Below, in pieces: positions 1-64,000 of a stretch of DNA of 64,000 bases. The DNA comes from Winkia neuii. GTDB lineage: Bacteria; Actinomycetota; Actinomycetes; Actinomycetales; Actinomycetaceae. Both the position numbers and the translations under genes were made by a program. Location: NCBI RefSeq assembly GCF_029011175.1, contig NZ_CP118946.1:310001-374000 (forward strand), read 5' to 3'. The notes beneath the pieces are model-generated. The model made no database searches and was not told where the DNA came from. It was given only the letters and a program-made list of their open reading frames with translations. Each line of letters opens with the position of its first letter. Within the stretch, counting starts at the first letter, position 1.

Positions 1-1662
1 GGGTTTGTTGGTATTGCATCTGACGGGCGCTCCCTAGAAGGCCTACTACAGTCCCCGGTTATCACGGCTAAAACTGCGATAGGGAATGGGGCAAGCGCAG
101 GGCAGGCCCTCCAAATGGGCAGACGCCAGCTAGACATGCTTCTACTCACTTTGATTGCGGATGTGGCGCGCTCTGCCGCCTCGGTAGATATTACTGCCCG
201 CCCCGGGGTCGGGTATGTGCGCATGGTAAGCCCTGGGGCTTGCGCGCGTTGCGCTATCCTCGCGGGCCGCTTCTACAGGTGGAACACCGGGTTTCTCAGA
301 CACCCTAATTGCGGGTGCGTACACATCCCAGCGAGGCAGTCGCGTAAAGCTGCGGCTATTAAAGAAGGCTACATCGCTGACCCGTACGCATATTTTCGTT
401 CCCTGCCTCTTGTCGAGCAGAACCGTCTCTTGTCTAAAGCGGGCGCGCAGGCAGTAAGAGATGGCGCGGATATATTCCAGGTAGTGAATTCCCGGCGCGG
501 TAGGACCAAAACCGGGATGTTCACCACCGAAGGTATGAGCACACGCGGGCACGCAGCAGGAATACTAAAACGTGGCCAGCGTAGGGCAACCCCCGAGCTC
601 ATCTACAAATGGGCGAAAGGAGATAGGGGGCAAGCTCAAAGGCTGCTTCGCGAGCACGGGTATATTCTCCCGGGTGGGCAAAACCCCGTTGGGGTGCTCC
701 GTGGGGCACGTGAGGGGTTTGGCCAATACGGTAAAGGTGGGCGTGCAAAAGCCTCCACGCAGGCCGTATTAGAAGCTCGCCAACGCGGCTGGCGCGACCC
801 GAATAACGTTTATACGATGACTGCGGCAGAACGCCGCCTCTACGTTGCAGAACGCGATTATAAGGAAGTACTGGTCGGGCGTAACCCGTGGACTACTGCG
901 GCGGTAGAGCGCAGGGGTGGGGCCAAAATTGGTGGCACAGATGAGCCCCTAACCGCGCAGATTGCTGCCTCAGTCGAATCAACGTATAGGGCTGAGCTTA
1001 TGGCCGCGATGCGCCCAGGCGGAATCCTTTCCAAAGAGGTAGCGCGCAGGCCCGACCAGTATCTACCTACCACCCGATTAGGCAGAAAAACAGTAGGGAA
1101 GAAATCCCCGACTCCTGCTGCTAGCGGGAGGGGAGGAGCTAAGCCGCCTAGTGGCCCAAAACGGGTGTCGAGTAGTGCTGATATGCCACGGTGGCGGCGC
1201 GAAGCCGAAATCCACACGTCTGACGTAGAGCCTATGCCACGGTCAGAATACGAGGAGATAGCGCGACGGCTTAACCCGGCGACAGAAGAAAACATGAAAG
1301 TCAGCCTCTACGGGAGTTCGCGGGGGAAAGGGGGTCATCTAGACGAGGATGCGGGAGTAGGCAAAACTCATTACCCGTCCGAGTGGACAGTCGAGGACGC
1401 TTTAGACGCGATTAATTACACCCAAAACTATCCCGAGTGGATCACGGAAAACTCGTCTGGAGAAGGTATGTATGATCTTCGGGCCGAATACAAAGGCGTT
1501 TTGATGGAAGTAACAATCAACATCAAACGCAAAGGCAGACGCCAACGACCACATGCTTTCCCCGTAACGGGTGATGGGGTATACATGGTTACGACAAAGA
1601 AAAGTATAATTAAACCGTGGAACGGGCCAGTGGACTGGGAAGGTTTCAGGAGGGTGGAATGA
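1..1662 (+). CDS. MuF-type phage head protein with C-terminal EndoU-like toxin domain (5' end outside window)
   Basis: The frame is open from base 1, so the true start lies upstream and at least 553 codons are visible. A MuF-like core lies at about bases 220-330, with a CARC cysteine pair followed by HPNCGCVHIP, the usual putative metal-binding ending of phage Mu F-like minor head proteins. A Gly/Lys/Ser-rich linker (about 1090-1190) leads to a C-terminal domain from about 1300: GGHL, then GKTHYPSEW, then a GVLMEV strand and a PHAFPV...GVY ending. This resembles the bacterial EndoU RNase fold (GGH...GKT.FP.SW). MuF proteins are packaged in the head and some temperate phages fuse toxin domains to them; EndoU cleaves RNA. 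The stop overlaps the start of the next small gene, as in toxin/immunity pairs. The MuF call is firm; the EndoU call rests on motifs only, and the spacing after GGH differs from the classical pattern. Confidence 0.72.
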   Translation, partial: GFVGIASDGRSLEGLLQSPVITAKTAIGNGASAGQALQMGRRQLDMLLLTLIADVARSAASVDITARPGVGYVRMVSPGACARCAILAGRFYRWNTGFLRHPNCGCVHIPARQSRKAAAIKEGYIADPYAYFRSLPLVEQNRLLSKAGAQAVRDGADIFQVVNSRRGRTKTGMFTTEGMSTRGHAAGILKRGQRRATPELIYKWAKGDRGQAQRLLREHGYILPGGQNPVGVLRGAREGFGQYGKGGRAKASTQAVLEARQRGWRDPNNVYTMTAAERRLYVAERDYKEVLVGRNPWTTAAVERRGGAKIGGTDEPLTAQIAASVESTYRAELMAAMRPGGILSKEVARRPDQYLPTTRLGRKTVGKKSPTPAASGRGGAKPPSGPKRVSSSADMPRWRREAEIHTSDVEPMPRSEYEEIARRLNPATEENMKVSLYGSSRGKGGHLDEDAGVGKTHYPSEWTVEDALDAINYTQNYPEWITENSSGEGMYDLRAEYKGVLMEVTINIKRKGRRQRPHAFPVTGDGVYMVTTKKSIIKPWNGPVDWEGFRRVE

Positions 1663-1952
1663 GTGAGTATGAAGATGCTTTCTGGGAAGCCTGCGATGAA
1701 GTTCGCACCCAGTTTACTGACGAGGAATGGGAAAGCAGGTACGGCTATGTGATAATGGCCGACGGCCCATTCAAACCAGCCTGGGATGCGGGAATGTGGA
1801 AGGCTAAAGAGGTCGGTTTTACCTACAGTGACGCTCTATTAGCGAAACTCGATAAGCTTATTCCCCCTTTGGATGACCCAGACGCTGACGGAATCGACGA
1901 CATAATGCGGCAGACAATTGATCTGATGAAAGAAATCAAGAAAAAGGCCTAA
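1659..1952 (+). CDS. small acidic protein, putative immunity to the MuF-EndoU toxin
   Basis: 97 codons. I chose the ATG at 1659 because it overlaps the toxin stop (ATGA) and follows a good ribosome site (caggagggtgg); a longer upstream reading inside the toxin gene has no support. The product is acidic and soluble, with aromatic residues near its N-terminus and a Lys-rich end (KEIKKKA). I do not recognise the family. Its size, acidity, translational coupling to the toxin domain and position before two tandem terminator-like hairpins are what an immunity gene would show. An alternative is a small head accessory protein. It shows no obvious resemblance to the gene in the same position in prophage 2 (46969-47283). 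Confidence 0.6.
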   Translation: MSEYEDAFWEACDEVRTQFTDEEWESRYGYVIMADGPFKPAWDAGMWKAKEVGFTYSDALLAKLDKLIPPLDDPDADGIDDIMRQTIDLMKEIKKKA

Positions 1953-1978
1953 GCCCACACCACATAATTCTAGTTTTA

Positions 1979-2012
1979 CCCACTAGACCACACCGGTCTG
2001 GTGGGTTCTTTT
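1979..2012 (+). terminator. intrinsic terminator after toxin/immunity pair
   Basis: An 11-bp stem (cccactagacc with ggtctggtggg, one mismatch) is followed by a T-rich run (ttctttt). It separates the MuF/immunity pair from the scaffold gene within what is otherwise one late operon. Confidence 0.6.
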
Positions 2013-2015
2013 ATA

Positions 2016-2046
2016 CCCGCACCCGCGACGGGTGGCGGGTTTCTTT
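2016..2046 (+). terminator. second tandem hairpin before scaffold gene
   Basis: The stem cccgcacccg with cgggtggcggg (one bulged base) has a short loop and is followed by tttctttcc. It directly follows the first hairpin, so transcription reaching the capsid genes would be attenuated twice or restarted. Confidence 0.45.
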
Positions 2047-2070
2047 CCGAGCGATTTGGAGAAAAACAAA

Positions 2071-2553
2071 ATGGCAGAAACAAACACCACCAAAACCGAG
2101 CCCGAAAAAACCGAGGAACCCCTCGGAGAAGGCGGCGTGAAAGCCCTCAAAGCGGAGCGCGATGCCCGCAAACAGGCAGAACGCCAGGTACAAGAACTGA
2201 CCGAAAAACTAGACGCCACCACCAATGATCTAGAAGACAAACTCGCAGAAGCAACCAAGCAGGGCAAAACCACCTCCGCCCAGCTCGCCCGCATGAACGT
2301 CGCGTACGAGCAAGGAGTGCCCGCCGATCTAATCGGCTACCTGCAAGGAGAAACTGCCGAAGAACTCGCCGAGTCAGCCAAGACCCTCATGGGTCACCTG
2401 TCTGCCAACAAAGCCGAGCCTGAACCCAAAACCCCAGGCCCACGCCCTGACCTAACCCAAGGCAAAGCCCCCGGAGCATCCGGCCCGGCACTCAACTCGC
2501 CACAGCTAACCGCCGCGCTGGCAAAAGCCGTTGGCGTAACACTATCCGAATAA
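2071..2553 (+). CDS. phage scaffold protein
   Basis: 160 codons from ATG 2071, which has a ggag ribosome site; the in-frame ATG at 2032 has none. The product is highly charged, with a long coiled coil (about residues 25-75, heptads rich in E, K, A, L) and a Pro/Gly-rich tail, the make-up of siphovirus capsid scaffolding proteins. It would line the inside of the prohead and be removed on maturation. It sits immediately upstream of the major capsid gene, as scaffolds normally do. It has little sequence identity to known examples that I can judge by eye; the call is by composition and position. Confidence 0.75.
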   Translation: MAETNTTKTEPEKTEEPLGEGGVKALKAERDARKQAERQVQELTEKLDATTNDLEDKLAEATKQGKTTSAQLARMNVAYEQGVPADLIGYLQGETAEELAESAKTLMGHLSANKAEPEPKTPGPRPDLTQGKAPGASGPALNSPQLTAALAKAVGVTLSE

Positions 2554-2595
2554 AAACCGAACCTACCCTCCAAATCATTTGGGGAAAGGACAAAA

Positions 2596-3513
2596 ATGGC
2601 TATCACAGCAGCAACCAAAACCACCGATTTTTCCGGCTTCATCAAACCCGAAGAATCCGCACCAATATTCGACGAGGCCGCCCGCGTATCAGCGGTACAG
2701 TCCCTAGCAAGGCAGATCCCGCTGGGCATTTCCGGGCAGGAAATCCCCGTAGTCACCTCAAAACCGGTAGCAAACTGGACCAGTGAAGGCGGGCAGAAAC
2801 AAACCACTAACATGGGGCTCGCACTGCGCACCATGACCCCAAAGAAACTAACCGCTATCGCAGTAGTTTCCGCAGAAGTCGTACGCGCCAACCCCGGCAA
2901 CTACGTCACCCAGCTACGGCCCGCACTCGCGGAAGCATTCGGGCGGGCATTCGACAACGCCGCACTGTATAACACCGGTGGCGATGGTACAGGTACTGGG
3001 CCCTTTGACGATTACGTTGCTAAAACAACCAAGGCAGTCACCCTAGGGACGTCAAAGAAAGGCGTTTATGGGGATCTTGTTACCGGCCTTGACCTGCTCC
3101 TAAAGGACAAGAAGAGGGCAACCGGGTTCGCTTTTGATACCGGTATGGAAACCACTTTCCTGGGGCAGCTAGATCAGACCGGGAGACCGCTGTTCGTGCC
3201 TGGGGAGGCAACCGAGACCGCGTCTGCGGTAGCCCACGGCTCCCTGCTTGGGCGCACGACTGTTCTCGCTGAGGGCATTGGAAACGGACCGGTCGAAGGG
3301 TTCCTGGGGAACTGGTCTAAGGCCGCCTGGGGCGTAGTTGGCGGCATCAACTACAGGATTTCTACCGAGGCCGCAGTCACAATAGGGGACAAGCTCGTCT
3401 CCCTATTCGAGCACAACCTCGTAGCGATTCTGGCTGAAGCCGAGTACGGATTCGTCCTCGAATCCGCCGATCATTTCGTCAAATTCAATGCTGCAACCGG
3501 CGAGGCAGCATAG
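2596..3513 (+). CDS. major capsid protein (HK97 fold)
   Basis: 305 codons with ribosome site ggaaagga. The product has the usual length and layout of HK97-fold capsid proteins from actinobacterial siphoviruses: an N-arm, a region with TSKPVANWTSEG and KKLTAIAVVSAEV (E-loop and spine helix), and a C-terminal A domain with a GINYRIS...LFEHNLVAILAEAEYGF pattern. It forms the icosahedral shell. Scaffold lies upstream and connector genes downstream, supporting the call. The stop codon overlaps the GTG of the next small gene (tagtg), so the two are translationally coupled. No defect is seen. Confidence 0.9.
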   Translation: MAITAATKTTDFSGFIKPEESAPIFDEAARVSAVQSLARQIPLGISGQEIPVVTSKPVANWTSEGGQKQTTNMGLALRTMTPKKLTAIAVVSAEVVRANPGNYVTQLRPALAEAFGRAFDNAALYNTGGDGTGTGPFDDYVAKTTKAVTLGTSKKGVYGDLVTGLDLLLKDKKRATGFAFDTGMETTFLGQLDQTGRPLFVPGEATETASAVAHGSLLGRTTVLAEGIGNGPVEGFLGNWSKAAWGVVGGINYRISTEAAVTIGDKLVSLFEHNLVAILAEAEYGFVLESADHFVKFNAATGEAA

Positions 3514-3659
3514 TGGCCGCGCGTAAAAGCACTGCGGCTAAACCGGCACGGGGACGCGAGGACGGCCTAGTTGACCTCGCGTCCCCCTCCGGGGCGAAAG
3601 TGACCGTGGCAGAAGCATTAGCAGACCGACTACTAGCAGGCGGATACAAACCAGCCTGA
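3513..3659 (+). CDS. small phage head protein, unknown role
   Basis: 48 residues from a GTG that overlaps the capsid stop. The N-terminus is basic (KSTAAKPARGRE) and the C-terminus reads VTVAEALADRLLAGGYKP. Small proteins ending in a similar ADRLLAGGY-like motif occur right after the capsid gene in many actinobacterial siphoviruses and are thought to be head-assembly or connector accessories. The gene is real by position, coupling and the ribosome site spacing to the following gene; its function is not known. Confidence 0.65.
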   Translation: MAARKSTAAKPARGREDGLVDLASPSGAKVTVAEALADRLLAGGYKPA

Positions 3660-3675
3660 CGGCAAGGAGGTAGGC

Positions 3676-4107
3676 GTGGGCGCAACCATAACCAGCGTGG
3701 GAGAAGCATTAGGCCGAAAAATCGCCGACCCAGACGAAATCGCCCAGGTGAACTTTTGGATTAAAGGCGCAGAGCTCCTAATCAAAAGACGCCTCGGCCC
3801 CTTAGAAGGACTGGACGCGGAAGCCGTCGAATACGTTATCTCTCAGGCAGTAGCAAGACGGGCCCTAAACCCTGAGGGCAAACGCACCGAACGCATAGAC
3901 GACTACTCCTACACGCTTAGCGCAGACTCAGCGGCAGCAGAAATAACTATCACAGACCTGGAATGGGCAATGCTAACCCCTGACGACAACACGATCGGCG
4001 GCGCATTCTCCATAACCCCAACAAGCCCCACATATGTGAGGCGAGCCGGGCGAGGAACAGGAAGAGAGGTAAACCATGACAGTTTCAATGGCAGTGCGTT
4101 CTGGTAG
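3676..4107 (+). CDS. head-tail connector (adaptor) protein
   Basis: 143 residues starting at GTG 3676 after a strong aaggagg. The product is mostly helical with two hydrophobic helices and matches the size and order of Gp6/Gp19-type adaptor proteins that form the ring under the portal. The sequence VNFWIKGAELLIKRRLGPLEGLDAEAVEYVISQAVARR is typical of these all-helical adaptors. Its end overlaps the next gene by 32 bases. The call is mainly from position (first gene of the connector group) and predicted structure. Confidence 0.7.
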   Translation: MGATITSVGEALGRKIADPDEIAQVNFWIKGAELLIKRRLGPLEGLDAEAVEYVISQAVARRALNPEGKRTERIDDYSYTLSADSAAAEITITDLEWAMLTPDDNTIGGAFSITPTSPTYVRRAGRGTGREVNHDSFNGSAFW

Positions 4108-4441
4108 GCGCGCCGCAGAAAAACTCATGGTCGACAACTGCCGCATAACCAGGACGGGGGAACCTACCATCGGCCCAGACGGGCGCGAGCATATTAGTGA
4201 AACCACCGTTTACGAGGGCAAGTGCAAGGTGCAAACCTACGAGCCTTATGAGCAAACCCCAAACACCGCCGGGCACACAGCAGTAGTACAACGCTACTCA
4301 GTGCACGTCCCCTACGGGGCGGGACCATTTGAAGTAGGGGACAAGGTAACTGTAACTGGTAGAGAATTTCGCGTAGCTGGCCTACACGAAAAAACCTACC
4401 AGACCGCAATCAGGCTACTAGTGGATGAGGTCGTAATCTGA
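4076..4441 (+). CDS. head closure / stopper protein
   Basis: 121 residues with ribosome site agaggtaa. The pattern is beta-rich (DNCRITRTGEP..., VQRYSVHVPYGAGPFEVGDKVTVTGREFRVAGL), characteristic of the DUF6093-like head-closure proteins that cap the connector in actinobacterial siphoviruses. It overlaps the preceding adaptor and abuts the next gene (stop tga and start atg overlap at 4441), so the connector genes are translationally coupled. The role is assigned by family resemblance and gene order. Confidence 0.7.
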   Translation: MTVSMAVRSGRRAAEKLMVDNCRITRTGEPTIGPDGREHISETTVYEGKCKVQTYEPYEQTPNTAGHTAVVQRYSVHVPYGAGPFEVGDKVTVTGREFRVAGLHEKTYQTAIRLLVDEVVI

Positions 4442-4839
4442 TGGGCATTATCAGCATTGACACGTCCGAGGTGCGCGCGCTCGCGGCGGATTTACGGCAA
4501 GTGGATTCGCGCCTGGCCCGCCATGTGGTCCCGGTGCTGCGCAAGGGTGCGGTGAATGTCAAGAATCAGCTTGTGAAAGAAGCTGAGGAGTCAACGCACT
4601 TTCGCGGTTTTGCACCTGCGATTAGCTTTGATGAGGGCTCCTTCGCGGGGTTTGGTGGAGGCGAGTTCAAGGTAGATATTGGGCCTACTAAAGGCGCGCC
4701 AGGTTCCCTAGCTAATATTGCCTACTTCGGTACTAGCAGGGGCGGGGGGACAGTTCCGGACCCGATGGGCGCGTTAGAGGCGGAGGCCCCAGGGTTTGCT
4801 GACGCGCTTGGGGAGTTCGCCGAAAGGATGCTCACATGA
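4441..4839 (+). CDS. minor capsid / tail-joining protein (HK97 gp10-like)
   Basis: 132 residues starting with the ATG that overlaps the previous stop. The pattern (IDTSEVRALAADLRQVDSR near the N-terminus, a central VKNQLVKEAEESTHF, and a C-terminal ANIAYFGTSRGGG followed by LEAEAPGFADALGE) fits the HK97 gp10 group of tail-completion proteins, which help join tail and head. It lies between the head-closure and tail-terminator genes, the expected place. No defect is seen. Confidence 0.75.
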   Translation: MGIISIDTSEVRALAADLRQVDSRLARHVVPVLRKGAVNVKNQLVKEAEESTHFRGFAPAISFDEGSFAGFGGGEFKVDIGPTKGAPGSLANIAYFGTSRGGGTVPDPMGALEAEAPGFADALGEFAERMLT

Positions 4840-5258
4840 AACAGGCAATACTTGAGCTGCGCAAACTCTTAACCGGGGAGGGGCTGCCCTGTTATGTGGC
4901 AGATATGAGAAAACCTGTCCTGACCTCTGCGGACTACCCGTACATAGTAATCACTGCTGGGGTAGGGGAGAAGCCCTCGGAGGATCTAGCCGGCAAGATG
5001 CGCGATCTAGACGAGTGGGTGCGCATAACTATTGCCGATGCCACGCCAATAAATGCTTTGGATTCGGCAGAAAAATGCGAAGCACTCCTACAAGGGCACG
5101 TCCTCCCCCTGGCCGGGTGGCGCACTTTCCCGATAGATGTTCGCCCAGTGTTAGGCGTAACCGTGGACCGCACCGTGACTATTAGCGACACGAACACGCA
5201 CCCCGCCTACCTGGTAATAGAAGCCCACATAATGGCCACACCAATAAGGAGGTGCTAA
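4836..5258 (+). CDS. tail terminator protein
   Basis: 140 residues overlapping the preceding gene by four bases (ATGA). The product is an alpha/beta protein with N-terminal MKQAILELRKLL and a beta-rich body ending in a strand that reads HPAYLVIEAHIMA. Size and position, immediately before the tail tube gene, match gpU/gp17-like terminators that stop tail-tube growth and bind the head connector. Identification is positional with moderate structural support. Confidence 0.68.
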   Translation: MKQAILELRKLLTGEGLPCYVADMRKPVLTSADYPYIVITAGVGEKPSEDLAGKMRDLDEWVRITIADATPINALDSAEKCEALLQGHVLPLAGWRTFPIDVRPVLGVTVDRTVTISDTNTHPAYLVIEAHIMATPIRRC

Positions 5259-5470
5259 TGGACAAATTAGTAACCGTATACGACAAGAACACAGGCGAGC
5301 GGGTTCCCTATAAGGTTCCCGCTCATTTTGTTGGGCACCCACTTTTAGGCCCTGATTGGGTCCGAAACAAACCCAACACAAGATCTATTCCCCCAGCAGA
5401 TATGAACCCTGTTGAAAGCCAGCCAGAAATACTTCCAACCGAAAATACTGAAGGAGAATACAATGCCTAA
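5258..5470 (+). CDS. small phage protein between tail terminator and tail tube
   Basis: 70 residues. I placed the start at ATG 5258, which has aaggaggtg correctly spaced; the in-frame ATG at 5252 overlaps that site. The N-terminus (KLVTVYDKNTGERVPYKVPAHFVGHPLLG) is conserved in style with short proteins found just before tail-tube genes in other actinobacterial phages; the C-terminus is Pro/Glu-rich. It overlaps the next gene by eight bases. Function unknown; it may be a tube chaperone or linker. Confidence 0.65.
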   Translation: MDKLVTVYDKNTGERVPYKVPAHFVGHPLLGPDWVRNKPNTRSIPPADMNPVESQPEILPTENTEGEYNA

Positions 5471-5975
5471 AACCCTAGCTGATGGGCGCATTAAACTGAC
5501 TGTTCTAACCCAGAAGCCAAAAGACCTGCGTGCTCCCACCGTAGACGAGCTAAAGAAGGGCCTGGAAGGGTCCTGCCAGGTACTCAAATCTGATTACAAG
5601 CTCGGCGCGACCGCTTCCGAAACGATCAACGAGCCTGCCCTATGCACGGCCTCGAACGCAACAGTGTTCGGCGCTTCAAACTATGAAGGGTCTGTCTCAC
5701 CATTCATCCTCAAAGATGAACACGGGAAAACCCTAGCTGATGAAGCCACCGTTTGGGAGGCCCTCCGCACTAAAGGCACCACGCTTTGGCTGGTAGAACG
5801 CGAAGGCCCCGAATACGACAAGGACTACGAGGTAGGCGACGAGATAGACATTTATGAGGTCGTAACCGACACCCCGCAGAAGCCCTCTGACCGGACCGGC
5901 TACATCAAGAGAACTATCCCGCTGGGCGTACAAAATGCCTACGAGAATGTGAAGGTTGTAGCCGCCGCAGGGTAA
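5463..5975 (+). CDS. major tail tube protein
   Basis: 170 residues from ATG 5463 with ribosome site ggagaa; an upstream in-frame ATG (5412) lies inside the preceding gene. The product is a single beta-sandwich with alternating strands and acidic turns (WLVEREGPEYDKDYEVGDEIDIYEV), matching the compact tail-tube proteins of siphoviruses with non-contractile tails. The following long inverted repeat and the tail chaperone genes agree with this call. No immunoglobulin-like extension is present. Confidence 0.8.
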   Translation: MPKTLADGRIKLTVLTQKPKDLRAPTVDELKKGLEGSCQVLKSDYKLGATASETINEPALCTASNATVFGASNYEGSVSPFILKDEHGKTLADEATVWEALRTKGTTLWLVEREGPEYDKDYEVGDEIDIYEVVTDTPQKPSDRTGYIKRTIPLGVQNAYENVKVVAAAG

Positions 5976-6029
5976 TCCCCCTCGGCGGTTTACTTTTGCC
6001 GCCCCCAAACACTGCTTTCAGCCGGTAGT

Positions 6030-6071
6030 GGGGCGGGTAGGAGCATCTGGTGGCCAGGCCCTACCCGCCCC
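6030..6071. other. perfect 11-bp inverted repeat between tail tube and tail chaperone
   Basis: The arms ggggcgggtag (6030-6040) and ctacccgcccc (6061-6071) are perfectly complementary around a 20-base loop. No T-run follows, so it is not a standard terminator. It could reduce transcription from the highly expressed tube gene into the chaperone gene or stabilise mRNA ends. Confidence 0.5.
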
Positions 6072-6138
6072 AGGGGGCGGCCCCAAAATAATTAGGCCAC
6101 CATCCAAAACCGCTCTTACATAAACTTTGGAGGCCACC

Positions 6139-6552
6139 ATGACAACACTGCCCGAAGGCGTACGCACCTACGAAACCGCCCAGCCCACCCCGGAAACCTT
6201 TGACCTTACCGCCTGGATGGAAGGCCTCGCCCCCACAAAGCGAGCCTGCACAATCTATGCCCGCGCCGACCTACTATCCCAGCTGGACCTACTAGCAGAA
6301 AAAATCAGGATAGCCGAACGAGCCGGACAGGAGGCAACCCCCCTGCGCGAACAGTTCCTAAAGCTCAAAAGCGAGGTCGAAGCCTCCGCCCTCGACATCG
6401 TGGTGCGAGCATGGTCCCAAACTCGCATAAAACGCAACGCTCAAGCATTAAAGAAGAAGGCATCACCGACCCAGACGAAGTGGGTTTACACCAGATCGCC
6501 CAGCAGATCGAATCCCCCACCGGGTTTGGAGTTGACCAGCTGCGCAAACTAA
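6139..6552 (+). CDS. tail assembly chaperone, short form (gpG-like)
   Basis: 137 codons in the zero frame, starting at ATG 6139 with an upstream ggagg. The first about 105 residues (LTAWMEGLAPTKRACTIYARADLLSQLDLL..., a helix-rich acidic/basic body) are the plausible protein; after about base 6450 the zero frame turns into low-quality Ser/Pro/Thr-rich sequence, as expected if the biologically important reading leaves for the -1 frame. Tail chaperones bind the tape measure during tail assembly and are classically made as short and frameshifted long forms. It lies upstream of the tape measure, as required. Confidence 0.72.
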   Translation: MTTLPEGVRTYETAQPTPETFDLTAWMEGLAPTKRACTIYARADLLSQLDLLAEKIRIAERAGQEATPLREQFLKLKSEVEASALDIVVRAWSQTRIKRNAQALKKKASPTQTKWVYTRSPSRSNPPPGLELTSCAN

Positions 6553-6641
6553 ACGAAATATCCCCCCAGCAAGCCTCCCTAATCGCGGCCACAGTAGTAT
6601 CAGCAAACCAAGGGGCCGTGGAGGTAAAAATCCCTTTTTAG
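6411..6641 (+). CDS. tail assembly chaperone -1 frameshift extension (gpT-like)
   Basis: This -1 frame overlaps the short chaperone between 6411 and 6552 and ends at a TAG at 6639-6641. It has no credible start of its own and reads as real protein from about 6450: EEGITDPDEVGLHQIAQQIE, then KLNEISPQQASLIAATVVSAN. The switch probably occurs in the ttaaagaagaagg stretch at 6448-6460; no textbook X-XXY-YYZ heptamer is present there, so the exact slip site is uncertain (A-AAG is a candidate). The product would be the long chaperone form. Part of its reading continues past its own stop; see the next entry. Confidence 0.65.
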   Translation: MVPNSHKTQRSSIKEEGITDPDEVGLHQIAQQIESPTGFGVDQLRKLNEISPQQASLIAATVVSANQGAVEVKIPF

Positions 6642-6991
6642 TAGACGCCCTCGACACCAACAAAAACGCCGGGATACTCCAGCTGTTACGCACCGCAAAA
6701 GAATGGCATATCCCACCGCTAGTAATGGCAGGAGTGAACCCACCACAGGCCGGGTGGGCATGGGAAGATACCATGCTCGCCCAGGCCCACTCCGTCTTTG
6801 AAAAAACCAGAATCTGCACCGGGTGCGGCTACCCCACACGCCTCGCCCACGACGACGACATGGACGGCTGGTTCGAGGTCAAACAAACATTCTGCATCGC
6901 CTGCGAAACAAAAGACCGCTTCCAGGCAGACACTGAAAAAACCAAGCCCACCCCAGGCATGGTCCCAACCCTAGAAATAACAAAACAATAG
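6638..6991 (+). CDS. second -1 extension of tail chaperone with zinc-ribbon-like cysteines
   Basis: This frame lies -1 to the gpT-like frame. The heptamer CCCTTTT at 6632-6638 fits X-XXY-YYZ exactly in the gpT frame and is followed at once by that frame's TAG. Reading on after a -1 slip gives LVDALDTNKNAGILQLLRTA..., then a CTGCGYP...CIAC cysteine set typical of a small zinc ribbon. No ATG, GTG or TTG with a ribosome site precedes the clearly protein-like part; the first ATG (6725) is internal and has no site. Small Cys-rich proteins of this type sit between chaperone and tape measure in many actinobacteriophages, usually as separate genes. Here it seems fused by a second frameshift; independent initiation at 6725 is the alternative. 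Confidence 0.6.
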   Translation, partial: LVDALDTNKNAGILQLLRTAKEWHIPPLVMAGVNPPQAGWAWEDTMLAQAHSVFEKTRICTGCGYPTRLAHDDDMDGWFEVKQTFCIACETKDRFQADTEKTKPTPGMVPTLEITKQ

Positions 6992-7001
6992 GAGGCCCCC
7001 T

Positions 7002-10000
7002 TTGGCTGACCGCAGTATCAAAGTAACTCTTAGGGCAAACGTCGCAGACTTCACCGCCCAAATGAAGAACGCCTCCTCCAGCCTAGAAGCAGTCGTAAAA
7101 GCCGCAGACAAAACCGGTACTGTAGCCACAACCAGGATGGGCCGCCTAGCACAATCCGCACAACTACAAAGAGGCGAATGGGAAAAAGCCGGCTCAGCCC
7201 TAACCAAGTTCGGCCTAGTCACCACAGGCGCGCTCGCGGGCTCGATAAAAGCCGCAGTCGACTGGGAATCCGCCTTCGCGGGAGTCCGCAAAACCGTAGA
7301 CGGTACTCCTGCAGACCTAGCAAGAATAGAATCCGGGCTACGGGCCATGACCGGGCAAGTATCTGCCTCCCACGGAGAAATCGCAGCAGTAGCAGAAGCC
7401 GCAGGCCAGCTAGGCGTATCCAAAGAAAACATTGTCGGATTCACCAAGACAATGGTTGACCTTGGCGAAGCAACCAACCTGTCAGCCCAGACGCCGCCAT
7501 GACCCTAACCAGGTTCATGAACATCATGGGCACCAGCCAAGATAAAGTCTCCAACCTAGGCTCATCAATCGTCCACCTCGGCAACAACTACGCCACAACA
7601 GAATCCGAAATCGCCGCAATGGGAATGCGCCTAGCCGGCGCAGGCCACCAAATTGGCCTGTCCGAAGGACAAACCCTAGGCCTGGCTGCGGCCCTCTCAT
7701 CTGTCGGTGTAGAGGCAGAAGCCGGCGGATCAGCATTCTCTCGCGTAATCACCACCATGCGAAACGCCGTAGACACCGGCGGCCCACAACTAGAAACCTT
7801 CGCGCGAGTAGCAGGAATGACCGGCAAACAATTCCAGCAGGCCTTCAAACGTGACGCCGGTAGCGCAATCGGCGCATTCATCAAAGGCCTAAACGGAATA
7901 GAAGCTGCTGGCGGCTCAATGCAACCAGTACTCGAACAACTAGGCCTAACCGACCTACGCGTAGGCGATGCTCTACGCCGCGCCGCCTCCGCTTCCGACG
8001 TATTCTCCAAAGCCATGCGCGACGGGCAAAGCGCTTTTGACGAGAACAAAGCACTCGCGGAGGAAGTCGCGCGCAGGTATGAGACGGTCGGGGCCCGGTC
8101 GAAAATGGCGTGGAATCAGATTAAAGATGCTGCCATTAGCACCGGGGATAGTCTGCTACCTGTAGTGGGTAATTTAGCTGATGGGGTGGCAGGAGTCGCT
8201 AAAGGGTTTGCCTCCCTGCCTAAACCAGTCCAGACCGCTGCCGCAACACTTACAGGCGTGGTAGGCGTATCTGCCCTACTGACTGGAGGGTTTTTGAAGC
8301 TAACTCCGGCTGTTTTAGAGACCATTACCGCCCTGGAAAGCCTCGGCGTGGTATCAGCAGGCGCGAAAGCCAAAGCAGGCGGCCTAATATCTGCCGTCAG
8401 TAAGATTGGGGCGGTAGTAGCAGTTGCGGGGGCCGCACTTACGGCACTTAAAGCCGCCCAACAGTGGCTTGAGGATCCACCTTCTAAGGGAATAAAGCAA
8501 TACACTAACGCCATTTTAGAAATTAAGAAGGCGTCAGATGTGCCGAAGCTTCTCAAAGATACCGGGGAGAATTTCCTTGGTATAAAAATTGGGGCAGCCG
8601 CAGGCGCAAAAAGCGTAAAGCAATACTCCAAAATGGTTAGTGAGGCATCCCGCCTAACCGGTTCATGGAGCGAAACCTACGAGAGACTCGTGGCTAAAGC
8701 CCCAGGAGTTTCGCTGGACCCCGCTCTTAAAGTTGCTGACGAGCTAAAAGAGTATGGCAAAGCCCTGGCAGGGCTCCCCCTGAACAAAGCCCAGGCGCAG
8801 TTTAGGCTGATGACCGACGCTGCCGGAGGGACCAGCAAAGCAATCAGAGATCACTTGAAACTGATGCCTGAGTATGCTCAAGCGCTCCGGGATAAGGCCC
8901 AGGCGGCAGGCCTATCTCTTAGTCAGGATCAGCTTGCTAAGCTCGCAGTTGGCGAGCTCACTCTTGAGACTGATAAGAATGGGCAGGCACAGCTGAAAGC
9001 TGCTGACGCGGCTAACGCGGCGGGTGAAGCTTTATCCCGGTGGGGTGGGCATGCGCTCACCGCAGGGGACGCGGGTGAACAGTTACGCCAGAAGCTGCAG
9101 GGGGCCTCTGAATCCTTTATTAATGTGGGAGAGGCCGCCCAGAGTGGTAGTGGCGGGTTTGAGGACTTCGCCTCAAAACTTGAAGAACAGATTGAGTCCA
9201 TGAAGACCTGGCAGGCCTCCATGGCAGTTCTAAAGCAAAAGCTCTCCCCGGAGGCTTTCTCCCAGCTACTCGATATGGGGGCTACCGGTGCGCAGATTGC
9301 GAAAGATCTAACCGATGGGGTTAACGATGAGGCCCAGTGGGCACAATTCAATAACCTCATGGGGGCGAAAGGTAAGCAGTCCTCACAGGTTTTCGCGGAG
9401 GCTATGGATGACTCCTCGTTTACAGCTGCTGTCCAGCAGGTGATGGCACAAAAAGGCGAACTCGCGGCAGTCGCGTTCTCAGATGCCGTGATCAATAAGG
9501 GTATGACTTTGCAGCAAGCTGCCCAGGCTTTAGATGTGAAACTAGATATTGACGCAACGACTGACAAGGCGAAAGCTAAAGCAGACGAGGCGGCAAACTA
9601 CACAACAGCAAAAAAGCCGCAGATGACGCTGGAGATGCTAACAGACCCGGCTAGGATTGCTGCCGGCGAGACCGCACAAATGGCAGAGGGACTATCGCCA
9701 GCTATGAAACTTGGGGCAGACCCAAGCGGGGCAATTGGGGTATTCAACTCAACCCAGGCAGACGGCTCTTCACGGAACCCGATTATGCTTTTAGGCGCTA
9801 TGGCGGGCCCCGCATTGGGGGTTATAAATGCGACTGAGGCTGACGGGTCATCGCGTAGGCCAGTAATGACCCTGGACGCTAACGGTAGACCCGCGATTGG
9901 GAGCATGAACTCGGCAAAGGGCTACGGTGACCGTCTCAGCTCGTGGATTAGCGTGAACGCTACCGACCACTTCACAGGGCCGGTATGGGGGATACTCAGC

Positions 10001-10465
10001 TCGATCCCCTCAGTAAAAACAATCACCGTGGTTGCTAACGTTGTGCGCTCTGTAGCTGGTATGTTGGGGTTTGCCTCTGGCGGCCCAGTATGGGGGCTAG
10101 GGACGGGAACATCTGACTCTATCCCGGCACGCCTATCAAATAATGAGCATGTTATTACGGCGGCGGAAGTAACCGCAGCTGGTGGGCATGGCGCGATATT
10201 CGCGCTAAGGCACATGATGCACACTGGGCAGATCCGAGACCTGCTGCGCGAGCGGGGCTTCGCCGAAGGGGGAACCCCAGCACTGCCTTATGCGCCACGG
10301 CCACTTATCACATCTGGTGGCGCAATGGCCTCACGGGTTGCGCACGAGGTCAGCGTGTCACTAGCGGGCCAATCTCTCGCGCTTGTCCTAGACGATGGCA
10401 CCCGTTTTAACGCGCACATCGAAGAGGCCGTGGACCGCAGGATCATAGCTTCTTCGGCAATGTGA
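7002..10465 (+). pseudogene. tape measure protein, interrupted by a frameshift
   Basis: It starts at TTG 7002 after aggagg. The first frame (7002-7502) gives a normal N-terminus of a phage tape measure (TP901/PhageMin tail family; VDWESAFAGVRKTVDGTPADLARIESGLR...) and then stops at 7500-7502. The second frame (7499-10465) continues the same family at once (TLTRFMNIMGTSQDKVSNLG), so about 1,150 residues would form one protein if two bases were removed or one added near 7486-7495 (gcccagacgccgcc). The body has long helices, hydrophobic stretches at about 8380-8460 and 10020-10090, and a terminal GGPVWGLGTGTSDSIPARLSN motif typical of tape measures. It sets tail length. Either the prophage is defective or the base call is wrong. 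Confidence 0.8.
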
Positions 10466-10486
10466 AAGACAGGTTAGAGAGGCAAA

Positions 10487-11206
10487 ATGACACTTAAAGG
10501 ATTTATTGCTGCCCACTCGGGGCTGCCCTCATTCATGATAGACGCTGGCCCTTACCGGCTTTACAGGCAGCGCGTACTGATCGATAAGGGAGTGGGGCCT
10601 ACGATCATTTCTGATCCCGCAGCGCCCGTTGGTAAACCGACCGAGTACCACGTGCAAACGGCGGAAGATAACTGGAGTGAGCTACTTACGCGCCCAGGGA
10701 TTGGGGCCGCCTACCTCCTTTCTGATGCGCAAGGCCGGGGCCCCGTGCCAGTCAGGATCACTAACGGCGATGACACCGGGTGGGATTGTGGGGCAGCCGT
10801 ATATCGCCCGGCGAATCGGGCCGCACCAGTAGTTAGATACAGTTTCCCGCCTCGCAGCACGGGAACCCTGCAATTCAGTGCTGGGCCGGAAGCAACGGGA
10901 CGCGTGAGGGAACTGGTAGCAAGACAGGAGCCGTTCTTTTTGCTGCATGACCATAGCGTGTGCCGGATCCCTAGCTGCGATGTCCCAGCTACTCGCCTTA
11001 TCGTCCCAACCGGGGACATTACCGAGTCTAGGACGGCGCGAATAGATGCGGCGCACCGAGCCTGGAACATGCAGTACACGCGCCTTCCAGAATCCGCAGC
11101 ATCTAAACAGATTTTCCTCACCTGGGGAGACTGGGTGCGCGCAGAAGACTCGTGGGAAAACTCTTCTTACGTTGAGCTTGCTGAGACGATTGGGGGCCTA
11201 TCATGA
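10487..11206 (+). CDS. minor tail / distal tail-type protein
   Basis: 239 residues with ribosome site gagaggc. The first gene after the tape measure in siphoviruses is normally the distal tail protein that starts the tail tip, and the beta-rich sequence here (VRYSFPPRSTGTLQFSAGPEATGRVRELVARQEPFFLLHD..., later TRLIVPTGDITESRTA) fits a Dit-like or tail-tip protein in actinobacterial phages. Its end overlaps the next gene by four bases. I see no receptor-binding or enzymatic motif. Assignment is mainly positional. Confidence 0.65.
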   Translation: MTLKGFIAAHSGLPSFMIDAGPYRLYRQRVLIDKGVGPTIISDPAAPVGKPTEYHVQTAEDNWSELLTRPGIGAAYLLSDAQGRGPVPVRITNGDDTGWDCGAAVYRPANRAAPVVRYSFPPRSTGTLQFSAGPEATGRVRELVARQEPFFLLHDHSVCRIPSCDVPATRLIVPTGDITESRTARIDAAHRAWNMQYTRLPESAASKQIFLTWGDWVRAEDSWENSSYVELAETIGGLS

Positions 11207-12240
11207 GGCCGGGCCCATCCCTGAAGGACCTTTTAGGACCGGTCAAGGTGGGGGTGCAAGTACGTGTAACTAGGGGCCGGCAAACTCTTGCGGAAAATCT
11301 GCCGGCCTCTAACGCGCGACTAGAGTATGCGTCAGATCGTGTTGTCCCCGGCAGGCTTACCTATGATCTGCCGGCCTCGTGGGCCCCCGCTCACCCCCTG
11401 GCCCCAGCCAATAATTATGGGCAGCGCTCCGAGGTAACGATTTCGTTTGAGACTGGAGGTAGGGTCTATGAGACTCCGCTCGGTCAGTTTATCCATGAAT
11501 CATGGGGGCCAGTTTCAGGGGACACTTTCACGGTTGAAGCCCTAGATTTGATGCAGATCCCCGAGTGTGACCCGATGGTGTGGCCTTCATCCCCACCTGA
11601 GGGGGCGACGCTGATCTCTGAGATGCAACGGCTGGCAACTTTGCGCCTGCCAGTGAAATCGGACCTGTACCGGGACCCGATTATTCAGCGTGGCTCACAA
11701 TGGGGAACGTCTCGGACGGAGGCAATACGAGACCTTGCGGCCTCTCAGGGAGTCGAATACGGGGTCAAAGCGGACGGCTGCCTACATGTGTGGAAGCCTG
11801 ATAACGCGGGGCTGAAACCCGCAGCCTACTACACCGGCAAAGACCTACTGGTAGAAGCTCCTGCTACCGGTTTTGCCCGCCGCCCCAATAGGTTCCTCGC
11901 AGTAGGGAAGAAAGACAAAGAAGAATGGGTCGCATGGGCAGACCGCGCAGGGTTCCCATTCGATAAAGATTACGGGGTTATCACCCAGCGGGAAGAAATC
12001 TCTGCCCCCGAAGCCTATAAGGATGTTCAGGCGGCAGCGAATAAGGCAATGCGTGAGTCTATGGGCGCATTGAAAAAGAGATCTCTAGGCATCGTTCCAG
12101 ACCCTCGCCTTGAAGCTGGAGACGTGATCGGGATATCAACCCCAGCTGGGGAAGAAATTGTTGGGCGCGTAGTTGCTTATTCTCTGCCACTTGGCGGGGA
12201 AGAACCCATGCGCGTTGATTTGGAGGAATTTACATGGTGA
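11203..12240 (+). CDS. minor tail protein (tail-tip, Tal-like position)
   Basis: 345 residues overlapping the previous gene (ATGA). Beta-rich N-terminal half (VTRGRQTLAENLPASNARLEY..., RLTYDLPASWAPAHPLAPANNYGQRSEVTISFETGG) and a C-terminal segment ending GDVIGISTPAGEEIVGRVVAYSLPLGGEEPMRVDLEEFTW, a pattern seen in actinobacterial siphovirus tail-tip proteins of the DUF5047 type. It probably forms the hub below the distal tail protein. It overlaps the next gene by seven bases. Confidence 0.65.
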   Translation: MRPGPSLKDLLGPVKVGVQVRVTRGRQTLAENLPASNARLEYASDRVVPGRLTYDLPASWAPAHPLAPANNYGQRSEVTISFETGGRVYETPLGQFIHESWGPVSGDTFTVEALDLMQIPECDPMVWPSSPPEGATLISEMQRLATLRLPVKSDLYRDPIIQRGSQWGTSRTEAIRDLAASQGVEYGVKADGCLHVWKPDNAGLKPAAYYTGKDLLVEAPATGFARRPNRFLAVGKKDKEEWVAWADRAGFPFDKDYGVITQREEISAPEAYKDVQAAANKAMRESMGALKKRSLGIVPDPRLEAGDVIGISTPAGEEIVGRVVAYSLPLGGEEPMRVDLEEFTW

Positions 12241-14849
12241 AGCCGTCTTTATGGTTAGATAAGTCCCCATCTGACGGGGTGCGGGGGCAGCTATCCCGCC
12301 CGGATGCTGCCTTATACGGTCGAGTGGAATCAATCGTTGACGGGATTTTGTCGGTCCGGTTTGAAGGGGCAGAGGGATATCCGCCAGTGCGCGTGCGTGG
12401 AGATGGGGGAATTGCCGCAGTTGGTGCGCGAGTACCATTGGTGCGTGACTCGTCTGGGCGTGTGGTCCTTGCTGGTGGGGCTAACGACTTCCCAGAGGGC
12501 GCGGACCCAGTCCCCACAGGGTATGCAGGGCAGGCCCTGTTAGAAGCTTCAAAACGCGCGGGCGAGGCTAAAAAACAGATCGATGAGTTACAGGTTAGAC
12601 TCCCGAAAGAACTAGATGAGGCTAAGGGCCGTATCGACGTAGCATTTGAGAACGCTAACCGGGTAGCCTCCCAGTTTGAGGCGGAGAAGGCCCGCGTTGA
12701 TGGTGAGCTTGCTAAAGCGTTAGGCGCAACAGACGAGGTAAAAAAGTCGGTTGTCGTGGCGACGTCGCAGGCTGATAACGCTAAACGGCTTGCGGAGGAG
12801 GCCAAAACCAAGGCGGATAGCGTGGGCGGGAAAGTTGCTGAAGCACAGCAGACGGCCGAGGACGCGAACGGTAAGGCAGAAGTAGCAAGCAGTATCGCCA
12901 GTATGGTCCAGATGAAGCTGTCTGGCGTGAAAGACGGCTTGCATGATGTAAAGAGTGCAGCGGATGAGGCTAAGAAGGCTGCGTCTGAGGCGGATTCTAA
13001 AGCTAGCGCTGCGGCGAAAACCGCAGGCGAGGCTGGCAGCAATGCCACATCAGCATTACAGGATGCGAAGGCGGCGAAAACTGCCGCCGATAAAGCCACC
13101 TCGCAGGCGGAGAACGCGGCGAAGCTTGCTGGTTCTGCTAGTGAGGCTGCCACGCGCGCGCAAACCGCTGCCGATGGTAAAAGCAAGATTACGCGGTCAA
13201 CCACTACCCCCTCTGGTGCCGGGCATGCGGGGGACGTGTGGTGGCAGTACACCGACTCATCCCTAATTGGCAAGATTATCGGGCAATGGGTTCATGACGG
13301 CACCGCGTGGGTGAAAACTGATGTGGGGGCCGAAATAGTCGCAGATTTGACGGTGGATAAGCTCAAGGCTGGCACTGGCAGTTTTGACCGGGCGGTAATT
13401 AAGAAGCTTGTGGCGGATCAGGCATTCAGCAATGAAATGTATGCCAGTAGGATTATTTCTGCTGAGAGTGGCAACCTGGTTCTAAATGGTGATCTGACGG
13501 GCGGGCAGGCCCCGTGGAGTAAGGAGCTTAGCTTTATTGCTGATGGTGCCCCTCCTGCCTGTTCGGGGTACTTAAACGCGGATGCGAGGCCTGCCGTTAT
13601 AAAGCAGGTGCACGGGGGAACCCCTATCCGCCTCGAGCCTGGGCGCGAGTACGCGTTCACTGCCTGGGTATCGGCGGACATTCGGGACTCGCGCATGTTC
13701 TTAGAGCTACGTGATAGCGAGGATAATCATGCTATCGACGTCACTCAAGGCGGGCCGCTCGAAGGTGTCCCGGATTCGCGTAATGGGAATCCCCAGTATC
13801 TTATTGGCGGGTTTGAGATCCCCACGGAGTGGACCAAAATCGGGTGCCGCTTCCGGGTAAACCCGGCCAGGGGGTATCACCTTGGTGCCTTGTATGTGAA
13901 TCACAGCTCTAGTGATACGTGGGCGTACCAGGCTATCGCTGGGATCTCGATAACGCCGATGGTGGGTTCAACCCTGATTGAGGGCGGGGCTATTACTACC
14001 TCGAAGCTTGCCGCTCACGCCGTGGATGTGGAAAAGCTGAATGTTACGGAAAAAATGGGTGCGAAGCTTGGGGAGTTTGTAAAGGTGAAAGCAGATAATA
14101 TTCTTGCTGGTTCAATTGATGTGGCGTTAGATTTCACCGCCGGGGGCAGGATCGCCGGCGCGGAAGTCGTAGGCTCAAAGATCATTGGCGGGCAGGTAAT
14201 CATAGATAATCCATCAAGGCAGCCAACATTCCAAAACGTGTATGCGGATTATTCTGATCCGGCGGTTAACACTTTCCACGTGGAAGAGAAAACCACTTCC
14301 AGTACGAAGATTTTGCCTGACCAAATCGTACAGACTGGCAAGGTTGCGCTCTATAAGCGGGTGTTTAATAAGGGCCGCCCTGGAGGGGGATCGCCAGGGC
14401 ATGGTGGTTCGAAAGACCTGTTAGATAGGTACACCCAAGAATTGAAGATTGATTCTGGTGGGATTGTCGTGCAGCAGGTCAATTCTAAAAATGATCGTGG
14501 GGTGGCGATATCTGCCTGGGGTATTGGTACTCCTGAGCTGCGTATTGATAATACGGGCGAGGTTGGCGCGTTTATGCGGCAAATCCAGATCCAGACCGGC
14601 ACCGTCCATTGCAAACCAGCAGTTAGGGATGTGGCGACCGTGCGGTGGACGTTCCCCACCCCTTACCCGGCCCCACCGATGATTTTTTGCAACCCTGAGA
14701 ATTGGGCGCACGTAGTCGCATCCGCATACAAGGTGACTAACACGTTTGCTGATATTGCGGTGCGTAATTTCTCTGGTGTGGTTCCCTCTCAGGATGCAAT
14801 CCGGGTTATGGCAATCCCCACCAATATTGACACCATGCGCAAGCAGTAA
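12234..14849 (+). CDS. large minor tail / central fibre protein with coiled coil
   Basis: 871 residues. The N-terminal 100 residues form a small beta domain; residues about 100-320 are an Ala/Lys/Asp-rich coiled coil with many AxxA and KAAxEA repeats; a module with VWWQYTDSSLIGKIIGQWVHDGTAWVK follows at about 330; a jelly-roll-like segment (about 430-590) resembles carbohydrate-binding domains; the end is beta-rich. Such proteins form the trimeric tail fibre that touches the host surface. The coiled-coil region is internally repetitive, so length may vary between relatives. Gene order (after the tip protein, before lysis) supports the call. Confidence 0.75.
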   Translation: MVKPSLWLDKSPSDGVRGQLSRPDAALYGRVESIVDGILSVRFEGAEGYPPVRVRGDGGIAAVGARVPLVRDSSGRVVLAGGANDFPEGADPVPTGYAGQALLEASKRAGEAKKQIDELQVRLPKELDEAKGRIDVAFENANRVASQFEAEKARVDGELAKALGATDEVKKSVVVATSQADNAKRLAEEAKTKADSVGGKVAEAQQTAEDANGKAEVASSIASMVQMKLSGVKDGLHDVKSAADEAKKAASEADSKASAAAKTAGEAGSNATSALQDAKAAKTAADKATSQAENAAKLAGSASEAATRAQTAADGKSKITRSTTTPSGAGHAGDVWWQYTDSSLIGKIIGQWVHDGTAWVKTDVGAEIVADLTVDKLKAGTGSFDRAVIKKLVADQAFSNEMYASRIISAESGNLVLNGDLTGGQAPWSKELSFIADGAPPACSGYLNADARPAVIKQVHGGTPIRLEPGREYAFTAWVSADIRDSRMFLELRDSEDNHAIDVTQGGPLEGVPDSRNGNPQYLIGGFEIPTEWTKIGCRFRVNPARGYHLGALYVNHSSSDTWAYQAIAGISITPMVGSTLIEGGAITTSKLAAHAVDVEKLNVTEKMGAKLGEFVKVKADNILAGSIDVALDFTAGGRIAGAEVVGSKIIGGQVIIDNPSRQPTFQNVYADYSDPAVNTFHVEEKTTSSTKILPDQIVQTGKVALYKRVFNKGRPGGGSPGHGGSKDLLDRYTQELKIDSGGIVVQQVNSKNDRGVAISAWGIGTPELRIDNTGEVGAFMRQIQIQTGTVHCKPAVRDVATVRWTFPTPYPAPPMIFCNPENWAHVVASAYKVTNTFADIAVRNFSGVVPSQDAIRVMAIPTNIDTMRKQ

Positions 14850-14860
14850 AGGAGTGAACC

Positions 14861-15211
14861 GTGCGAGTACCTACGACTAGTGAGCTTAGGGAGCTTTCCT
14901 TTTTTGAGGTTAGCCGGCTTAGAGATGAGATCAGCGAGGAGTTTAACCGCCAGCAAATAATCGAATACCTACCCACTAACGTTGAGGCTTTACAGGCGGA
15001 GTATCAGAAAGCAGCCGGAGTGCCCCCGGCGGGCTCTAACTGGCAGGCCCCGACGGGGTTAAAAACCGCCTACGCGGTCGGGCAGGTAGTCACCCATAAC
15101 GGGGTCAGGTGGAAGAGCCTATGCTCTTTCAACACTGCCGAGCCCGGCACTAACCCGGCTTTGTGGGGAAAAGAAGACGAAGGAGAAGCTGAGGAGGCCG
15201 CGAATGAGTGA
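14861..15211 (+). CDS. phage protein with CBM5/12-like C-terminal module
   Basis: 116 residues from GTG 14861 (ribosome site aggagtg). The C-terminal half has the spacing of a small carbohydrate-binding module of family 5/12: NWQAPTGLKTAYAVGQVVTHNGVRWKSL, then AEPGTNPALWGK, with tryptophans in the usual places. It may help the tail tip bind cell-surface polysaccharide. The N-terminal half is helical. It overlaps the next small gene by eight bases. The binding role is inference. Confidence 0.6.
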   Translation: MRVPTTSELRELSFFEVSRLRDEISEEFNRQQIIEYLPTNVEALQAEYQKAAGVPPAGSNWQAPTGLKTAYAVGQVVTHNGVRWKSLCSFNTAEPGTNPALWGKEDEGEAEEAANE

Positions 15212-15368
15212 GCAGATTGATATAAACACTCTTCTTGAAAAATACGAAGCAGAACTTGCCCGCATGACCCGGCGGGCAATACTCGCAGAAGCAACTATCG
15301 AAGCTAAAGAACGCGAACTATCCGCACTAAAAAAACACGGCCTAAAAGATGGAGACGCTAATGAGTAA
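15204..15368 (+). CDS. small charged phage protein
   Basis: 54 residues from ATG 15204 (gaggaggcc ribosome site). Nearly all helical, rich in Glu, Ala, Arg and Lys (LLEKYEAELARMTRRAILAEATIEAKERE). It overlaps both neighbours, its end by eight bases with the gene starting at 15361, which supports real translation. I do not recognise a family; short helical proteins here could be fibre chaperones. Confidence 0.55.
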   Translation: MSEQIDINTLLEKYEAELARMTRRAILAEATIEAKERELSALKKHGLKDGDANE

Positions 15369-16008
15369 CTCGCACTGGAAGAAAGTAGCGTTGCCGGCAG
15401 CGACAGAACCACTCTTAGACGCGTGGAGAAAATTTGCCGATACCGCAGGCATAATCACCACAGCCAATTCGGTTGCTGAGGCCCGCCAAATACTCACCAC
15501 GGCAGCAGACAATGGGGTAAGCATTACAGCAACAACGCCAGCATATTTCGATATCCACGGGGTTCTGTATCGTGCTGATGGGCGCAAGAATGGGACGGTA
15601 TGGGTACTCTCGCCCCTAAATGAGGTGGAAGTCGATTCTCGTAAATACTCCACCGGTTGGAGTGGGCACCTCAACGAGAACCAGTTCCACGCGGCCTGCT
15701 CCACACAGCTACCGGCCCGCCCCTATGACCGGCTTGTCGCTGTCACCGCCGGGGCATATGGCAGGTGTACCAAAGGCCGAATGAATTTCGCGATTGTGGG
15801 CCATAATGGGGCATTCGCAGCAGCCAGGTGGGACCCTGACGAGGAGTCCTCAGTATCGGTAAGCCTGCAAACCGTTGTCCCGGCTGGGGAAGCCCCGAAT
15901 ATCAAGTGCGGCCCACAAGGCGGCTGGCGTGGCGGGGATGCCACACTCACCACTAATGACCGATTCAATTTCATGGTAGCTACCGCCTACCCAATAACAA
16001 TGGCCTAA
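15361..16008 (+). CDS. phage tail-associated protein of unknown function
   Basis: 215 residues. I prefer ATG 15361, overlapping the end of the preceding gene, over the in-frame ATG at 15349. The N-terminal part is helical; the rest is beta-rich (YFDIHGVLYRADGRKNGTVWVLSPLNEVE..., RWDPDEESSVSVSLQTVVPAG), like appendage or minor tail proteins found just before lysis genes in actinobacterial phages. It has no catalytic motif I can see. It ends just before a strong terminator that closes the structural operon. Confidence 0.6.
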   Translation: MSNSHWKKVALPAATEPLLDAWRKFADTAGIITTANSVAEARQILTTAADNGVSITATTPAYFDIHGVLYRADGRKNGTVWVLSPLNEVEVDSRKYSTGWSGHLNENQFHAACSTQLPARPYDRLVAVTAGAYGRCTKGRMNFAIVGHNGAFAAARWDPDEESSVSVSLQTVVPAGEAPNIKCGPQGGWRGGDATLTTNDRFNFMVATAYPITMA

Positions 16009-16028
16009 CAGACTGGCTGTAATACATA

Positions 16029-16053
16029 CCCACCCCGCTCGGGTGGGCTTTTT
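16029..16053 (+). terminator. terminator of structural operon
   Basis: The stem cccacc/gggtggg has a short loop and is followed by cttttttat. It lies between the last tail gene and the endolysin gene. Confidence 0.75.
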
Positions 16054-16087
16054 TATACCCAAAACCCAAAGAATGTGAGGAGCCCAT

Positions 16088-16945
16088 ATGGCATATCAAG
16101 ATATAACCTGCTATGACTCACCGAATTACACGCCTGGCAGGGGCGGCACGCAAGTAAATGTGATTGTTATTCACTGGTGGAATAGTCCGGATCGTAATCC
16201 CGGGTTTGAGGGGGCAATACGCACCCTGTGCAACCCGGCGGTTGGCACCTCCGCCCACTGCGTAGCAGAAGCAGGCCGAGTAGCGTGGATCGTAAACGCC
16301 GCCGATACAGCCTGGCACGCCGGCGACTACTCCGTCAACAAGCGTTCTATCGGCATCGAGTGTAACCCGCGCATGAGCAGCGCAGACCTTGAAACTATCG
16401 CCCAGCTGATCGCGAATATTCGCCGCGATTACGGCTGGCGCATCCCCCTAGCTAAGCATAACGATTTCTACAATACTGCCTGCCCCGGCACGTATGCGGG
16501 CAAGCTCGCCTGGCTGGACGCGCGCGCCGAAGACATCCGCCGAGGGGCCCCTGCCAAGGTAACCCCGAAAGCAGACCCAGCCCCCGCCCCCGGCAAACTA
16601 GCCGAGGACGGCATCCTAGGGGTTGCATCTTGGAAGAAAATCCAAGCCCACCTACGCACCCCGCAAGACGGCACGATCTCCGACCAGGTGGCGGAAAAAC
16701 AGGAATACTACCCGGCAATCATGGAAGCTGACCCCTGCCCGGCCCAATTCGGCAACGGCGATGACGGCTCCCAGGCCATACGCGAACTACAAGCCCGCCT
16801 AAAACAAACCCAGGACGGCATCCTCGGCCCGACCACAATCCGCGCCTGGCAAGCCAACCTCCACCAGACCCAAGACGGCTACCTCGGAGAAAACACCGCC
16901 CAAGCAATACAACACGCCCTCAACACGAAAGGATGGATGTGGTAA
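16088..16945 (+). CDS. endolysin: N-acetylmuramoyl-L-alanine amidase with C-terminal wall-binding domain
   Basis: 285 residues with ribosome site gaggagc. The N-terminal two-thirds is an Amidase_2 domain: VIVIHWW holds the first zinc histidine (about residue 27), AWHAGD a further conserved histidine, SIGIECN the conserved Glu stretch, and KHNDFYNTACPGTY the second zinc-site segment with HxxxxxTACPG. It cuts the amide bond between muramic acid and L-alanine at lysis. The C-terminus has two QxxLxQTQDGxLGxxT-like repeats, a peptidoglycan-binding pattern. The holin gene follows after three bases. Confidence 0.9.
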   Translation: MAYQDITCYDSPNYTPGRGGTQVNVIVIHWWNSPDRNPGFEGAIRTLCNPAVGTSAHCVAEAGRVAWIVNAADTAWHAGDYSVNKRSIGIECNPRMSSADLETIAQLIANIRRDYGWRIPLAKHNDFYNTACPGTYAGKLAWLDARAEDIRRGAPAKVTPKADPAPAPGKLAEDGILGVASWKKIQAHLRTPQDGTISDQVAEKQEYYPAIMEADPCPAQFGNGDDGSQAIRELQARLKQTQDGILGPTTIRAWQANLHQTQDGYLGENTAQAIQHALNTKGWMW

Positions 16946-16948
16946 AAA

Positions 16949-17299
16949 ATGGACCAGCTATTCCAGCACATTAGCCCCATTGATTTTTCCGCACTCGCGG
17001 GCATCCTGGGCACATTCGTAGTCTCGGTGATAACTCGCGCGCACTGGACGCAAAACACTAAACGCCTGGTCGCGCTCGCGGTGTACGTGGCGCTCGCGGC
17101 GGCGACCTTCGTGTTTATTAAGTATCCGGCGTTTTACCAGTTCGCGATTATGAATCTGGGTGTGGTTGCGGGGGCTGGGCAGATAGCCTACACGGTCCTA
17201 AAGCCCACGGGTTTGATGGATTGGGTGCGTGATATTACTTCCCCGCCTGCTGGTAGGCACCGCGCCCCCACCAAGACCGGCGAGGGGAAGGAGGAGTGA
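16949..17299 (+). CDS. holin-like membrane protein
   Basis: 116 residues, three bases after the endolysin. There are three hydrophobic segments, at about residues 14-30, 40-60 and 62-85 (VALAVYVALAAATFVFI and FAIMNLGVVAGAGQIAYTVL), and a short basic/acidic C-terminal tail (RHRAPTKTGEGKEE). This is the make-up of a class I holin in actinobacterial phages; it would make the membrane lesions that release or trigger the endolysin. Position next to the endolysin supports the call. Confidence 0.75.
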   Translation: MDQLFQHISPIDFSALAGILGTFVVSVITRAHWTQNTKRLVALAVYVALAAATFVFIKYPAFYQFAIMNLGVVAGAGQIAYTVLKPTGLMDWVRDITSPPAGRHRAPTKTGEGKEE

Positions 17300-17303
17300 G
17301 CTT

Positions 17304-17672
17304 TTGAGCGGGTTTATTGATGCTCTTGCCACTCTTGGCGGGTTCGGGGGGTTCGCAGCTTTCATCACAGCAATCGCGGGAGTGGTAAAAATCAAACGCG
17401 TCGAACATTCCAACAAGAAGATTGAGAAAGCCGCTTGTGAGACCCGAGAGCAATTGGAGACCAACCACGGCTCATCTTTGCGTGATGCGGTTAATCGTAT
17501 TGAGCGCATGCAAAAGGAGCAAGATCGCAGATTCGATCTCCTACTTGATCAGGTGAAGAGCCTGGGGCATCAGGTTGGGGATTATCGGCGCGAGCAGGCT
17601 ATCGCGGCTGAGGATCTACACGCGCGCATGCGCAACCTAGAATTACGGACTGAGAAGTGCAACAAGCACTAG
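17304..17672 (+). CDS. second holin-like protein (DUF2746-type) with coiled coil
   Basis: 122 residues from TTG 17304, preceded by gaaggaggag; the upstream in-frame ATG (17229) lies inside the holin gene. One membrane segment (about residues 5-28, ATLGGFGGFAAFITAIAGVVKI) is followed by a long charged coiled coil with RIERMQKEQDRRFDLLLDQVKSLG. Proteins of this shape, one N-terminal helix and a cytoplasmic coil, accompany holins in many actinobacterial siphoviruses and may tune lysis timing. The last gene of the lysis operon. Confidence 0.68.
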   Translation: MSGFIDALATLGGFGGFAAFITAIAGVVKIKRVEHSNKKIEKAACETREQLETNHGSSLRDAVNRIERMQKEQDRRFDLLLDQVKSLGHQVGDYRREQAIAAEDLHARMRNLELRTEKCNKH

Positions 17673-17678
17673 CATTTA

Positions 17679-17717
17679 GGGGCACCCTGACCAGGTTTGG
17701 CCGGGGTGCCCCTTTTT
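17679..17717 (+). terminator. terminator of lysis operon
   Basis: An 8-bp GC stem (ggggcacc with ggtgcccc) is followed by ttttt. It ends the rightward phage late operon and faces the leftward lysogeny cassette. Confidence 0.8.
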
Positions 17718-17733
17718 CGGTTTTAATGGCCCT

Positions 17734-17949
17734 TTACGTGTCCGCTGGGGGGCGGCCTCCGTGTCCGGGCCGGTTCTTATTCCAGGCATCGATGGTTTCG
17801 GGGAGCCAGCCCATGCGTTTGCCTCGGTCGGTCCCAATTTGTGCGTCTGGTTCTGGTAGGCGGTTATCCCGGTAGTAGGTTTTTACCGTGGTGGGGGATA
17901 TGCCTAGCCTTTTAGCTACCCCGTTCATGGATAGGTATACGGTAGTCAT
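17734..17949 (-). CDS. small HTH protein, excisionase/AlpA-like
   Basis: 71 residues. I chose the ATG at 17949, which overlaps the stop of the upstream small gene (ATGA). The N-terminus reads YLSMNGVAKRLGISPTTVKTYYRDNRLPEPDAQIG, a winged-helix/MerR-type HTH as in excisionases and AlpA regulators; the C-terminus is basic and Gly/Pro-rich. It would bind DNA at the attachment site or a phage promoter and control excision. It is the last gene of a leftward cassette containing the integrase, which supports an Xis role, but an immunity regulator is also possible. Confidence 0.7.
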   Translation of the reverse strand: MTTVYLSMNGVAKRLGISPTTVKTYYRDNRLPEPDAQIGTDRGKRMGWLPETIDAWNKNRPGHGGRPPADT

Positions 17950-18104
17950 TTTTTGTCCCGTTTTATTGCTGCTAGTAGGGATGCTGCCCCTGTGGTCAGG
18001 GCGAGGATGCCGAGGATGAGTTTCCACGGGCCTGGTAGGGGGGCGAATACTGCTACACATCCGGCGACTATAGCTATTGCCCAGGTGGGGATTGTTTTTG
18101 TCAT
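17946..18104 (-). CDS. 52-residue two-helix membrane protein
   Basis: Start ATG at 18104; the stop overlaps the start of the HTH gene. Two hydrophobic helices (TWAIAIVAGCVAVFAPL and WKLILGILALTTGAASLLAA) are joined by a PGP turn and followed by a basic end (IKRDKK). I see no good ribosome site directly upstream (the preceding bases are aacaaa), so expression is less certain. No family is recognised. Size and setting suggest a phage membrane peptide acting during lysogeny, for example superinfection exclusion; this is inference. Confidence 0.5.
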   Translation of the reverse strand: MTKTIPTWAIAIVAGCVAVFAPLPGPWKLILGILALTTGAASLLAAIKRDKK

Positions 18105-18162
18105 TTTGTTGTGGAACGATTAGGGGTGCGGGGCCCGCCCGCTTTGAACGGGCCCCTTTCGA

Positions 18163-18255
18163 TTAGTCCTTCGGGGGGCGGAGGGCTTCAATGAGGGCTG
18201 CGATCCCTCCTAGTAGCGTTCCGATCCCCGCTAGGATTTCCCCTATGTGTTCCAT
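18163..18255 (-). CDS. 30-residue amphipathic/hydrophobic peptide
   Basis: Start ATG at 18255 with a perfect aggaggtgaac upstream. The whole peptide is one helix-like stretch rich in Gly, Ile, Leu and Ala (EILAGIGTLLGGIAALIEAL) with a short charged end (RPPKD). The strong ribosome site argues that it is translated. It lies between the integrase and the HTH cassette. Peptides like this can be type I toxins, small holins or membrane regulators; the sequence alone does not decide. A GC-rich inverted repeat (18130-18156) lies just beyond its stop. Confidence 0.5.
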   Translation of the reverse strand: MEHIGEILAGIGTLLGGIAALIEALRPPKD

Positions 18256-18340
18256 GTTCACCTCCTTTGTTCGAACACTACTATTATACCCCCACCACTT
18301 ACATAAATGCAAATGGTGGAGGTAAATAACGGTTGATTGC

Positions 18341-19462
18341 TCACTCTCCCAATTTCTCCATCCGCGCAGCAAGAGCCCTATCCCGCTCCACCGCCGAATG
18401 CTGATAAATCATTACCGCACCAACGTCGCTATGGCCAGCACGCGCCATAAGGTCGGCGAGAGTTGCTCCCGCCCGCCCGTAAAGAGTTAGCCCGGTGTGA
18501 CGTAGGTCGTGAAACCTATAGCCCGGATACCCCAGCTGAGTAACGGCCCGGTCATACCAAGCATGCATTGACTTATTAGTGAGAAAAGCCCCCGGCTTAC
18601 CAGCCATGTGCACAACTAAGGCGTCCTTATCCTTGCTAACAAAGGTGTGCATGTGCTCTGTGACGCGCTTGGCACACTCAGCGGGAAGAGTAACGTCACG
18701 TTGAGCCGCGTCAGTCTTTGGCAGCCCCTCAATAAGCTGACCGCCAATGCCCCGGCTTATGCCCCGTCGCACCCTTACAACACCTTTACTCAAGTCAAGG
18801 TCCATGCGGCGCAAGCATTGAATCTCGTTAAAGCGCAGCGCCCCCCAAGCCGCCAAGTCAATCATTACCGCATACTCGGGCGGAACGAGCTCGCGCAACT
18901 GCGAAATCTCAGCAGGGGAAAGAGTGCGTGTGCACCGTTGCTTGTTCCTAGTGCGCCGAGTCGGTAAGTCAGCTTTTAGGTGGTGCAGATAGCCGTTCTT
19001 AGCGCCGTAGACGATTAAGGCGTTGAGCCGGTCTATGGCTTTCTTACGGCGAGAGTGGGAAGGCCAGTTGTGAGAAGTGTCCCACTGTTTGATTGCCGTT
19101 TCTGTTAGTTCGTCGCAGCGAATATCTCCAAGTGGGGGGTTGATGTGTTTTGTCATGTAGGAGCGGTAGTCGCGGAGCGTGGCTGGAGCGAGGCCTCTTT
19201 CTTCGCAGAAGTGCAGGTATGCGTGGGAAAGCTGCTTGATGGTTTTGCTCCCGTTAAGCAAGGCTGGTTCTTCTTCTGGTTGGGCGATTCCTGCTGCTTC
19301 TTGGTTTAGGCGGGCTTGTTCTTTGGCAAGCCAGGCTTGAGCGACGCGTTTTTTCACGAATGTCATCGGGGCTTTGTAAGATCGCCCGGCGTGGGTGTAG
19401 CGGGCTTGGTAGCGGCCTGAGGGGAGTTTGCGGATCGATCCCCAAGAGTTTCGAGTGGCCAT
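18341..19462 (-). CDS. int: tyrosine integrase of prophage 1
   Basis: 373 residues. The N-terminus has an arm-binding-type domain (WGSIRKLPSGRYQARYTHAGRSYKAPMTF), then a SAM-like core-binding domain (about 75-160) and the catalytic domain. Catalytic residues are visible: Arg in GALRFNE, HDLRHT with His and Arg, GHSD with the later His, and Tyr in MIYQH near the end. It would integrate the phage by site-specific recombination. Its start faces the 3' end of tRNA-Ser(GGA) about 150 bases away, with arm-type repeats between, the standard layout for tRNA-targeting integrases. Confidence 0.93.
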   Translation of the reverse strand: MATRNSWGSIRKLPSGRYQARYTHAGRSYKAPMTFVKKRVAQAWLAKEQARLNQEAAGIAQPEEEPALLNGSKTIKQLSHAYLHFCEERGLAPATLRDYRSYMTKHINPPLGDIRCDELTETAIKQWDTSHNWPSHSRRKKAIDRLNALIVYGAKNGYLHHLKADLPTRRTRNKQRCTRTLSPAEISQLRELVPPEYAVMIDLAAWGALRFNEIQCLRRMDLDLSKGVVRVRRGISRGIGGQLIEGLPKTDAAQRDVTLPAECAKRVTEHMHTFVSKDKDALVVHMAGKPGAFLTNKSMHAWYDRAVTQLGYPGYRFHDLRHTGLTLYGRAGATLADLMARAGHSDVGAVMIYQHSAVERDRALAARMEKLGE

Positions 19463-19504
19463 CGTCGTGCCTTTCTGCGTGCCATCGGTATGCCACTAGA
19501 GTAG

Positions 19505-19531
19505 CCAAAACCGACCAAAACTAACCAAAAC
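19505..19531. repeat. integrase arm-type repeats
   Basis: ccaaaac occurs three times at 19505, 19515 and 19525, exactly ten bases apart, so all three face the same side of the helix. They lie between the integrase start and the tRNA and are probably arm-type binding sites of the integrase; a similar short repeat pattern flanks the other two tRNA-Ser genes. Confidence 0.55.
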
Positions 19532-19572
19532 CCCAATATAGGTTTAGCGGCATTTTCCGCATCAGGGCAACG

Positions 19573-19603
19573 AAAAACCCCGGTATTTCAGTGAATACCG
19601 GGG
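19573..19603 (-). terminator. terminator of tRNA-Ser(GGA) / part of attachment site
   Basis: On the minus strand a 10-bp stem (ccccggtatt with aataccgggg) is followed by ttttt and cgttg. The following bases (gatgcggaaaatgccg) resemble those after the tRNA-Ser(TGA) terminator (agtgcggaaaaggccg), suggesting that the attachment core of the integrating elements lies here. Confidence 0.7.
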
Positions 19604-19609
19604 CTAGAG

Positions 19610-19694
19610 CGGAGGATGGGGGATTCGAACCCCCGAGGGCTTGCACCCAACACGCTTTCCAAGCGTGCGCACTAGGCCACTATGCGAATCCTCC
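19610..19694 (-). tRNA. tRNA-Ser(GGA)
   Basis: The 7-bp acceptor ggaggat/atcctcc closes; anticodon loop cttggaaag gives GGA; there is a long variable arm, as in serine tRNAs, and a standard T arm (ggttcgaatcc). Its 3' end faces prophage 1 and is the likely integration site. Confidence 0.95.
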
Positions 19695-19871
19695 AGATAC
19701 GCAAACGCGCTTCAATAAGTGTACTTAAAACTGCCTGACTAGTAAAACTAGAAAGCTGGGAGGTGTGCCACATCTTGTTCTTAGCAGCACTTTTTCGCCA
19801 CCTATGCATCATGTCACGACAGTAGTTGCTGCTTCTGGTTCCACAGCAGCCTTACTGCCGTGTACACTGGA

Positions 19872-19966
19872 GCCGATCCCTCATGTGACGGTATCACCTG
19901 AACCTCCCCAGGGCCGGAAGGCAGCAAGGATAGGGTAGCTCTGCCGGGTGCGTGAGGGATCCTTAT
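19872..19966 (+). ncRNA. ffs: signal recognition particle RNA (small, 4.5S type)
   Basis: The conserved apical hairpin is intact: ccccagggccggaaggcagc with the GGAA tetraloop and the asymmetric internal loop that binds Ffh. The ends pair over gatccctca (19875-19883) and tgagggatc (19953-19961), and a short T-run follows. About 95 bases, without Alu domain, as in most Gram-negatives and many actinobacteria. It lies just upstream of dnaX, a placement common in actinobacteria. Confidence 0.93.
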
Positions 19967-20023
19967 TTTTCGCTCTGGGCGCCCCAAGTATCAAATGTGG
20001 GTGACGCCCTCTAAAGTAGAGGC

Positions 20024-22519
20024 GTGAGCACAGCCCTATATCGCCGTTACCGTCCCGACACTTTTGACCAGGTGATCGGGCAAGAACACGTGACTAAGCC
20101 GCTTATGGCTGCCCTTCGGGCGCAAAAGGTCACCCACGCATACCTTTTCTCTGGCCCTCGCGGCTGCGGTAAGACTACCTCCGCCCGCATTTTGGCACGA
20201 TGCTTGAACTGCGCGCAGTATCCTACGGACACCCCGTGTGGCCAGTGTGATTCGTGCCGCGAATTGGCTACGGGTGGTCCGGGCTCGCTTGATGTTGTAG
20301 AGATCGATGCTGCCTCGCACAACGGTGTTGATGATGCGCGTGAGCTGCGGGAGCGTGCCGCTTTCGCTCCCGTTCGCGACAGGTTCAAGATCTTCATCCT
20401 CGACGAGGCGCACATGGTCACCTCGGCTGGGTTTAATGCGCTGCTGAAGCTGGTGGAAGAGCCGCCCGAACACGTCAAGTTCATTTTTGCTACCACGGAA
20501 CCCGAGAAGGTTATCTCTACCATCCGATCGCGCACCCACCATTACCCGTTCCGCCTTGTGCCTCCCGAAATCATGCGCGGTTTTCTTGCGGACATGTGCG
20601 CTAAAGAAGGAATTTCTCCCGAGGGCGGGGTGCTCAACCTGGTCATGCGCGCTGGCGGTGGATCTGTGCGCGACACGTTGGGGGTACTTGATCAGCTGAT
20701 GGCTGGCTGTGACACCGAAGTGCTCAGCTATGAAATGGCTGTCCACCTGTTGGGCTACACTGACTCTACGCTGCTGGCGCAGACGGTTGACGCGATTGCC
20801 GGCCGCGATGGGGCTGGTGCTTTCCGTATTGTGGAACGCATTATTGAATCCGGCCATGATCCCAGGCGTTTCGTAGAGGATCTGTTGCAGCGCCTTCGTG
20901 ACCTGTTGGTTATATCCGTATCAAATGGGGGAGCCATCGAAGCCTTGCAGGGCATCCCTCAGGACGAACTCGACCAGATGCTCACCCAGGCGAAGGTGAT
21001 GGGAGCTGCTGACTTGTCTAGGGCGGCAGATCTGACAAATGAGGCCCTCACCGCTATGTCGGGTGCTATCAGCCCCCGTTTGCAGCTGGAACTGTTGATC
21101 GCCAAGCTGCTGCTACCTGCCCAGACGGTGGCGGTAGCGCCTAGCGCGGCTACCGCGGTAGCCAACCCTGACCTACCCGATTCGCCGGCAGCTATTAGAC
21201 AGATGCTGTCTAAGAGGCGTGGCGGGGCTAATCAGTCGGCCGCGACTAGCCGGGCCTCGCAGCCGGAATCGTCGGCAGCTACTCGCGGGGAGGCAGCAGC
21301 GCCCGCCCAGTCAGAAAAGCCGCTACAGCAGGTTGCTCAGCCAAACTTGCAAGCTCCAGCCGAGGAAGCGGGTGAACCGCAGCAGGCGCAGACGGCCAGC
21401 CCCGAACCTGCCGGAAGACAAGATTCTCAGAGTGAACCAGAAAAGCCGCAGCCCTCGCAAGAGGCAACCATGCAGGTGCATGCTCGGCCAGAATCTGTGA
21501 AATCGGAACGCCCTCGGTCCGTCGAAGCGCCGCCGGCGCAGAAAGTGCCAGACTCTCCGGCGCCTGCCAACCAGCCGTCTGCCTCCTCTGACGGGACCAC
21601 GTCGGAAACGATCCGTAACAGGTGGCAGGAGGTAACCGAATTTCTGGCGCAAAACCATGCCCGTTCCACTTGGGGGCGCCTTACTCAGGCCCAGTTGGGG
21701 ACCGTGACGGATGGGCAGTTGACTATCCGCTACCAGAGCCCGGGGATGGCTCAGGCATTCAACTCGGGTACCCACACTCAGGTGCTCTCGAATGCGCTGT
21801 ATCAGGTATTAGGGGTGAAACTGCAGGTTGTTGCCCTCAGTGCGGATGACCCTAATCCCACCCCGGCGCAGCGGCGCCAACCCGCTCAAGGTTCGAAGCA
21901 AGGGTCTGCTGAGAAAAACCAAAATCAGCATGTAAATGCAGTTCACAGGCAGAATGGAGGTTCTCAACCGCAGGCCGCTGCGCAAGTTCCGGAAGAGCCC
22001 GCAGATGATTCGGAGGACGATTCGTGGGGGCCCATTGCGCAACCCGCCAACTCGGTCCCTGACCCGCAGGAAGACCAGCCAGGATGGCCCCAGGTAGCTG
22101 AACCGCCAGTGGCGCCACAAGAGCCTGGGTGGGCAGATGCTGATTCATCCCCTGCCGCTGACGCGGATGATGGGTGGGGCCCGATTGCTACCCCACCTTC
22201 CCCGCCGCAGGAGACGCCCTCGAACGTCACGCCGCTGCACAAAATAAACGCGCAGCATCCGGCTGGGCGAAGCGAAGAATTTGGCCAGCCCACTCCGCCA
22301 GTAGCACAGTTTGACCCGGACCCTATCCCCACCCACCAGGGAGCCCGCGAAATTATCGAGGAGACCCTGGCGAGGGGTGCCCAACCCGAAGCCCCGGTTC
22401 AGAACGTTGACGACAATGTGAGCCCGGACGATCCTGAAGCTGAAGACACGGGGGTGGTGGGATTGGCCGCGGTGGAGGACATACTGGGCGCCCGCATCAT
22501 CTCGGACACTAAGGAATAG
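20024..22519 (+). CDS. dnaX: DNA polymerase III subunits gamma and tau
   Basis: 831 residues from GTG 20024. AAA+ clamp loader: Walker [10 protein letters not shown] at 44-52, the zinc module with C63, C72, C75 and C78, Walker B ILDEAHM at about 126, then sensor and lid domains to about 370. The C-terminal half is a long Gln/Pro/Ala/Glu-rich linker and an actinobacterial tau tail. It loads beta clamps and couples the replicative polymerases. A -10-like TAAAGT lies six bases before the GTG, so the gene may be leaderless. recR starts two bases after its stop. No frameshift signal for a separate gamma form was looked for beyond inspection. Confidence 0.95.
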
Positions 22520-22521
22520 AT

Positions 22522-23115
22522 TTGTACGAAGGTACCCTGCAAGACCTAATCGACGAGCTTGGCCGCCTACCAGGCATAGGCCCCAAGTCGGCTGAACGGC
22601 TCGCCTTTCACATCCTGGAGATGGATACCGAGGACGTAGATCTGCTCACCTCTACCATTTCCAAGGTCAAATCCTCGGTACGTTTCTGCACCACCTGTGG
22701 CAACATTTCCGAAGGTGAAGAATGCCAGATATGTACAGACCCGCGCCGCGATGCCTCGCTAATCTGCGTGGTAGAAGAAGCGAAAGACATCGGCGTCATC
22801 GAACGCACCCGCTCCTACCGGGGCCTGTACCACGTCCTCGGAGGGGCTATCGATCCGCTGAATGGGGTGGGGCCTGATCAACTGCGCATCCGCGAACTGC
22901 TTACCCGGCTTGGTGGGGATACGGTCCAAGAAGTCATATTGGCAACCGACCCTAATATCGAGGGCGAAGCCACCGCCACGTTCCTGGCGCGAACTTTGGG
23001 AACACTAGGCCTAAAGGTTACCCGCCTGGCCTCTGGTCTGCCGGTCGGTGGGGACCTTGAATACGCTGATGAAATAACTTTGGGTAGGGCTTTAGAAGGT
23101 CGTCGTCAGGTTTAG
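22522..23115 (+). CDS. recR: recombination mediator RecR
   Basis: 197 residues from TTG 22522, two bases after dnaX. The N-terminal helix-hairpin-helix ([20 protein letters not shown]), the zinc finger with C56, C59, C68 and C71, and the Toprim domain ([15 protein letters not shown]..., [18 protein letters not shown]) are all present. It works with RecO and RecF to load RecA at gaps. The dnaX-recR pair is conserved in many bacteria. The length is normal and no defect is seen. Confidence 0.95.
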
Positions 23116-23155
23116 ATCCGGTAGACTGGAAGCCACTGTTAGGAAGGAACACATC

Positions 23156-23962
23156 GTGGTTGATTTCGACTCCATCGTACCGGTCTCTGAGCTGCCCGAA
23201 CCGGAAGCATGGCTTTCGGATATGGACGGCGTTCTTGTCCACGAAAACACCGCTTTGAACGGTGCAGCTGAATTTATCGAGAAGTTGAAGGAAGACAAGA
23301 AGCCTTTCTTGGTGCTCACCAATAACTCGATCTTCACCCCGCGGGATCTGTCTGCCAGGTTGGCGCATTCGGGGTTGGATGTGCCCGAACAGAACATCTG
23401 GACGTCGGCCCTGGCTACGGCCTCTTTCCTAACCCAACAATCACCCAGGTCCACCGCTTTTGTTATTGGCGAGGCAGGACTTACCACTGCCCTCCACGAG
23501 GCCGGCTACATTATGACCGATCGCAACCCCGAATACGTGGTGTTAGGCGAGACCCGTACTTACTCCTTCGAAGTGATCACCCAAGCCTGCCGCCTAATCC
23601 AAAAGGGTGCCAAATTTATTGCCACTAACCCGGACGTGTCTGGTCCTTCCGAGAACGGGATCCTGCCCGCTAACGGCGCTGTTGCCGCAATGATTGAAGC
23701 GGTCACCGGTCACAAGCCGTACTTTGTGGGTAAGCCGAACCCGGTGATGATCAGGGCAGGGTTGAACAAGTTGGGCGCACACTCTGAAACGACGGCTTTT
23801 GTGGGCGACCGCATGGATACGGACGTGCAAGCGGGTATTGAGGCAGGGTTGCGCACCTACCTGGTGCTGACTGGTTCCACTGACCGCGAGGAGATCTTCA
23901 AGTACCCTTACCGGCCCACTAAGGTTTTTGAATCGATCGCCGACATGGTTGAAATGCTTTAA
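23156..23962 (+). CDS. HAD superfamily phosphatase, NagD/class IIA
   Basis: 268 residues from GTG 23156 with ribosome site aaggaac. HAD motif I is AWLSDMDGVL (about residues 19-28), motif II has LTNNS (about 55), motif III a Lys in FVGKPNP and motif IV VGDRMDTDVQAG. The cap domain is of class IIA, as in NagD, phosphoglycolate and 4-nitrophenyl phosphatases. The substrate cannot be told from sequence; a sugar or glycerol phosphate is likely. A TAGACT-like -10 lies about 35 bases upstream, so it may be transcribed separately from dnaX-recR. Confidence 0.88.
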   Translation: MVDFDSIVPVSELPEPEAWLSDMDGVLVHENTALNGAAEFIEKLKEDKKPFLVLTNNSIFTPRDLSARLAHSGLDVPEQNIWTSALATASFLTQQSPRSTAFVIGEAGLTTALHEAGYIMTDRNPEYVVLGETRTYSFEVITQACRLIQKGAKFIATNPDVSGPSENGILPANGAVAAMIEAVTGHKPYFVGKPNPVMIRAGLNKLGAHSETTAFVGDRMDTDVQAGIEAGLRTYLVLTGSTDREEIFKYPYRPTKVFESIADMVEML

Positions 23963-23991
23963 CCATCCAATCTCAAAATATTGTAGTAATT

Positions 23992-24019
23992 TTGCCAATT
24001 CTGTATGTAGCCGTAAGGT
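23992..24019 (+). promoter_or_regulatory. candidate promoter of lysC
   Basis: ttgcca (23992-23997), a 16-base spacer and taaggt (24014-24019) lie in an AT-rich gap upstream of lysC. Match to sigma-70-type consensus is moderate. Confidence 0.4.
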
Positions 24020-24081
24020 TAGGGCACCCCTCTGGCAACTTGTATTAGCTGGTGGTGGGACCGCGCCCAAGGAGTAGTGAA

Positions 24082-26435
<2,354 letters not shown>

Positions 26436-26459
26436 ACCATCTGCGGTAATGTGGAGCCC

Positions 26460-27710
26460 GTGAAGATCCTAGTAATTGGCTCAGGCGGGCGCGAACATGC
26501 CCTTGCGCTGGCACTGAAGGCAGATCCGCAAGTAACCGACATTTACTGCATGCCGGGCAATCCAGGCATTTCGCAGGTAGCGACCCTTATCGAGGGCGAC
26601 GCTAACGATGGGGCGCAGGTGGCGCAGGCCGCGCAGCACCTGGGTGTAGACTTGGTCGTGGTGGGACCGGAAGCCCCGCTGGTGGCTGGGGTAGCTGACG
26701 CGGTGCGGCAGGCCGGAATTGCCTGTTTCGGCCCCGGTGCTGAAGCGGCCCGGTTGGAAGGGTCGAAGGCCTTTGCCAAACAGGTCATGGAGGAAGCGGG
26801 GGTACCTACCGCTCGCGCATTGACCTGCCATAATCAGGATGAGCTGCAGGGGGCACTAGCCGAGTTCGGCGCCCCGTACGTAGTAAAAGAGGACGGACTG
26901 GCAGCTGGCAAGGGCGTGGTAGTCACCTCGGATTTGCAGCAGGCTTTTGACCATGGCGCGGATATTTTTGCGCGCGGCGGTTCTCTGATTGTCGAGGAAT
27001 ACTTGGACGGGCCGGAGGTGTCCCTGTTCTGTGTTTGTGACGGCAAGACTGTTCTTCCGCTAGCGCCAGCGCAGGATTTCAAACGTGCGCTTGATGGGGA
27101 TGAAGGCCCCAACACGGGCGGTATGGGGGCCTACTCGCCGTTGGAGTGGGCACCGGCCGACCTTACGGAACAGGTGTTGCAGAAGGTTGCTGTACCTACC
27201 GTGCAGCGCATGGCTGAACGCGGCACCCCCTTTTCCGGACTGCTTTACTGCGGGCTGGCACTGACTTCGAAGGGCGTGCGCGTTGTCGAATTCAACGTCC
27301 GCTTTGGCGACCCTGAAACTCAGGTAGTGCTGGCCAGATTGCGCTCTCCGCTGGGGCAACTGCTGTTGGCAGCAGCTACCGGGAAACTGGCTGATTTTGG
27401 GGAACTCGAATGGTCCGAGCAGGCGGGCGTGTGCGTCGTTCTCGCTTCGCCCGGATACCCGCAGAAGGCGAAGACGGGGGGAGCGCTGACGGGCTTGGAA
27501 GAGGCCGAAGCACTCGAGGGCGTACACGTTGTTCACGCCGGTACTGCCCGGAAGGGGCAGGGGCTTGTGTCTGCTGGGGGGCGTGTGCTTGCTGTTGTCG
27601 CCTTAGGCCAGGATATTGAGGCTGCTCGAACGAAGGCATACCAGGGGATGCAGCGGATTTCTCTTCCGGACGGGCACTACCGGCTCGACATTGCTGAGGC
27701 GAAAGCGTGA
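26460..27710 (+). CDS. purD: phosphoribosylamine-glycine ligase
   Basis: 416 residues. The GTG at 26460 gives the family start KILVIGSGGREHA; a GTG at 26451 is possible but adds three unsupported residues. ATP-grasp fold: the EGSKAFAKQVMEEAGVPTA stretch, KEDGLAAGKGVVV nucleotide loop, and EFNVRFGDPETQVVL metal-binding site. It makes GAR, the second step of purine synthesis. The next gene overlaps the stop by four bases. It begins a run of purine genes that continues with purC, purS, purQ and purL. Confidence 0.95.
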   Translation: MKILVIGSGGREHALALALKADPQVTDIYCMPGNPGISQVATLIEGDANDGAQVAQAAQHLGVDLVVVGPEAPLVAGVADAVRQAGIACFGPGAEAARLEGSKAFAKQVMEEAGVPTARALTCHNQDELQGALAEFGAPYVVKEDGLAAGKGVVVTSDLQQAFDHGADIFARGGSLIVEEYLDGPEVSLFCVCDGKTVLPLAPAQDFKRALDGDEGPNTGGMGAYSPLEWAPADLTEQVLQKVAVPTVQRMAERGTPFSGLLYCGLALTSKGVRVVEFNVRFGDPETQVVLARLRSPLGQLLLAAATGKLADFGELEWSEQAGVCVVLASPGYPQKAKTGGALTGLEEAEALEGVHVVHAGTARKGQGLVSAGGRVLAVVALGQDIEAARTKAYQGMQRISLPDGHYRLDIAEAKA

Positions 27711-28555
27711 GTTTAGAAAAGGACGAGGCCGAACTTACGGAGTTTGTAGCTCAGACTCGCAAGCAGTTCGACCAGCAGAAGGAGCTGGCTGACGCGCAGG
27801 TGCACCAGGGGATCGACCAGTTGGTGGCGCAGTTGCGGGCGCGCTCTGCGAAGGGGCTGCTGCCCCCGGAGCCGCAGGTGAAGGTTGCCCGCCCTGCTAT
27901 TTCGCGTCCGGCCCGTCTGGAGCAGGCCGGGCCCTTCCCTGATTACGATCGGGTGCTTTCGGCGCAGGATGTGGTAGCCCTCGGTGCAAAACCGGATTTC
28001 AGTGGCAAAACCATCAAGGAATTGGCTTCTGCCATGCGCCCGCCTGCCCTACCGCAGCCCACGCCCGGTAGCGTGCAGGTGGTAATTGGCCAAACGGGCA
28101 GTGCCGAAATGGTGCGCGAGTGGGCCTTACGCCTTGCCGGCCGCATTGACTCAGATGCGCAGGTACTTCTTTCCGGAGCAAAGACGCTGTTGCCCGGCAC
28201 GGGGGACCGGGTGCGCACCGCCGCCGATTTGCAGAAGGCAATTCACGAGGGCGTCACTACAGTGTTGGCGGTAGTCGATTCCGCCGTACCTTCCCACCAG
28301 CGCACGGCGCAGCGTCTGTTGGAGGCCGCTGAACCGGCGTTTACCTGGGCGATTGGGCAGGCAGACGATGCTCAGCTAGAGGCGTGGTTGGCCGAACTGC
28401 CGGCAGGTATTGACGCCGACGCCCTCGTGCTGGACGGGGTGTGGGATGCGCCGGCGCCGCTGCGCAACGCCTATCTGTCAGCACCGGTTTCGGTGCTGGA
28501 GGGGGCGCCAGCGAAGGCCGGCGTGTGGGCGGCTCTGATTGCCGATCGAATCTGA
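27707..28555 (+). CDS. unknown protein coupled to purD
   Basis: 282 residues overlapping the purD stop (GTGA). The N-terminus is a charged helix (KDEAELTEFVAQTRKQFDQQKEL), followed by Pro-rich linkers and an alpha/beta C-terminal half with a repeated hydrophobic strand/turn pattern (VQVVIGQTGS, TVLAVVDSAVPSHQRTAQRL). I do not recognise a family and see no catalytic signature. Translational coupling suggests co-expression with purD, but a purine role is only inference. Confidence 0.6.
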   Translation: MSLEKDEAELTEFVAQTRKQFDQQKELADAQVHQGIDQLVAQLRARSAKGLLPPEPQVKVARPAISRPARLEQAGPFPDYDRVLSAQDVVALGAKPDFSGKTIKELASAMRPPALPQPTPGSVQVVIGQTGSAEMVREWALRLAGRIDSDAQVLLSGAKTLLPGTGDRVRTAADLQKAIHEGVTTVLAVVDSAVPSHQRTAQRLLEAAEPAFTWAIGQADDAQLEAWLAELPAGIDADALVLDGVWDAPAPLRNAYLSAPVSVLEGAPAKAGVWAALIADRI

Positions 28556-28626
28556 AAGAGTGCTCATAATCCATTTCGGCGGTACTGTGAGTCAGAAGTG
28601 TTTGTTTTTTACTCGCAGGGGGCTAA

Positions 28627-28809
28627 ATGCTCGTATTAACCAGGCGCCCGGGCGAAAAGATCGTCATTGGCGATTCCGTTACTCTGACTGTGGTAGAGGC
28701 GCATCGTGATGCGGTGCGTATTGGCATAGAAGCGCCGCGCGACGTAAAGATTCAGAGGGCGGAGCTATTGGATGACGAGGTAGAGGGCGGGCAGCAGACA
28801 GCCCGGTAG
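28627..28809 (+). CDS. csrA: carbon storage regulator CsrA
   Basis: 60 residues with ribosome site cagggggc. The whole family pattern is present: MLVLTRRPGEKIVIGDSVTLTVV, then VRIGIEAPRDVKIQRAEL, including the RNA-contacting R/E residues near each end. CsrA is a dimer that binds GGA motifs near ribosome sites and blocks or allows translation. In Gram-positives it is best known as a flagellin regulator with FliW; neither fliW nor flagellar genes are visible here. Spaced 71 bases from the preceding gene, probably with its own promoter. Confidence 0.9.
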   Translation: MLVLTRRPGEKIVIGDSVTLTVVEAHRDAVRIGIEAPRDVKIQRAELLDDEVEGGQQTAR

Positions 28810-28891
28810 GGACTTTGTTCCTAGATTCTGCGCGCGAAAGTGTCATCTATGGCACAATGGGTTGGTAACCCAAAGGCGGGAGGATCCGAAC

Positions 28892-29398
28892 ATGTCGAAC
28901 ATTCAGGCCAGCGGCAGCGATGCTCGGGGCGCAAAGTGGCGCATCCAGCAGCGGTGGTGGAACCGTTCAGAATTGTTAGCTGCCTGTCTATTGCTGTTGT
29001 TCCCAGCTTTTTGCACCTACGGTTTCCGCATGGTGGTAGGCAAAGAGCTGCCGCCGGTTGTCCCGTTTAGTTGGGGCGCGCTCTCTCATCCCATCCGCGT
29101 ATCTGGGTCGCAAAGTTACTGGATCGAGGGCGCTGTGTGCCTAGTGCTGGCGGCTGTTGGCATCGCCCTCACCATTGCCTTCAGGGGTGGTGAGCGTATG
29201 CGCCGCATCGTGCCGCCCTTCCTTGGGGCCGCTGCATCGGTTATCAGTGCGGGCTGGGTTATTAGCGTCTTGTACTCAATGGGCACGATCTCGTCCAAAC
29301 CCTTCGCCATCTTTGCTATCGGGGCTGCAGCCGTAGTTGGTATTCCTATCTATTTCTGCCTGCGCAAGCCCCTAGAGGTGTCCAGATATTCGGCGTAA
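28892..29398 (+). CDS. membrane protein of unknown function
   Basis: 168 residues. ATG 28892 follows gggaggatcc at good spacing; the ATG at 28862 lies too far upstream. Four hydrophobic helices are visible, at about residues 28-47, 74-98, 108-128 and 133-153, with a basic N-terminal segment (KWRIQQRWWNRSE) inside. No family is recognised. It lies between csrA and purC, transcribed in the same direction but with separate signals. Confidence 0.65.
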   Translation: MSNIQASGSDARGAKWRIQQRWWNRSELLAACLLLLFPAFCTYGFRMVVGKELPPVVPFSWGALSHPIRVSGSQSYWIEGAVCLVLAAVGIALTIAFRGGERMRRIVPPFLGAAASVISAGWVISVLYSMGTISSKPFAIFAIGAAAVVGIPIYFCLRKPLEVSRYSA

Positions 29399-29400
29399 CT

Positions 29401-29428
29401 TTGTGTCGTCATACAGTGGTGACATTAT
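29401..29428 (+). promoter_or_regulatory. candidate leaderless promoter of purC
   Basis: ttgtgt (29401-29406), 16-base spacer and cattat (29423-29428) end six bases before the purC ATG, and no ribosome site lies between. The spacing suggests transcription starts at or next to the ATG. Confidence 0.45.
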
Positions 29429-29434
29429 TAAGCC

Positions 29435-30319
29435 ATGAGCCAACCAAAAATTCCTGGCTGGAAGCACCTCTCCAGCGGAAAAGTTCGTGACCTATACATC
29501 CCCGAATCTGGCGATCAGGATCGACTCCTGGTTGTTGCTTCTGATCGCATTAGCGCATACGACTACATTCTTCCCTCGGTTATTCCCGACAAGGGAAAGG
29601 TACTGACCCAGCTTTCCCTGTGGTGGTTTGAGCAGCTGTCGGATCTGATTGACAATCACCTGGTGGTAGACGCCGAGGTGCCTGAACAGGTTGCCGGGCG
29701 GGCCATGGTGGTAAAGCGCCTCAACATGTACCCGATCGAATGTGTGGCACGCGGATACCTGACAGGGTCAGGGCTCGTTGAATATAAGCAGTCTAAATCT
29801 GTGTGCGGGGTGGGCCTGCCTGGCGGACTCGTCGAGGCCTCCAAGCTACCCACCGCAATTTACACTCCCGCCGCCAAAGCGGAATTGGGCGAGCATGACG
29901 AGAACGTTTCTTTCGAGCGCACTGCCCAGATGGTAGGCGAAGAAGCCGCTACCGCTTTGAAAGAAAAGACCATTCAAATCTACGAGAAGGCTGCCGCTAT
30001 CGCATTGAATAAGGGCATTATTATTGCCGACACCAAGTTTGAATTTGGTGCAGACGAACAGGGCAACCTAGTGCTGGCAGACGAAGTATTGACCCCCGAT
30101 TCATCGCGCTTCTGGCCGGTAGACAAGTGGCAGGAAGGCCAGGTTACGCCCTCTTTCGACAAGCAGTATGTGCGCGATTGGCTGACCAGTGCCGAATCTG
30201 GGTGGGATCGTGCCTCTGGCCAGGAACCCCCAACTCTTCCCGAACAGGTTGTTGAGGCAACCCGCGCTCGCTACGTGGAAGCCTACGAAACCACTACTGG
30301 GAAAACCTTTACCGCCTAA
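29435..30319 (+). CDS. purC: SAICAR synthase
   Basis: 294 residues. The N-terminus has [11 protein letters not shown] (phosphate loop) and [21 protein letters not shown], then [23 protein letters not shown] and a C-terminal SRFWP...[11 protein letters not shown], all diagnostic of the longer actinobacterial/yeast-like PurC. It joins aspartate to CAIR in the purine pathway. The start seems leaderless (see promoter). Its stop is inside a hairpin that separates it from purS. Confidence 0.96.
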
Positions 30320-30351
30320 GAAACCGGGTAGCCGTTGCTACCCGGTTTCTT
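30318..30351 (+). terminator. hairpin at end of purC
   Basis: A perfect 14-bp stem, aagaaaccgggtag with ctacccggtttctt, begins within the purC stop codon. Only a few T follow, so it may attenuate rather than fully stop transcription into purS-purQ. Confidence 0.6.
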
Positions 30352-30395
30352 AGTAAACTTATAAAGTCCAAACCAACCCCCTATTTGGAGGACCT

Positions 30396-30647
30396 ATGGG
30401 ACGCATCGTCGTCGACATTATGCCCAAACCTGAAATCCTTGATCCGCAAGGTAAAGCAATTTTAGGAGCGTTGCCCCGAATCGGCATCGATTCTTTTACT
30501 TCCGTCCGTCAGGGCAAACGTTTTGAACTGGCCACCGAGGGCGAAGTTACTCAGAAGGATCTGGATGCTGCCAAGGAAGCCGCCACTGAGCTGCTTTCTA
30601 ACCCCATTATCGAGAACGTTGTTCGAGTAGAAGCGGTGGAGGAATAG
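30396..30647 (+). CDS. purS: FGAM synthase subunit PurS
   Basis: 83 residues with ribosome site ggaggacct. The sequence [21 protein letters not shown] followed by a ferredoxin-like beta-alpha-beta fold and [15 protein letters not shown] is the small subunit of the three-part formylglycinamidine ribonucleotide synthase. PurS bridges PurQ and PurL. It shares one base with the next gene (purS stop, purQ GTG), so purS and purQ are coupled. Confidence 0.95.
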
Positions 30648-31342
30648 TGGCGCGCATAGGTGTGGTAACTTTCCCTGGCACGCTTGACGACGGGGACGCC
30701 CGGAGGGCGGTGCGCCTGGCAGGGGCCGAGCCGGTGCGGCTGTGGCACAAGGATGCTGATTTGCACGGGGTGGATGCGGTAATCTTGCCCGGTGGTTTTT
30801 CTTACGGTGACTACTTGCGCTGCGGGGCAATCTCTTCCTTCGCTCCCGTGATGAACGGGGTGGTGGATGCTGCCAAAAAGGGCATGCCTGTCCTCGGTAT
30901 TTGCAATGGTTTCCAGGTGCTGTGTGAAGCGCACTTGCTACCTGGGGCGTTGATCCGAAATGATCACCAGCGTTTCATTTGCCGCGACCAAAAGCTGGTG
31001 GTGGAAAATACCACTACGGTCTGGACTCGCGAATTTGAACAGGGAGCGCAGATCACCATTCCGCTAAAAAATGGCGAGGGCAACTTCCAGCTAGATCCCG
31101 AAGGGCTGAAGCGTCTTGAGGGGCAGGGGCAGGTTGTGTTCCGCTACGTAGATGTGAATCCCAACGGGTCTATGAATGACATTGCCGGCGTCGCCAACGA
31201 GGCGGGCAACGTAGTAGGTCTGATGCCGCACCCAGAACATGCTGTAGAACAGGGCTTTGGTCCCGAGTCTGCAGATGGTCCTCACGGTGGCACCGATGGG
31301 CTGGGACTGTTCAAATCTGTCCTGCAATCGCTGCTGTCGTAG
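30647..31342 (+). CDS. purQ: FGAM synthase glutaminase subunit PurQ
   Basis: 231 residues from GTG 30647. Class I glutamine amidotransferase: [16 protein letters not shown], nucleophile C86 in GICNGFQVL, and the catalytic His/Glu in PHPEHAVE near the end. It hydrolyses glutamine and passes ammonia to PurL through the PurS bridge. It is followed by a 325-base gap with DnaA boxes and then purL. Confidence 0.95.
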
Positions 31343-31343
31343 C

Positions 31344-31583
31344 TTATCCCCAAGTTTCCCACAGACTCGGCTGCGAATATGCAACCTGTGCACAACCCTG
31401 TGGATAAAACCTGTGGATAACTTTGGGAGGCTGAATGGCAATAAATTAGACATTAATGTGGTAACCGCATAATTCCGCTAGAAAGTCAACTTTAAAGTGA
31501 GACTTGAGAGTATCTCGATTTGCGTGCACAACCCTTGCAAATCTGGGGATAACTGTGGATTACCCGGTCACGAATGTGGATAA
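31344..31583. promoter_or_regulatory. DnaA-box cluster in the purQ-purL gap
   Basis: The gap 31343-31667 has no gene. It holds six exact or near copies of the DnaA box: ttatcccca at 31344, and on the other strand tgtggataa at 31399, 31412 and 31575, tggggataa at 31544 and tgtggatta at 31554. The middle (31430-31530) is clearly AT-richer than its surroundings. dnaA and dnaN are not nearby, so this is not the usual origin; it may be a DnaA-titrating or DnaA-controlled site upstream of purL. Confidence 0.55.
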
Positions 31584-31667
31584 AACTTACAGGCGCCAAC
31601 AAAATTTTTCCTGACAGAGCGCACCTATGAAAAAACTCACCCAAGCTCGTAACGAGACGGAGAATCG

Positions 31668-34056
31668 ATGAGCAACAAACCGGCAAACGTAGAGCACCCC
31701 GACACGGTTGCGGATGCGGCGGCAACGCCCGACACCGCTATGCCGTACGCCGAATTAGGGCTCAAAGACGACGAATACGCGGATATTAAGAAGCTGCTGG
31801 GAAGGCGTCCAACTAACGCAGAGCTGGCAATGTATTCGGTCATGTGGTCTGAGCACTGCTCCTACAAGTCCTCGAAAAAACATTTGGGCGAACAATTCGG
31901 CGGCAAGACCACCCAGCAAATGAAAGAGCGGCTGCTGGTAGGGATGGGTCAGAACGCCGGCGTCGTGGACGTGGGCGACGGGATGGCGGTCACCTTTAAG
32001 GTGGAATCGCACAATCACCCCTCGTTCGTGGAGCCGTACCAGGGCGCAGCGACCGGCGTTGGCGGTATTGTCCGCGACATTATTGCAATGGGCGCCCGCC
32101 CAGTGGCAGTCATGGATCAGCTCCGTTTCGGGGATCCGAAGAACGCTGACACAGCCCGCGTGGTACACGGGGTAGTGGCTGGCGTCGGCGGCTACGGCAA
32201 CTGTTTAGGCCTGCCTAACATTGGCGGCGAAACCGAATTCGATCCCTCTTACCAGGGCAATCCGCTAGTTAACGCGCTGTGCGTGGGAGTGCTAAAGCAC
32301 GAGGACATTCACCTGGCAAACGCCGAGGGCGTCGGAAATAAAATCGTCCTATTCGGTGCTCGTACCGGCGGCGACGGTATTGGGGGCGCCTCTATCCTGG
32401 CTTCCGAAACCTTCGAGGACGGCATGCCGGCCAAACGGCCATCCGTCCAGGTGGGTGACCCCTTCATGGAAAAGGTGCTCATCGAATGCTGCCTGGAACT
32501 ATTTGCGGCTGACCTCGTAGAGGGCATCCAGGACCTGGGCGCGGCAGGCATCTCCTGCGCCACCTCCGGAACTGGCCTCAAACGGCAACTCTGGTATGCA
32601 CGTCGACCTCGAAAATGTGCTTCTGCGCGACCCCACCCTGACTGCAGGCGAGATCCTGATGTCGGAATCGCAAGAACGCATGATGGCAGTTGTGGCTGCC
32701 GACAAGATTGATGCCTTCATGGACGTCATCAACAAGTGGGACGTGGAAGCAGCCGTGATTGGCGAGGTGACCGGCGACGGCAGGCTCACCATCGACCACT
32801 ACGGCGAACGCATCGTGGACGTAGACCCGAAGACAGTGGCCCACGACGGTCCAGTCTACGATCGCCCGTACTCCCGCCCGGCCTGGCAGGATGACCTGCA
32901 GGCGGATACCTCCGACAAGCTGGCTCGCTCTGAGTCTTCTGCTGCTTTAGAAGAAGAGCTACGCAAGATAGTACTCAGCCCAAACGGTGCCTCCAAAGCG
33001 TGGGTAACCGACCAGTACGACCGCTACGTGCGCGGCAACACTGCATTGGCTCAGCCCGACGATGCGGGTGTCATCCGCGTAGTAGAAGAATCTAACCGCG
33101 GCGTAGCCATCGCTACTGACGCGAACGGTTGGTACACCAAGCTCGACCCGTATGCTGGCGCCCAGCAGGCGCTCGCGGAGGCCTATCGCAACGTGTGCAC
33201 CGTTGGGGCTCGCCCGATGGCAGTGACCGACTGCCTGAATTTTGGTAACCCGGAAGATCCGGACGCAATGTGGCAACTAGTTACCGCTATGACTGGTATG
33301 GCTGACGGCTGTAAGGTGCTGGGCACGCCGGTTACCGGCGGCAACGTGTCTCTGTACAACTCCTCTGGAACTGAGAAGGGGCAGCCGGATTCTTCGATCA
33401 ACCCGACTCCTGTAGTGGGCATGTTGGGCTTGATCGACGATGTTACGAAAGCTGTGCCTTCCGGCTGGAATGAACAGGGACTTGCCGTCTTGCTGCTAGG
33501 CGAGACTAACGACGAACTGGATGGTTCTGCCTGGGCTCGCGAAGTCCATTCGCACCTGGGTGGGCTGCCCCCGAAGGTGGATTTTGAAGCGGAAATGGCG
33601 CTGGGTCGAGTACTTATTGCGGTAGCTCAGGCCGAGGTGGACGGTATTCGCGTTGTCAAAGCGGCACACGATATTTCCAATGGCGGCTTGGCTGCAGCAG
33701 TGCTGGAGTCGGCTTCACGTTTCGGTATTGGCGCCAACATCGATCTGGCTCGCGTCGGTTTCGAGGGACAGGACGACACAGTCCGGCTGTTCTCGGAATC
33801 GCAGGCGCGCGCTTTGGTTGTGGTACCTGAAGTGGCCGTGTCCATGGTTGCTGCCGCAGCGGAAGCAGAGGGCGTAGCTTGCTCGCGCATTGGTACTACC
33901 GGTGGTTCGATGGTCACCTTCACTCGTTCTAACGAGAGCGAGCCGGCTGACTTTGAAGAGTCTGTTGCGGGTGCGGCTGACCGGTCTGTGATCGCTTTGG
34001 ACCTGGCCGATTTGGCCGAGGCTTCCCGCAAGGTGTTGCCGGAACTGTTTGCGTAG
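31668..34056 (+). pseudogene. purL: FGAM synthase large subunit PurL, split by a one-base insertion
   Basis: Two frames give one protein. The first (31668-32711) is normal PurL from ATG 31668 ([43 protein letters not shown] and Mg sites) to GISCATS at about 32565; there it loses the family sequence. The second frame (32596-34056) continues with [13 protein letters not shown]... to the end. The break is explained by one extra G in ccggaactgg near 32568; without it the protein is about 795 residues, the usual length for PurL in PurSQL systems. PurL is the synthase core of the same enzyme as PurS and PurQ. A true frameshift would make the cell need purines; a sequencing error is the main alternative. 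Confidence 0.93.
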
Positions 34057-34063
34057 CCGGTAG

Positions 34064-34090
34064 TTGGTCCCGGGCTAGGCTCGGGACCAA
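34064..34090 (+). terminator. hairpin after purL
   Basis: A perfect 9-bp stem, ttggtcccg with cgggaccaa, begins about seven bases after the purL stop. No T-run follows, so efficiency is doubtful. Confidence 0.4.
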
Positions 34091-34108
34091 CGATGGTAGC
34101 GTGAAGCC

Positions 34109-34465
34109 ATGCCTATCCTGATTGCTGGTATTTTTTCTGTTCTTTTGACTTTGCAGGCACTGTATTGCCTGTTCCTGGTTATTGCCCCCGGGCGCGAGGG
34201 GTTTCGGGTGGGGCATCCGCTAGGTTTGCCCTTTAAGGTGTTGCGTAGGAGCGAGACGGTTTGGCATCGGGCGCACATGCATGCCTGCCCATTCTTCTTA
34301 TTGGCGATTGCCCTAGCTTTGATAAACATTGTGGTGCTGGTGGCGTTGGCCCCTTATGTTTCTGTTGCTACTGGCGTGATTGCCGGCATTGGCTCGGTAA
34401 TCATTGTGGCAGGTATGTGGGCCCTAGCGGCAGCTGCGGCTTTGCGGTGGGCGAGATTGAACTAG
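34109..34465 (+). CDS. small membrane protein, SdpI-like
   Basis: 118 residues with three membrane helices (about 3-23, 60-82, 90-112). The cytoplasmic stretch between the first two (GLPFKVLRRSETVWHRAHMHACPF) resembles the conserved loop of SdpI-family proteins (RTPxTxxSxxxWxxxHxxA), which include immunity and stress proteins of unknown mechanism. The start overlaps the hairpin downstream of purL and lacks a strong ribosome site. The family match is weak. Confidence 0.55.
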   Translation: MPILIAGIFSVLLTLQALYCLFLVIAPGREGFRVGHPLGLPFKVLRRSETVWHRAHMHACPFFLLAIALALINIVVLVALAPYVSVATGVIAGIGSVIIVAGMWALAAAAALRWARLN

Positions 34466-34572
34466 CTGCCCAAAGTTTCCTTGCGAACTTTTAGTTTAGT
34501 CAAAGACAAGTGTATAACTATTGGTGCGCACCTAACGGAATAGTAAAGCGCGGGTAAAGCCCGGGTGTCTAG

Positions 34573-35922
<1,350 letters not shown>

Positions 35923-35983
35923 AAATAGCAGTGGGGTGTGGATCGATTCACAGTTACGGTGATGATCGCGTTATCCTTTAGAC

Positions 35984-37270
35984 ATGATTGATCTTCGTGC
36001 ACTTGAAGCCGATCCCACCCCCGGCTACGCCTCGCAGAAGGCTCGCGGGGAGGACCCGGCCCTTATCGACCAGGCCATTGCAGCAGACCGCAAGCGTCGC
36101 GAGGCGCTTAGCGAATTCGAATCCGCCCGTGCGGAACAGAAATCTGTGTCTAAGTCGGTGGGTAAGGCCAGTCCCGAAGAACGTCCAGCCGTCCTCGCAA
36201 AGGCGAAGGAACTGGCAGCACACGTAAAGGAACTGGAAGCCGAGGCTAATAAGGCGGCTGAAGAGGCTCGCGCAATTGCCATGCGCATCGACAACATTGT
36301 CAGCCCGGAAGCCCCCACCGGTGGGGAAGAGAACTTCACCGACCTAGAGCACGTGGGGGAGCGGCGCGACTTCGCCGCAGAAGGGTTTGAACCCAAGGAT
36401 CACCTGGCAGTAGCCGAAGGGCTCGATGCCATTGATATGAAGCGGGGCGCTAAAGTATCCGGCTCGCGCTTCTACTACCTAAAGGGCATCGGCGCCCGCA
36501 TGGAACTGGCATTCCTTACCATGGCATGGGACCAGGCCGAGGCTGCTGGTTTCGTCCCCATGATTACGCCCACCATGGTCAGCCCCCAAACAATGGGAGG
36601 CACCGGCTTTTTGGGTGCCCACGCTGACGAGATCTACCATCTAGAGGCAGACGACCTGTACTTGACGGGTACCTCCGAAGTGGCGTTGGCTGGCTACCAC
36701 ACTGACGAGATCTTGGATCTGTCTAACGGGCCGAAGCGCTACACCGGTTGGTCTACGTGCTACCGGCGCGAGGCCGGCGCTGCGGGCCGCGACACTCGCG
36801 GCATCATCCGCGTCCACCAGTTCAATAAGGTGGAAATGTTCAGCTACTGTCGCATTGAGGACGCAGCTGAAGAGCACAAGCGCTTGCTTGGGTGGGAACG
36901 CGAGATGCTGGGCAAGATGGAGCTTCCCTACCGGATCATCGATACTGCAGCAGGCGACCTTGGTTCTTCTGCGGCTCGCAAGTTTGACTGTGAAGCATGG
37001 CTCCCTTCGCAAGAGCGATGGATGGAGGTAACCTCCACTTCGAACTGCACTCAGTTCCAGGCCCGCCGGCTAGGAATTAGGGAACGCATTGAACAGGATG
37101 GGCGCCAGGTTACCCGCCCGGTAGCCACTCTAAATGGCACCCTGGCCACTACCAGGTGGCTAGTCGCCCTCTTCGAAAACCATCAGCAGGCTGACGGATC
37201 CCTGTATATTCCTAAGGCAATGCGCCCGTACCTGGGTGGTCGCGAACTGATCGAACCGGTGAATGCATAA
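35984..37270 (+). CDS. serS: seryl-tRNA synthetase
   Basis: 428 residues. The N-terminal long coiled arm (about residues 25-105, rich in E, K, A) binds the long variable arm of tRNA-Ser; class II motifs follow: motif 2 [21 protein letters not shown] and motif 3 [19 protein letters not shown], with [17 protein letters not shown] between. TATCCT ends six bases before the ATG and no ribosome site is present, so the mRNA is probably leaderless. Three tRNA-Ser genes lie in this window. The next gene overlaps its end by eight bases. Confidence 0.96.
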
Positions 37271-38297
37271 GCTATACCAAACATTGAACGCGCAGGGACT
37301 CACCTTTTCGGCGTCAGAAAACATGCCCGTAACAGGAACGTTTATTCCGCCTGAATTCGGTGGGGACCTGCGCGTTAGTGGTGGTTCTAAAACGGCGCCA
37401 CTGCCGCAGGTCGTCGCTGGCGAAGCACCCGCACAGGTGGTAGATGCTAGTGGCGATCAGCTAGTGGTCCCAGAACAGCTTAGGGGAGTAGATCCGGCGA
37501 AGCTGCTGGTTGCTTTTGACATTGACGGCACCATTTTGGGGCGCGATGGTTCTATGTCCAGCGCGGTGTTGCAATCGTTGCGCGCCTTAGACGCTGCTGG
37601 GGCCAATGTTGTTATTGCTACTGGCCGTTCCATTCCGGCAGTGGCTGGGGTGCTCACTCTGTTGCAGTTGCGGCATGGCTTCGTAGTTTGTTCTAACGGG
37701 GCGGTGGTGTTGCGCACCGCGCCGGGAAAGACGGCCGGGGCGATCGACTACAAGGTGGTAAAAACCGTAACCTTTCCGCCGGCGCCAATCATCGATCGGC
37801 TAGTAGAAAAGATCCCGGATGCTTACGTAGGGGTAGAAGCGGTAGGATCCGGATTTTTGGTGTCGGAGCACTTCCCGGCTGGCGAACTGATCGGCGAACA
37901 ACAAGTGGTAGGTTGGCAAGGACTGCGGCAGAAGGAAGTGACCCGGGTTATCCTGCGGGCGCCTTCGTTAAGCGCACAAGATTTGAAAGACATCGTGGCT
38001 GGCCTTGGGATTGACACGGTGCAATGGGACATTGGGTGGACTGCTTGGCTAGACGTTGTGTCTGAAGATTCCACCAAGGCTAGGGCCTTAGCGGAGCTAG
38101 CAGATACTTTGGGCGTTGACCATGCGCATACGGTTGCCGTTGGGGACGGCTCTAACGACGTGGCAATGATCGACTGGGCCAGTTGGGGGCTTGCCATGAA
38201 GAACGGTTCCCAGGATGCCAAATCCGTGGCCGCTGCGGTACTTCCCCCGGTCACAGAAAATGGGGCAGCGCTGGTAGGAAAGCTTCTGCTCGGATAG
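37263..38297 (+). CDS. HAD-type hydrolase, Cof subfamily
   Basis: 344 residues if read from ATG 37263, which overlaps serS; ATG 37323 is a second possible start. The Cof-type HAD domain starts at about residue 80: [16 protein letters not shown] (motif I), VVIATGRS (motif II), and [16 protein letters not shown] (motif IV). The N-terminal extension of about 75 residues is Pro/Gly-rich and not part of the fold. Cof enzymes remove phosphate from sugars, nucleotides or cofactors; the substrate is unknown. In actinomycetes a HAD gene often follows serS. Confidence 0.85.
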
Positions 38298-38352
38298 GTA
38301 AAACCTGGCGTACTCGGCCTGTACTCTTAAGGGGTAATCCTCAACGTAGCGG

Positions 38353-39684
38353 ATGGGAGTAGGCGTGGGTTGGTTCAATTCGATAGAACACAACAGGTGG
38401 TTGTCGCAGCAAATGCGCGACCTTCTAGATTTCGGCAAGAACTCGCTGGTAGAGGGCGGGTTCGGGTCGATGGATTTGGAAGGAAAAGTAGACTCTGAAG
38501 CGCAACTGCCCCTGTTCGTCACCTGCCGCATGGTGCACGTTTACTCGCTGGGGACGCTCATGGGTATCCCCGGTTGCAGGCGGATGGTAGACCACGGAGT
38601 CAGAGCGCTTACGGAAGCCTTCTACGACCATGACCATGGCGGCTGGTATGACCAGATAGAGCCGAAATTGGACCAGAACGGGCATGGCATTGCTGCCTCT
38701 AAGGTAAAGATGGCTTATTCGTCTGCCTTTGTGTTGCTTGCTGCGTCCTCGGCGGCAGTGGCGAATAGACCCGGCGCGCAGGAGCTCTTGGCGCTTGCCA
38801 TGCGGGACCAGGACAAACACTGGTGGGATCCGGAATACCAGATGGTTGTGGACGATCGCAGCCTAGATTTCACTTCGACCTCGGACTACCGGGGGATGAA
38901 TGCAAATATGCACACCTGCGAGGCCTACCTGGCGTGCGCGGACGCTACCACCCAGCCGAAGTGGCTAGACCGCGCGATGGCGATATTGGGGCGGATGCGC
39001 AGAAACGCCCAGCACAATAACTGGCGCATTCCGGAACATTATTCGCCGCAGTGGGAGCCGCAACTGGATTACAACCAGGACAACCCTGCAGACCAGTTCC
39101 GCCCCTTTGGATGTACGCCGGGACATGGCATGGAATTTGCAAAGCTCTTGGTGGCGGCACGTGGAGCACTAATTAGGGCGGGCCGTGAGGTTCCCGAGTG
39201 GATGCTTGAAACGGCCAGTGAATTGTTTATGAGGGCGCGCCAAGACGGGTGGGCACGCAACGGCAAGCCCGGTTTCGTGTATACGACGGATGCGCGTGGA
39301 GGAGTGGTGATTGCCGATCGCATGCACTGGGTAGTATGCGAGGCAATCGGGGCGGCCGTAGCGCTGCGGCGGGCAGAATTGGACGGTCCGGGTGAGCCCG
39401 ATCGGGGGCTGATCGAGGACTATGAGCACTGCTACCGTACGTTTATTGATTACGCGGACGAGTACCTGATAGCCGGGGATGGGAAGTGGAACCACCAGCT
39501 GGGCCCGGATAACCAGTTGGCTACGACCATTTGGCCGGGCAGGCCAGATATCTACCACGCAGTGCAAGCTATGCTGGCCCAGCGGGTTCCTGTATCTCCT
39601 GCGTTCGCGCAAGCTCTTGATCAAGGGCTATTGGACACGCCGCAGAGCTTGGGGCAGGAAAAGGGCAGGCCCACCCGCAGGTGA
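38353..39684 (+). CDS. N-acylglucosamine 2-epimerase family protein (mannose isomerase-like)
   Basis: 443 residues from ATG 38353 or GTG 38365. An (alpha/alpha)6-barrel family: conserved segments VTCRMVHVYSLGTLMG, HGGWYDQI, NANMHTCEAYLACAD, FGCTPGHGMEFAKLLV and ATTIWPGRPDIYHAVQAML, with the histidines used for general acid/base catalysis in AGE, YihS and mannose isomerases. The subset with GxPDxYHxxQ endings is nearest to mannose or sulfoquinovose isomerases. The substrate is not clear. It stands alone with no sugar transporter nearby. Confidence 0.85.
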   Translation: MGVGVGWFNSIEHNRWLSQQMRDLLDFGKNSLVEGGFGSMDLEGKVDSEAQLPLFVTCRMVHVYSLGTLMGIPGCRRMVDHGVRALTEAFYDHDHGGWYDQIEPKLDQNGHGIAASKVKMAYSSAFVLLAASSAAVANRPGAQELLALAMRDQDKHWWDPEYQMVVDDRSLDFTSTSDYRGMNANMHTCEAYLACADATTQPKWLDRAMAILGRMRRNAQHNNWRIPEHYSPQWEPQLDYNQDNPADQFRPFGCTPGHGMEFAKLLVAARGALIRAGREVPEWMLETASELFMRARQDGWARNGKPGFVYTTDARGGVVIADRMHWVVCEAIGAAVALRRAELDGPGEPDRGLIEDYEHCYRTFIDYADEYLIAGDGKWNHQLGPDNQLATTIWPGRPDIYHAVQAMLAQRVPVSPAFAQALDQGLLDTPQSLGQEKGRPTRR

Positions 39685-39707
39685 GCCTGCCGCGTGGGCG
39701 GTGCTGA

Positions 39708-40280
39708 CTACTTCAGATTCTGGTCGTAGTGGGCGCGCTCGCCGCCAATGTACTTGGGGCGGGTGCGCGCTGCGGTCACGTGTGCTGCTCCGACTTCGGT
39801 AGCAGCGAGCCTGACCGGGGAAGCAACGTGCTTCAGATGCATCCCGATGAACGTGTCGCCGATGTCTAAACCGCCCTCCACAGCGACCTTCTCTACTAGC
39901 CACGGCTCCTGGATATGTGCGTAGGCGGCACACGAGAAGGATCCGCCCGCGTGTAATTGTGGAACTGCGTTCACCCGTTCAAAACCGCGTTTTCGTGCCA
40001 GCTCAGCGGGTACCACGAGGGCGCGGTTCAGGTGTTCACAGCACTGTGCGATTGGAGTTACGCCCGTGCCATCGGTTGCTGCGCACACGCCTTGCCAGAC
40101 GGCCTCGCCGATCTGTGGTGAAGAAGCCTTGCCAATGCGGTCTCCCAAGATCTCTGACGAAGAACACCCCACTACTATTGCGTCGCCGTCGGAAAGTTTA
40201 GCTTTTTCCAGAAGCTCTTTTACTAGGTCGGCAACTTGGGTGCGCACTTGCTCTGCTGAAATATCTGTCTGCGGTGACAT
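39708..40280 (-). CDS. UPF0340 family protein (YwlG-like)
   Basis: 190 residues. ATG 40280 has taggaggggta upstream; a longer reading to 40310 is unsupported. The family motifs AIVVGCSSSEILGDRIGKASS, TPIAQCCEHLNRALVVP, FSCAAYAHIQEPWLVE and DIGDTFIGMHLKHVASPVRL mark the TIGR01440/UPF0340 group, broadly conserved in Gram-positives with unknown function. Two conserved Cys-rich loops could bind a metal or form a catalytic thiol. Convergent with the epimerase gene, with 23 bases between. Confidence 0.85.
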   Translation of the reverse strand: MSPQTDISAEQVRTQVADLVKELLEKAKLSDGDAIVVGCSSSEILGDRIGKASSPQIGEAVWQGVCAATDGTGVTPIAQCCEHLNRALVVPAELARKRGFERVNAVPQLHAGGSFSCAAYAHIQEPWLVEKVAVEGGLDIGDTFIGMHLKHVASPVRLAATEVGAAHVTAARTRPKYIGGERAHYDQNLK

Positions 40281-40402
40281 TACCCCTCCTAAAATATGGC
40301 AATGCGGCACTCCCAGTCTATGCGTTCGGGAGGAGGAAGTAGCTAGCTTGATTTTCGTGGTTGGTTGTTAATTGGTTAGACTGGGAGGCGCGCTTCGCGT
40401 TT

Positions 40403-40489
40403 GGAGAGTTGTCCGAGCGGCCGAAGGAGACGGTCTTGAAAACCGTTGTGTCAGCAATGGCACCAAGGGTTCGAATCCCTTACTCTCCG
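40403..40489 (+). tRNA. tRNA-Ser(TGA)
   Basis: Acceptor ggagagt/actctcc closes; the anticodon loop cttgaaa gives TGA; long variable arm and T arm ggttcgaatcc present. Its 3' end faces prophage 2 and is followed by a terminator that is also the first part of the flank repeat. Confidence 0.95.
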
Positions 40490-40619
40490 CTCTACCCCGC
40501 CATTCCGTTGGAATGGCGGGTTTTTCGTTGTAATAGTGCGGAAAAGGCCGAAGGGTGAATGTGCGGCGGTATGCGTCTATAGCCGCTAATTTGCAACAAA
40601 ATAGACCTAAAATAGACCC
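40488..40619 (+). repeat. left copy of inverted flank repeat / attachment-site remnant
   Basis: This stretch matches, in inverted orientation, 49009-49135 after tRNA-Ser(GCT). Conserved blocks include the terminator (ccgttggaatggcggg), tttttcgttg, gtgaatgtgcggc, ctatagccgctaa and atagacctaaaatag. The end contains two aaaatagacc copies 11 bases apart, like integrase arm sites. Confidence 0.75.
40496..40525 (+). terminator. terminator of tRNA-Ser(TGA)
   Basis: A perfect 11-bp stem cccgccattcc with ggaatggcggg and a three-base loop is followed by ttttt. It lies inside the flank repeat. Confidence 0.85.
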
Positions 40620-40627
40620 GAGTTCGC

Positions 40628-41014
40628 CTATTTTCTAGTAGTTAGTACAGCGAAGAGCGAGAATGCACCGCAAGCGAATCCAGTAATTCCGAGTCCTAAG
40701 TTAAATGCGGGCGGAAGGGTAAACGGAAAAACGGTAATAAGGCCGATTGCTAGGGCGATTAGGCCAGTAATTCTAGCGACAGCTAACCTGGTTGGAGTTG
40801 TCGCCCCGTCCTGGGAAGGATGATCTGCGGAGGAATCGCCTACCATTTGGCCTTTAGTGAGGCGATATTTTTGGGCTATAAGGCTAATTACAGCGGCACA
40901 TAGGGTGAAGACGCACGCCCCAATAGCGAACCAGGAGGAACGGTGCGAGGCCGAGGCTAAACAGATCAATGTAGCCGCTACTATGATGAACCAAGTTGTA
41001 TCGTTTTTTCTCAT
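40628..41014 (-). CDS. small membrane protein of unknown function
   Basis: 128 residues with four hydrophobic segments, at about residues 8-24, 29-46, 76-96 and 102-122 (ITGLIALAIGLITVFPFTLP and LGLGITGFACGAFSLFAVLT), in two pairs separated by a polar loop with acidic residues. No family is recognised. It lies just inside the left flank repeat, on the minus strand and in DNA richer in A and T than its surroundings, so it may be cargo of the integrated element rather than a phage structural gene. Confidence 0.5.
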   Translation of the reverse strand: MRKNDTTWFIIVAATLICLASASHRSSWFAIGACVFTLCAAVISLIAQKYRLTKGQMVGDSSADHPSQDGATTPTRLAVARITGLIALAIGLITVFPFTLPPAFNLGLGITGFACGAFSLFAVLTTRK

Positions 41015-41122
41015 GGCGCCAGAGTATAGGTCGCCTGTGCGAAATGATGACTCGCACTTCTGGGTTTATTCAAAAAATGTCTCTTAGAGCGGCGGGCTAT
41101 TAATAGAATTTATTCTGCTAGT

Positions 41123-41396
41123 CGCCATTTGAACCTAGAGGCGATGTTGGCTGCTGCCCACACCTAGGCTGTGCAACCCGCATGGCAGGAACCGTCGTCA
41201 GGATGGGAGTCACCGGCCCTGGGGCGGCCCGCCTACTAAACCAGATCGACATAACCATAAAACCGGCAACAATACGCCAATGGGAACACCGAGGAAAAAT
41301 AAAACACATAACCGAAAACGGGGAACCAAATACTGGATGGTAGACATACTCGCCTGCCGCGAATCGAACAAATATTCTAAACCAGGGATGACTTGA
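41123..41396 (+). pseudogene. decayed phage HTH (MerR/AlpA-like) gene
   Basis: Three frames carry successive pieces of one small HTH protein: RHLNLEAMLAAAHT (from 41123), then MGVTGPGAARLLNQIDITIKPATIRQWEHRGKI (from about 41203), then KYWMVDILACRE after a one-base shift near 41329. The middle stretch is a typical small phage/actinomycete HTH (GPGAARLL...IKPATIRQWEHRG). Stops and shifts between the pieces show decay. The rest of the 41015-41808 stretch contains no other convincing gene apart from the small reading described next. Confidence 0.55.
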
Positions 41397-41676
41397 CACT
41401 GTCACACGAAAAAATGATAGGCGAACGCCATAGGGAGGTGCCATAAAAACACCACGTAGTGTTCGCCAGGCACCGCCCTTAATCACACCCTCAACCATCC
41501 ACGGTCGGTCCCGGGTACGCCAAAAAGGATTCAGGGGTAAGGGCGCTAACTAGACCACCCGTGAACACGCAAGGATGGAAGAGGGGAGGGGTGGGCCCGT
41601 ATTTTGGGGTAGTTTCCGGGTGCAACCCACACGCAAACCGCAATAAACCCCCAACGGGCAAACAGTAGGAGCCCCC

Positions 41677-41808
41677 ATAACGACCCTCGCCCAATGCGAC
41701 CTAACCGGCTGGCGCATCCTAGACATCATCAAACCCACCATAGGCGGGCACGCCAAATTCCAACGCGTCCTACTCCAACCAACACCCCACACCGAAGGAA
41801 AAAGATAA
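41677..41808 (+). pseudogene. 43-codon reading with ATA in start position
   Basis: A clear ribosome site (gtaggag) stands five bases before ATA at 41677; the frame then reads TTLAQCDLTGWRILDIIKPT..., and its stop overlaps the HNH gene's ATG (taatg). No standard start codon precedes it. It probably was a small coupled gene whose ATG mutated to ATA. Function unknown. Confidence 0.35.
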
Positions 41809-42104
41809 TGCCTGAGAAGATGGGCCGCAACAACCGCGAGTACGTTCGCCGCGCCCACGCCCTCAAACGCCGCGTAAGACTCGAACGCCTACCCTGCTGG
41901 ATCTGCGGGCAACCCATCGACACCACACTACCGTTCACGCACAAGGACGCCTTCACCGCCGACCACGTACGCGAACTACACAAAGGCGGCTCACTACTCG
42001 GAGCGCTCATGCCAGCACACCGAGGCTGCAACAGTAGGAGATCCAACAAGAAGCGCAGCACGCAGACCGTTCTCAAACCCGTGAAGACCTCACGCAAATG
42101 GTAA
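41808..42104 (+). CDS. HNH endonuclease
   Basis: 98 residues from ATG 41808. Motif: CWICGQPIDTTLPFTHKDAFTADHVRELHKGGS...MPAHRGCNSRRSNKK, with the two zinc CxxC pairs partly present (CWIC; the second replaced by H..C) and the ADHV/HxxCN nuclease core. Small HNH proteins stand near the terminase of many cos-type phages and help cut genome ends. Here it lies left of the terminase small subunit, as expected. A longer reading from 41694 has no ribosome site and an improbable Arg/Pro/His-rich start. Confidence 0.8.
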   Translation: MPEKMGRNNREYVRRAHALKRRVRLERLPCWICGQPIDTTLPFTHKDAFTADHVRELHKGGSLLGALMPAHRGCNSRRSNKKRSTQTVLKPVKTSRKW

Positions 42105-42370
42105 GACCAATAAGGCCTAAGAATAAGCGAGGCAAGAGGCTTTCAAAGGCATGCATAAACTGTAAGGCTACGACACGGTAAACGCTCAGCGTAACCCACA
42201 CGGTGAAACGTAAAAGCGCAGGTAGGAGACGCTTACGGGGGTGGGGGGATGCCCCCGGCCCCCCTCTAGGTTGAGGCACACGGGCAAACTCGCACTTTCC
42301 CTCCCCACACTGGGGCGGTGTACACCCTGCTGCGGCGAGGGCACCCGGATATACGAATAGGAGGCTGATT

Positions 42371-42856
42371 ATGAGGCCATGTGGCACTATGGCAGCCTAC
42401 ACGCGCCACCGCCGCCACGGGGAAGAACCATGCCCCGCATGTAAGGAAGCTAAACGGTTACAAACGGCTGAGCGGCGCGCAAAAAAGCGTGCCCAGGCAA
42501 AAGCTGTTGCCGAAGGCAGACCGACCCCACCAGCAAGGCCTGTAAGGCGGGAGAAAAAACCGTATGCGGTAAAAGCTTCCGAGGAATGTATCCCCGCCAC
42601 GACTTTCCCGGCTGCCCCGCCTAAACCAGAGACATTTGACCGGCTGGAGTATGACCGGTTACACGAGAACCTAAACATTGTTGATCATGCTCTCTTCGAG
42701 GCATCCCCGGGGGACGTGGCCAGGCTTTCTAAGCGCCGCCAAGAAATCGAAGAGGCTATTTTCGCCCTGCTTAAGCGGGGGAAGAAGAAAGGCGGGAACG
42801 CGTTAGATGAGCTCGCAAGACGCCGCGCGCAAAGGCCGACAGAGGCCACGGCTTGA
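42371..42856 (+). CDS. terminase small subunit (probable)
   Basis: 161 residues with ribosome site taggaggc. The N-terminus CGTMAAYTRHRRHGEEPCPACKEAKR is a zinc-knuckle-like motif common in small proteins just before actinobacterial terminases; then a basic helical region and a coiled end (SPGDVARLSKRRQEIEEAIFALLKRG). It overlaps the large subunit by 50 bases. It would recognise the packaging site. Bases 42105-42370 before it have no gene. The role is assigned from position and pattern. Confidence 0.65.
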   Translation: MRPCGTMAAYTRHRRHGEEPCPACKEAKRLQTAERRAKKRAQAKAVAEGRPTPPARPVRREKKPYAVKASEECIPATTFPAAPPKPETFDRLEYDRLHENLNIVDHALFEASPGDVARLSKRRQEIEEAIFALLKRGKKKGGNALDELARRRAQRPTEATA

Positions 42857-44275
42857 ACACTACCCGGCCTATTTCACTACTGCCGGCCAGGACGTTGCCG
42901 ATCTTGCCGCCCTGGCCGGTCTGGACCTGTTGGACTGGCAAAAGTACGTGCTGGAAAAGTCTTTGGGCGAGCAGAAGGGAGGGCATTGGGCTGCTAGCGA
43001 GGTCGGTCTTATCGTGCCCCGCCAAAATGGTAAGAACGTGATCCTTGAGGCTCGGGAACTGGCTGGCCTGTTCTTGTTGGGTGAGAACCTGCTGATTCAT
43101 ACCGCGCACGAGTTCAAAACGGCGGGTGAGGCATTCTTGTCTATGAAGAACAGGATTTTGTCATGCCCGGACTTGGCCGAGTACGTGCTCGGTTGGGAGG
43201 GGGACCCGGACGCTAACATTCGGGGTATTCGCACCGCGCACGGGTTTGAGGCAATCGAGTTAAGACGGGCCGTCGCCTGAAATACGCTACAAGGACAGCT
43301 GGGGCAGGGCGTGGTTTCACTGCCGATTTTTTGGCCTTAGATGAGGCTTACGCGCTAACTGAGGAACAGCAGGCGGCTATCTTCTCGACCCTGGCGGCTA
43401 GGTCCCTGCAGGGCAGTCCGCAGATCTGGTACACCTCTAGTGCTGGTATGCCGGCTTCTACCGTGCTCGCACGGTTGCGTGAGCGTGGCATGAGCAAGGA
43501 CGGTGAGGACGGGCTGGCCTATTTTGAGTGGTCAGCAGCCGATGAGGCAGACCCAGAAGATAAGGACACTTGGGCTCTGGCTAACCCGTCGTTGGGGTAT
43601 TTCATTTCTGAGGGGTTTGTGGCCAGTGAAAAGAATGCCCTCGATGAGGAGAAATTCAAACGCGAACGCCTAGGCATTTGGGCTGAGGAAGCAGAAGACC
43701 CCCCAGTGATTGCCCCTTCTGATTGGCAGGCCTGTTTCGATAATGCTTCACAGATTGGGCAGAGCGTGTGTTTTGGGGTGGATATTCCGCCCTCGCGTGA
43801 GAGCGCGGTAATAGCCGCAGCATCCTTACGCGAAGATGGGATGACGCACGTTGAGATTGTTGAACAAGACTACGGCACTTCTTGGCTACCGGCCCGACTG
43901 CAGGAGTTACAGGCGGCTTATCCGACCTCCAAGCTGGTTATTGATGCTGGCGGGGCGGTTGGGGCCCTGGAGGCAGATCTAGCCAGGTTCAGGGTGCGGG
44001 CTAACCGTGTGGGCGGGCGTGATTACGGGCAGGCTTGCGGCCTGTTTTTTGATCTTTCTGGCGAGCACAAGCTACGCCACATCGGCAAAGAACAGTTGAC
44101 TGACGCGGTCAGTGCGGCCCGTATCCAACCCATGGGTGAATCACTGTGGAAGTGGAAGCGTAAGCACTCTCTAGCGGATATTTCCCCACTAGTAGCTACC
44201 TCCCTGGCGGTGTTAGGAGCCCACCGCCTACTAAGAAAACGCAAGCAGGGACGCAGAAGACTCCTGGTTGTCTAA
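42807..44275 (+). pseudogene. terminase large subunit, broken by a frameshift
   Basis: The first frame (42807-43280) contains the ATPase half, including VGLIVPRQNGKN (P-loop-like motif) and IHTAHEFKTAGEAF; it stops at 43278-43280. A second frame (beginning about 43265, long ORF 43331-44275) continues with GRRLKYATRTAGAGRGFTADF, LALDEAYAL (Walker B-like) and the nuclease half (CFGVDIPPSRES..., LVIDAGGAVGALE). About one base is missing near 43265-43275. A working terminase cannot be made, so prophage 2 cannot package DNA unless the base call is wrong. Confidence 0.85.
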
Positions 44276-44305
44276 ATCAAACCTATGGAAGGAGCCCCTC
44301 TTTTG

Positions 44306-45712
44306 ATGAATCTTGACAAAGTTGGCGGTCTCGATGCTGGCGAGCTGGCCTTGCTGCGAAAGATCGGGGCCCGGGTGAGTGCGCATCAGGCCGATAATCT
44401 GCAACTACAGGCCTGGTATGACGCGAAAGTGAAAGTCCCGAACCTGGGTCTTGCTCTACCGGAGCGGACCGGCTCGCGGGTGAGGACAGTGGCGGGCTGG
44501 CCTGGCATGGTTGTAGACGCTTTGGAAGAACGCCTCGATATTGATGGGTTTGACGGGCCCACGCGTGAGGCAGCAGGTCAGATTTGGGCAGAAAACTACT
44601 TGGATTCACAGTACTCAGAAGCCCACATTGAAGCTCTGGTGCACGGGGTCGCCTTTATCGTTACTGATAAGGGCGGGCCGGGAGACCCGCAGGTGGTTAT
44701 TACTGTGGAGTCCCCACTGACCACGAGCGGGATTTGGGACCCGGTACGCCGCCGCCTCTCGGCTGCCGCCACTTTCATTACTGACCCGGAAAACCCTGCC
44801 CGCGTGTTGGCTGCTACCTTGTACCTACCTAATGAGACTATCCAGCTAGATGGGGACGGTACCGGCGCGTTGCAGGCTCGTGACAGTATCGCCCATAATT
44901 TGGGCCGTCCCACGGTGGAGTGTTTAGTCAATCGTCCTCGTACTTCTAAGCCGTGGGGGCGCTCAGAGATTACTGAGCCGATTATTTCTTATACGCAAGC
45001 TGCTATCCGCACTCTTTTGCGGGCGGAGATTGGTTCAGAGTTCTTTTCTGCCCCGCAACGGTACGTGTTGAACATGAGTGAGGACATGTTCGGCCCGGAT
45101 AGGTCGATGGCTGAGCAGGCCCTGAAAATGTATGCGGGCCACATGATGATGTTTAGTGCGGGAGATCCGGATGATCCGGTACCCCAGTTGGGCCAGTTCG
45201 CGGCTTCTAGTCCGGCACCATTTATTGAGATGGTGAAAATGTATGCGCAAATGGTTGCGGGCGAGGCCGCCTTGCCGCCCACCTATTTAGGGTTTGTGAC
45301 AGACAACCCGGCTTCAGCGGATCAGATTAGGGCTACTGAGGCAAGGCATGTAAAGCGTGCTGAACGCCGTCAGCGTACTTTTGGGCGGGCCTGGCAGGCA
45401 GCTCTTACTACTGCTGTCGCATTAGGTGGGGGCACGTTCCCTGATAACAGGTTGGCGGTGCGGTGGAAAGATGCTTCTACCCCGACTAAGGCGGCTACTA
45501 CTGACGCGGTAGTTAAACAGGTCCAGGCCGGGATTTTGCCGACTAATAGTCCGGTTACTTTCCACGAGCTTGGTTTTGACGAGGCCGCCACTAACCAGCT
45601 CTTACAGGCCCAGGCGCAAATATCTCGCCAGCAGGTAATGCTAGCAACCCTTGCTGGCGGGCAGCTGAATGGGCCGGGTGCGGGGGTAGATAGGGGCCCT
45701 GGGGGCGAATGA
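44306..45712 (+). CDS. phage portal protein
   Basis: About 468 residues. I prefer ATG 44306 or TTG 44303 to the ATG at 44285 because the aaggag ribosome site lies between. Portal hallmarks: N-terminal VSAHQADNLQLQAWYDAKVK, central wing and stem regions, YTQAAIRTLLRAEIGSEFFSAPQRYVL, ATRHVKRAERRQRTFG near the C-terminus (as a slightly varied ARHVKRAERRQRTFG). The family is the SPP1 gp6-like group in actinobacterial phages. It forms the DNA channel at one head vertex. The MuF gene follows within 14 bases. The frame is intact even though neighbouring terminase is broken. Confidence 0.85.
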   Translation: MNLDKVGGLDAGELALLRKIGARVSAHQADNLQLQAWYDAKVKVPNLGLALPERTGSRVRTVAGWPGMVVDALEERLDIDGFDGPTREAAGQIWAENYLDSQYSEAHIEALVHGVAFIVTDKGGPGDPQVVITVESPLTTSGIWDPVRRRLSAAATFITDPENPARVLAATLYLPNETIQLDGDGTGALQARDSIAHNLGRPTVECLVNRPRTSKPWGRSEITEPIISYTQAAIRTLLRAEIGSEFFSAPQRYVLNMSEDMFGPDRSMAEQALKMYAGHMMMFSAGDPDDPVPQLGQFAASSPAPFIEMVKMYAQMVAGEAALPPTYLGFVTDNPASADQIRATEARHVKRAERRQRTFGRAWQAALTTAVALGGGTFPDNRLAVRWKDASTPTKAATTDAVVKQVQAGILPTNSPVTFHELGFDEAATNQLLQAQAQISRQQVMLATLAGGQLNGPGAGVDRGPGGE

Positions 45713-45725
45713 GTAAGGAGGAGGT

Positions 45726-46982
45726 ATGGCCGATCCTTCGGTAGAACTAGAGGACCTGTATAAGGCTCTTGAGGGCCGCTATTTTGGTAGTGCCCGCCTG
45801 GAGATGGAAGCCCTAATGGAAGTCCTCTTCGCGCGGGCAACCCAGGGGGCGAAAAAGGTCTGGGCTGCCCGCCCAGAAGACAAGGAAGAACTAGACGAGT
45901 ATCTGTTCAATCAGCTTGTTGAACTCTCGCAGGGGCCATTGTGTCAGAGCGCGGATGATGTGGGAGCCCGCTATGTGAGTGTTCACCGCGCAGAGCAAGG
46001 CGCTGGCACTTCCCTGCCGCTTATAACCCCGCAAAGGGAAGGCAAACAGCTCCTAGGTGCTCACGCCCGCACGGTAATGGACGTACTTGCCTCGAAGGGC
46101 CAGTATGAGGCAGAAAAACGCTTCACCGGTATCTACGGGGACCTGGTGCTAAACAGGGTGCGTAACACGGTAAAACTATCAGCTAAGGCTGCTGGTAATA
46201 AATGGTGCCGTGTGCCTGAGGCGGGGGCTTGCCCGTTCTGTCTGATGCTGGCCTCACGCGGGGCTGTCTACGAGGATAAAACTACTGCTACCCGCTCTCA
46301 GGGCGGGAGCCGCTACCATGCGCACTGTAAATGCACGGCTGTGGAAATCCTGCACGAGGCCGACGTACCACCAGCTGCCCGCAGAGCGTGGGATCTGACC
46401 GAGAAATTCAACCTACGCACCGTTACAGACTGGGCCGCTGCCCGTAAAGACCCCGCCATCATTGAATACCTGCTAGACAACGGGATTAGAGACGACCCAA
46501 CCCGCACGGTAAGGCTCGGGCCAATGCTCCACCCGGAAATCCCTACCCTGGACCCTTTAGGGCCGCTACCAAGACCAACCCTAGAAGACTTCGACGTAAA
46601 CTGCTTCGGTAAATCACAGAAACGGAAGAGCGGGAAAATAAAGTACTATGGGGGCCACCTCTACGGTACCGGTATTCCAGGCAAAACCGAGTTCCCAGCA
46701 TCATGGACAGCCGACGACATCATCTACGCTACAGAACTAACCCTGAGAGAACCGCAGAGAATTGTACCTAGAGGGTCGCAGCGAACTAGTCATTTCAGGG
46801 AAGTGCATGGTGTAGTAGTGGAGGTCTCTTTCTATCAAGTTAGTCCATTGGAGGAGCCCGTCTATAGGCACTCTGTTCCGATTAATGGCAACGGAGTATA
46901 CTTTCGTGGAGAAGACGGTGTTGTAATGGCACGGCCGATTGATGTGTCTATTCTAGGAAGGGGAAGTTATGGACATCATTAG
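45726..46982 (+). CDS. MuF-type head protein fused to EndoU-like RNase toxin domain
   Basis: 418 residues with ribosome site aaggaggagg. Residues 1-215 are a MuF-like domain: the helical N-part and the CPFC...RYHAHCKCTAVE cysteine/histidine set at about bases 46228-46350. Residues about 300-410 are an EndoU-type domain: YYGGHLYGTGIPGKTEFPASWT at the start, which matches bacterial EndoU toxins closely, then HGVVVEVSF and HSVPINGNGVYF. EndoU cuts RNA at uridines. I cannot assign the usual catalytic lysine with confidence. The start of the next gene lies inside its end. It remains fully open in a prophage whose other genes are decaying. Confidence 0.78.
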   Translation: MADPSVELEDLYKALEGRYFGSARLEMEALMEVLFARATQGAKKVWAARPEDKEELDEYLFNQLVELSQGPLCQSADDVGARYVSVHRAEQGAGTSLPLITPQREGKQLLGAHARTVMDVLASKGQYEAEKRFTGIYGDLVLNRVRNTVKLSAKAAGNKWCRVPEAGACPFCLMLASRGAVYEDKTTATRSQGGSRYHAHCKCTAVEILHEADVPPAARRAWDLTEKFNLRTVTDWAAARKDPAIIEYLLDNGIRDDPTRTVRLGPMLHPEIPTLDPLGPLPRPTLEDFDVNCFGKSQKRKSGKIKYYGGHLYGTGIPGKTEFPASWTADDIIYATELTLREPQRIVPRGSQRTSHFREVHGVVVEVSFYQVSPLEEPVYRHSVPINGNGVYFRGEDGVVMARPIDVSILGRGSYGHH

Positions 46983-47283
46983 CCGCCAGTTCTTCCCTCA
47001 TCTAGAAGGTAGGGTGGTTGAAAATATTTGGCCCTATCTGACTGGTGAATATCAGAAAATAGTCAATTTTGATGCAAGCGTGGGGGAGTTTTGGGATGCC
47101 ATGGGCTCTGCCCTTGAAGGGGCGAGCGTTGCAGGGTACCGGGTCCCAGAAGAACTACTAAAAGCGGTTGAAGAAGAGTGCGACGATTTAAGCTACGCAC
47201 CAGATAGCATTGACCGCTGGATCGCGACTCGTTTTCTTGACAAGATTCGTGCTTTTGATGATGTGCCCGCTAGTGTTAGTTAG
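46969..47283 (+). CDS. putative immunity protein to second MuF-EndoU toxin
   Basis: 104 residues. It begins inside the toxin gene (14-base overlap), after a ggaagtt stretch, and is intact. The sequence is helical and mildly acidic (FFPHLEGRVVENIWPYLTGEY..., VPEELLKAVEEECDDL..., RWIATRFLDKIRAF), as in many small immunity proteins. It is not evidently related to the gene after the first MuF toxin (1659-1952). A terminator follows and separates it from the scaffold gene, again as in prophage 1. Confidence 0.6.
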   Translation: MDIISRQFFPHLEGRVVENIWPYLTGEYQKIVNFDASVGEFWDAMGSALEGASVAGYRVPEELLKAVEEECDDLSYAPDSIDRWIATRFLDKIRAFDDVPASVS

Positions 47284-47310
47284 CTGATCGCTGGCTGCTT
47301 GTTATTCTTG

Positions 47311-47340
47311 CCCGCCTGGGGTTTTTCCTGGGTGGGTTTT
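47311..47340 (+). terminator. terminator after second toxin/immunity pair
   Basis: The ten-base arms cccgcctggg and cctgggtggg pair fully if G-U pairs are allowed, around gttttt, and tttt follows. The position matches the hairpins after the first toxin/immunity pair. Confidence 0.6.
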
Positions 47341-47422
47341 GTTTTACCCGAAATATTGGTCCCGGCATGGGGTTTTATCTCCCGACATGGGAAACCGTTT
47401 TTGAGAGGAAAGGTTAGTTATT

Positions 47423-47905
47423 ATGGCTGAGGCGAAGATCAGCTCTGAGGTTGAAGAAGAATCCGCAAAGGCTGTAGCTGAGGGCGAGTCCGCTCCTGAC
47501 AAGGAGGTGGATTGGCAGGCTGAGGCGAAAAAGTGGAAGGTTCTCTCACGTAAGCACGAGGCTAACGAGAAGGCGCTAGCGTCTAAAGCATCCGAGTACG
47601 ATAAGTATTTGGAGTCTCAGAAAACTGAGGAGCAAAAACGCGTTGAGGCCCTCCAGAGGGCCGAGAAGGAACGCGATGAGGCTAACGCGAGCCTGGCTCG
47701 TATGGCTGCAGGGATCAAGTACGGGCTTTCCGAAGAAGACCTGGCCTTGCTGGGTGCGGGCGAGGATTTCGAGGAAAGGGCTAAAACCCTGGCTGAACGC
47801 CTAAAAGCCGGAAGCCCGGTGCGGGCGCGTTCTGCCACCCAGGGGGTAGAAGCCGGCAGTACTGTTTCTGATGATTTCCTTGGCGAGGTGCTGCGCTCAC
47901 GCTAA
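47423..47905 (+). CDS. phage scaffold protein
   Basis: 160 residues with ribosome site gaggaaagg. Charged, helical, with a long coiled coil (about residues 28-100; KWKVLSRKHEANEKALASKA and EEQKRVEALQRAEKERDEA) and a LSEEDLALLGAGEDFEERAKTLAERL segment seen in DUF4355-like scaffolds. It lies before the capsid gene. It differs from the prophage 1 scaffold, showing that the two prophages belong to different phage groups. The frame is intact. Confidence 0.75.
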   Translation: MAEAKISSEVEEESAKAVAEGESAPDKEVDWQAEAKKWKVLSRKHEANEKALASKASEYDKYLESQKTEEQKRVEALQRAEKERDEANASLARMAAGIKYGLSEEDLALLGAGEDFEERAKTLAERLKAGSPVRARSATQGVEAGSTVSDDFLGEVLRSR

Positions 47906-48027
47906 AGCGCTGTTTCCCTTTCGCAATCACAAATTTTTTTAGTCATTTGTTTTGGCCGCCTAACCGGGCGGCCTTTCGTGTTTAAAACACGAGTTTTCCC
48001 ATGAACGTAAAAGGAGAAAAGAACATT

Positions 48028-49089
48028 ATGGGTACTTATAACAAGATTGTGGGTCGCTCCCAGACTGGTGAGCAGCTGATCCCACCGGAACAGGTAAAAG
48101 CAATCCTGCAAGATACTCCGAAGTCTTCTGTTGTCCTGGATAAGGCAGTAAAGGCTCGCATGTCTACCACAAAGCAGACCCAGCCGGTCCTGGCGACTTT
48201 GCCGGACGCCTACTGGGTTAACGGTGATACCGGGCTGAAACAGACTAGTGAGGCAACCTGGAAGGGCCAGACCATGACCGCTGAAGAACTAGCGGTTATC
48301 GTCCCGATCCCGGACGCGGTTGCTGATGATACTTCTATTAACCTGTGGGAGGCAGTAAAACCCCTGCTAGCTGAAGCACTAGGCAAGAAGATAGACCAGG
48401 CCGTCATCTTTGGTACGGACAAGCCTACTAGCTGGCCGGACGCTCTTACAGCCGGGGCCGAGGCTGCTGGTAACAGTGTAAAGCTGACAGCAAAGAAGAA
48501 TGTTGGGGACGCGGTTATTGAGCTGGGCGAGAAGATGGCAGCCCAGGGGTTTGGTATTAACGGGTTTATTTCCCGGCCCGGCCTGGACTGGAAGCTACGC
48601 GGCCTAAAGGATGCTAACGGCCAGCCCATCTACGGCGGTAAACTCTCTGAGGCCCAGCCAGCCACCCTGTTCGGTTTCCCGCTAAACCCGGTAATTAATG
48701 GGGCTTGGGATGCTGCTGCGGCAGAACTGCTAGCCGTGGATTGGTCCAAGGTCGTTATCGGTACCCGCCAGGATATTACTTACAAGATCTTCGAAGAAGG
48801 CGTCATCTCTGACGAGAATGGCAAGGTCATCCTAAACCTCATGCAGCAGGACACTAAGGCTATGCGCGTGGTTATGCGCCTGGGATACCAGGTTATTAAC
48901 CCGCCCACCAGGGTCGCCGGCGGAGCGGTAATACTTGCGCCCTTTGAGCATGTACGCTTCCACGCTGCCCACACACCCTGCCCATGCCCCAAACAAAGCT
49001 GTGGCTATTTTAGGTCTATCTTGTTGCACTTTAGCGGCTATAGGCACACACTGCCGCACATTCACTCTTTGGAATTTCCAGCACCATAA
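48028..49089 (+). pseudogene. major capsid protein, 3' end replaced by attachment-site sequence
   Basis: I placed the start at ATG 48028 (ribosome site aaaggagaa); the ATG at 48001 precedes that site. HK97-fold pattern: PEQVKAILQDTPKSSVVLDKA at the N-terminus, WVNGDTGLKQTSEATWKG (E-loop), ADDTSINLWEAVKPLLAEALGKKIDQAVIFG (spine), and DTKAMRVVMRLGYQVINPP (end of the A domain). After about 48920 the family sequence fades, and from 49009 the frame reads the inverted flank repeat to a chance stop at 49087-49089. Tail, lysis and integrase genes that should follow are absent, so a deletion removed the right part of prophage 2. Confidence 0.8.
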
Positions 49090-49135
49090 CAACGAAAAAC
49101 CCCGCCATTCCAACGGAACAGCGGGGTCAGAGCGG
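49009..49135 (-). repeat. right copy of inverted flank repeat / attachment-site remnant
   Basis: On the minus strand this reads like 40488-40619: terminator, tttttcgttg, gtgaatgtgcggc, ctatagccgctaa and atagacctaaaatag occur in the same order and spacing with scattered mismatches. The two copies face each other across prophage 2. Confidence 0.75.
49095..49126 (-). terminator. terminator of tRNA-Ser(GCT)
   Basis: On the minus strand ccccgctgttcc pairs with ggaatggcgggg (one G-U pair) over a three-base loop and is followed by ttttt. Confidence 0.8.
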
Positions 49136-49219
49136 AGACGATGGGATTTGAACCCACGAGGGGCGAACGCCCCAACCTCCTTAGCAGGGAGGCGCACTAG
49201 GCCACTATGCGACGTCTCC
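49133..49219 (-). tRNA. tRNA-Ser(GCT)
   Basis: Acceptor ggagacg/cgtctcc closes; anticodon loop ctgctaa gives GCT; long variable arm and standard T arm. It converges on tRNA-Ser(TGA), with prophage 2 between their 3' ends. Confidence 0.95.
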
Positions 49220-49415
49220 ACCGGCAAGCCTACCCAAATTTACGTCCTGTTCACAAACTGATTCGCGGAAGAAAGGCTAAGTTCACACAAAAGCTGCTCT
49301 GCCGTCCTCTTCTGGCACCTACTTTCGGCCCATAACCTGCCTCCTGCTATCTTGTGCGGACCATGGCGATTGCGCCTAAACTTGGGACCACTCTGACAAG
49401 GGCGGGGCTGATTCG

Positions 49416-50057
49416 ATGGCTGACTTCATTTTGCAGCGTTGGCGCCAACTACTATTCATGTCCATCCAGCACGCCTGGCTGGCAGCCCAGTGCGTTTTGC
49501 TAGCCACGCTAGTGGCAGTGGCCCTGGCAGCCCTAGCCTATAAGTCGACTCGTCTTCGTGCCCTCCTAAATAACGTTTCCACCATAGGGCTTACTATCCC
49601 CTCATTTGCGCTCTTGGCCCTACTAGTGGCACCGCTGGGGTTCGGAGTCGCTCCGACAGTAATCGCCTTAGTGTTCTATGGGGCTCTACCTATCATGCGT
49701 AATGCTGTGGTGGGGCTAGCGGGGGTAGACAATACAGTCATCGAATCTGCGCGCGGGCAGGGGATGTCCGCTACCGCAATATTCTTCCGGGTGCGCCTCC
49801 CGCTATCCTGGCCACTGATCCTTTCAGGCATACGGGTATCAACTCAGATGGTTATGGGCATTGCTGCCATTGGTGCTTACGTCTTGGGTCCCGGTTTAGG
49901 AAGCCTTATCTTCACCGGACTTGCCCGGCTAGGTGGGGCTGGTGCCGTCGAATCAGCTGCGGTGGGCACTCTACTAGTCGTAATTGTGGCGCTAATTGCC
50001 GACTTTGGCCTGGCCATACTTGGTCGTCTTACTATCTCCAGGGGGATTCGTGACTAG
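49416..50057 (+). CDS. osmoprotectant ABC transporter permease (first)
   Basis: 213 residues with six membrane helices. The EAA-like loop of binding-protein-dependent permeases is visible (VIESARGQGMSATAIFFRVRLPLSWPLILSGIR). The family is the OpuC/ProW-type choline, glycine betaine or carnitine importer. Its stop overlaps the GTG of the ATPase gene. With the following three genes it forms a complete permease-ATPase-permease-binding-protein operon, a common actinobacterial layout. Confidence 0.88.
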   Translation: MADFILQRWRQLLFMSIQHAWLAAQCVLLATLVAVALAALAYKSTRLRALLNNVSTIGLTIPSFALLALLVAPLGFGVAPTVIALVFYGALPIMRNAVVGLAGVDNTVIESARGQGMSATAIFFRVRLPLSWPLILSGIRVSTQMVMGIAAIGAYVLGPGLGSLIFTGLARLGGAGAVESAAVGTLLVVIVALIADFGLAILGRLTISRGIRD

Positions 50058-51204
50058 CCAGAAAACTTCTGAACCTACCCGCCACGCTGCTGCGGGAGGA
50101 GCCTCAATCAGGCTTTCACACATGAGCAAAACATACCCGGGTGCAGACTCGCCAGCGGTAAACGACTTCAACCTTGATATTTCCGCAGGGGAAATCCTGG
50201 CCCTTGTTGGCCCCTCCGGCTGTGGCAAGACCACCACCCTAAAGATGATCAACAGATTGATCGAACCGTCCACGGGAAAAATCATCATCAATGGCCGCGA
50301 CGTTACAGATATGAACCCAGACAAGTTGCGCCGCAAGATCGGCTACGTAATTCAGGCCGGCGGCCTGATGCCTCACCTGTCCGTGGCGCAGAACGTTGCA
50401 ATGGTGCCCAAGATGCTCGGCTGGACGAAGAAGCGCATTGCTGCCCGCGTTGACGAACTGCTGCGCGCCGTTGCCCTCGAACCGGAAACATATGCCGACC
50501 GTTACCCCCGCGATCTGTCCGGTGGTCAACAACAACGCGTAGGAGTTGCCCGCGCCCTAGCTGCGAATCCGCCCGTCCTCCTAATGGACGAACCATTTGG
50601 CGCGGTAGATCCGATCACCCGACGGGCATTGCAGGAAACCTTGCTAGCCACCCAAGCCCGCCTGGGAACGACCGTAGTGATCGTCACGCATGATCTGGAT
50701 GAGGCCCTAAAGCTCGGTACCCGCATCGCCATCCTTTCCGAAGGTGGCAGGTTGCGGCAAGTAGGAACGCCAGAACACATCCTTATGGATCCGGCAGACG
50801 AATTCGTGTCAGACTTTGTGGGAGCAGACGCCGCCACGCGCCTCCTGAAAATTACCCCTGTCGAAGATCTGACACCTTCGCGCACCGTGACCGCACACCT
50901 GGGGGATGACCGGGAAAAAGTGCTCGCCCAGGCAGCCGCAGCAGGCGGGCACGGCATCGTCATCTTGAACGAGGACGGCAGCCCGCTCGCCTGGTTGAGC
51001 ACCAAACAATATCGGGCTAGCACCGGCCGGCACCCCCAGGACAACTCCCTGCCCCTGGTGCGCGGAACCGACTCCGCGGCAGATGTCATGGAGCTGATGC
51101 TCACCTCTACCCACAACGGCGTCTTAGTAGTAGATCGTCAGGGCCGCTACCGCTTCGCCCTGCGTGCTTCCGACCTGTTAGACCAAATCAGCCAGGAGGC
51201 CTAA
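50050..51204 (+). CDS. osmoprotectant ABC transporter ATP-binding protein
   Basis: 384 residues from GTG 50050, overlapping the permease stop; the longer ATG reading at 49996 lies inside the permease. Walker A GPSGCGKTT, Q-loop YVIQAGGLMPHL, signature LSGGQQQRVG, Walker B LLMDEPFGAVD and H-loop THDLDEA are intact. Two CBS-type segments follow the nucleotide domain (about residues 250-384), as in OpuCA, where they sense ionic strength. It powers uptake of compatible solutes. Confidence 0.92.
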   Translation: MTSQKTSEPTRHAAAGGASIRLSHMSKTYPGADSPAVNDFNLDISAGEILALVGPSGCGKTTTLKMINRLIEPSTGKIIINGRDVTDMNPDKLRRKIGYVIQAGGLMPHLSVAQNVAMVPKMLGWTKKRIAARVDELLRAVALEPETYADRYPRDLSGGQQQRVGVARALAANPPVLLMDEPFGAVDPITRRALQETLLATQARLGTTVVIVTHDLDEALKLGTRIAILSEGGRLRQVGTPEHILMDPADEFVSDFVGADAATRLLKITPVEDLTPSRTVTAHLGDDREKVLAQAAAAGGHGIVILNEDGSPLAWLSTKQYRASTGRHPQDNSLPLVRGTDSAADVMELMLTSTHNGVLVVDRQGRYRFALRASDLLDQISQEA

Positions 51205-51935
51205 TGAGCCGCCTTCTTGCAAAACGAAACGTCTGGATGCCACCGCTAGCGCTCCTGATCGGGTTCAGTCTCTTCTTTATGTGGCTGCGCACCGCAAGCC
51301 TTTCCCCAAAAGAGTCTCGGCAGCTAAACACCGCAAACCTCATCACCATCATGGGTGAACACCTACTACTTACAGTGCTCGGCGCCGTCCTGGTAGTCCT
51401 GATCGCGGTGCCAGCAGGCATCATCCTCACCAGGGGGCCGTTGCGTCGCCTTGCCCCCGCCGTACTAGCCCTTGCCAACGTTGGCCAGGCTGCGCCCTCG
51501 ATAGGGCTGATAGTGCTTATTGCGATGGGGATAGGCTTCGGCATGAAAACAGCGCTCATAGCGATCGTTGCCTACGCCGTACTACCCGTACTCTCGTCCA
51601 CCATGGTGGGGTTGGAAGGGGTAGACCGGAACACTGTTGAAGCAGCCCGCGGCATGGGCATGAGCGCCCTGGCTGTCCTCGTGAAAGTAGAACTGCCGCT
51701 AGCAAGCCCGGTTGTCCTTGCCGGGCTACGCACCGCCCTAGTCCTGCTAGTCGGCACGGCGACGTTAGCCGTCTTCGTGAACGGCGGCGGCCTAGGAGTC
51801 CTAATCCAAACGGGCATGACCCTCTTCCTGTACAAACTGCTGGTGGCGGGGGCGCTACTGGTAGCCCTGCTTGCCCTAGCCGTCGACTGGGTTGGGCGCA
51901 TGATCGAACTGTGGGCCCGGCCGAAAGGAATCTGA
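51204..51935 (+). CDS. osmoprotectant ABC transporter permease (second)
   Basis: 243 residues, one base overlap with the ATPase stop. Six hydrophobic helices; EAA-like loop NTVEAARGMGMSALAVLVKVELPLASPVVLAGLR. Paired with the first permease it would form the heterodimeric channel. A basic N-terminus (LLAKRNVWMPP) is inside. Its stop overlaps the start of the binding-protein gene. Confidence 0.9.
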   Translation: MSRLLAKRNVWMPPLALLIGFSLFFMWLRTASLSPKESRQLNTANLITIMGEHLLLTVLGAVLVVLIAVPAGIILTRGPLRRLAPAVLALANVGQAAPSIGLIVLIAMGIGFGMKTALIAIVAYAVLPVLSSTMVGLEGVDRNTVEAARGMGMSALAVLVKVELPLASPVVLAGLRTALVLLVGTATLAVFVNGGGLGVLIQTGMTLFLYKLLVAGALLVALLALAVDWVGRMIELWARPKGI

Positions 51936-52894
51936 TGAGACGCATAGCAACTTCCCTGGCCCTCCTGAGCGTCATTAGCCTTGGCGGGTGCGCGCTTTCG
52001 CCCTCGTCCGGATTTGCCCCGGACATGGCCCCCGCCGAAATTGCGCATGAAAAGGGCGCCGAGGGCGTGCACGTCACCGTCGGATCCAAAAATTTCACCG
52101 AAGGTTTAGTCCTTGGCAAACTCGCCGTGATCGCCCTGCGCGCGGCAGGCTACCAGGTTACCGACATGACCGGGATGCCCGGATCCCAATCCGCGCGGCA
52201 AGCCCACACCACCGGGGCAGTAGACTTCGAATTCGAATACACCGGCACCGCCTGGACCATCTACCTAGGCGGCAAAGGCGTCGCGAACCGCCAAAAACAG
52301 TACGAGCTAGTGCGCGAAGCAGATAAGAAAAATGGGCTCACCTGGTTACCCCCTGCCCCCATGAACAACACGTACGGCTTCGCGGTGCGACAAGAAGACA
52401 AGGCACACCTGCGAACGCTATCTGACGTGGCCGCCCTCGCCCCGGAAACGCTAACCATTTGCGCGGATCCGGAATTCTTTTCGCGCGACGACGGCTTGCA
52501 GCCGGCCTTGGCCCACTACGGTCTGAGGCTGGGGGAAAATCTGCCGAGAAGAAACATAAAACTGATGGATCAGGGAGCCATGTTCCAGGCGCTCGCGGAC
52601 GGGCAGTGCAAAGTTGGCGAAGTCATGAGCACGGATGGGCGGATTATGTCGTTGCACCTTGCCACGCTCGAGGACGACAAAGGGTATTTCCCGAACTACG
52701 CGGTAGCTCCCGTCATTGCTACAGCGAAGCTGCGCGAGTCTCCCGCAATTGCGGAAGTATTTTCCCGTATCACCCCGAAGTTGACCACTAAGGCGTTGCA
52801 ACGGATGAATGCCGCGGTAGATGTCGAGGGCGAAGATCCGGCCAATGTGGCAGCAAAATGGTTGCAGAGCCAGGGGCTGGTGGCTAAGAAATAG
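51935..52894 (+). CDS. osmoprotectant-binding lipoprotein
   Basis: 319 residues from ATG 51935, overlapping the permease stop (tgatg); a longer reading from 51911 is inside the permease. A lipoprotein signal peptide is seen with lipobox ISLGGC (Cys about residue 20), then VTVGSKNFTEGLVLGKLAVIAL and FEFEYTGTAWTIYLGG, typical of the OpuAC/OpuCC family that binds choline, betaine or carnitine by an aromatic cage. It is anchored outside the cell and feeds the two permeases. Confidence 0.92.
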   Translation: MRRIATSLALLSVISLGGCALSPSSGFAPDMAPAEIAHEKGAEGVHVTVGSKNFTEGLVLGKLAVIALRAAGYQVTDMTGMPGSQSARQAHTTGAVDFEFEYTGTAWTIYLGGKGVANRQKQYELVREADKKNGLTWLPPAPMNNTYGFAVRQEDKAHLRTLSDVAALAPETLTICADPEFFSRDDGLQPALAHYGLRLGENLPRRNIKLMDQGAMFQALADGQCKVGEVMSTDGRIMSLHLATLEDDKGYFPNYAVAPVIATAKLRESPAIAEVFSRITPKLTTKALQRMNAAVDVEGEDPANVAAKWLQSQGLVAKK

Positions 52895-52953
52895 GAGTTT
52901 CGCGCGGCATGAAAAATAATGCCAAACCTGGACTGGGTGACTAGGTTGTAAGC

Positions 52954-53718
52954 ATGAACCAGACTCTAGAAAAACAGCTTTCTCGTAAGAGCATTCGCCG
53001 CTTCTTGGATGAGCCCATTTCCGATCAGGTCAGAGCAGATCTGCTAGAGGTGGCACGCCGGACGGCTACTTCCTGTGGGCTTCAGATGAGCTCCCTGATT
53101 CGCCTCACTGACCCGAAAATCAAAGAAGAAGTGGCAAAAATTTGCAACCAGGCCTACATTGCGGAAGCCCCGGAAATCTGGGTGTTCGTGGCCGATCTGA
53201 ACAGCGCCCAGCATATTGTGACCGAGAAGGGGCAGGATGGGGCGAACGCCACCACCATGGACGGCTTCTTCCAGGGATTTACCGATGCCGTGCTGATGGC
53301 CCAGAATGTTGCTACAGCTGCCGAGTCAATGGGGCTCGGTACTTGTTTCTTAGGGTCGCTGTTGAATGATCCGTGGGCGCTGGTTGAGCTGCTGCAGCTG
53401 CCCAAGTTGGTATTTCCCGCCCTGGGGCTGATGTTCGGCAAGCCTGCCCAGGAACCACAACTGAAGCCGCGGATGCCCATTGCTCTGCGCGCCTACGAAA
53501 ACGTTTACGACGAGGGCGAGGACGGCTCTTACCTGGAAACATTCAAGGATTACGACGCCGAGATGACCACCTACTACGATCTGCGAGATGCCAACAGGCG
53601 TGTCGATTCGTTCACCGAGCAGCTGACGCGCATCATTACCCGCGACGCGCCTAAGCGGCGCCGCATCGTGGCGGCTATAGCAGATCAGGGATTTAATCTG
53701 GCCTTGCAGGACAAGTAG
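52954..53718 (+). CDS. NADPH-dependent nitroreductase (NfsA/Frp-like)
   Basis: 254 residues. SRKSIRRFLDEPIS at the N-terminus, DAVLMAQNVATAAESMGLGTCFLGSLLN in the middle and FPALGLMFGKPAQEPQLKPRMP mark the NfsA/FRP group of FMN nitro/flavin reductases. It reduces nitro compounds, quinones or free flavin with NADPH. TAGGTT ends six bases before the ATG and no ribosome site intervenes, so the mRNA may be leaderless. It follows the transporter by 59 bases but appears to be a separate unit. Confidence 0.88.
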   Translation: MNQTLEKQLSRKSIRRFLDEPISDQVRADLLEVARRTATSCGLQMSSLIRLTDPKIKEEVAKICNQAYIAEAPEIWVFVADLNSAQHIVTEKGQDGANATTMDGFFQGFTDAVLMAQNVATAAESMGLGTCFLGSLLNDPWALVELLQLPKLVFPALGLMFGKPAQEPQLKPRMPIALRAYENVYDEGEDGSYLETFKDYDAEMTTYYDLRDANRRVDSFTEQLTRIITRDAPKRRRIVAAIADQGFNLALQDK

Positions 53719-53729
53719 GCGGTGTATGC

Positions 53730-54638
53730 CTAGACGTAACGCATGGCGGTGGCTACGGTGATTCGGCCGTAGCTGCCGCCGAATATTGCGGCGTGCACCG
53801 CCAGAATGTGTAGTTGGTGGATGCCCATGCGTTTCTTCCAACCTTCTTGCAGTTTCGAGACGGAATTGTAACCGGCGTAGATGCGATCTAGGTAGGGTTG
53901 GCCGAATACTTCTAGGTAGGCCAAGTCGGTTTCTGCGTGTCCACCCTGGGCGGCCGGGTCGATGATGACTCCTACTGTATTGTGCAGCGCGTCGCGGTTT
54001 CCTTCGGGACTTCCGGTCCCAGCTGCCTGGGGCGCCCACTGCAGGTCTTCCTTACGAGCCCACAGCACATTGCCCGTCCATAGGTCACCGTGGATGCGCG
54101 CTGGGGCGTCTGCGGCCAGTAGAGCCGGTTGGGCCGAGGAGAAGTCGCCGCGGCTGATGCGGGCAGCAACCTTTTCCACGATTTTTACGTCCGAGGCTGA
54201 CATGGATCCGTTTTCGCGGGCGTATTTCATACACGGCAAGATTCGTTGCTCAGCAAAGAATTCGCCCCAGGTAGGTAGTGATTCCTTGGAGTTGGCTGCC
54301 GGTAGGCGTAGTTCTTTCCGGCCCATGTAGCCGTCCCCCTGCCATCCGGCGGGAGGGGCTCCCCATCCGGCCGCCCCGGCCGCGTGGGTGCGTGCTAGGG
54401 CACGCCCAAATTCAAAAGCGGCTACCTCATCTACGCGGGTCTCGTGGATGCGCCTGGTAGAGAGACGCCCGGGCACCGCCCCGGTGTGGGGGACAACGAA
54501 GGCGCCCCCTTGCGCCATCGGTTCGGCTAACCACTGTAGGCCCAACGCCTCGAGTACAGTCGCATATGGGCGAGACGGCTCCGTCTTTGCGAAGTCGTCG
54601 TGGGCAGGGGCAACCATAGGATCTAGCTGTTCAACCAT
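53730..54638 (-). CDS. fructosamine kinase family protein
   Basis: 302 residues. Kinase-like (APH) fold: FVVPHTGAVPGRLSTRR, GYMGRKELRLPAANSKESLPTWGEFFAEQRILP, then catalytic ARIHGDLWTGNVLW and VGVIIDPAAQGGHAETDLAYLEVFG. These are the hallmarks of the bacterial fructosamine kinase group, which phosphorylates ketoamines (glycated amines) so that they fall apart, a deglycation repair. Convergent with the nitroreductase gene, with 11 bases between. Confidence 0.88.
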   Translation of the reverse strand: MVEQLDPMVAPAHDDFAKTEPSRPYATVLEALGLQWLAEPMAQGGAFVVPHTGAVPGRLSTRRIHETRVDEVAAFEFGRALARTHAAGAAGWGAPPAGWQGDGYMGRKELRLPAANSKESLPTWGEFFAEQRILPCMKYARENGSMSASDVKIVEKVAARISRGDFSSAQPALLAADAPARIHGDLWTGNVLWARKEDLQWAPQAAGTGSPEGNRDALHNTVGVIIDPAAQGGHAETDLAYLEVFGQPYLDRIYAGYNSVSKLQEGWKKRMGIHQLHILAVHAAIFGGSYGRITVATAMRYV

Positions 54639-54828
54639 GCATCCATTGTCTCGCTAAGAGCCAGAGGTGTGAACTGGACAGCAAAAGTTGCGCTGAAAAA
54701 GGGCTGTTAGTTCGCGGGTTCCTACATAGGCGCAGGTAAGAGCCTCTGTGATCAGGATCGCGTCCCGCCGGTTTGGAGGTTTCGCGTTCCGGTTGTAGAG
54801 TAATTACGTCAAAGCGAACAACGCTTAT

Positions 54829-54901
54829 GCGCCCGTAGCTCAATGGATAGAGCATCTGACTACGGATCAGAAGGTTGGGGGTTCGAGTCCCTTCGGGCGC
54901 G
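54829..54901 (+). tRNA. tRNA-Arg(ACG)
   Basis: Acceptor gcgcccg/cgggcgc; D arm and T arm ggttcgagtcc standard; anticodon loop ctacgga gives ACG, which reads CGN through inosine. A terminator follows. Confidence 0.95.
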
Positions 54902-54906
54902 CAGAC

Positions 54907-54946
54907 GCTCCTTTGAACTGAGGCCCAGTTCAAGGGAGCTTGTCGT
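54907..54946 (+). terminator. terminator of tRNA-Arg
   Basis: A 14-bp stem gctcctttgaactg with cagttcaagggagc (one mismatch) is followed by ttgtcgttt. Apart from this and the hairpin at 55140, the 54902-55246 gap contains nothing that looks like a gene. Confidence 0.65.
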
Positions 54947-55139
54947 TTAAAAAGTGCTATAGAAGCGCGGTCTGCAGGTCTTGCCAAAGCCCAGATGGCT
55001 GGCCCAACGCCTTGCGCGCCCTCCGAAGTAAAACTAGGAGGCGTGGCAACGGTCTACTGTGCGTAGCGCCGGTGGCAGGCCTGGGCAGCTATCTGTTAGA
55101 GACAGAACAATTTTGCGGAAAAAGTTTAGCGAATAGCAA

Positions 55140-55175
55140 CCTTCCAGGGGCAGGCTGTGGTCTGCCCCTGGAAGG
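55140..55175. other. strong perfect hairpin downstream of lipase gene
   Basis: ccttccaggggcag (55140-55153) and ctgcccctggaagg (55162-55175) pair perfectly around an 8-base loop. There is little T-run on either strand. It may end the leftward lipase transcript or insulate the tRNA-Arg region. Confidence 0.5.
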
Positions 55176-55246
55176 TATGGGCGCGACTAATCTTCCTGTG
55201 CGCTGGGCTCTAGCGCACAGGAGCCAACTGCCCAAAGCGTCAGATT

Positions 55247-56038
55247 CTAGTGGTGCGACAACCAGATCAACATCTTTCGGCGGAGCACTGGCGCTTCTGG
55301 TTCGTTGAACACTTCATGACGAGCGGCGGGTACGTCCACCACCGTTACGTCCTGGGCGCCGCCAGCGCGAGCGTCCTCGGCAAAATAGTGGGACCCAGCT
55401 GGCGCAGCCAATTTGTCCTCTTCGCCGTGGAAGATCAGAAGCGGCAGGCGCCAATCGCTGGCGTTGGACAACACCTCGCCACCCTGGGCAACCATAGTGA
55501 GGGCGGTGAGCGCGGGAACCTTGCCCGTGAAATTTAGAGGATCGGTCGTGTAGCTTTCCACTACCTGCGGGTCGCGCGAGACCTGATCGGCCGAGAGGCG
55601 CACCGTGCCCAGGGCTGGAAACATCTGTGCTAGCGGCATGAGCGCCCGAGCAACCTTGGGAGTCAACGAAGCATTCATCAAGGCTGGCCCGGACAGTACA
55701 ACCCCGGATACGCCCTCGGGCTGCAAAAGTGCTGAGGCCGCAGTTACTAGGCCCCCCATGGAATGCCCGAACAGGAAAAACTTGTCGGTGCGAATGCGTG
55801 CGGCAAGGTCCATGCGGGCTTGCACGTGATCCTTGATCAATGCCCCCACATCCACTTGCGCGCGGGGCCCCGGCGCCAAGCCATGCCCGTACTGGTCGTA
55901 GCTGTAAACGTCGTATCCGCCCTGCACCAGCGCGTCCTTGAGGGCCCTGTAGCGGCCTTGGTGTTCGGCGTAACCGTGCAAAATAAGTACGGATCCGCGC
56001 GGATCCTTGGCTAAATCTTCGTGGAAGTCAGCTTTCAT
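55247..56038 (-). CDS. alpha/beta hydrolase, monoacylglycerol lipase-like
   Basis: 263 residues. Oxyanion segment VLILHGYAEHQGRY, nucleophile Ser in LFGHSMGGLV, Asp in HGEEDKLAAPAGS and His in ARHEVFNE form a complete catalytic triad with the order and spacing of monoacylglycerol lipases/lysophospholipases. It probably frees fatty acid and glycerol from monoglycerides. The ATG at 56038 is preceded by a TAGGGT-like -10 a few bases upstream, so it may be leaderless. Confidence 0.88.
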   Translation of the reverse strand: MKADFHEDLAKDPRGSVLILHGYAEHQGRYRALKDALVQGGYDVYSYDQYGHGLAPGPRAQVDVGALIKDHVQARMDLAARIRTDKFFLFGHSMGGLVTAASALLQPEGVSGVVLSGPALMNASLTPKVARALMPLAQMFPALGTVRLSADQVSRDPQVVESYTTDPLNFTGKVPALTALTMVAQGGEVLSNASDWRLPLLIFHGEEDKLAAPAGSHYFAEDARAGGAQDVTVVDVPAARHEVFNEPEAPVLRRKMLIWLSHH

Positions 56039-56088
56039 AGACCCTAGTTTGCCAGGGAACGCGCACCTTTGTGCCTAAACGAGCGCTG

Positions 56089-57438
56089 CTAAAGCACCAT
56101 TGCCGCAATCCATCCAGCTACCATTAGCGGAATGTTGAAGTGCAAGAACGTGGGGATAACCGAGTCGCGAATGTGGTCGTGTTGCCCATCCACGTTGAGG
56201 CCGGCGGTTGGCCCCAATGTCGAATCGGAGGCGGGGGAGCCCGCGTCCCCTAGGGCCCCGGCGGTACCGACAAGCGCGACGGTGGCCATGGGACTAAAAC
56301 CAAGTGCGCCGCATAGCGGCACATAAATGGCGGCAATGATCGGCAAGGTAGAAAACGACGAGCCAATCCCCATCGTTACAAGTAAGCCCACCAAGAGCAT
56401 GGCAAGAGCGGCCATGGCCTTATTGTCGCCGAATAGGGCGGCTGTGGATTTTACGAGCGGCTCGATCTGACCGGATTTGCTCATCACGTTTGCGAATCCC
56501 TGTGCACTGATCATAATGAAGCCGATGAGCGCCATCATGCGCATGCCCGAAGTGAATACCTCGTCGGCCTCCCGCACCTTAATTGCGCCGGTAAAGATAA
56601 ATACGCCCAGACCAACTAGCGCGCCAACCAGCAATGCGTCCGCATCAGAGTTGATGGTGTTCAGCACCAGTTGCATTGAGAAACAGGCAAGGATGGCGAT
56701 GACCGATACGGTGATGCGGTACTTTGAAATTTCTTTTTCTTCCGCCTCGATTTTTGTTGCGCGGTAGGTGCGTGGCCGCCTGTAGGTGACGAAGAGGGCG
56801 AATAGTAGACCTAAGAACATGCCGAGGGCGGGAATGCCCATCGTGCGCATGATTGATATGTGGGAGGTGTCCAGCCCCGCCTTTTTGATATTGCCCAGCA
56901 GGATGTCATTTAGGAAGATCTTGCCGAAGCCGATGGGTAAAAACATGTAGGTAGTGACTAGGCCGAAGGTTAGTACGCAGGTAATAGCGCGCCGGTCTAG
57001 GTGCAGCTTATTCATAACCCCCAGTAGCGGGGGTATTAGTAGCGGAATGAAGGCGATGTGGACGGGGATTACGTTCTGGCTCATGACCGCCATGGCTGCG
57101 ATTGCGGCGATCATGCCCCACTTCGTTAGCAGGCGGGCTTTGGAGGAGCCCTGCTCTTCTGCCTCGTTCAGCTTGGTAATTAGCTTGCTTGCCAACATGT
57201 CGGGCAAGCCCGAATGCGCAACTGCCATAGCGAAAGCTCCGAGGAGGGCGTAGGACAGGGCAATCTTGGCGCCGTCGCCTAGGCCTTCTTGGAAGGCAAC
57301 CATGGTGCCATCCAGGCCTAAGCCGCTAAGCAGCCCCCCGACCAATGCGCCTATGAACAGGGCGAGGACCACGTGCACTCGTGCTACTGCCAGGAGGAGC
57401 ATGAGGCAAACTGCTATAACAACTGCGTTCATACGCAA
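56089..57438 (-). CDS. Na+/H+ antiporter-family permease (YuiF/histidine-permease-like)
   Basis: 449 residues with about twelve hydrophobic helices. Characteristic segments: ALFIGALVGGLLSGLGLDGTMVAFQEGLGDGAKIALSYALLGAFAMAVAHSG near the N-terminus and GTAGALGDAGSPASDSTLGPTAGLN near the C-terminus, typical of the Na_H_antiporter family that includes YuiF and proposed amino-acid carriers. Direction and substrate (Na+/H+ or an amino acid) cannot be read from the sequence. It stands alone. Confidence 0.82.
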   Translation of the reverse strand: MRMNAVVIAVCLMLLLAVARVHVVLALFIGALVGGLLSGLGLDGTMVAFQEGLGDGAKIALSYALLGAFAMAVAHSGLPDMLASKLITKLNEAEEQGSSKARLLTKWGMIAAIAAMAVMSQNVIPVHIAFIPLLIPPLLGVMNKLHLDRRAITCVLTFGLVTTYMFLPIGFGKIFLNDILLGNIKKAGLDTSHISIMRTMGIPALGMFLGLLFALFVTYRRPRTYRATKIEAEEKEISKYRITVSVIAILACFSMQLVLNTINSDADALLVGALVGLGVFIFTGAIKVREADEVFTSGMRMMALIGFIMISAQGFANVMSKSGQIEPLVKSTAALFGDNKAMAALAMLLVGLLVTMGIGSSFSTLPIIAAIYVPLCGALGFSPMATVALVGTAGALGDAGSPASDSTLGPTAGLNVDGQHDHIRDSVIPTFLHFNIPLMVAGWIAAMVL

Positions 57439-57493
57439 ACCCTAATGGCAGGGTTGTGCACGTGCGAAGGTTTGTCCACTAGGTGGCTTGGCG

Positions 57494-58279
57494 TCAGCGC
57501 CTATTCCCCTTGCGCCAGTTGGGCAGTTTCATTCCCATGGCCAGTCCGATGAGTCCCGCCGAGGAAAGCACAATAAAGCCCACAATCAGCAGATCTACGT
57601 CGAAATAGTGGGGTGTGGCCTGCTCGACGGAAGTGGTTGGCAAGATGACGTGGGGATGGTCAACGGTGTTTTCTGAGTCGCTACCTTCCTCAGAATCTGT
57701 CTTAGAATGTGAACGCTTCGGGCTGATTGGGGTTGGCCCGGGCGAACTGGAAGCTTCGGGCAGCACCTTCGGAGAGACGCCCGCGTTGCCCGCCTTGCCA
57801 GGCGCTTCAGTGGCCAAGCTAGCCCCGTCTGCCTGCTCGGGGGCAGCGTTTGGCGAGGGCGCGGCCGCAAGTGTCGAACCGGCAGCTTCAGTCGCTGGGG
57901 ATTCGGGTAGTGAATCCGAGTCAACCGAGGGCGTTATCTCTTTAGGGGCACGCTGGCCCTTCACGTTTGCCTTGGGGGCGTGGGGGTGACTTTTGGGGGA
58001 GGCGACCTTCGTGCCGGGCGCCTTCTTGTCGTCAGTCTTCGGAGCTATTTCGCCACTCGGCTTGGAGCCTTGCCCGTCGGCTGCGGCGGGGGAATCTTTC
58101 CCCGCTTCCTGCGTGCCCTTCTGGTATTCCGCGGTGGAAGTGGAGGGCGAAGAAGTGGGCTCGGCTGTTGGCGATTCATCGGCCAGAGCCACCGAGGGGA
58201 CTAGTAGGAAGGGCACTAATGCCGCAAAACCTACCATCCGGAAAAGGGGGCGGAAATGATGGAGTAGCAGCGCTGACAT
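57494..58279 (-). CDS. Pro/Ser/Ala-rich surface protein with signal peptide and C-terminal membrane anchor
   Basis: 261 residues. A signal peptide (about residues 1-33, FAALVPFLLVPSVALA) is followed by about 180 residues of low-complexity Pro/Ser/Ala/Glu/Lys sequence, then a terminal hydrophobic helix (about 229-250) and a short basic tail (NWRKGNRR). The stretch ILPTTSVE resembles a sortase motif but lies some ten residues before the helix, unlike a normal LPXTG signal; a membrane anchor is more likely. Function unknown, perhaps a stalk or wall spacer. Confidence 0.65.
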   Translation of the reverse strand: MSALLLHHFRPLFRMVGFAALVPFLLVPSVALADESPTAEPTSSPSTSTAEYQKGTQEAGKDSPAAADGQGSKPSGEIAPKTDDKKAPGTKVASPKSHPHAPKANVKGQRAPKEITPSVDSDSLPESPATEAAGSTLAAAPSPNAAPEQADGASLATEAPGKAGNAGVSPKVLPEASSSPGPTPISPKRSHSKTDSEEGSDSENTVDHPHVILPTTSVEQATPHYFDVDLLIVGFIVLSSAGLIGLAMGMKLPNWRKGNRR

Positions 58280-58532
58280 GACTCCCCCTAACTGAATCAG
58301 TCGTTACATTACAAAACCATAATGTTTTTTTCATCTTTTTGCGACCTGTGGTAAAAATTCGTCCTCGTCCTTGAGGGCGCAACCACGCTTGCACGTGGTG
58401 GTCGCACTTTCCAGCCCCTCCAGCCTACGGAAAAAATGCATTAAAGTCCCACAAACCGGGATGGAATATTCGCCACATTATGGAAGGCGTACAATTTGCC
58501 CAGTTAGTAACCCCTTAACGGTGAGGATTTTT

Positions 58533-59948
58533 ATGTCTGGAAGCGCAAGTAGAACCCACTTAGATCGGAGGTTGACATCCGGTCAGGTATCAATGATCGG
58601 ACTGTCTGGTGCCCTGGGCACTGGCCTCTTTCTGGGGGCAGGCTCTACTATCGCGCTAGCCGGGCCTGCCACCGTTATTTCGTACGCGCTTGCGGGACTG
58701 TGCGCCCTCTCCATCGTTTGGGCGTTAGCCGAGATGGTGTCCGTTTACCCGGTTCCGGGCGGACACGGCGCAATTGCCGCGCACTACCTGGGGAAGATGG
58801 GTGGCTACGTCACCCGGTGGAACTTCTCGGTGTGTATGTTGACGGCGGTGGGGGCCGAAGTTACGGCTACCGCCACCTACTTGCAGCACTGGTTTCCCGG
58901 CCTGTCGTTAGGGCTGGGTACGGTACTGTGCTCCGTATTCATCGTGGGCCTCAATATGGCCACGGTGCGGCTGTATGGCACCTCTGAATACTGGTTCTCG
59001 ATGATTAAAGTAACCGCCATCTGCGTATTCATCCTTTTGGGATTGTCGCTGCTGCTCTTTGGGTGGCCGGCCTACCCGGAGCCGCTCGGTTTCGCACACC
59101 TGACAGCCCACGGCGGTTTTGCGCCCAAAGGTTTGGGCGGGATCCTGATCGCTGCTTGTATGGCGGTTTTCAGCTTCGGCGGTATTGAAAACGTATCTGT
59201 GGGGGCAGCTGAATCTGAACACCCCGAGCGGGATATTCCGCGCGCTGCCGGCGCTATGATCTGGCGACTGCTGATCTTCTACGTGCTGGCAGTTACCGTG
59301 GTGGTCGCGCTTCAGAATTGGCAGGACACGGCTGCCCATACAGGTTCAGTCTCAGAATCGCCCTTCGTGAAGGTCTTGGACGCTTCCGGAGTGCCAGCTG
59401 CAGGGCACATTATGAACGCCATCTTGATCGTGGCAGCGCTGTCGGCCGCGAACGGCTGCCTGTATTCGTGCTCCCGCATGATCCACTCGCTCGCCCTGGA
59501 CAAGATGGCTCCCAACTTTGCTCGCTTTACTTCTAGGCACGGGGCTCCTCGGGGCGCGGTCCTAATAGCAACGGTGGGAATGGTGATTGCCTCCGTTCTG
59601 GCGATCGTGGCACCAAACAGTGCCTTCCTGTACCTGTATGGGTGCGCCACCGTGTCGATCCTGGTCACTTGGGTCATGGTCATGCTGACTCACCTGCGTT
59701 TCCGCAGGGACACTACGCATAAAGAAAAGCCGCCGGCATGTCTGGTTGGCTACCCGGTGGTGAATTACCTGATCATTGCTATTTCGGTGGCCATTTTTAT
59801 CCTGCTGTACTGGGAACTTCCCGTGGTGTGGTACGCGGGCATTCCATACCTGATTATCTTGGTGGCTTCCTACTACCTGCTGGCGCGGTCGCGGAAGCTG
59901 CCCGATCCCGCCCCGCTTACCACCATGGATCAGAAGCGGGCCGAATGA
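58533..59948 (+). CDS. amino acid permease (APC superfamily)
   Basis: 471 residues from ATG 58533 with ribosome site ggtgagga; a longer reading from 58371 has no support. Twelve membrane helices; SMIGLSGALGTGLFLGAGSTI is the conserved helix-1 substrate/sodium-site stretch of the AAT family (proline/histidine/aromatic amino-acid permeases), and FSFGGIENVSVGAAESEHPERDIPRA in helix 6 agrees. It imports an amino acid with protons. The S4 protein gene overlaps its stop by four bases. Confidence 0.9.
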   Translation: MSGSASRTHLDRRLTSGQVSMIGLSGALGTGLFLGAGSTIALAGPATVISYALAGLCALSIVWALAEMVSVYPVPGGHGAIAAHYLGKMGGYVTRWNFSVCMLTAVGAEVTATATYLQHWFPGLSLGLGTVLCSVFIVGLNMATVRLYGTSEYWFSMIKVTAICVFILLGLSLLLFGWPAYPEPLGFAHLTAHGGFAPKGLGGILIAACMAVFSFGGIENVSVGAAESEHPERDIPRAAGAMIWRLLIFYVLAVTVVVALQNWQDTAAHTGSVSESPFVKVLDASGVPAAGHIMNAILIVAALSAANGCLYSCSRMIHSLALDKMAPNFARFTSRHGAPRGAVLIATVGMVIASVLAIVAPNSAFLYLYGCATVSILVTWVMVMLTHLRFRRDTTHKEKPPACLVGYPVVNYLIIAISVAIFILLYWELPVVWYAGIPYLIILVASYYLLARSRKLPDPAPLTTMDQKRAE

Positions 59949-60337
59949 CCGGGGCAGATTCTGGCGCGGTCCGGGTGGACCAGTGGTTGTGGGCGGTGCG
60001 CGTGGTAAAAACGCGCACGCTCGCCACCCAGATGGCTAAATCTGGTCATGTGCGTATCAATAAGGAGCCGGTCAAGCCGGCTACTAAGGTGCACGTGGGC
60101 GACGAGGTGCGGGTGCGCGTTCAGGGCTTCGACAAAATTTTTGTGGCGCAAAAGCTGCTGAAGAAACGGGTCGGGGCACCAGTTGCCCGCACCTGTTACG
60201 AAGATCTCTCGCCAGCCCGTCCTCGGTTCTACATTCCGGTGGCTAAACGCGAGCCGGGAAGTGGGCGCCCAACCAAGCGGGAGAGGCGGCAATTAGACAA
60301 ATTGCGCGGGCACGATCCGAACTGGGATAGGCGCTAG
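59945..60337 (+). CDS. S4-domain RNA-binding protein (Hsp15-like)
   Basis: 130 residues overlapping the permease stop (ATGA); a longer reading from 59738 lies inside the permease. RVDQWLWAVRVVKTRTLATQMAKSGHVRINKEPVKPATKVHVGDEVRV is a complete S4 domain in the form found in Hsp15/YbcJ-like ribosome-associated proteins. The C-terminal half is basic (GRPTKRERRQLDKLRGHD). It probably binds rRNA on the large subunit. The coupling with an amino-acid permease is likely by chance of genome packing. Confidence 0.88.
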   Translation: MTGADSGAVRVDQWLWAVRVVKTRTLATQMAKSGHVRINKEPVKPATKVHVGDEVRVRVQGFDKIFVAQKLLKKRVGAPVARTCYEDLSPARPRFYIPVAKREPGSGRPTKRERRQLDKLRGHDPNWDRR

Positions 60338-60427
60338 ATAACTAAGCGAAATAAAACACCTTTTCCTAAATGGAGTTTTTTCTTTCTCGTTCTACCGTTA
60401 CAGGTAGTAACTAGGAAAGGAAAGAAA

Positions 60428-60991
60428 GTGACGCGTATCCCCGCTGATCAGCTTGGTATTGATCTAGCAGATCTAGTTCATGATCTACATGTTTTTGCTT
60501 TCAATAGGCGCGACGAAGAACTGTGGGTTGAGGTAGCTAATAAGCGCCAGCTTTCTAAGACCACTCAGGGATATGCGTGGCTGCTCGAAGAGGTGGCTGA
60601 CGAGGCGAAGCTGGCGCGCAGGGATCTCTCGCACGGGTCGCAGGAACTTACCGAATCTATTCCCGAGGACGACGAACTGGAATTTCAGGCGGTGACTTTG
60701 CTGGAAAACGCGTTGGCGTCGGATATGTCTGGATTGCAGCGCACGCTTGAAGACGTAGATATTGAGGACGTGGACGAAGTTGCTGAGGTTATCGGAGAGC
60801 TCTCTGGCCGCCTGTTGCAGATGCAGTTGGAACCGGCTGGACTGCACGAGGCGTTGGTTCAGGTTGGCCAGCGCTACGACGTGGACTTTGCCGACCTGGA
60901 TACCCAGGTTGAAGACGAAGACGACGACGAAGAAGAAGAGATAGCCGACATCCAGATCGAGGACGAAGAGGACGAAGAAGAAGAGTGGTAG
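60428..60991 (+). CDS. unknown actinobacterial protein with acidic tail (first)
   Basis: 187 residues from GTG 60428 with ribosome site aggaaaggaa. N-terminal two-thirds are helical and mildly acidic (DLADLVHDLHVFAFNRRDEELWVEVANKRQLS...), the last 35 residues are almost only Asp and Glu. I do not recognise a family. The next gene, also with an acidic tail, follows after 41 bases, so the two may be partners. Acidic tails of this kind occur in nucleic-acid mimics and histone-like chaperones, but no function should be inferred. Confidence 0.6.
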   Translation: MTRIPADQLGIDLADLVHDLHVFAFNRRDEELWVEVANKRQLSKTTQGYAWLLEEVADEAKLARRDLSHGSQELTESIPEDDELEFQAVTLLENALASDMSGLQRTLEDVDIEDVDEVAEVIGELSGRLLQMQLEPAGLHEALVQVGQRYDVDFADLDTQVEDEDDDEEEEIADIQIEDEEDEEEEW

Positions 60992-61032
60992 AGCGGGTGC
61001 AAGAACCCGGGTCTATCCCGCATAATTGAGCT

Positions 61033-61806
61033 ATGGATAGCGCGAGCAGGCTTTTACAGAACATTTGTGTAGAGGCGGGGATGCTTCCCGCGTCGTTTAA
61101 CCTTCAGGTGGCGGACGATCCGACGCAGGAGACGTTGGATTATGCGCAGGTTTTGCGTGCCGCCTTTGCTGGCATAGCCCACTCCCAGGTGGCCGCGGCA
61201 TTTGAGCAGGTGTCGGCTTTGGCTGAGGCCATGGAGATGGAAGGGGAGCTGCCGGCTCTGCATGCGCTTGCTTCCGCTTACGAGGGGCAAAAGGCCGAAG
61301 CAATCCAGTACTCTACGGTGCCTGATGCCGAGGTCGATTCTTTTGGGGAATCGCTAGCGTTTATGGCACATTCGACGCTACAAGAGGTTTTTGTTGAGCC
61401 GCAGGCGATGCTTGATGCGCTGCAGTCGGCGTCACGCCAGCTGGTGGGTGAATCTTTGCCGGAGCAGGTTTCTGCCGGCCAGGATGACACGGATGTGTCG
61501 GGGCTTGACCTGTCCGATGCCGATCTGGCTGCTGCGGTTGCGATCTTGAATCCGCATGCCGATGCGCAGGAGGTTGCCGAGGAGCAGCTGGATAGTGCCG
61601 GTGTGGTAACCGATCAGTCTGAGGCCGACCAGGGTGATGAAGAGGACGAGTTGGCCCAGTGGGCAAAGTCGGGCTGGGACCTGGATATGGATCCGGAGGC
61701 AGACGGCCAAGACGAGGCCGGTTTTGCCGATTGGCATGATGATCGTTTCGATGATGAAGAGGACGAGCAAACTGACTCGGACGATTTAGACGACTGGGAC
61801 TACTAA
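61033..61806 (+). CDS. unknown protein with acidic tail (second)
   Basis: 257 residues. The -10-like cataat (61021-61026) ends six bases before the ATG, without ribosome site, suggesting a leaderless mRNA. The N-terminal half is helical (VLRAAFAGIAHSQVAAAFEQVSALAEA), the C-terminal 70 residues are highly acidic, with FADWHDDRFDDEEDEQ and a terminal DDLDDWDY. Net charge is very negative. No family recognised. Adjacent to another acidic-tailed gene in the same direction. Confidence 0.6.
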   Translation: MDSASRLLQNICVEAGMLPASFNLQVADDPTQETLDYAQVLRAAFAGIAHSQVAAAFEQVSALAEAMEMEGELPALHALASAYEGQKAEAIQYSTVPDAEVDSFGESLAFMAHSTLQEVFVEPQAMLDALQSASRQLVGESLPEQVSAGQDDTDVSGLDLSDADLAAAVAILNPHADAQEVAEEQLDSAGVVTDQSEADQGDEEDELAQWAKSGWDLDMDPEADGQDEAGFADWHDDRFDDEEDEQTDSDDLDDWDY

Positions 61807-61837
61807 CCTGTAACTAGCATTGACGGGCTCCTGATGG

Positions 61838-61872
61838 TTATCCACAGGAGCCCATTAGCGTACTTATCCACA
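61838..61872 (+). promoter_or_regulatory. two DnaA boxes upstream of tag-like gene
   Basis: ttatccaca occurs exactly at 61838-61846 and 61864-61872, 26 bases apart, in the gap between two genes. Two perfect consensus boxes in about 35 bases may link the downstream gene to DnaA. Confidence 0.5.
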
Positions 61873-61924
61873 ATCGCCCCTTTTTTCGGAGAGGCCGATG
61901 CCTGCATTTGGTTAGCGTGCGGGT

Positions 61925-62713
61925 ATGAAAGATGGTTATGAAGCGGTCGTTGGTCAGGACGGACTAGGGCGCCCGGCATGGGCATACGCAGATCAGGCAC
62001 TGCGCGATTATTACGATTCAGAATGGTCTGTGCCGATGTGGGGAGAACAGGGCATGTTTGAGCTGCTTGCCTTACTGTTGTTTCAGGCGGGAATGCGATG
62101 GCGGCTGATTTTGGCTCGCCGCCCGCAGTTGCGCCGCCTGTTCTGCTCCTTCGACGTTGATCGGGTAGCTGCTTTTACGGACACCGATGTGCGGCAGATC
62201 TTGGACGAGTCGGCAGGCATCCGCAACGAACAGAAGGTCCGGGCCGTGATCGCGCTAGCGAACGCGGTACAGAAAATGCGCGCAGTCGGGGGACTACCCA
62301 AGGTTGCGTGGCAAGCTTATGACCCAGATCGTCCTCGGCCTATGCGAGGCGAAGAGGTGCCGTCTTATTCGGCGCGCTCGGCTGAGCTGGCGAAGCGGCT
62401 CACCGAGTTTGGCTGTAAGCGGGTGGGAGCCCGCACCGCATACGCGTTTATGCAGGCATGCGGCATCGTAGATGACAATGTGCCGGGAACCTGGCGGGCC
62501 GATGTGTTAGCTGACGAGCAGGGCAATTATTACCAGGATGAATATTCCTACCTCGGAATAACCAATGACCTTGGGGCGGATTCGCTTCCCGGTGTGGGCG
62601 GAATACCAGGGAGCGAAGGCGGATTTGCCGGCCAGGAATATCCACCAGATGAAGGCGTTTATTGGATGAAGCCAGGTGTGGAAGACGGCTACGCTAACCC
62701 CGATGCTAGCTAG
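61925..62713 (+). CDS. DNA-3-methyladenine glycosylase I-like protein with altered site and C-terminal extension
   Basis: 262 residues. The Tag fold is clear: DYYDSEWSVPMWGEQGMFELLALLLFQAGMRW, ILDESAGIRNEQKVRAVIALANA, and GCKRVGARTAYAFMQACGIVDDN. Compared with E. coli Tag, the zinc ligands are changed (the first His to Tyr in YYD, the later His to Asn and Cys to Thr in DDNVPGT) and the binding-site Glu of LEGQQAG is Leu (LLLFQAG). The last 70 residues are an Asp/Gly-rich extension read opposite the ywiC-like gene. It may be a non-standard or inactive glycosylase. Two DnaA boxes lie upstream. Confidence 0.75.
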   Translation: MKDGYEAVVGQDGLGRPAWAYADQALRDYYDSEWSVPMWGEQGMFELLALLLFQAGMRWRLILARRPQLRRLFCSFDVDRVAAFTDTDVRQILDESAGIRNEQKVRAVIALANAVQKMRAVGGLPKVAWQAYDPDRPRPMRGEEVPSYSARSAELAKRLTEFGCKRVGARTAYAFMQACGIVDDNVPGTWRADVLADEQGNYYQDEYSYLGITNDLGADSLPGVGGIPGSEGGFAGQEYPPDEGVYWMKPGVEDGYANPDAS

Positions 62714-63361
62714 CACGTGGGTGCCAATTGACAGGGCGACCATCGGGATAGAGCCGCGATTGCGCACTAAGGATTTTACGTAGGGTACTGACAGCCAAAA
62801 ATAGGTGGTCAGGATTATGCTCAGCAAAAACACCCAGGGCCAACCGGTAAGAGAGGCATTTTCGTTAGTGGCAACGCCGGTATCAATATGACCATTGCTA
62901 AAAAGATTGGAAATGGTCTGCACGCCCGTTGCGCACGCATACCCGACCAGAGTCATCATGCCAGCGGCAAGAATTGTCGCTGACCGGGCAACTAGAGAGC
63001 GGCCAGCGTGGTGCACGGTTCGTTCTAATGCAAGCGCTGCCAGTGGAACAAAAGGCACTGCCCAAGCCAGCAGCCATGGGCGGATAAATGCGGCAGTCAA
63101 TCCCAGTAGGGCAGTGATGGTCGTGTATACCAGAGTCGGTTTTAGTCCCCTTCTGCCTTTAGAAAGGAAGTATTGGCTGGCGCTGAAGAAAGCAAAGTAA
63201 CCAACGAACCAAACTGCAAACACTAGCAAGGTAAGGAACACGTAGTCTTCGCCTTGCAATGCTCCAATCCAGTAAGGAACGACGACCATCGCCCATGCGC
63301 CATGCTGGTTGGGAACCCATCCTTGCCGTGAGCGGGAGCCGCGCTCGTTTTTTGCAGTCAT
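62507..63361 (-). CDS. YwiC-like membrane protein
   Basis: 284 residues from ATG 63361 (a start nine bases upstream is also possible; longer readings lack signals). GWVPNQHGAWAMVVVPYWIGAL at the N-terminus is the YwiC family signature; about eight helices follow, with HTWLHPINAFIWWIFLAGKSAFAPWYSAHTGKRIRPKVIGYSEVGIF as the conserved end. Function unknown; found in actinobacteria and bacilli, sometimes near nitrate respiration genes, none of which is seen here. Its last 207 bases overlap the tag-like gene tail to tail; the conserved end lies in that overlap. Confidence 0.85.
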   Translation of the reverse strand: MTAKNERGSRSRQGWVPNQHGAWAMVVVPYWIGALQGEDYVFLTLLVFAVWFVGYFAFFSASQYFLSKGRRGLKPTLVYTTITALLGLTAAFIRPWLLAWAVPFVPLAALALERTVHHAGRSLVARSATILAAGMMTLVGYACATGVQTISNLFSNGHIDTGVATNENASLTGWPWVFLLSIILTTYFWLSVPYVKSLVRNRGSIPMVALSIGTHVLASIGVSVAVFHTWLHPINAFIWWIFLAGKSAFAPWYSAHTGKRIRPKVIGYSEVGIFILVIIALLVS

Positions 63362-63413
63362 ACCCCTCATCTTCCCATGGGCTTTGTCCCACTCCAAGTT
63401 CCCATATGCTTGA

Positions 63414-64000
63414 ATGGTGCGTTCCATAGAGGAAATAAATCAGGCTGCGGGCGGGCTGCCCGCCTACGCTGTGCTAGCCCCGCTGGCTGTCGCGCTCGCT
63501 AAAGATGGGGCGGCTGTAGTTTCAGCACCGCCCGGAACCGGAAAGACCACTCTGATTCCGCCCGCCCTTGCGGCAACGGTGCCAGGACGCGTCATAGTCA
63601 CCCAACCTAGGCGGCTGGCTGCCCGCGCCGGCGCCCACCGCCTGGCCAGTCTGCTGGGCGAAAAAGTTGGCCACCAAGTAGGACTCACTGTGCGGGGCGA
63701 ATCCAAACTAAGTGCGCACACCAAAGTCGAATTTGTAACCACCGGGGTATTCATCCGCAGGGCCATTGCCGATCCCGAACTAGCGGGAGTTGGCGCCGTA
63801 GTACTAGATGAGGTACACGAACGCCACACCGACACTGACCTGGCAGTGGGGATCTGCCACGACATTGCTCAACTGCGCGAGGACTTCCAGGTGGTTGCCA
63901 TGTCCGCAACCCTAGATGCGGACAGATTCTCCGCCACTCTGGGTGGGGTAGAAGAAGTTGCCATCGACGCCGAATCCTACCCGCTCCAGATCGACTACCA
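63414..64000 (+). CDS. hrpB: ATP-dependent helicase HrpB (3' end outside window)
   Basis: 195 codons visible from ATG 63414. DEAH-box motifs are in order: I PPGTGKTT, Ia TQPRRLAARAGAHRL, II LDEVHERH and III MSATLD. VGLTVRGESKLSAHTKVEFVTTGVF between them is typical of HrpB rather than HrpA. A TATGCT-like -10 lies a few bases before the start and no ribosome site is seen, so the mRNA is probably leaderless. The gene runs off the window. HrpB is an RNA helicase of poorly known role; the ywiC-like gene is divergent from it, 52 bases away. Confidence 0.9.
   Translation, partial: MVRSIEEINQAAGGLPAYAVLAPLAVALAKDGAAVVSAPPGTGKTTLIPPALAATVPGRVIVTQPRRLAARAGAHRLASLLGEKVGHQVGLTVRGESKLSAHTKVEFVTTGVFIRRAIADPELAGVGAVVLDEVHERHTDTDLAVGICHDIAQLREDFQVVAMSATLDADRFSATLGGVEEVAIDAESYPLQIDY

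Follow-up and report, generated by a model that had tools for sequence, protein, structure and literature searches.

We found that the chaperone region at positions 6139-6991 of the window (the whole 64,000-nucleotide stretch analyzed, i.e., positions 310001-374000 of the 2.2-Mb single-contig genome of Winkia neuii) most probably represents a phage lambda-type G/G-T tail assembly chaperone gene with one programmed -1 slip, and that the first of its two apparent frame switches reflects a missing base. We place the probability of this reading at about 95%. The original prediction had proposed two successive -1 frameshifts in this gene. Its second switch stood up to comparison, with a slippery heptamer present at the homologous junction in relatives, but its first switch did not, being a one-base deletion relative to an intact copy of the gene.

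Gene organization of the tail region

The window contains a prophage siphovirus morphogenesis block at approximately 2-15 kb, which includes the major tail protein, the chaperone region and the tape measure gene (Table 1). Profile matches place the chaperone gene between the major tail protein and tape measure families, the latter from 7002 on. Three overlapping ORFs cover the chaperone region: ORF 1 extends from 6139 to 6552, ORF 2 is open from 6204 to a TAG codon at 6639-6641, and ORF 3 is open from 6536 to 6991. Each is in the -1 frame relative to the preceding one, and the ORF limits thus agree with the three successive readings described originally. The assignment as a tail chaperone also held, based on the similarity of the G and T parts to annotated tail assembly chaperones and on gene order.

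Downstream of the tail region, we observed a tRNA-Ser(gga) gene (19609-19694) and a small SRP RNA gene (19872-19967). A search for an attachment repeat revealed no shared exact word of at least 15 bases between window positions 15001-21000 and the left part of the prophage. A second phage remnant is located at 41694-49089 and contains genes for a probable HNH endonuclease, a terminase and probable head proteins. It is flanked by two tRNA-Ser genes (40403-40490 and 49132-49219), and its large terminase gene, judged from protein continuity only, is apparently split at ~43260 by the loss of an A in a short A run.

Table 1. Features of the tail chaperone locus and its neighbors (window coordinates)
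Feature	Position	Strand	Evidence and remarks
Major tail (tube) protein	5463..5975	+	phrog_2491, E = 6.4e-46; PF25595 Phage_TTP_16, E = 5.6e-52; directly upstream of the chaperone gene
G ORF, tail assembly chaperone, 167 aa when intact	6139..6641	+	In the window, 6139-6552 (frame 1) plus 6411-6641 (frame 3)
Missing A, first (non-programmed) switch	6450..6451	.	ATT-AAAGA in the window vs ATTAAAAGA in the IMG/VR copy
Shine-Dalgarno-like GGAGGT, possible stimulator	6620..6625	+	Ends 6 nt (GGAGG, 7 nt) 5' of the slip site
Putative -1 slippery heptamer C CCU UUU	6632..6638	+	Adjoins the G stop codon UAG
T part, 117 aa, CXXC...CXXC motif, predicted to be made only via -1 frameshifting	6638..6991	+	phrog_20192; tblastn; predicted fold
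Tape measure protein gene	7002..10465	+	phrog_13339, E = 2.7e-208; in the window, 7002-7502 and 7499-10465, with a missing A at ~7489

The first frame switch corresponds to a missing base

A near-identical copy of the region was present in an IMG/VR contig (IMGVR_UViG_2808606727_000001, designated L007). Its alignment with window positions 3636-9987 contained no substitutions and two one-base gaps; a longer alignment, over positions 735-12787, added a single substitution and no further gap. The first gap, at ~6450, coincides exactly with the first switch, where the window reads ATTAAAGA and the IMG/VR copy reads ATTAAAAGA. When an A was added at this position, segments 1 and 2 formed an uninterrupted ORF of 167 residues ending in ...VEVKIPF, as seen in L007/L010. 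Similarly, in a relative from Gleimia europaea (L003) the two segments form one 169-residue ORF (...VEVSVPF), and the alignment runs unbroken across the junction ('QALKDQGITD' against 'QALKEEGITD'). A single intact G ORF was found in the near-identical copy, in L003, L004, L005 and L048, and in Arthrobacter phages. Intact G matched the tail assembly chaperones of the latter as a continuous protein, e.g., that of Hum25 (34% over residues 17-163) and that of TripleJ (residues 12-166; tblastn E = 2e-7).

No in-phase slippery site was detected near 6450. The sole in-phase heptamer of the first overlap, GGGTTTG at 6522, was considered as the first slip site and rejected; it lies ~70 nt past the point where protein similarity has already changed frame. 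Because the near-identical copy with the extra A has a continuous G, relatives have one G ORF and GGGTTTG is located past the homology switch, the first switch does not appear to be programmed; on comparative grounds, it is a missing base and not a recoding event.

These data bear directly on the possibility that one chaperone gene uses two programmed -1 frameshifts, the second of which adds a zinc-ribbon segment. Such an arrangement would fit the three overlapping frames, each -1 to the preceding one, and the perfect heptamer at the second junction. However, the continuous G of the near-identical copy already refutes it for the phage lineage, and all close relatives possess one G ORF. In addition, the adjoining tape measure gene has the same type of one-base loss, and proteins of this family normally carry the Cys-rich segment as their T part (see below). 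We regard two programmed shifts as extremely improbable, and our literature searches found no described case of a double frameshift in tail chaperones. An equally improbable variant is that this strain truly carries the 6450 deletion and that its ribosomes regain the G frame through a second -1 slip at the short A run, such that functional G-T would need two slips.

Sequencing error versus recent deletion

The second gap, at ~7489 (CCC-AGACG in the window and CCCAAGACG in L007), splits the tape measure gene, which is intact in L010 as one open frame of 1161 codons. Single bases also disturb two more genes of this prophage for which the IMG/VR copy has intact versions: at genome position ~299122, an extra A splits an ERF-family recombination gene, and a T is lost at genome position ~297406, just past the start of an unnamed gene. 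Together with the two gaps, this makes four single-base indels in coding sequence that distinguish this prophage from the IMG/VR copy (299122, 297406, 6450 and 7489); most of them remove a base from a short run of A or T. Across the 12 kb of the tail region, the indels outnumber the single substitution, and for this reason sequencing error is favored over decay. By this comparison, the deletion at ~6450 is probably a sequencing or assembly error and is likelier to be so than a recent inactivating mutation. A published survey likewise attributed isolated, unclustered frame transitions, unlike conserved ones, to sequencing error or recent indels (PMC3711429).

Were both missing bases (at 6450 and 7489) true deletions in this strain, the prophage would be in decay and its chaperone and tape measure genes nonfunctional. 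This is possible in principle, as recombinant tracts with many substitutions separate the two prophages in their upstream part, so the two come from different strains and could carry true indel differences. Nevertheless, four single-base coding indels against one substitution in the tail region form an indel-heavy pattern, and a further apparent A-run loss affects the terminase gene of the separate phage remnant (~43260), which makes real decay rather unlikely. A hidden Markov frame-switch scan for indels, applied to the genome and a same-genus control, missed known indels and was not used as evidence. Even in a genome finished to a single contig, indels of one base can mimic recoding.

The second switch is a conserved, putative slip site

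In contrast to the first switch, the second one has the features of a programmed -1 slip. The heptamer CCCTTTT (6632-6638) falls in phase with G, as C CCT TTT TAG, and immediately precedes the stop codon, as the original prediction had stated. It is the only in-phase XXXYYYZ heptamer of the second overlap. A -1 slip at this site would give CCC UUU UUA GUA GAC..., which is open to 6991 and adds 117 residues past the slip. The predicted G-T peptide across the slip is ...KIPFLVDAL..., ...VKIPFLVDALDTNK. No ATG, GTG or TTG occurs in the T frame from the start of the open frame to codon 31 after the slip, confirming that the Cys-rich segment lacks a start of its own at the junction. In-phase XXXYYYZ heptamers occupied 0.34% of codon positions in the long ORFs of the window (0.08% for the strict form), and from these rates the chance of such a heptamer in a 35-codon overlap is ~12% (3% strict).

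We examined the homologous G/T junction in related phages and prophages and found in-phase heptamers in many of them; the alternative raised with the original prediction, a separate third gene with its own start and no conserved heptamer, failed for this switch. L003/L053 and L048 share CCCTTTT-TAG with the window at the identical residue, and their T frames are open only 1 and 3 codons upstream of the heptamer, respectively; CCCTTTT was also present at the G/T junction of Brevibacterium phage AGM1. Other heptamers at the homologous position included CCCTTTC (L004 and L031), CCCAAAA (BIM BV-113, Kukla, Faja, TripleJ, EvePickles, LuckyBarnes and Oerskovia L057), TTTTTTG (Molivia, Amigo and Hum25), GGGAAAA (Montesquieu) and AAATTTC (L050). 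Exceptions were L025/L049, which had no perfect heptamer (A GTT TTT TAG), and L026/L051, which had GGGTTTA plus a CGGTTTTTTAG end. Given the chance level of ~12% (3% strict), it is the recurrence of heptamers at the homologous position in relatives that makes the second switch convincing; by comparison, it is a genuine programmed -1 slip at CCCTTTT.

A different phase, +1/-2 rather than -1, was found in Frankenweenie, EhyElimayoE, L023, L055 and D_HF5_3. In four sequences with the homologous T part in this phase (L013, L014, L023 and L012), namely Frankenweenie and EhyElimayoE, which are Streptomyces phages, a prophage of Actinomycetaceae and a phage from saliva, the junction has GGGTTTCC or CGGTTTCG and no -1 heptamer.

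Regarding stimulatory elements, no stable RNA structure beyond chance was detected downstream of the slip site (z = +1.7 for 62 nt and z = -0.1 for 102 nt). The Shine-Dalgarno-like GGAGGT upstream of the site could help frameshifting. It is retained as GAGGT in L003 and occurs as GAAGT in L048, i.e., it is not clearly conserved.

Alternatively, T might be produced on its own through translational coupling (reinitiation) and not through frameshifting. In L003, a GTG overlaps the G stop (TAGTG), and T is annotated as a separate downstream CDS in the GenBank records of BIM BV-113, Montesquieu and D_HF5_3. However, in both the window and L048 the first start codon within T comes only at codon 31, deep in the conserved part, and the recurrence of heptamers at this junction across many relatives also argues against reinitiation, which we consider very unlikely. 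A programmed slip at CCCTTTT is the preferred explanation.

The Cys-rich segment is the T part of a chaperone family

The Cys-rich segment had been viewed as an unusual zinc-ribbon-like addition. Comparative analyses pointed instead to the normal frameshift-encoded T part of related actinophages, including Arthrobacter phages. It matched phrog_20192, a tail assembly chaperone family (E = 2.9e-9; profile positions 200-297 of 357), and tblastn searches with T matched the corresponding part of chaperone genes that are annotated as joined in Kukla, Faja, TripleJ, EvePickles, Molivia, Amigo and LuckyBarnes. Close prophage relatives found by T were from Gleimia, Arcanobacterium and Trueperella. An alignment of 11 diverse T parts (A1) was too diverse for collection scans, and a narrower alignment worked. 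By sequence similarity, the segment is an ordinary T part of the phrog_20192 chaperone family and not an extra domain.

T contains two CXXC knuckles, CTGC and CIAC. Of the four Cys residues, three (Cys 62, Cys 65 and Cys 88, A1 numbering) are invariant in the 11-sequence alignment. Isoptericola and Oerskovia T homologs (L055, L057 and L052) have lost the Cys ligands but conserve the remainder of the domain. Of these, L055 and L052 are apparently in the +1/-2 phase, and L057 has CCCAAAA. No Pfam zinc-ribbon match for T scored above threshold, and we found no zinc ribbon described in tail chaperones in the literature. A structure model of T had a pLDDT of 77, with low confidence in the poorly defined Cys region; with that region so modeled, comparison with the PDB returned nothing significant. 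The only viral models that scored well were those of the Arthrobacter phage chaperones, Faja (E = 1.9e-5) and, with a weaker match, Molivia, together with a single uncharacterized phage protein.

Proposed mechanism

The lambda G and G-T tail assembly chaperones are produced by -1 programmed frameshifting (PMC5009743). By analogy, we infer slippage at 6632, its efficiency and the roles of G and T as follows. Most ribosomes would read G to the UAG at 6639-6641, yielding a G protein of 167 residues in the intact gene. A minority would shift back by one base at C CCU UUU (6632-6638) and produce a G-T protein of ~284 residues, the last 117 of which are T. G would thus be in excess, with G-T made by occasional slippage; both may bind and coat the tape measure protein, and T may recruit the tail tube protein.

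These results remove a false case of "double frameshift" and assign the gene to the familiar class of tail chaperones. A minor gain is a set of actinophage chaperones with Cys-rich T parts, in which varied -1 heptamers, and in some cases a +1/-2 phase, occur at the same protein junction.

Comparison with known systems

The locus resembles lambda G/G-T in its position between the major tail protein and tape measure genes and in a predicted short G and longer G-T linked by a single -1 slip close to the G terminus. This likeness is drawn from gene arrangement; unlike in lambda, T is Cys-rich here and the putative slip site is CCCTTTT directly before the stop codon. The chaperone genes of Arthrobacter phages Kukla, Faja, TripleJ, EvePickles, Hum25, Molivia and Amigo also have an in-phase heptamer and are annotated as joined genes. 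Their T parts are homologous to that of the window over its length, including the CXXC pairs, but with 27-33% identity, and their heptamer is CCCAAAA or TTTTTTG instead of CCCTTTT.

The Gleimia europaea prophage (L003/L053) shows 54% identity in G and 49% in T, and has CCCTTTT-TAG at the same residue. In contrast to the window, its G is unbroken, and its GTG happens to overlap the G stop. Finally, phage AGM1 also has CCCTTTT between G (gp14) and a Cys-containing T (gp15). However, the two were deposited as separate genes, and gp15 (L006, 2410-2628) was named "translation initiation factor", very probably a wrong annotation that arose from its Cys pairs.
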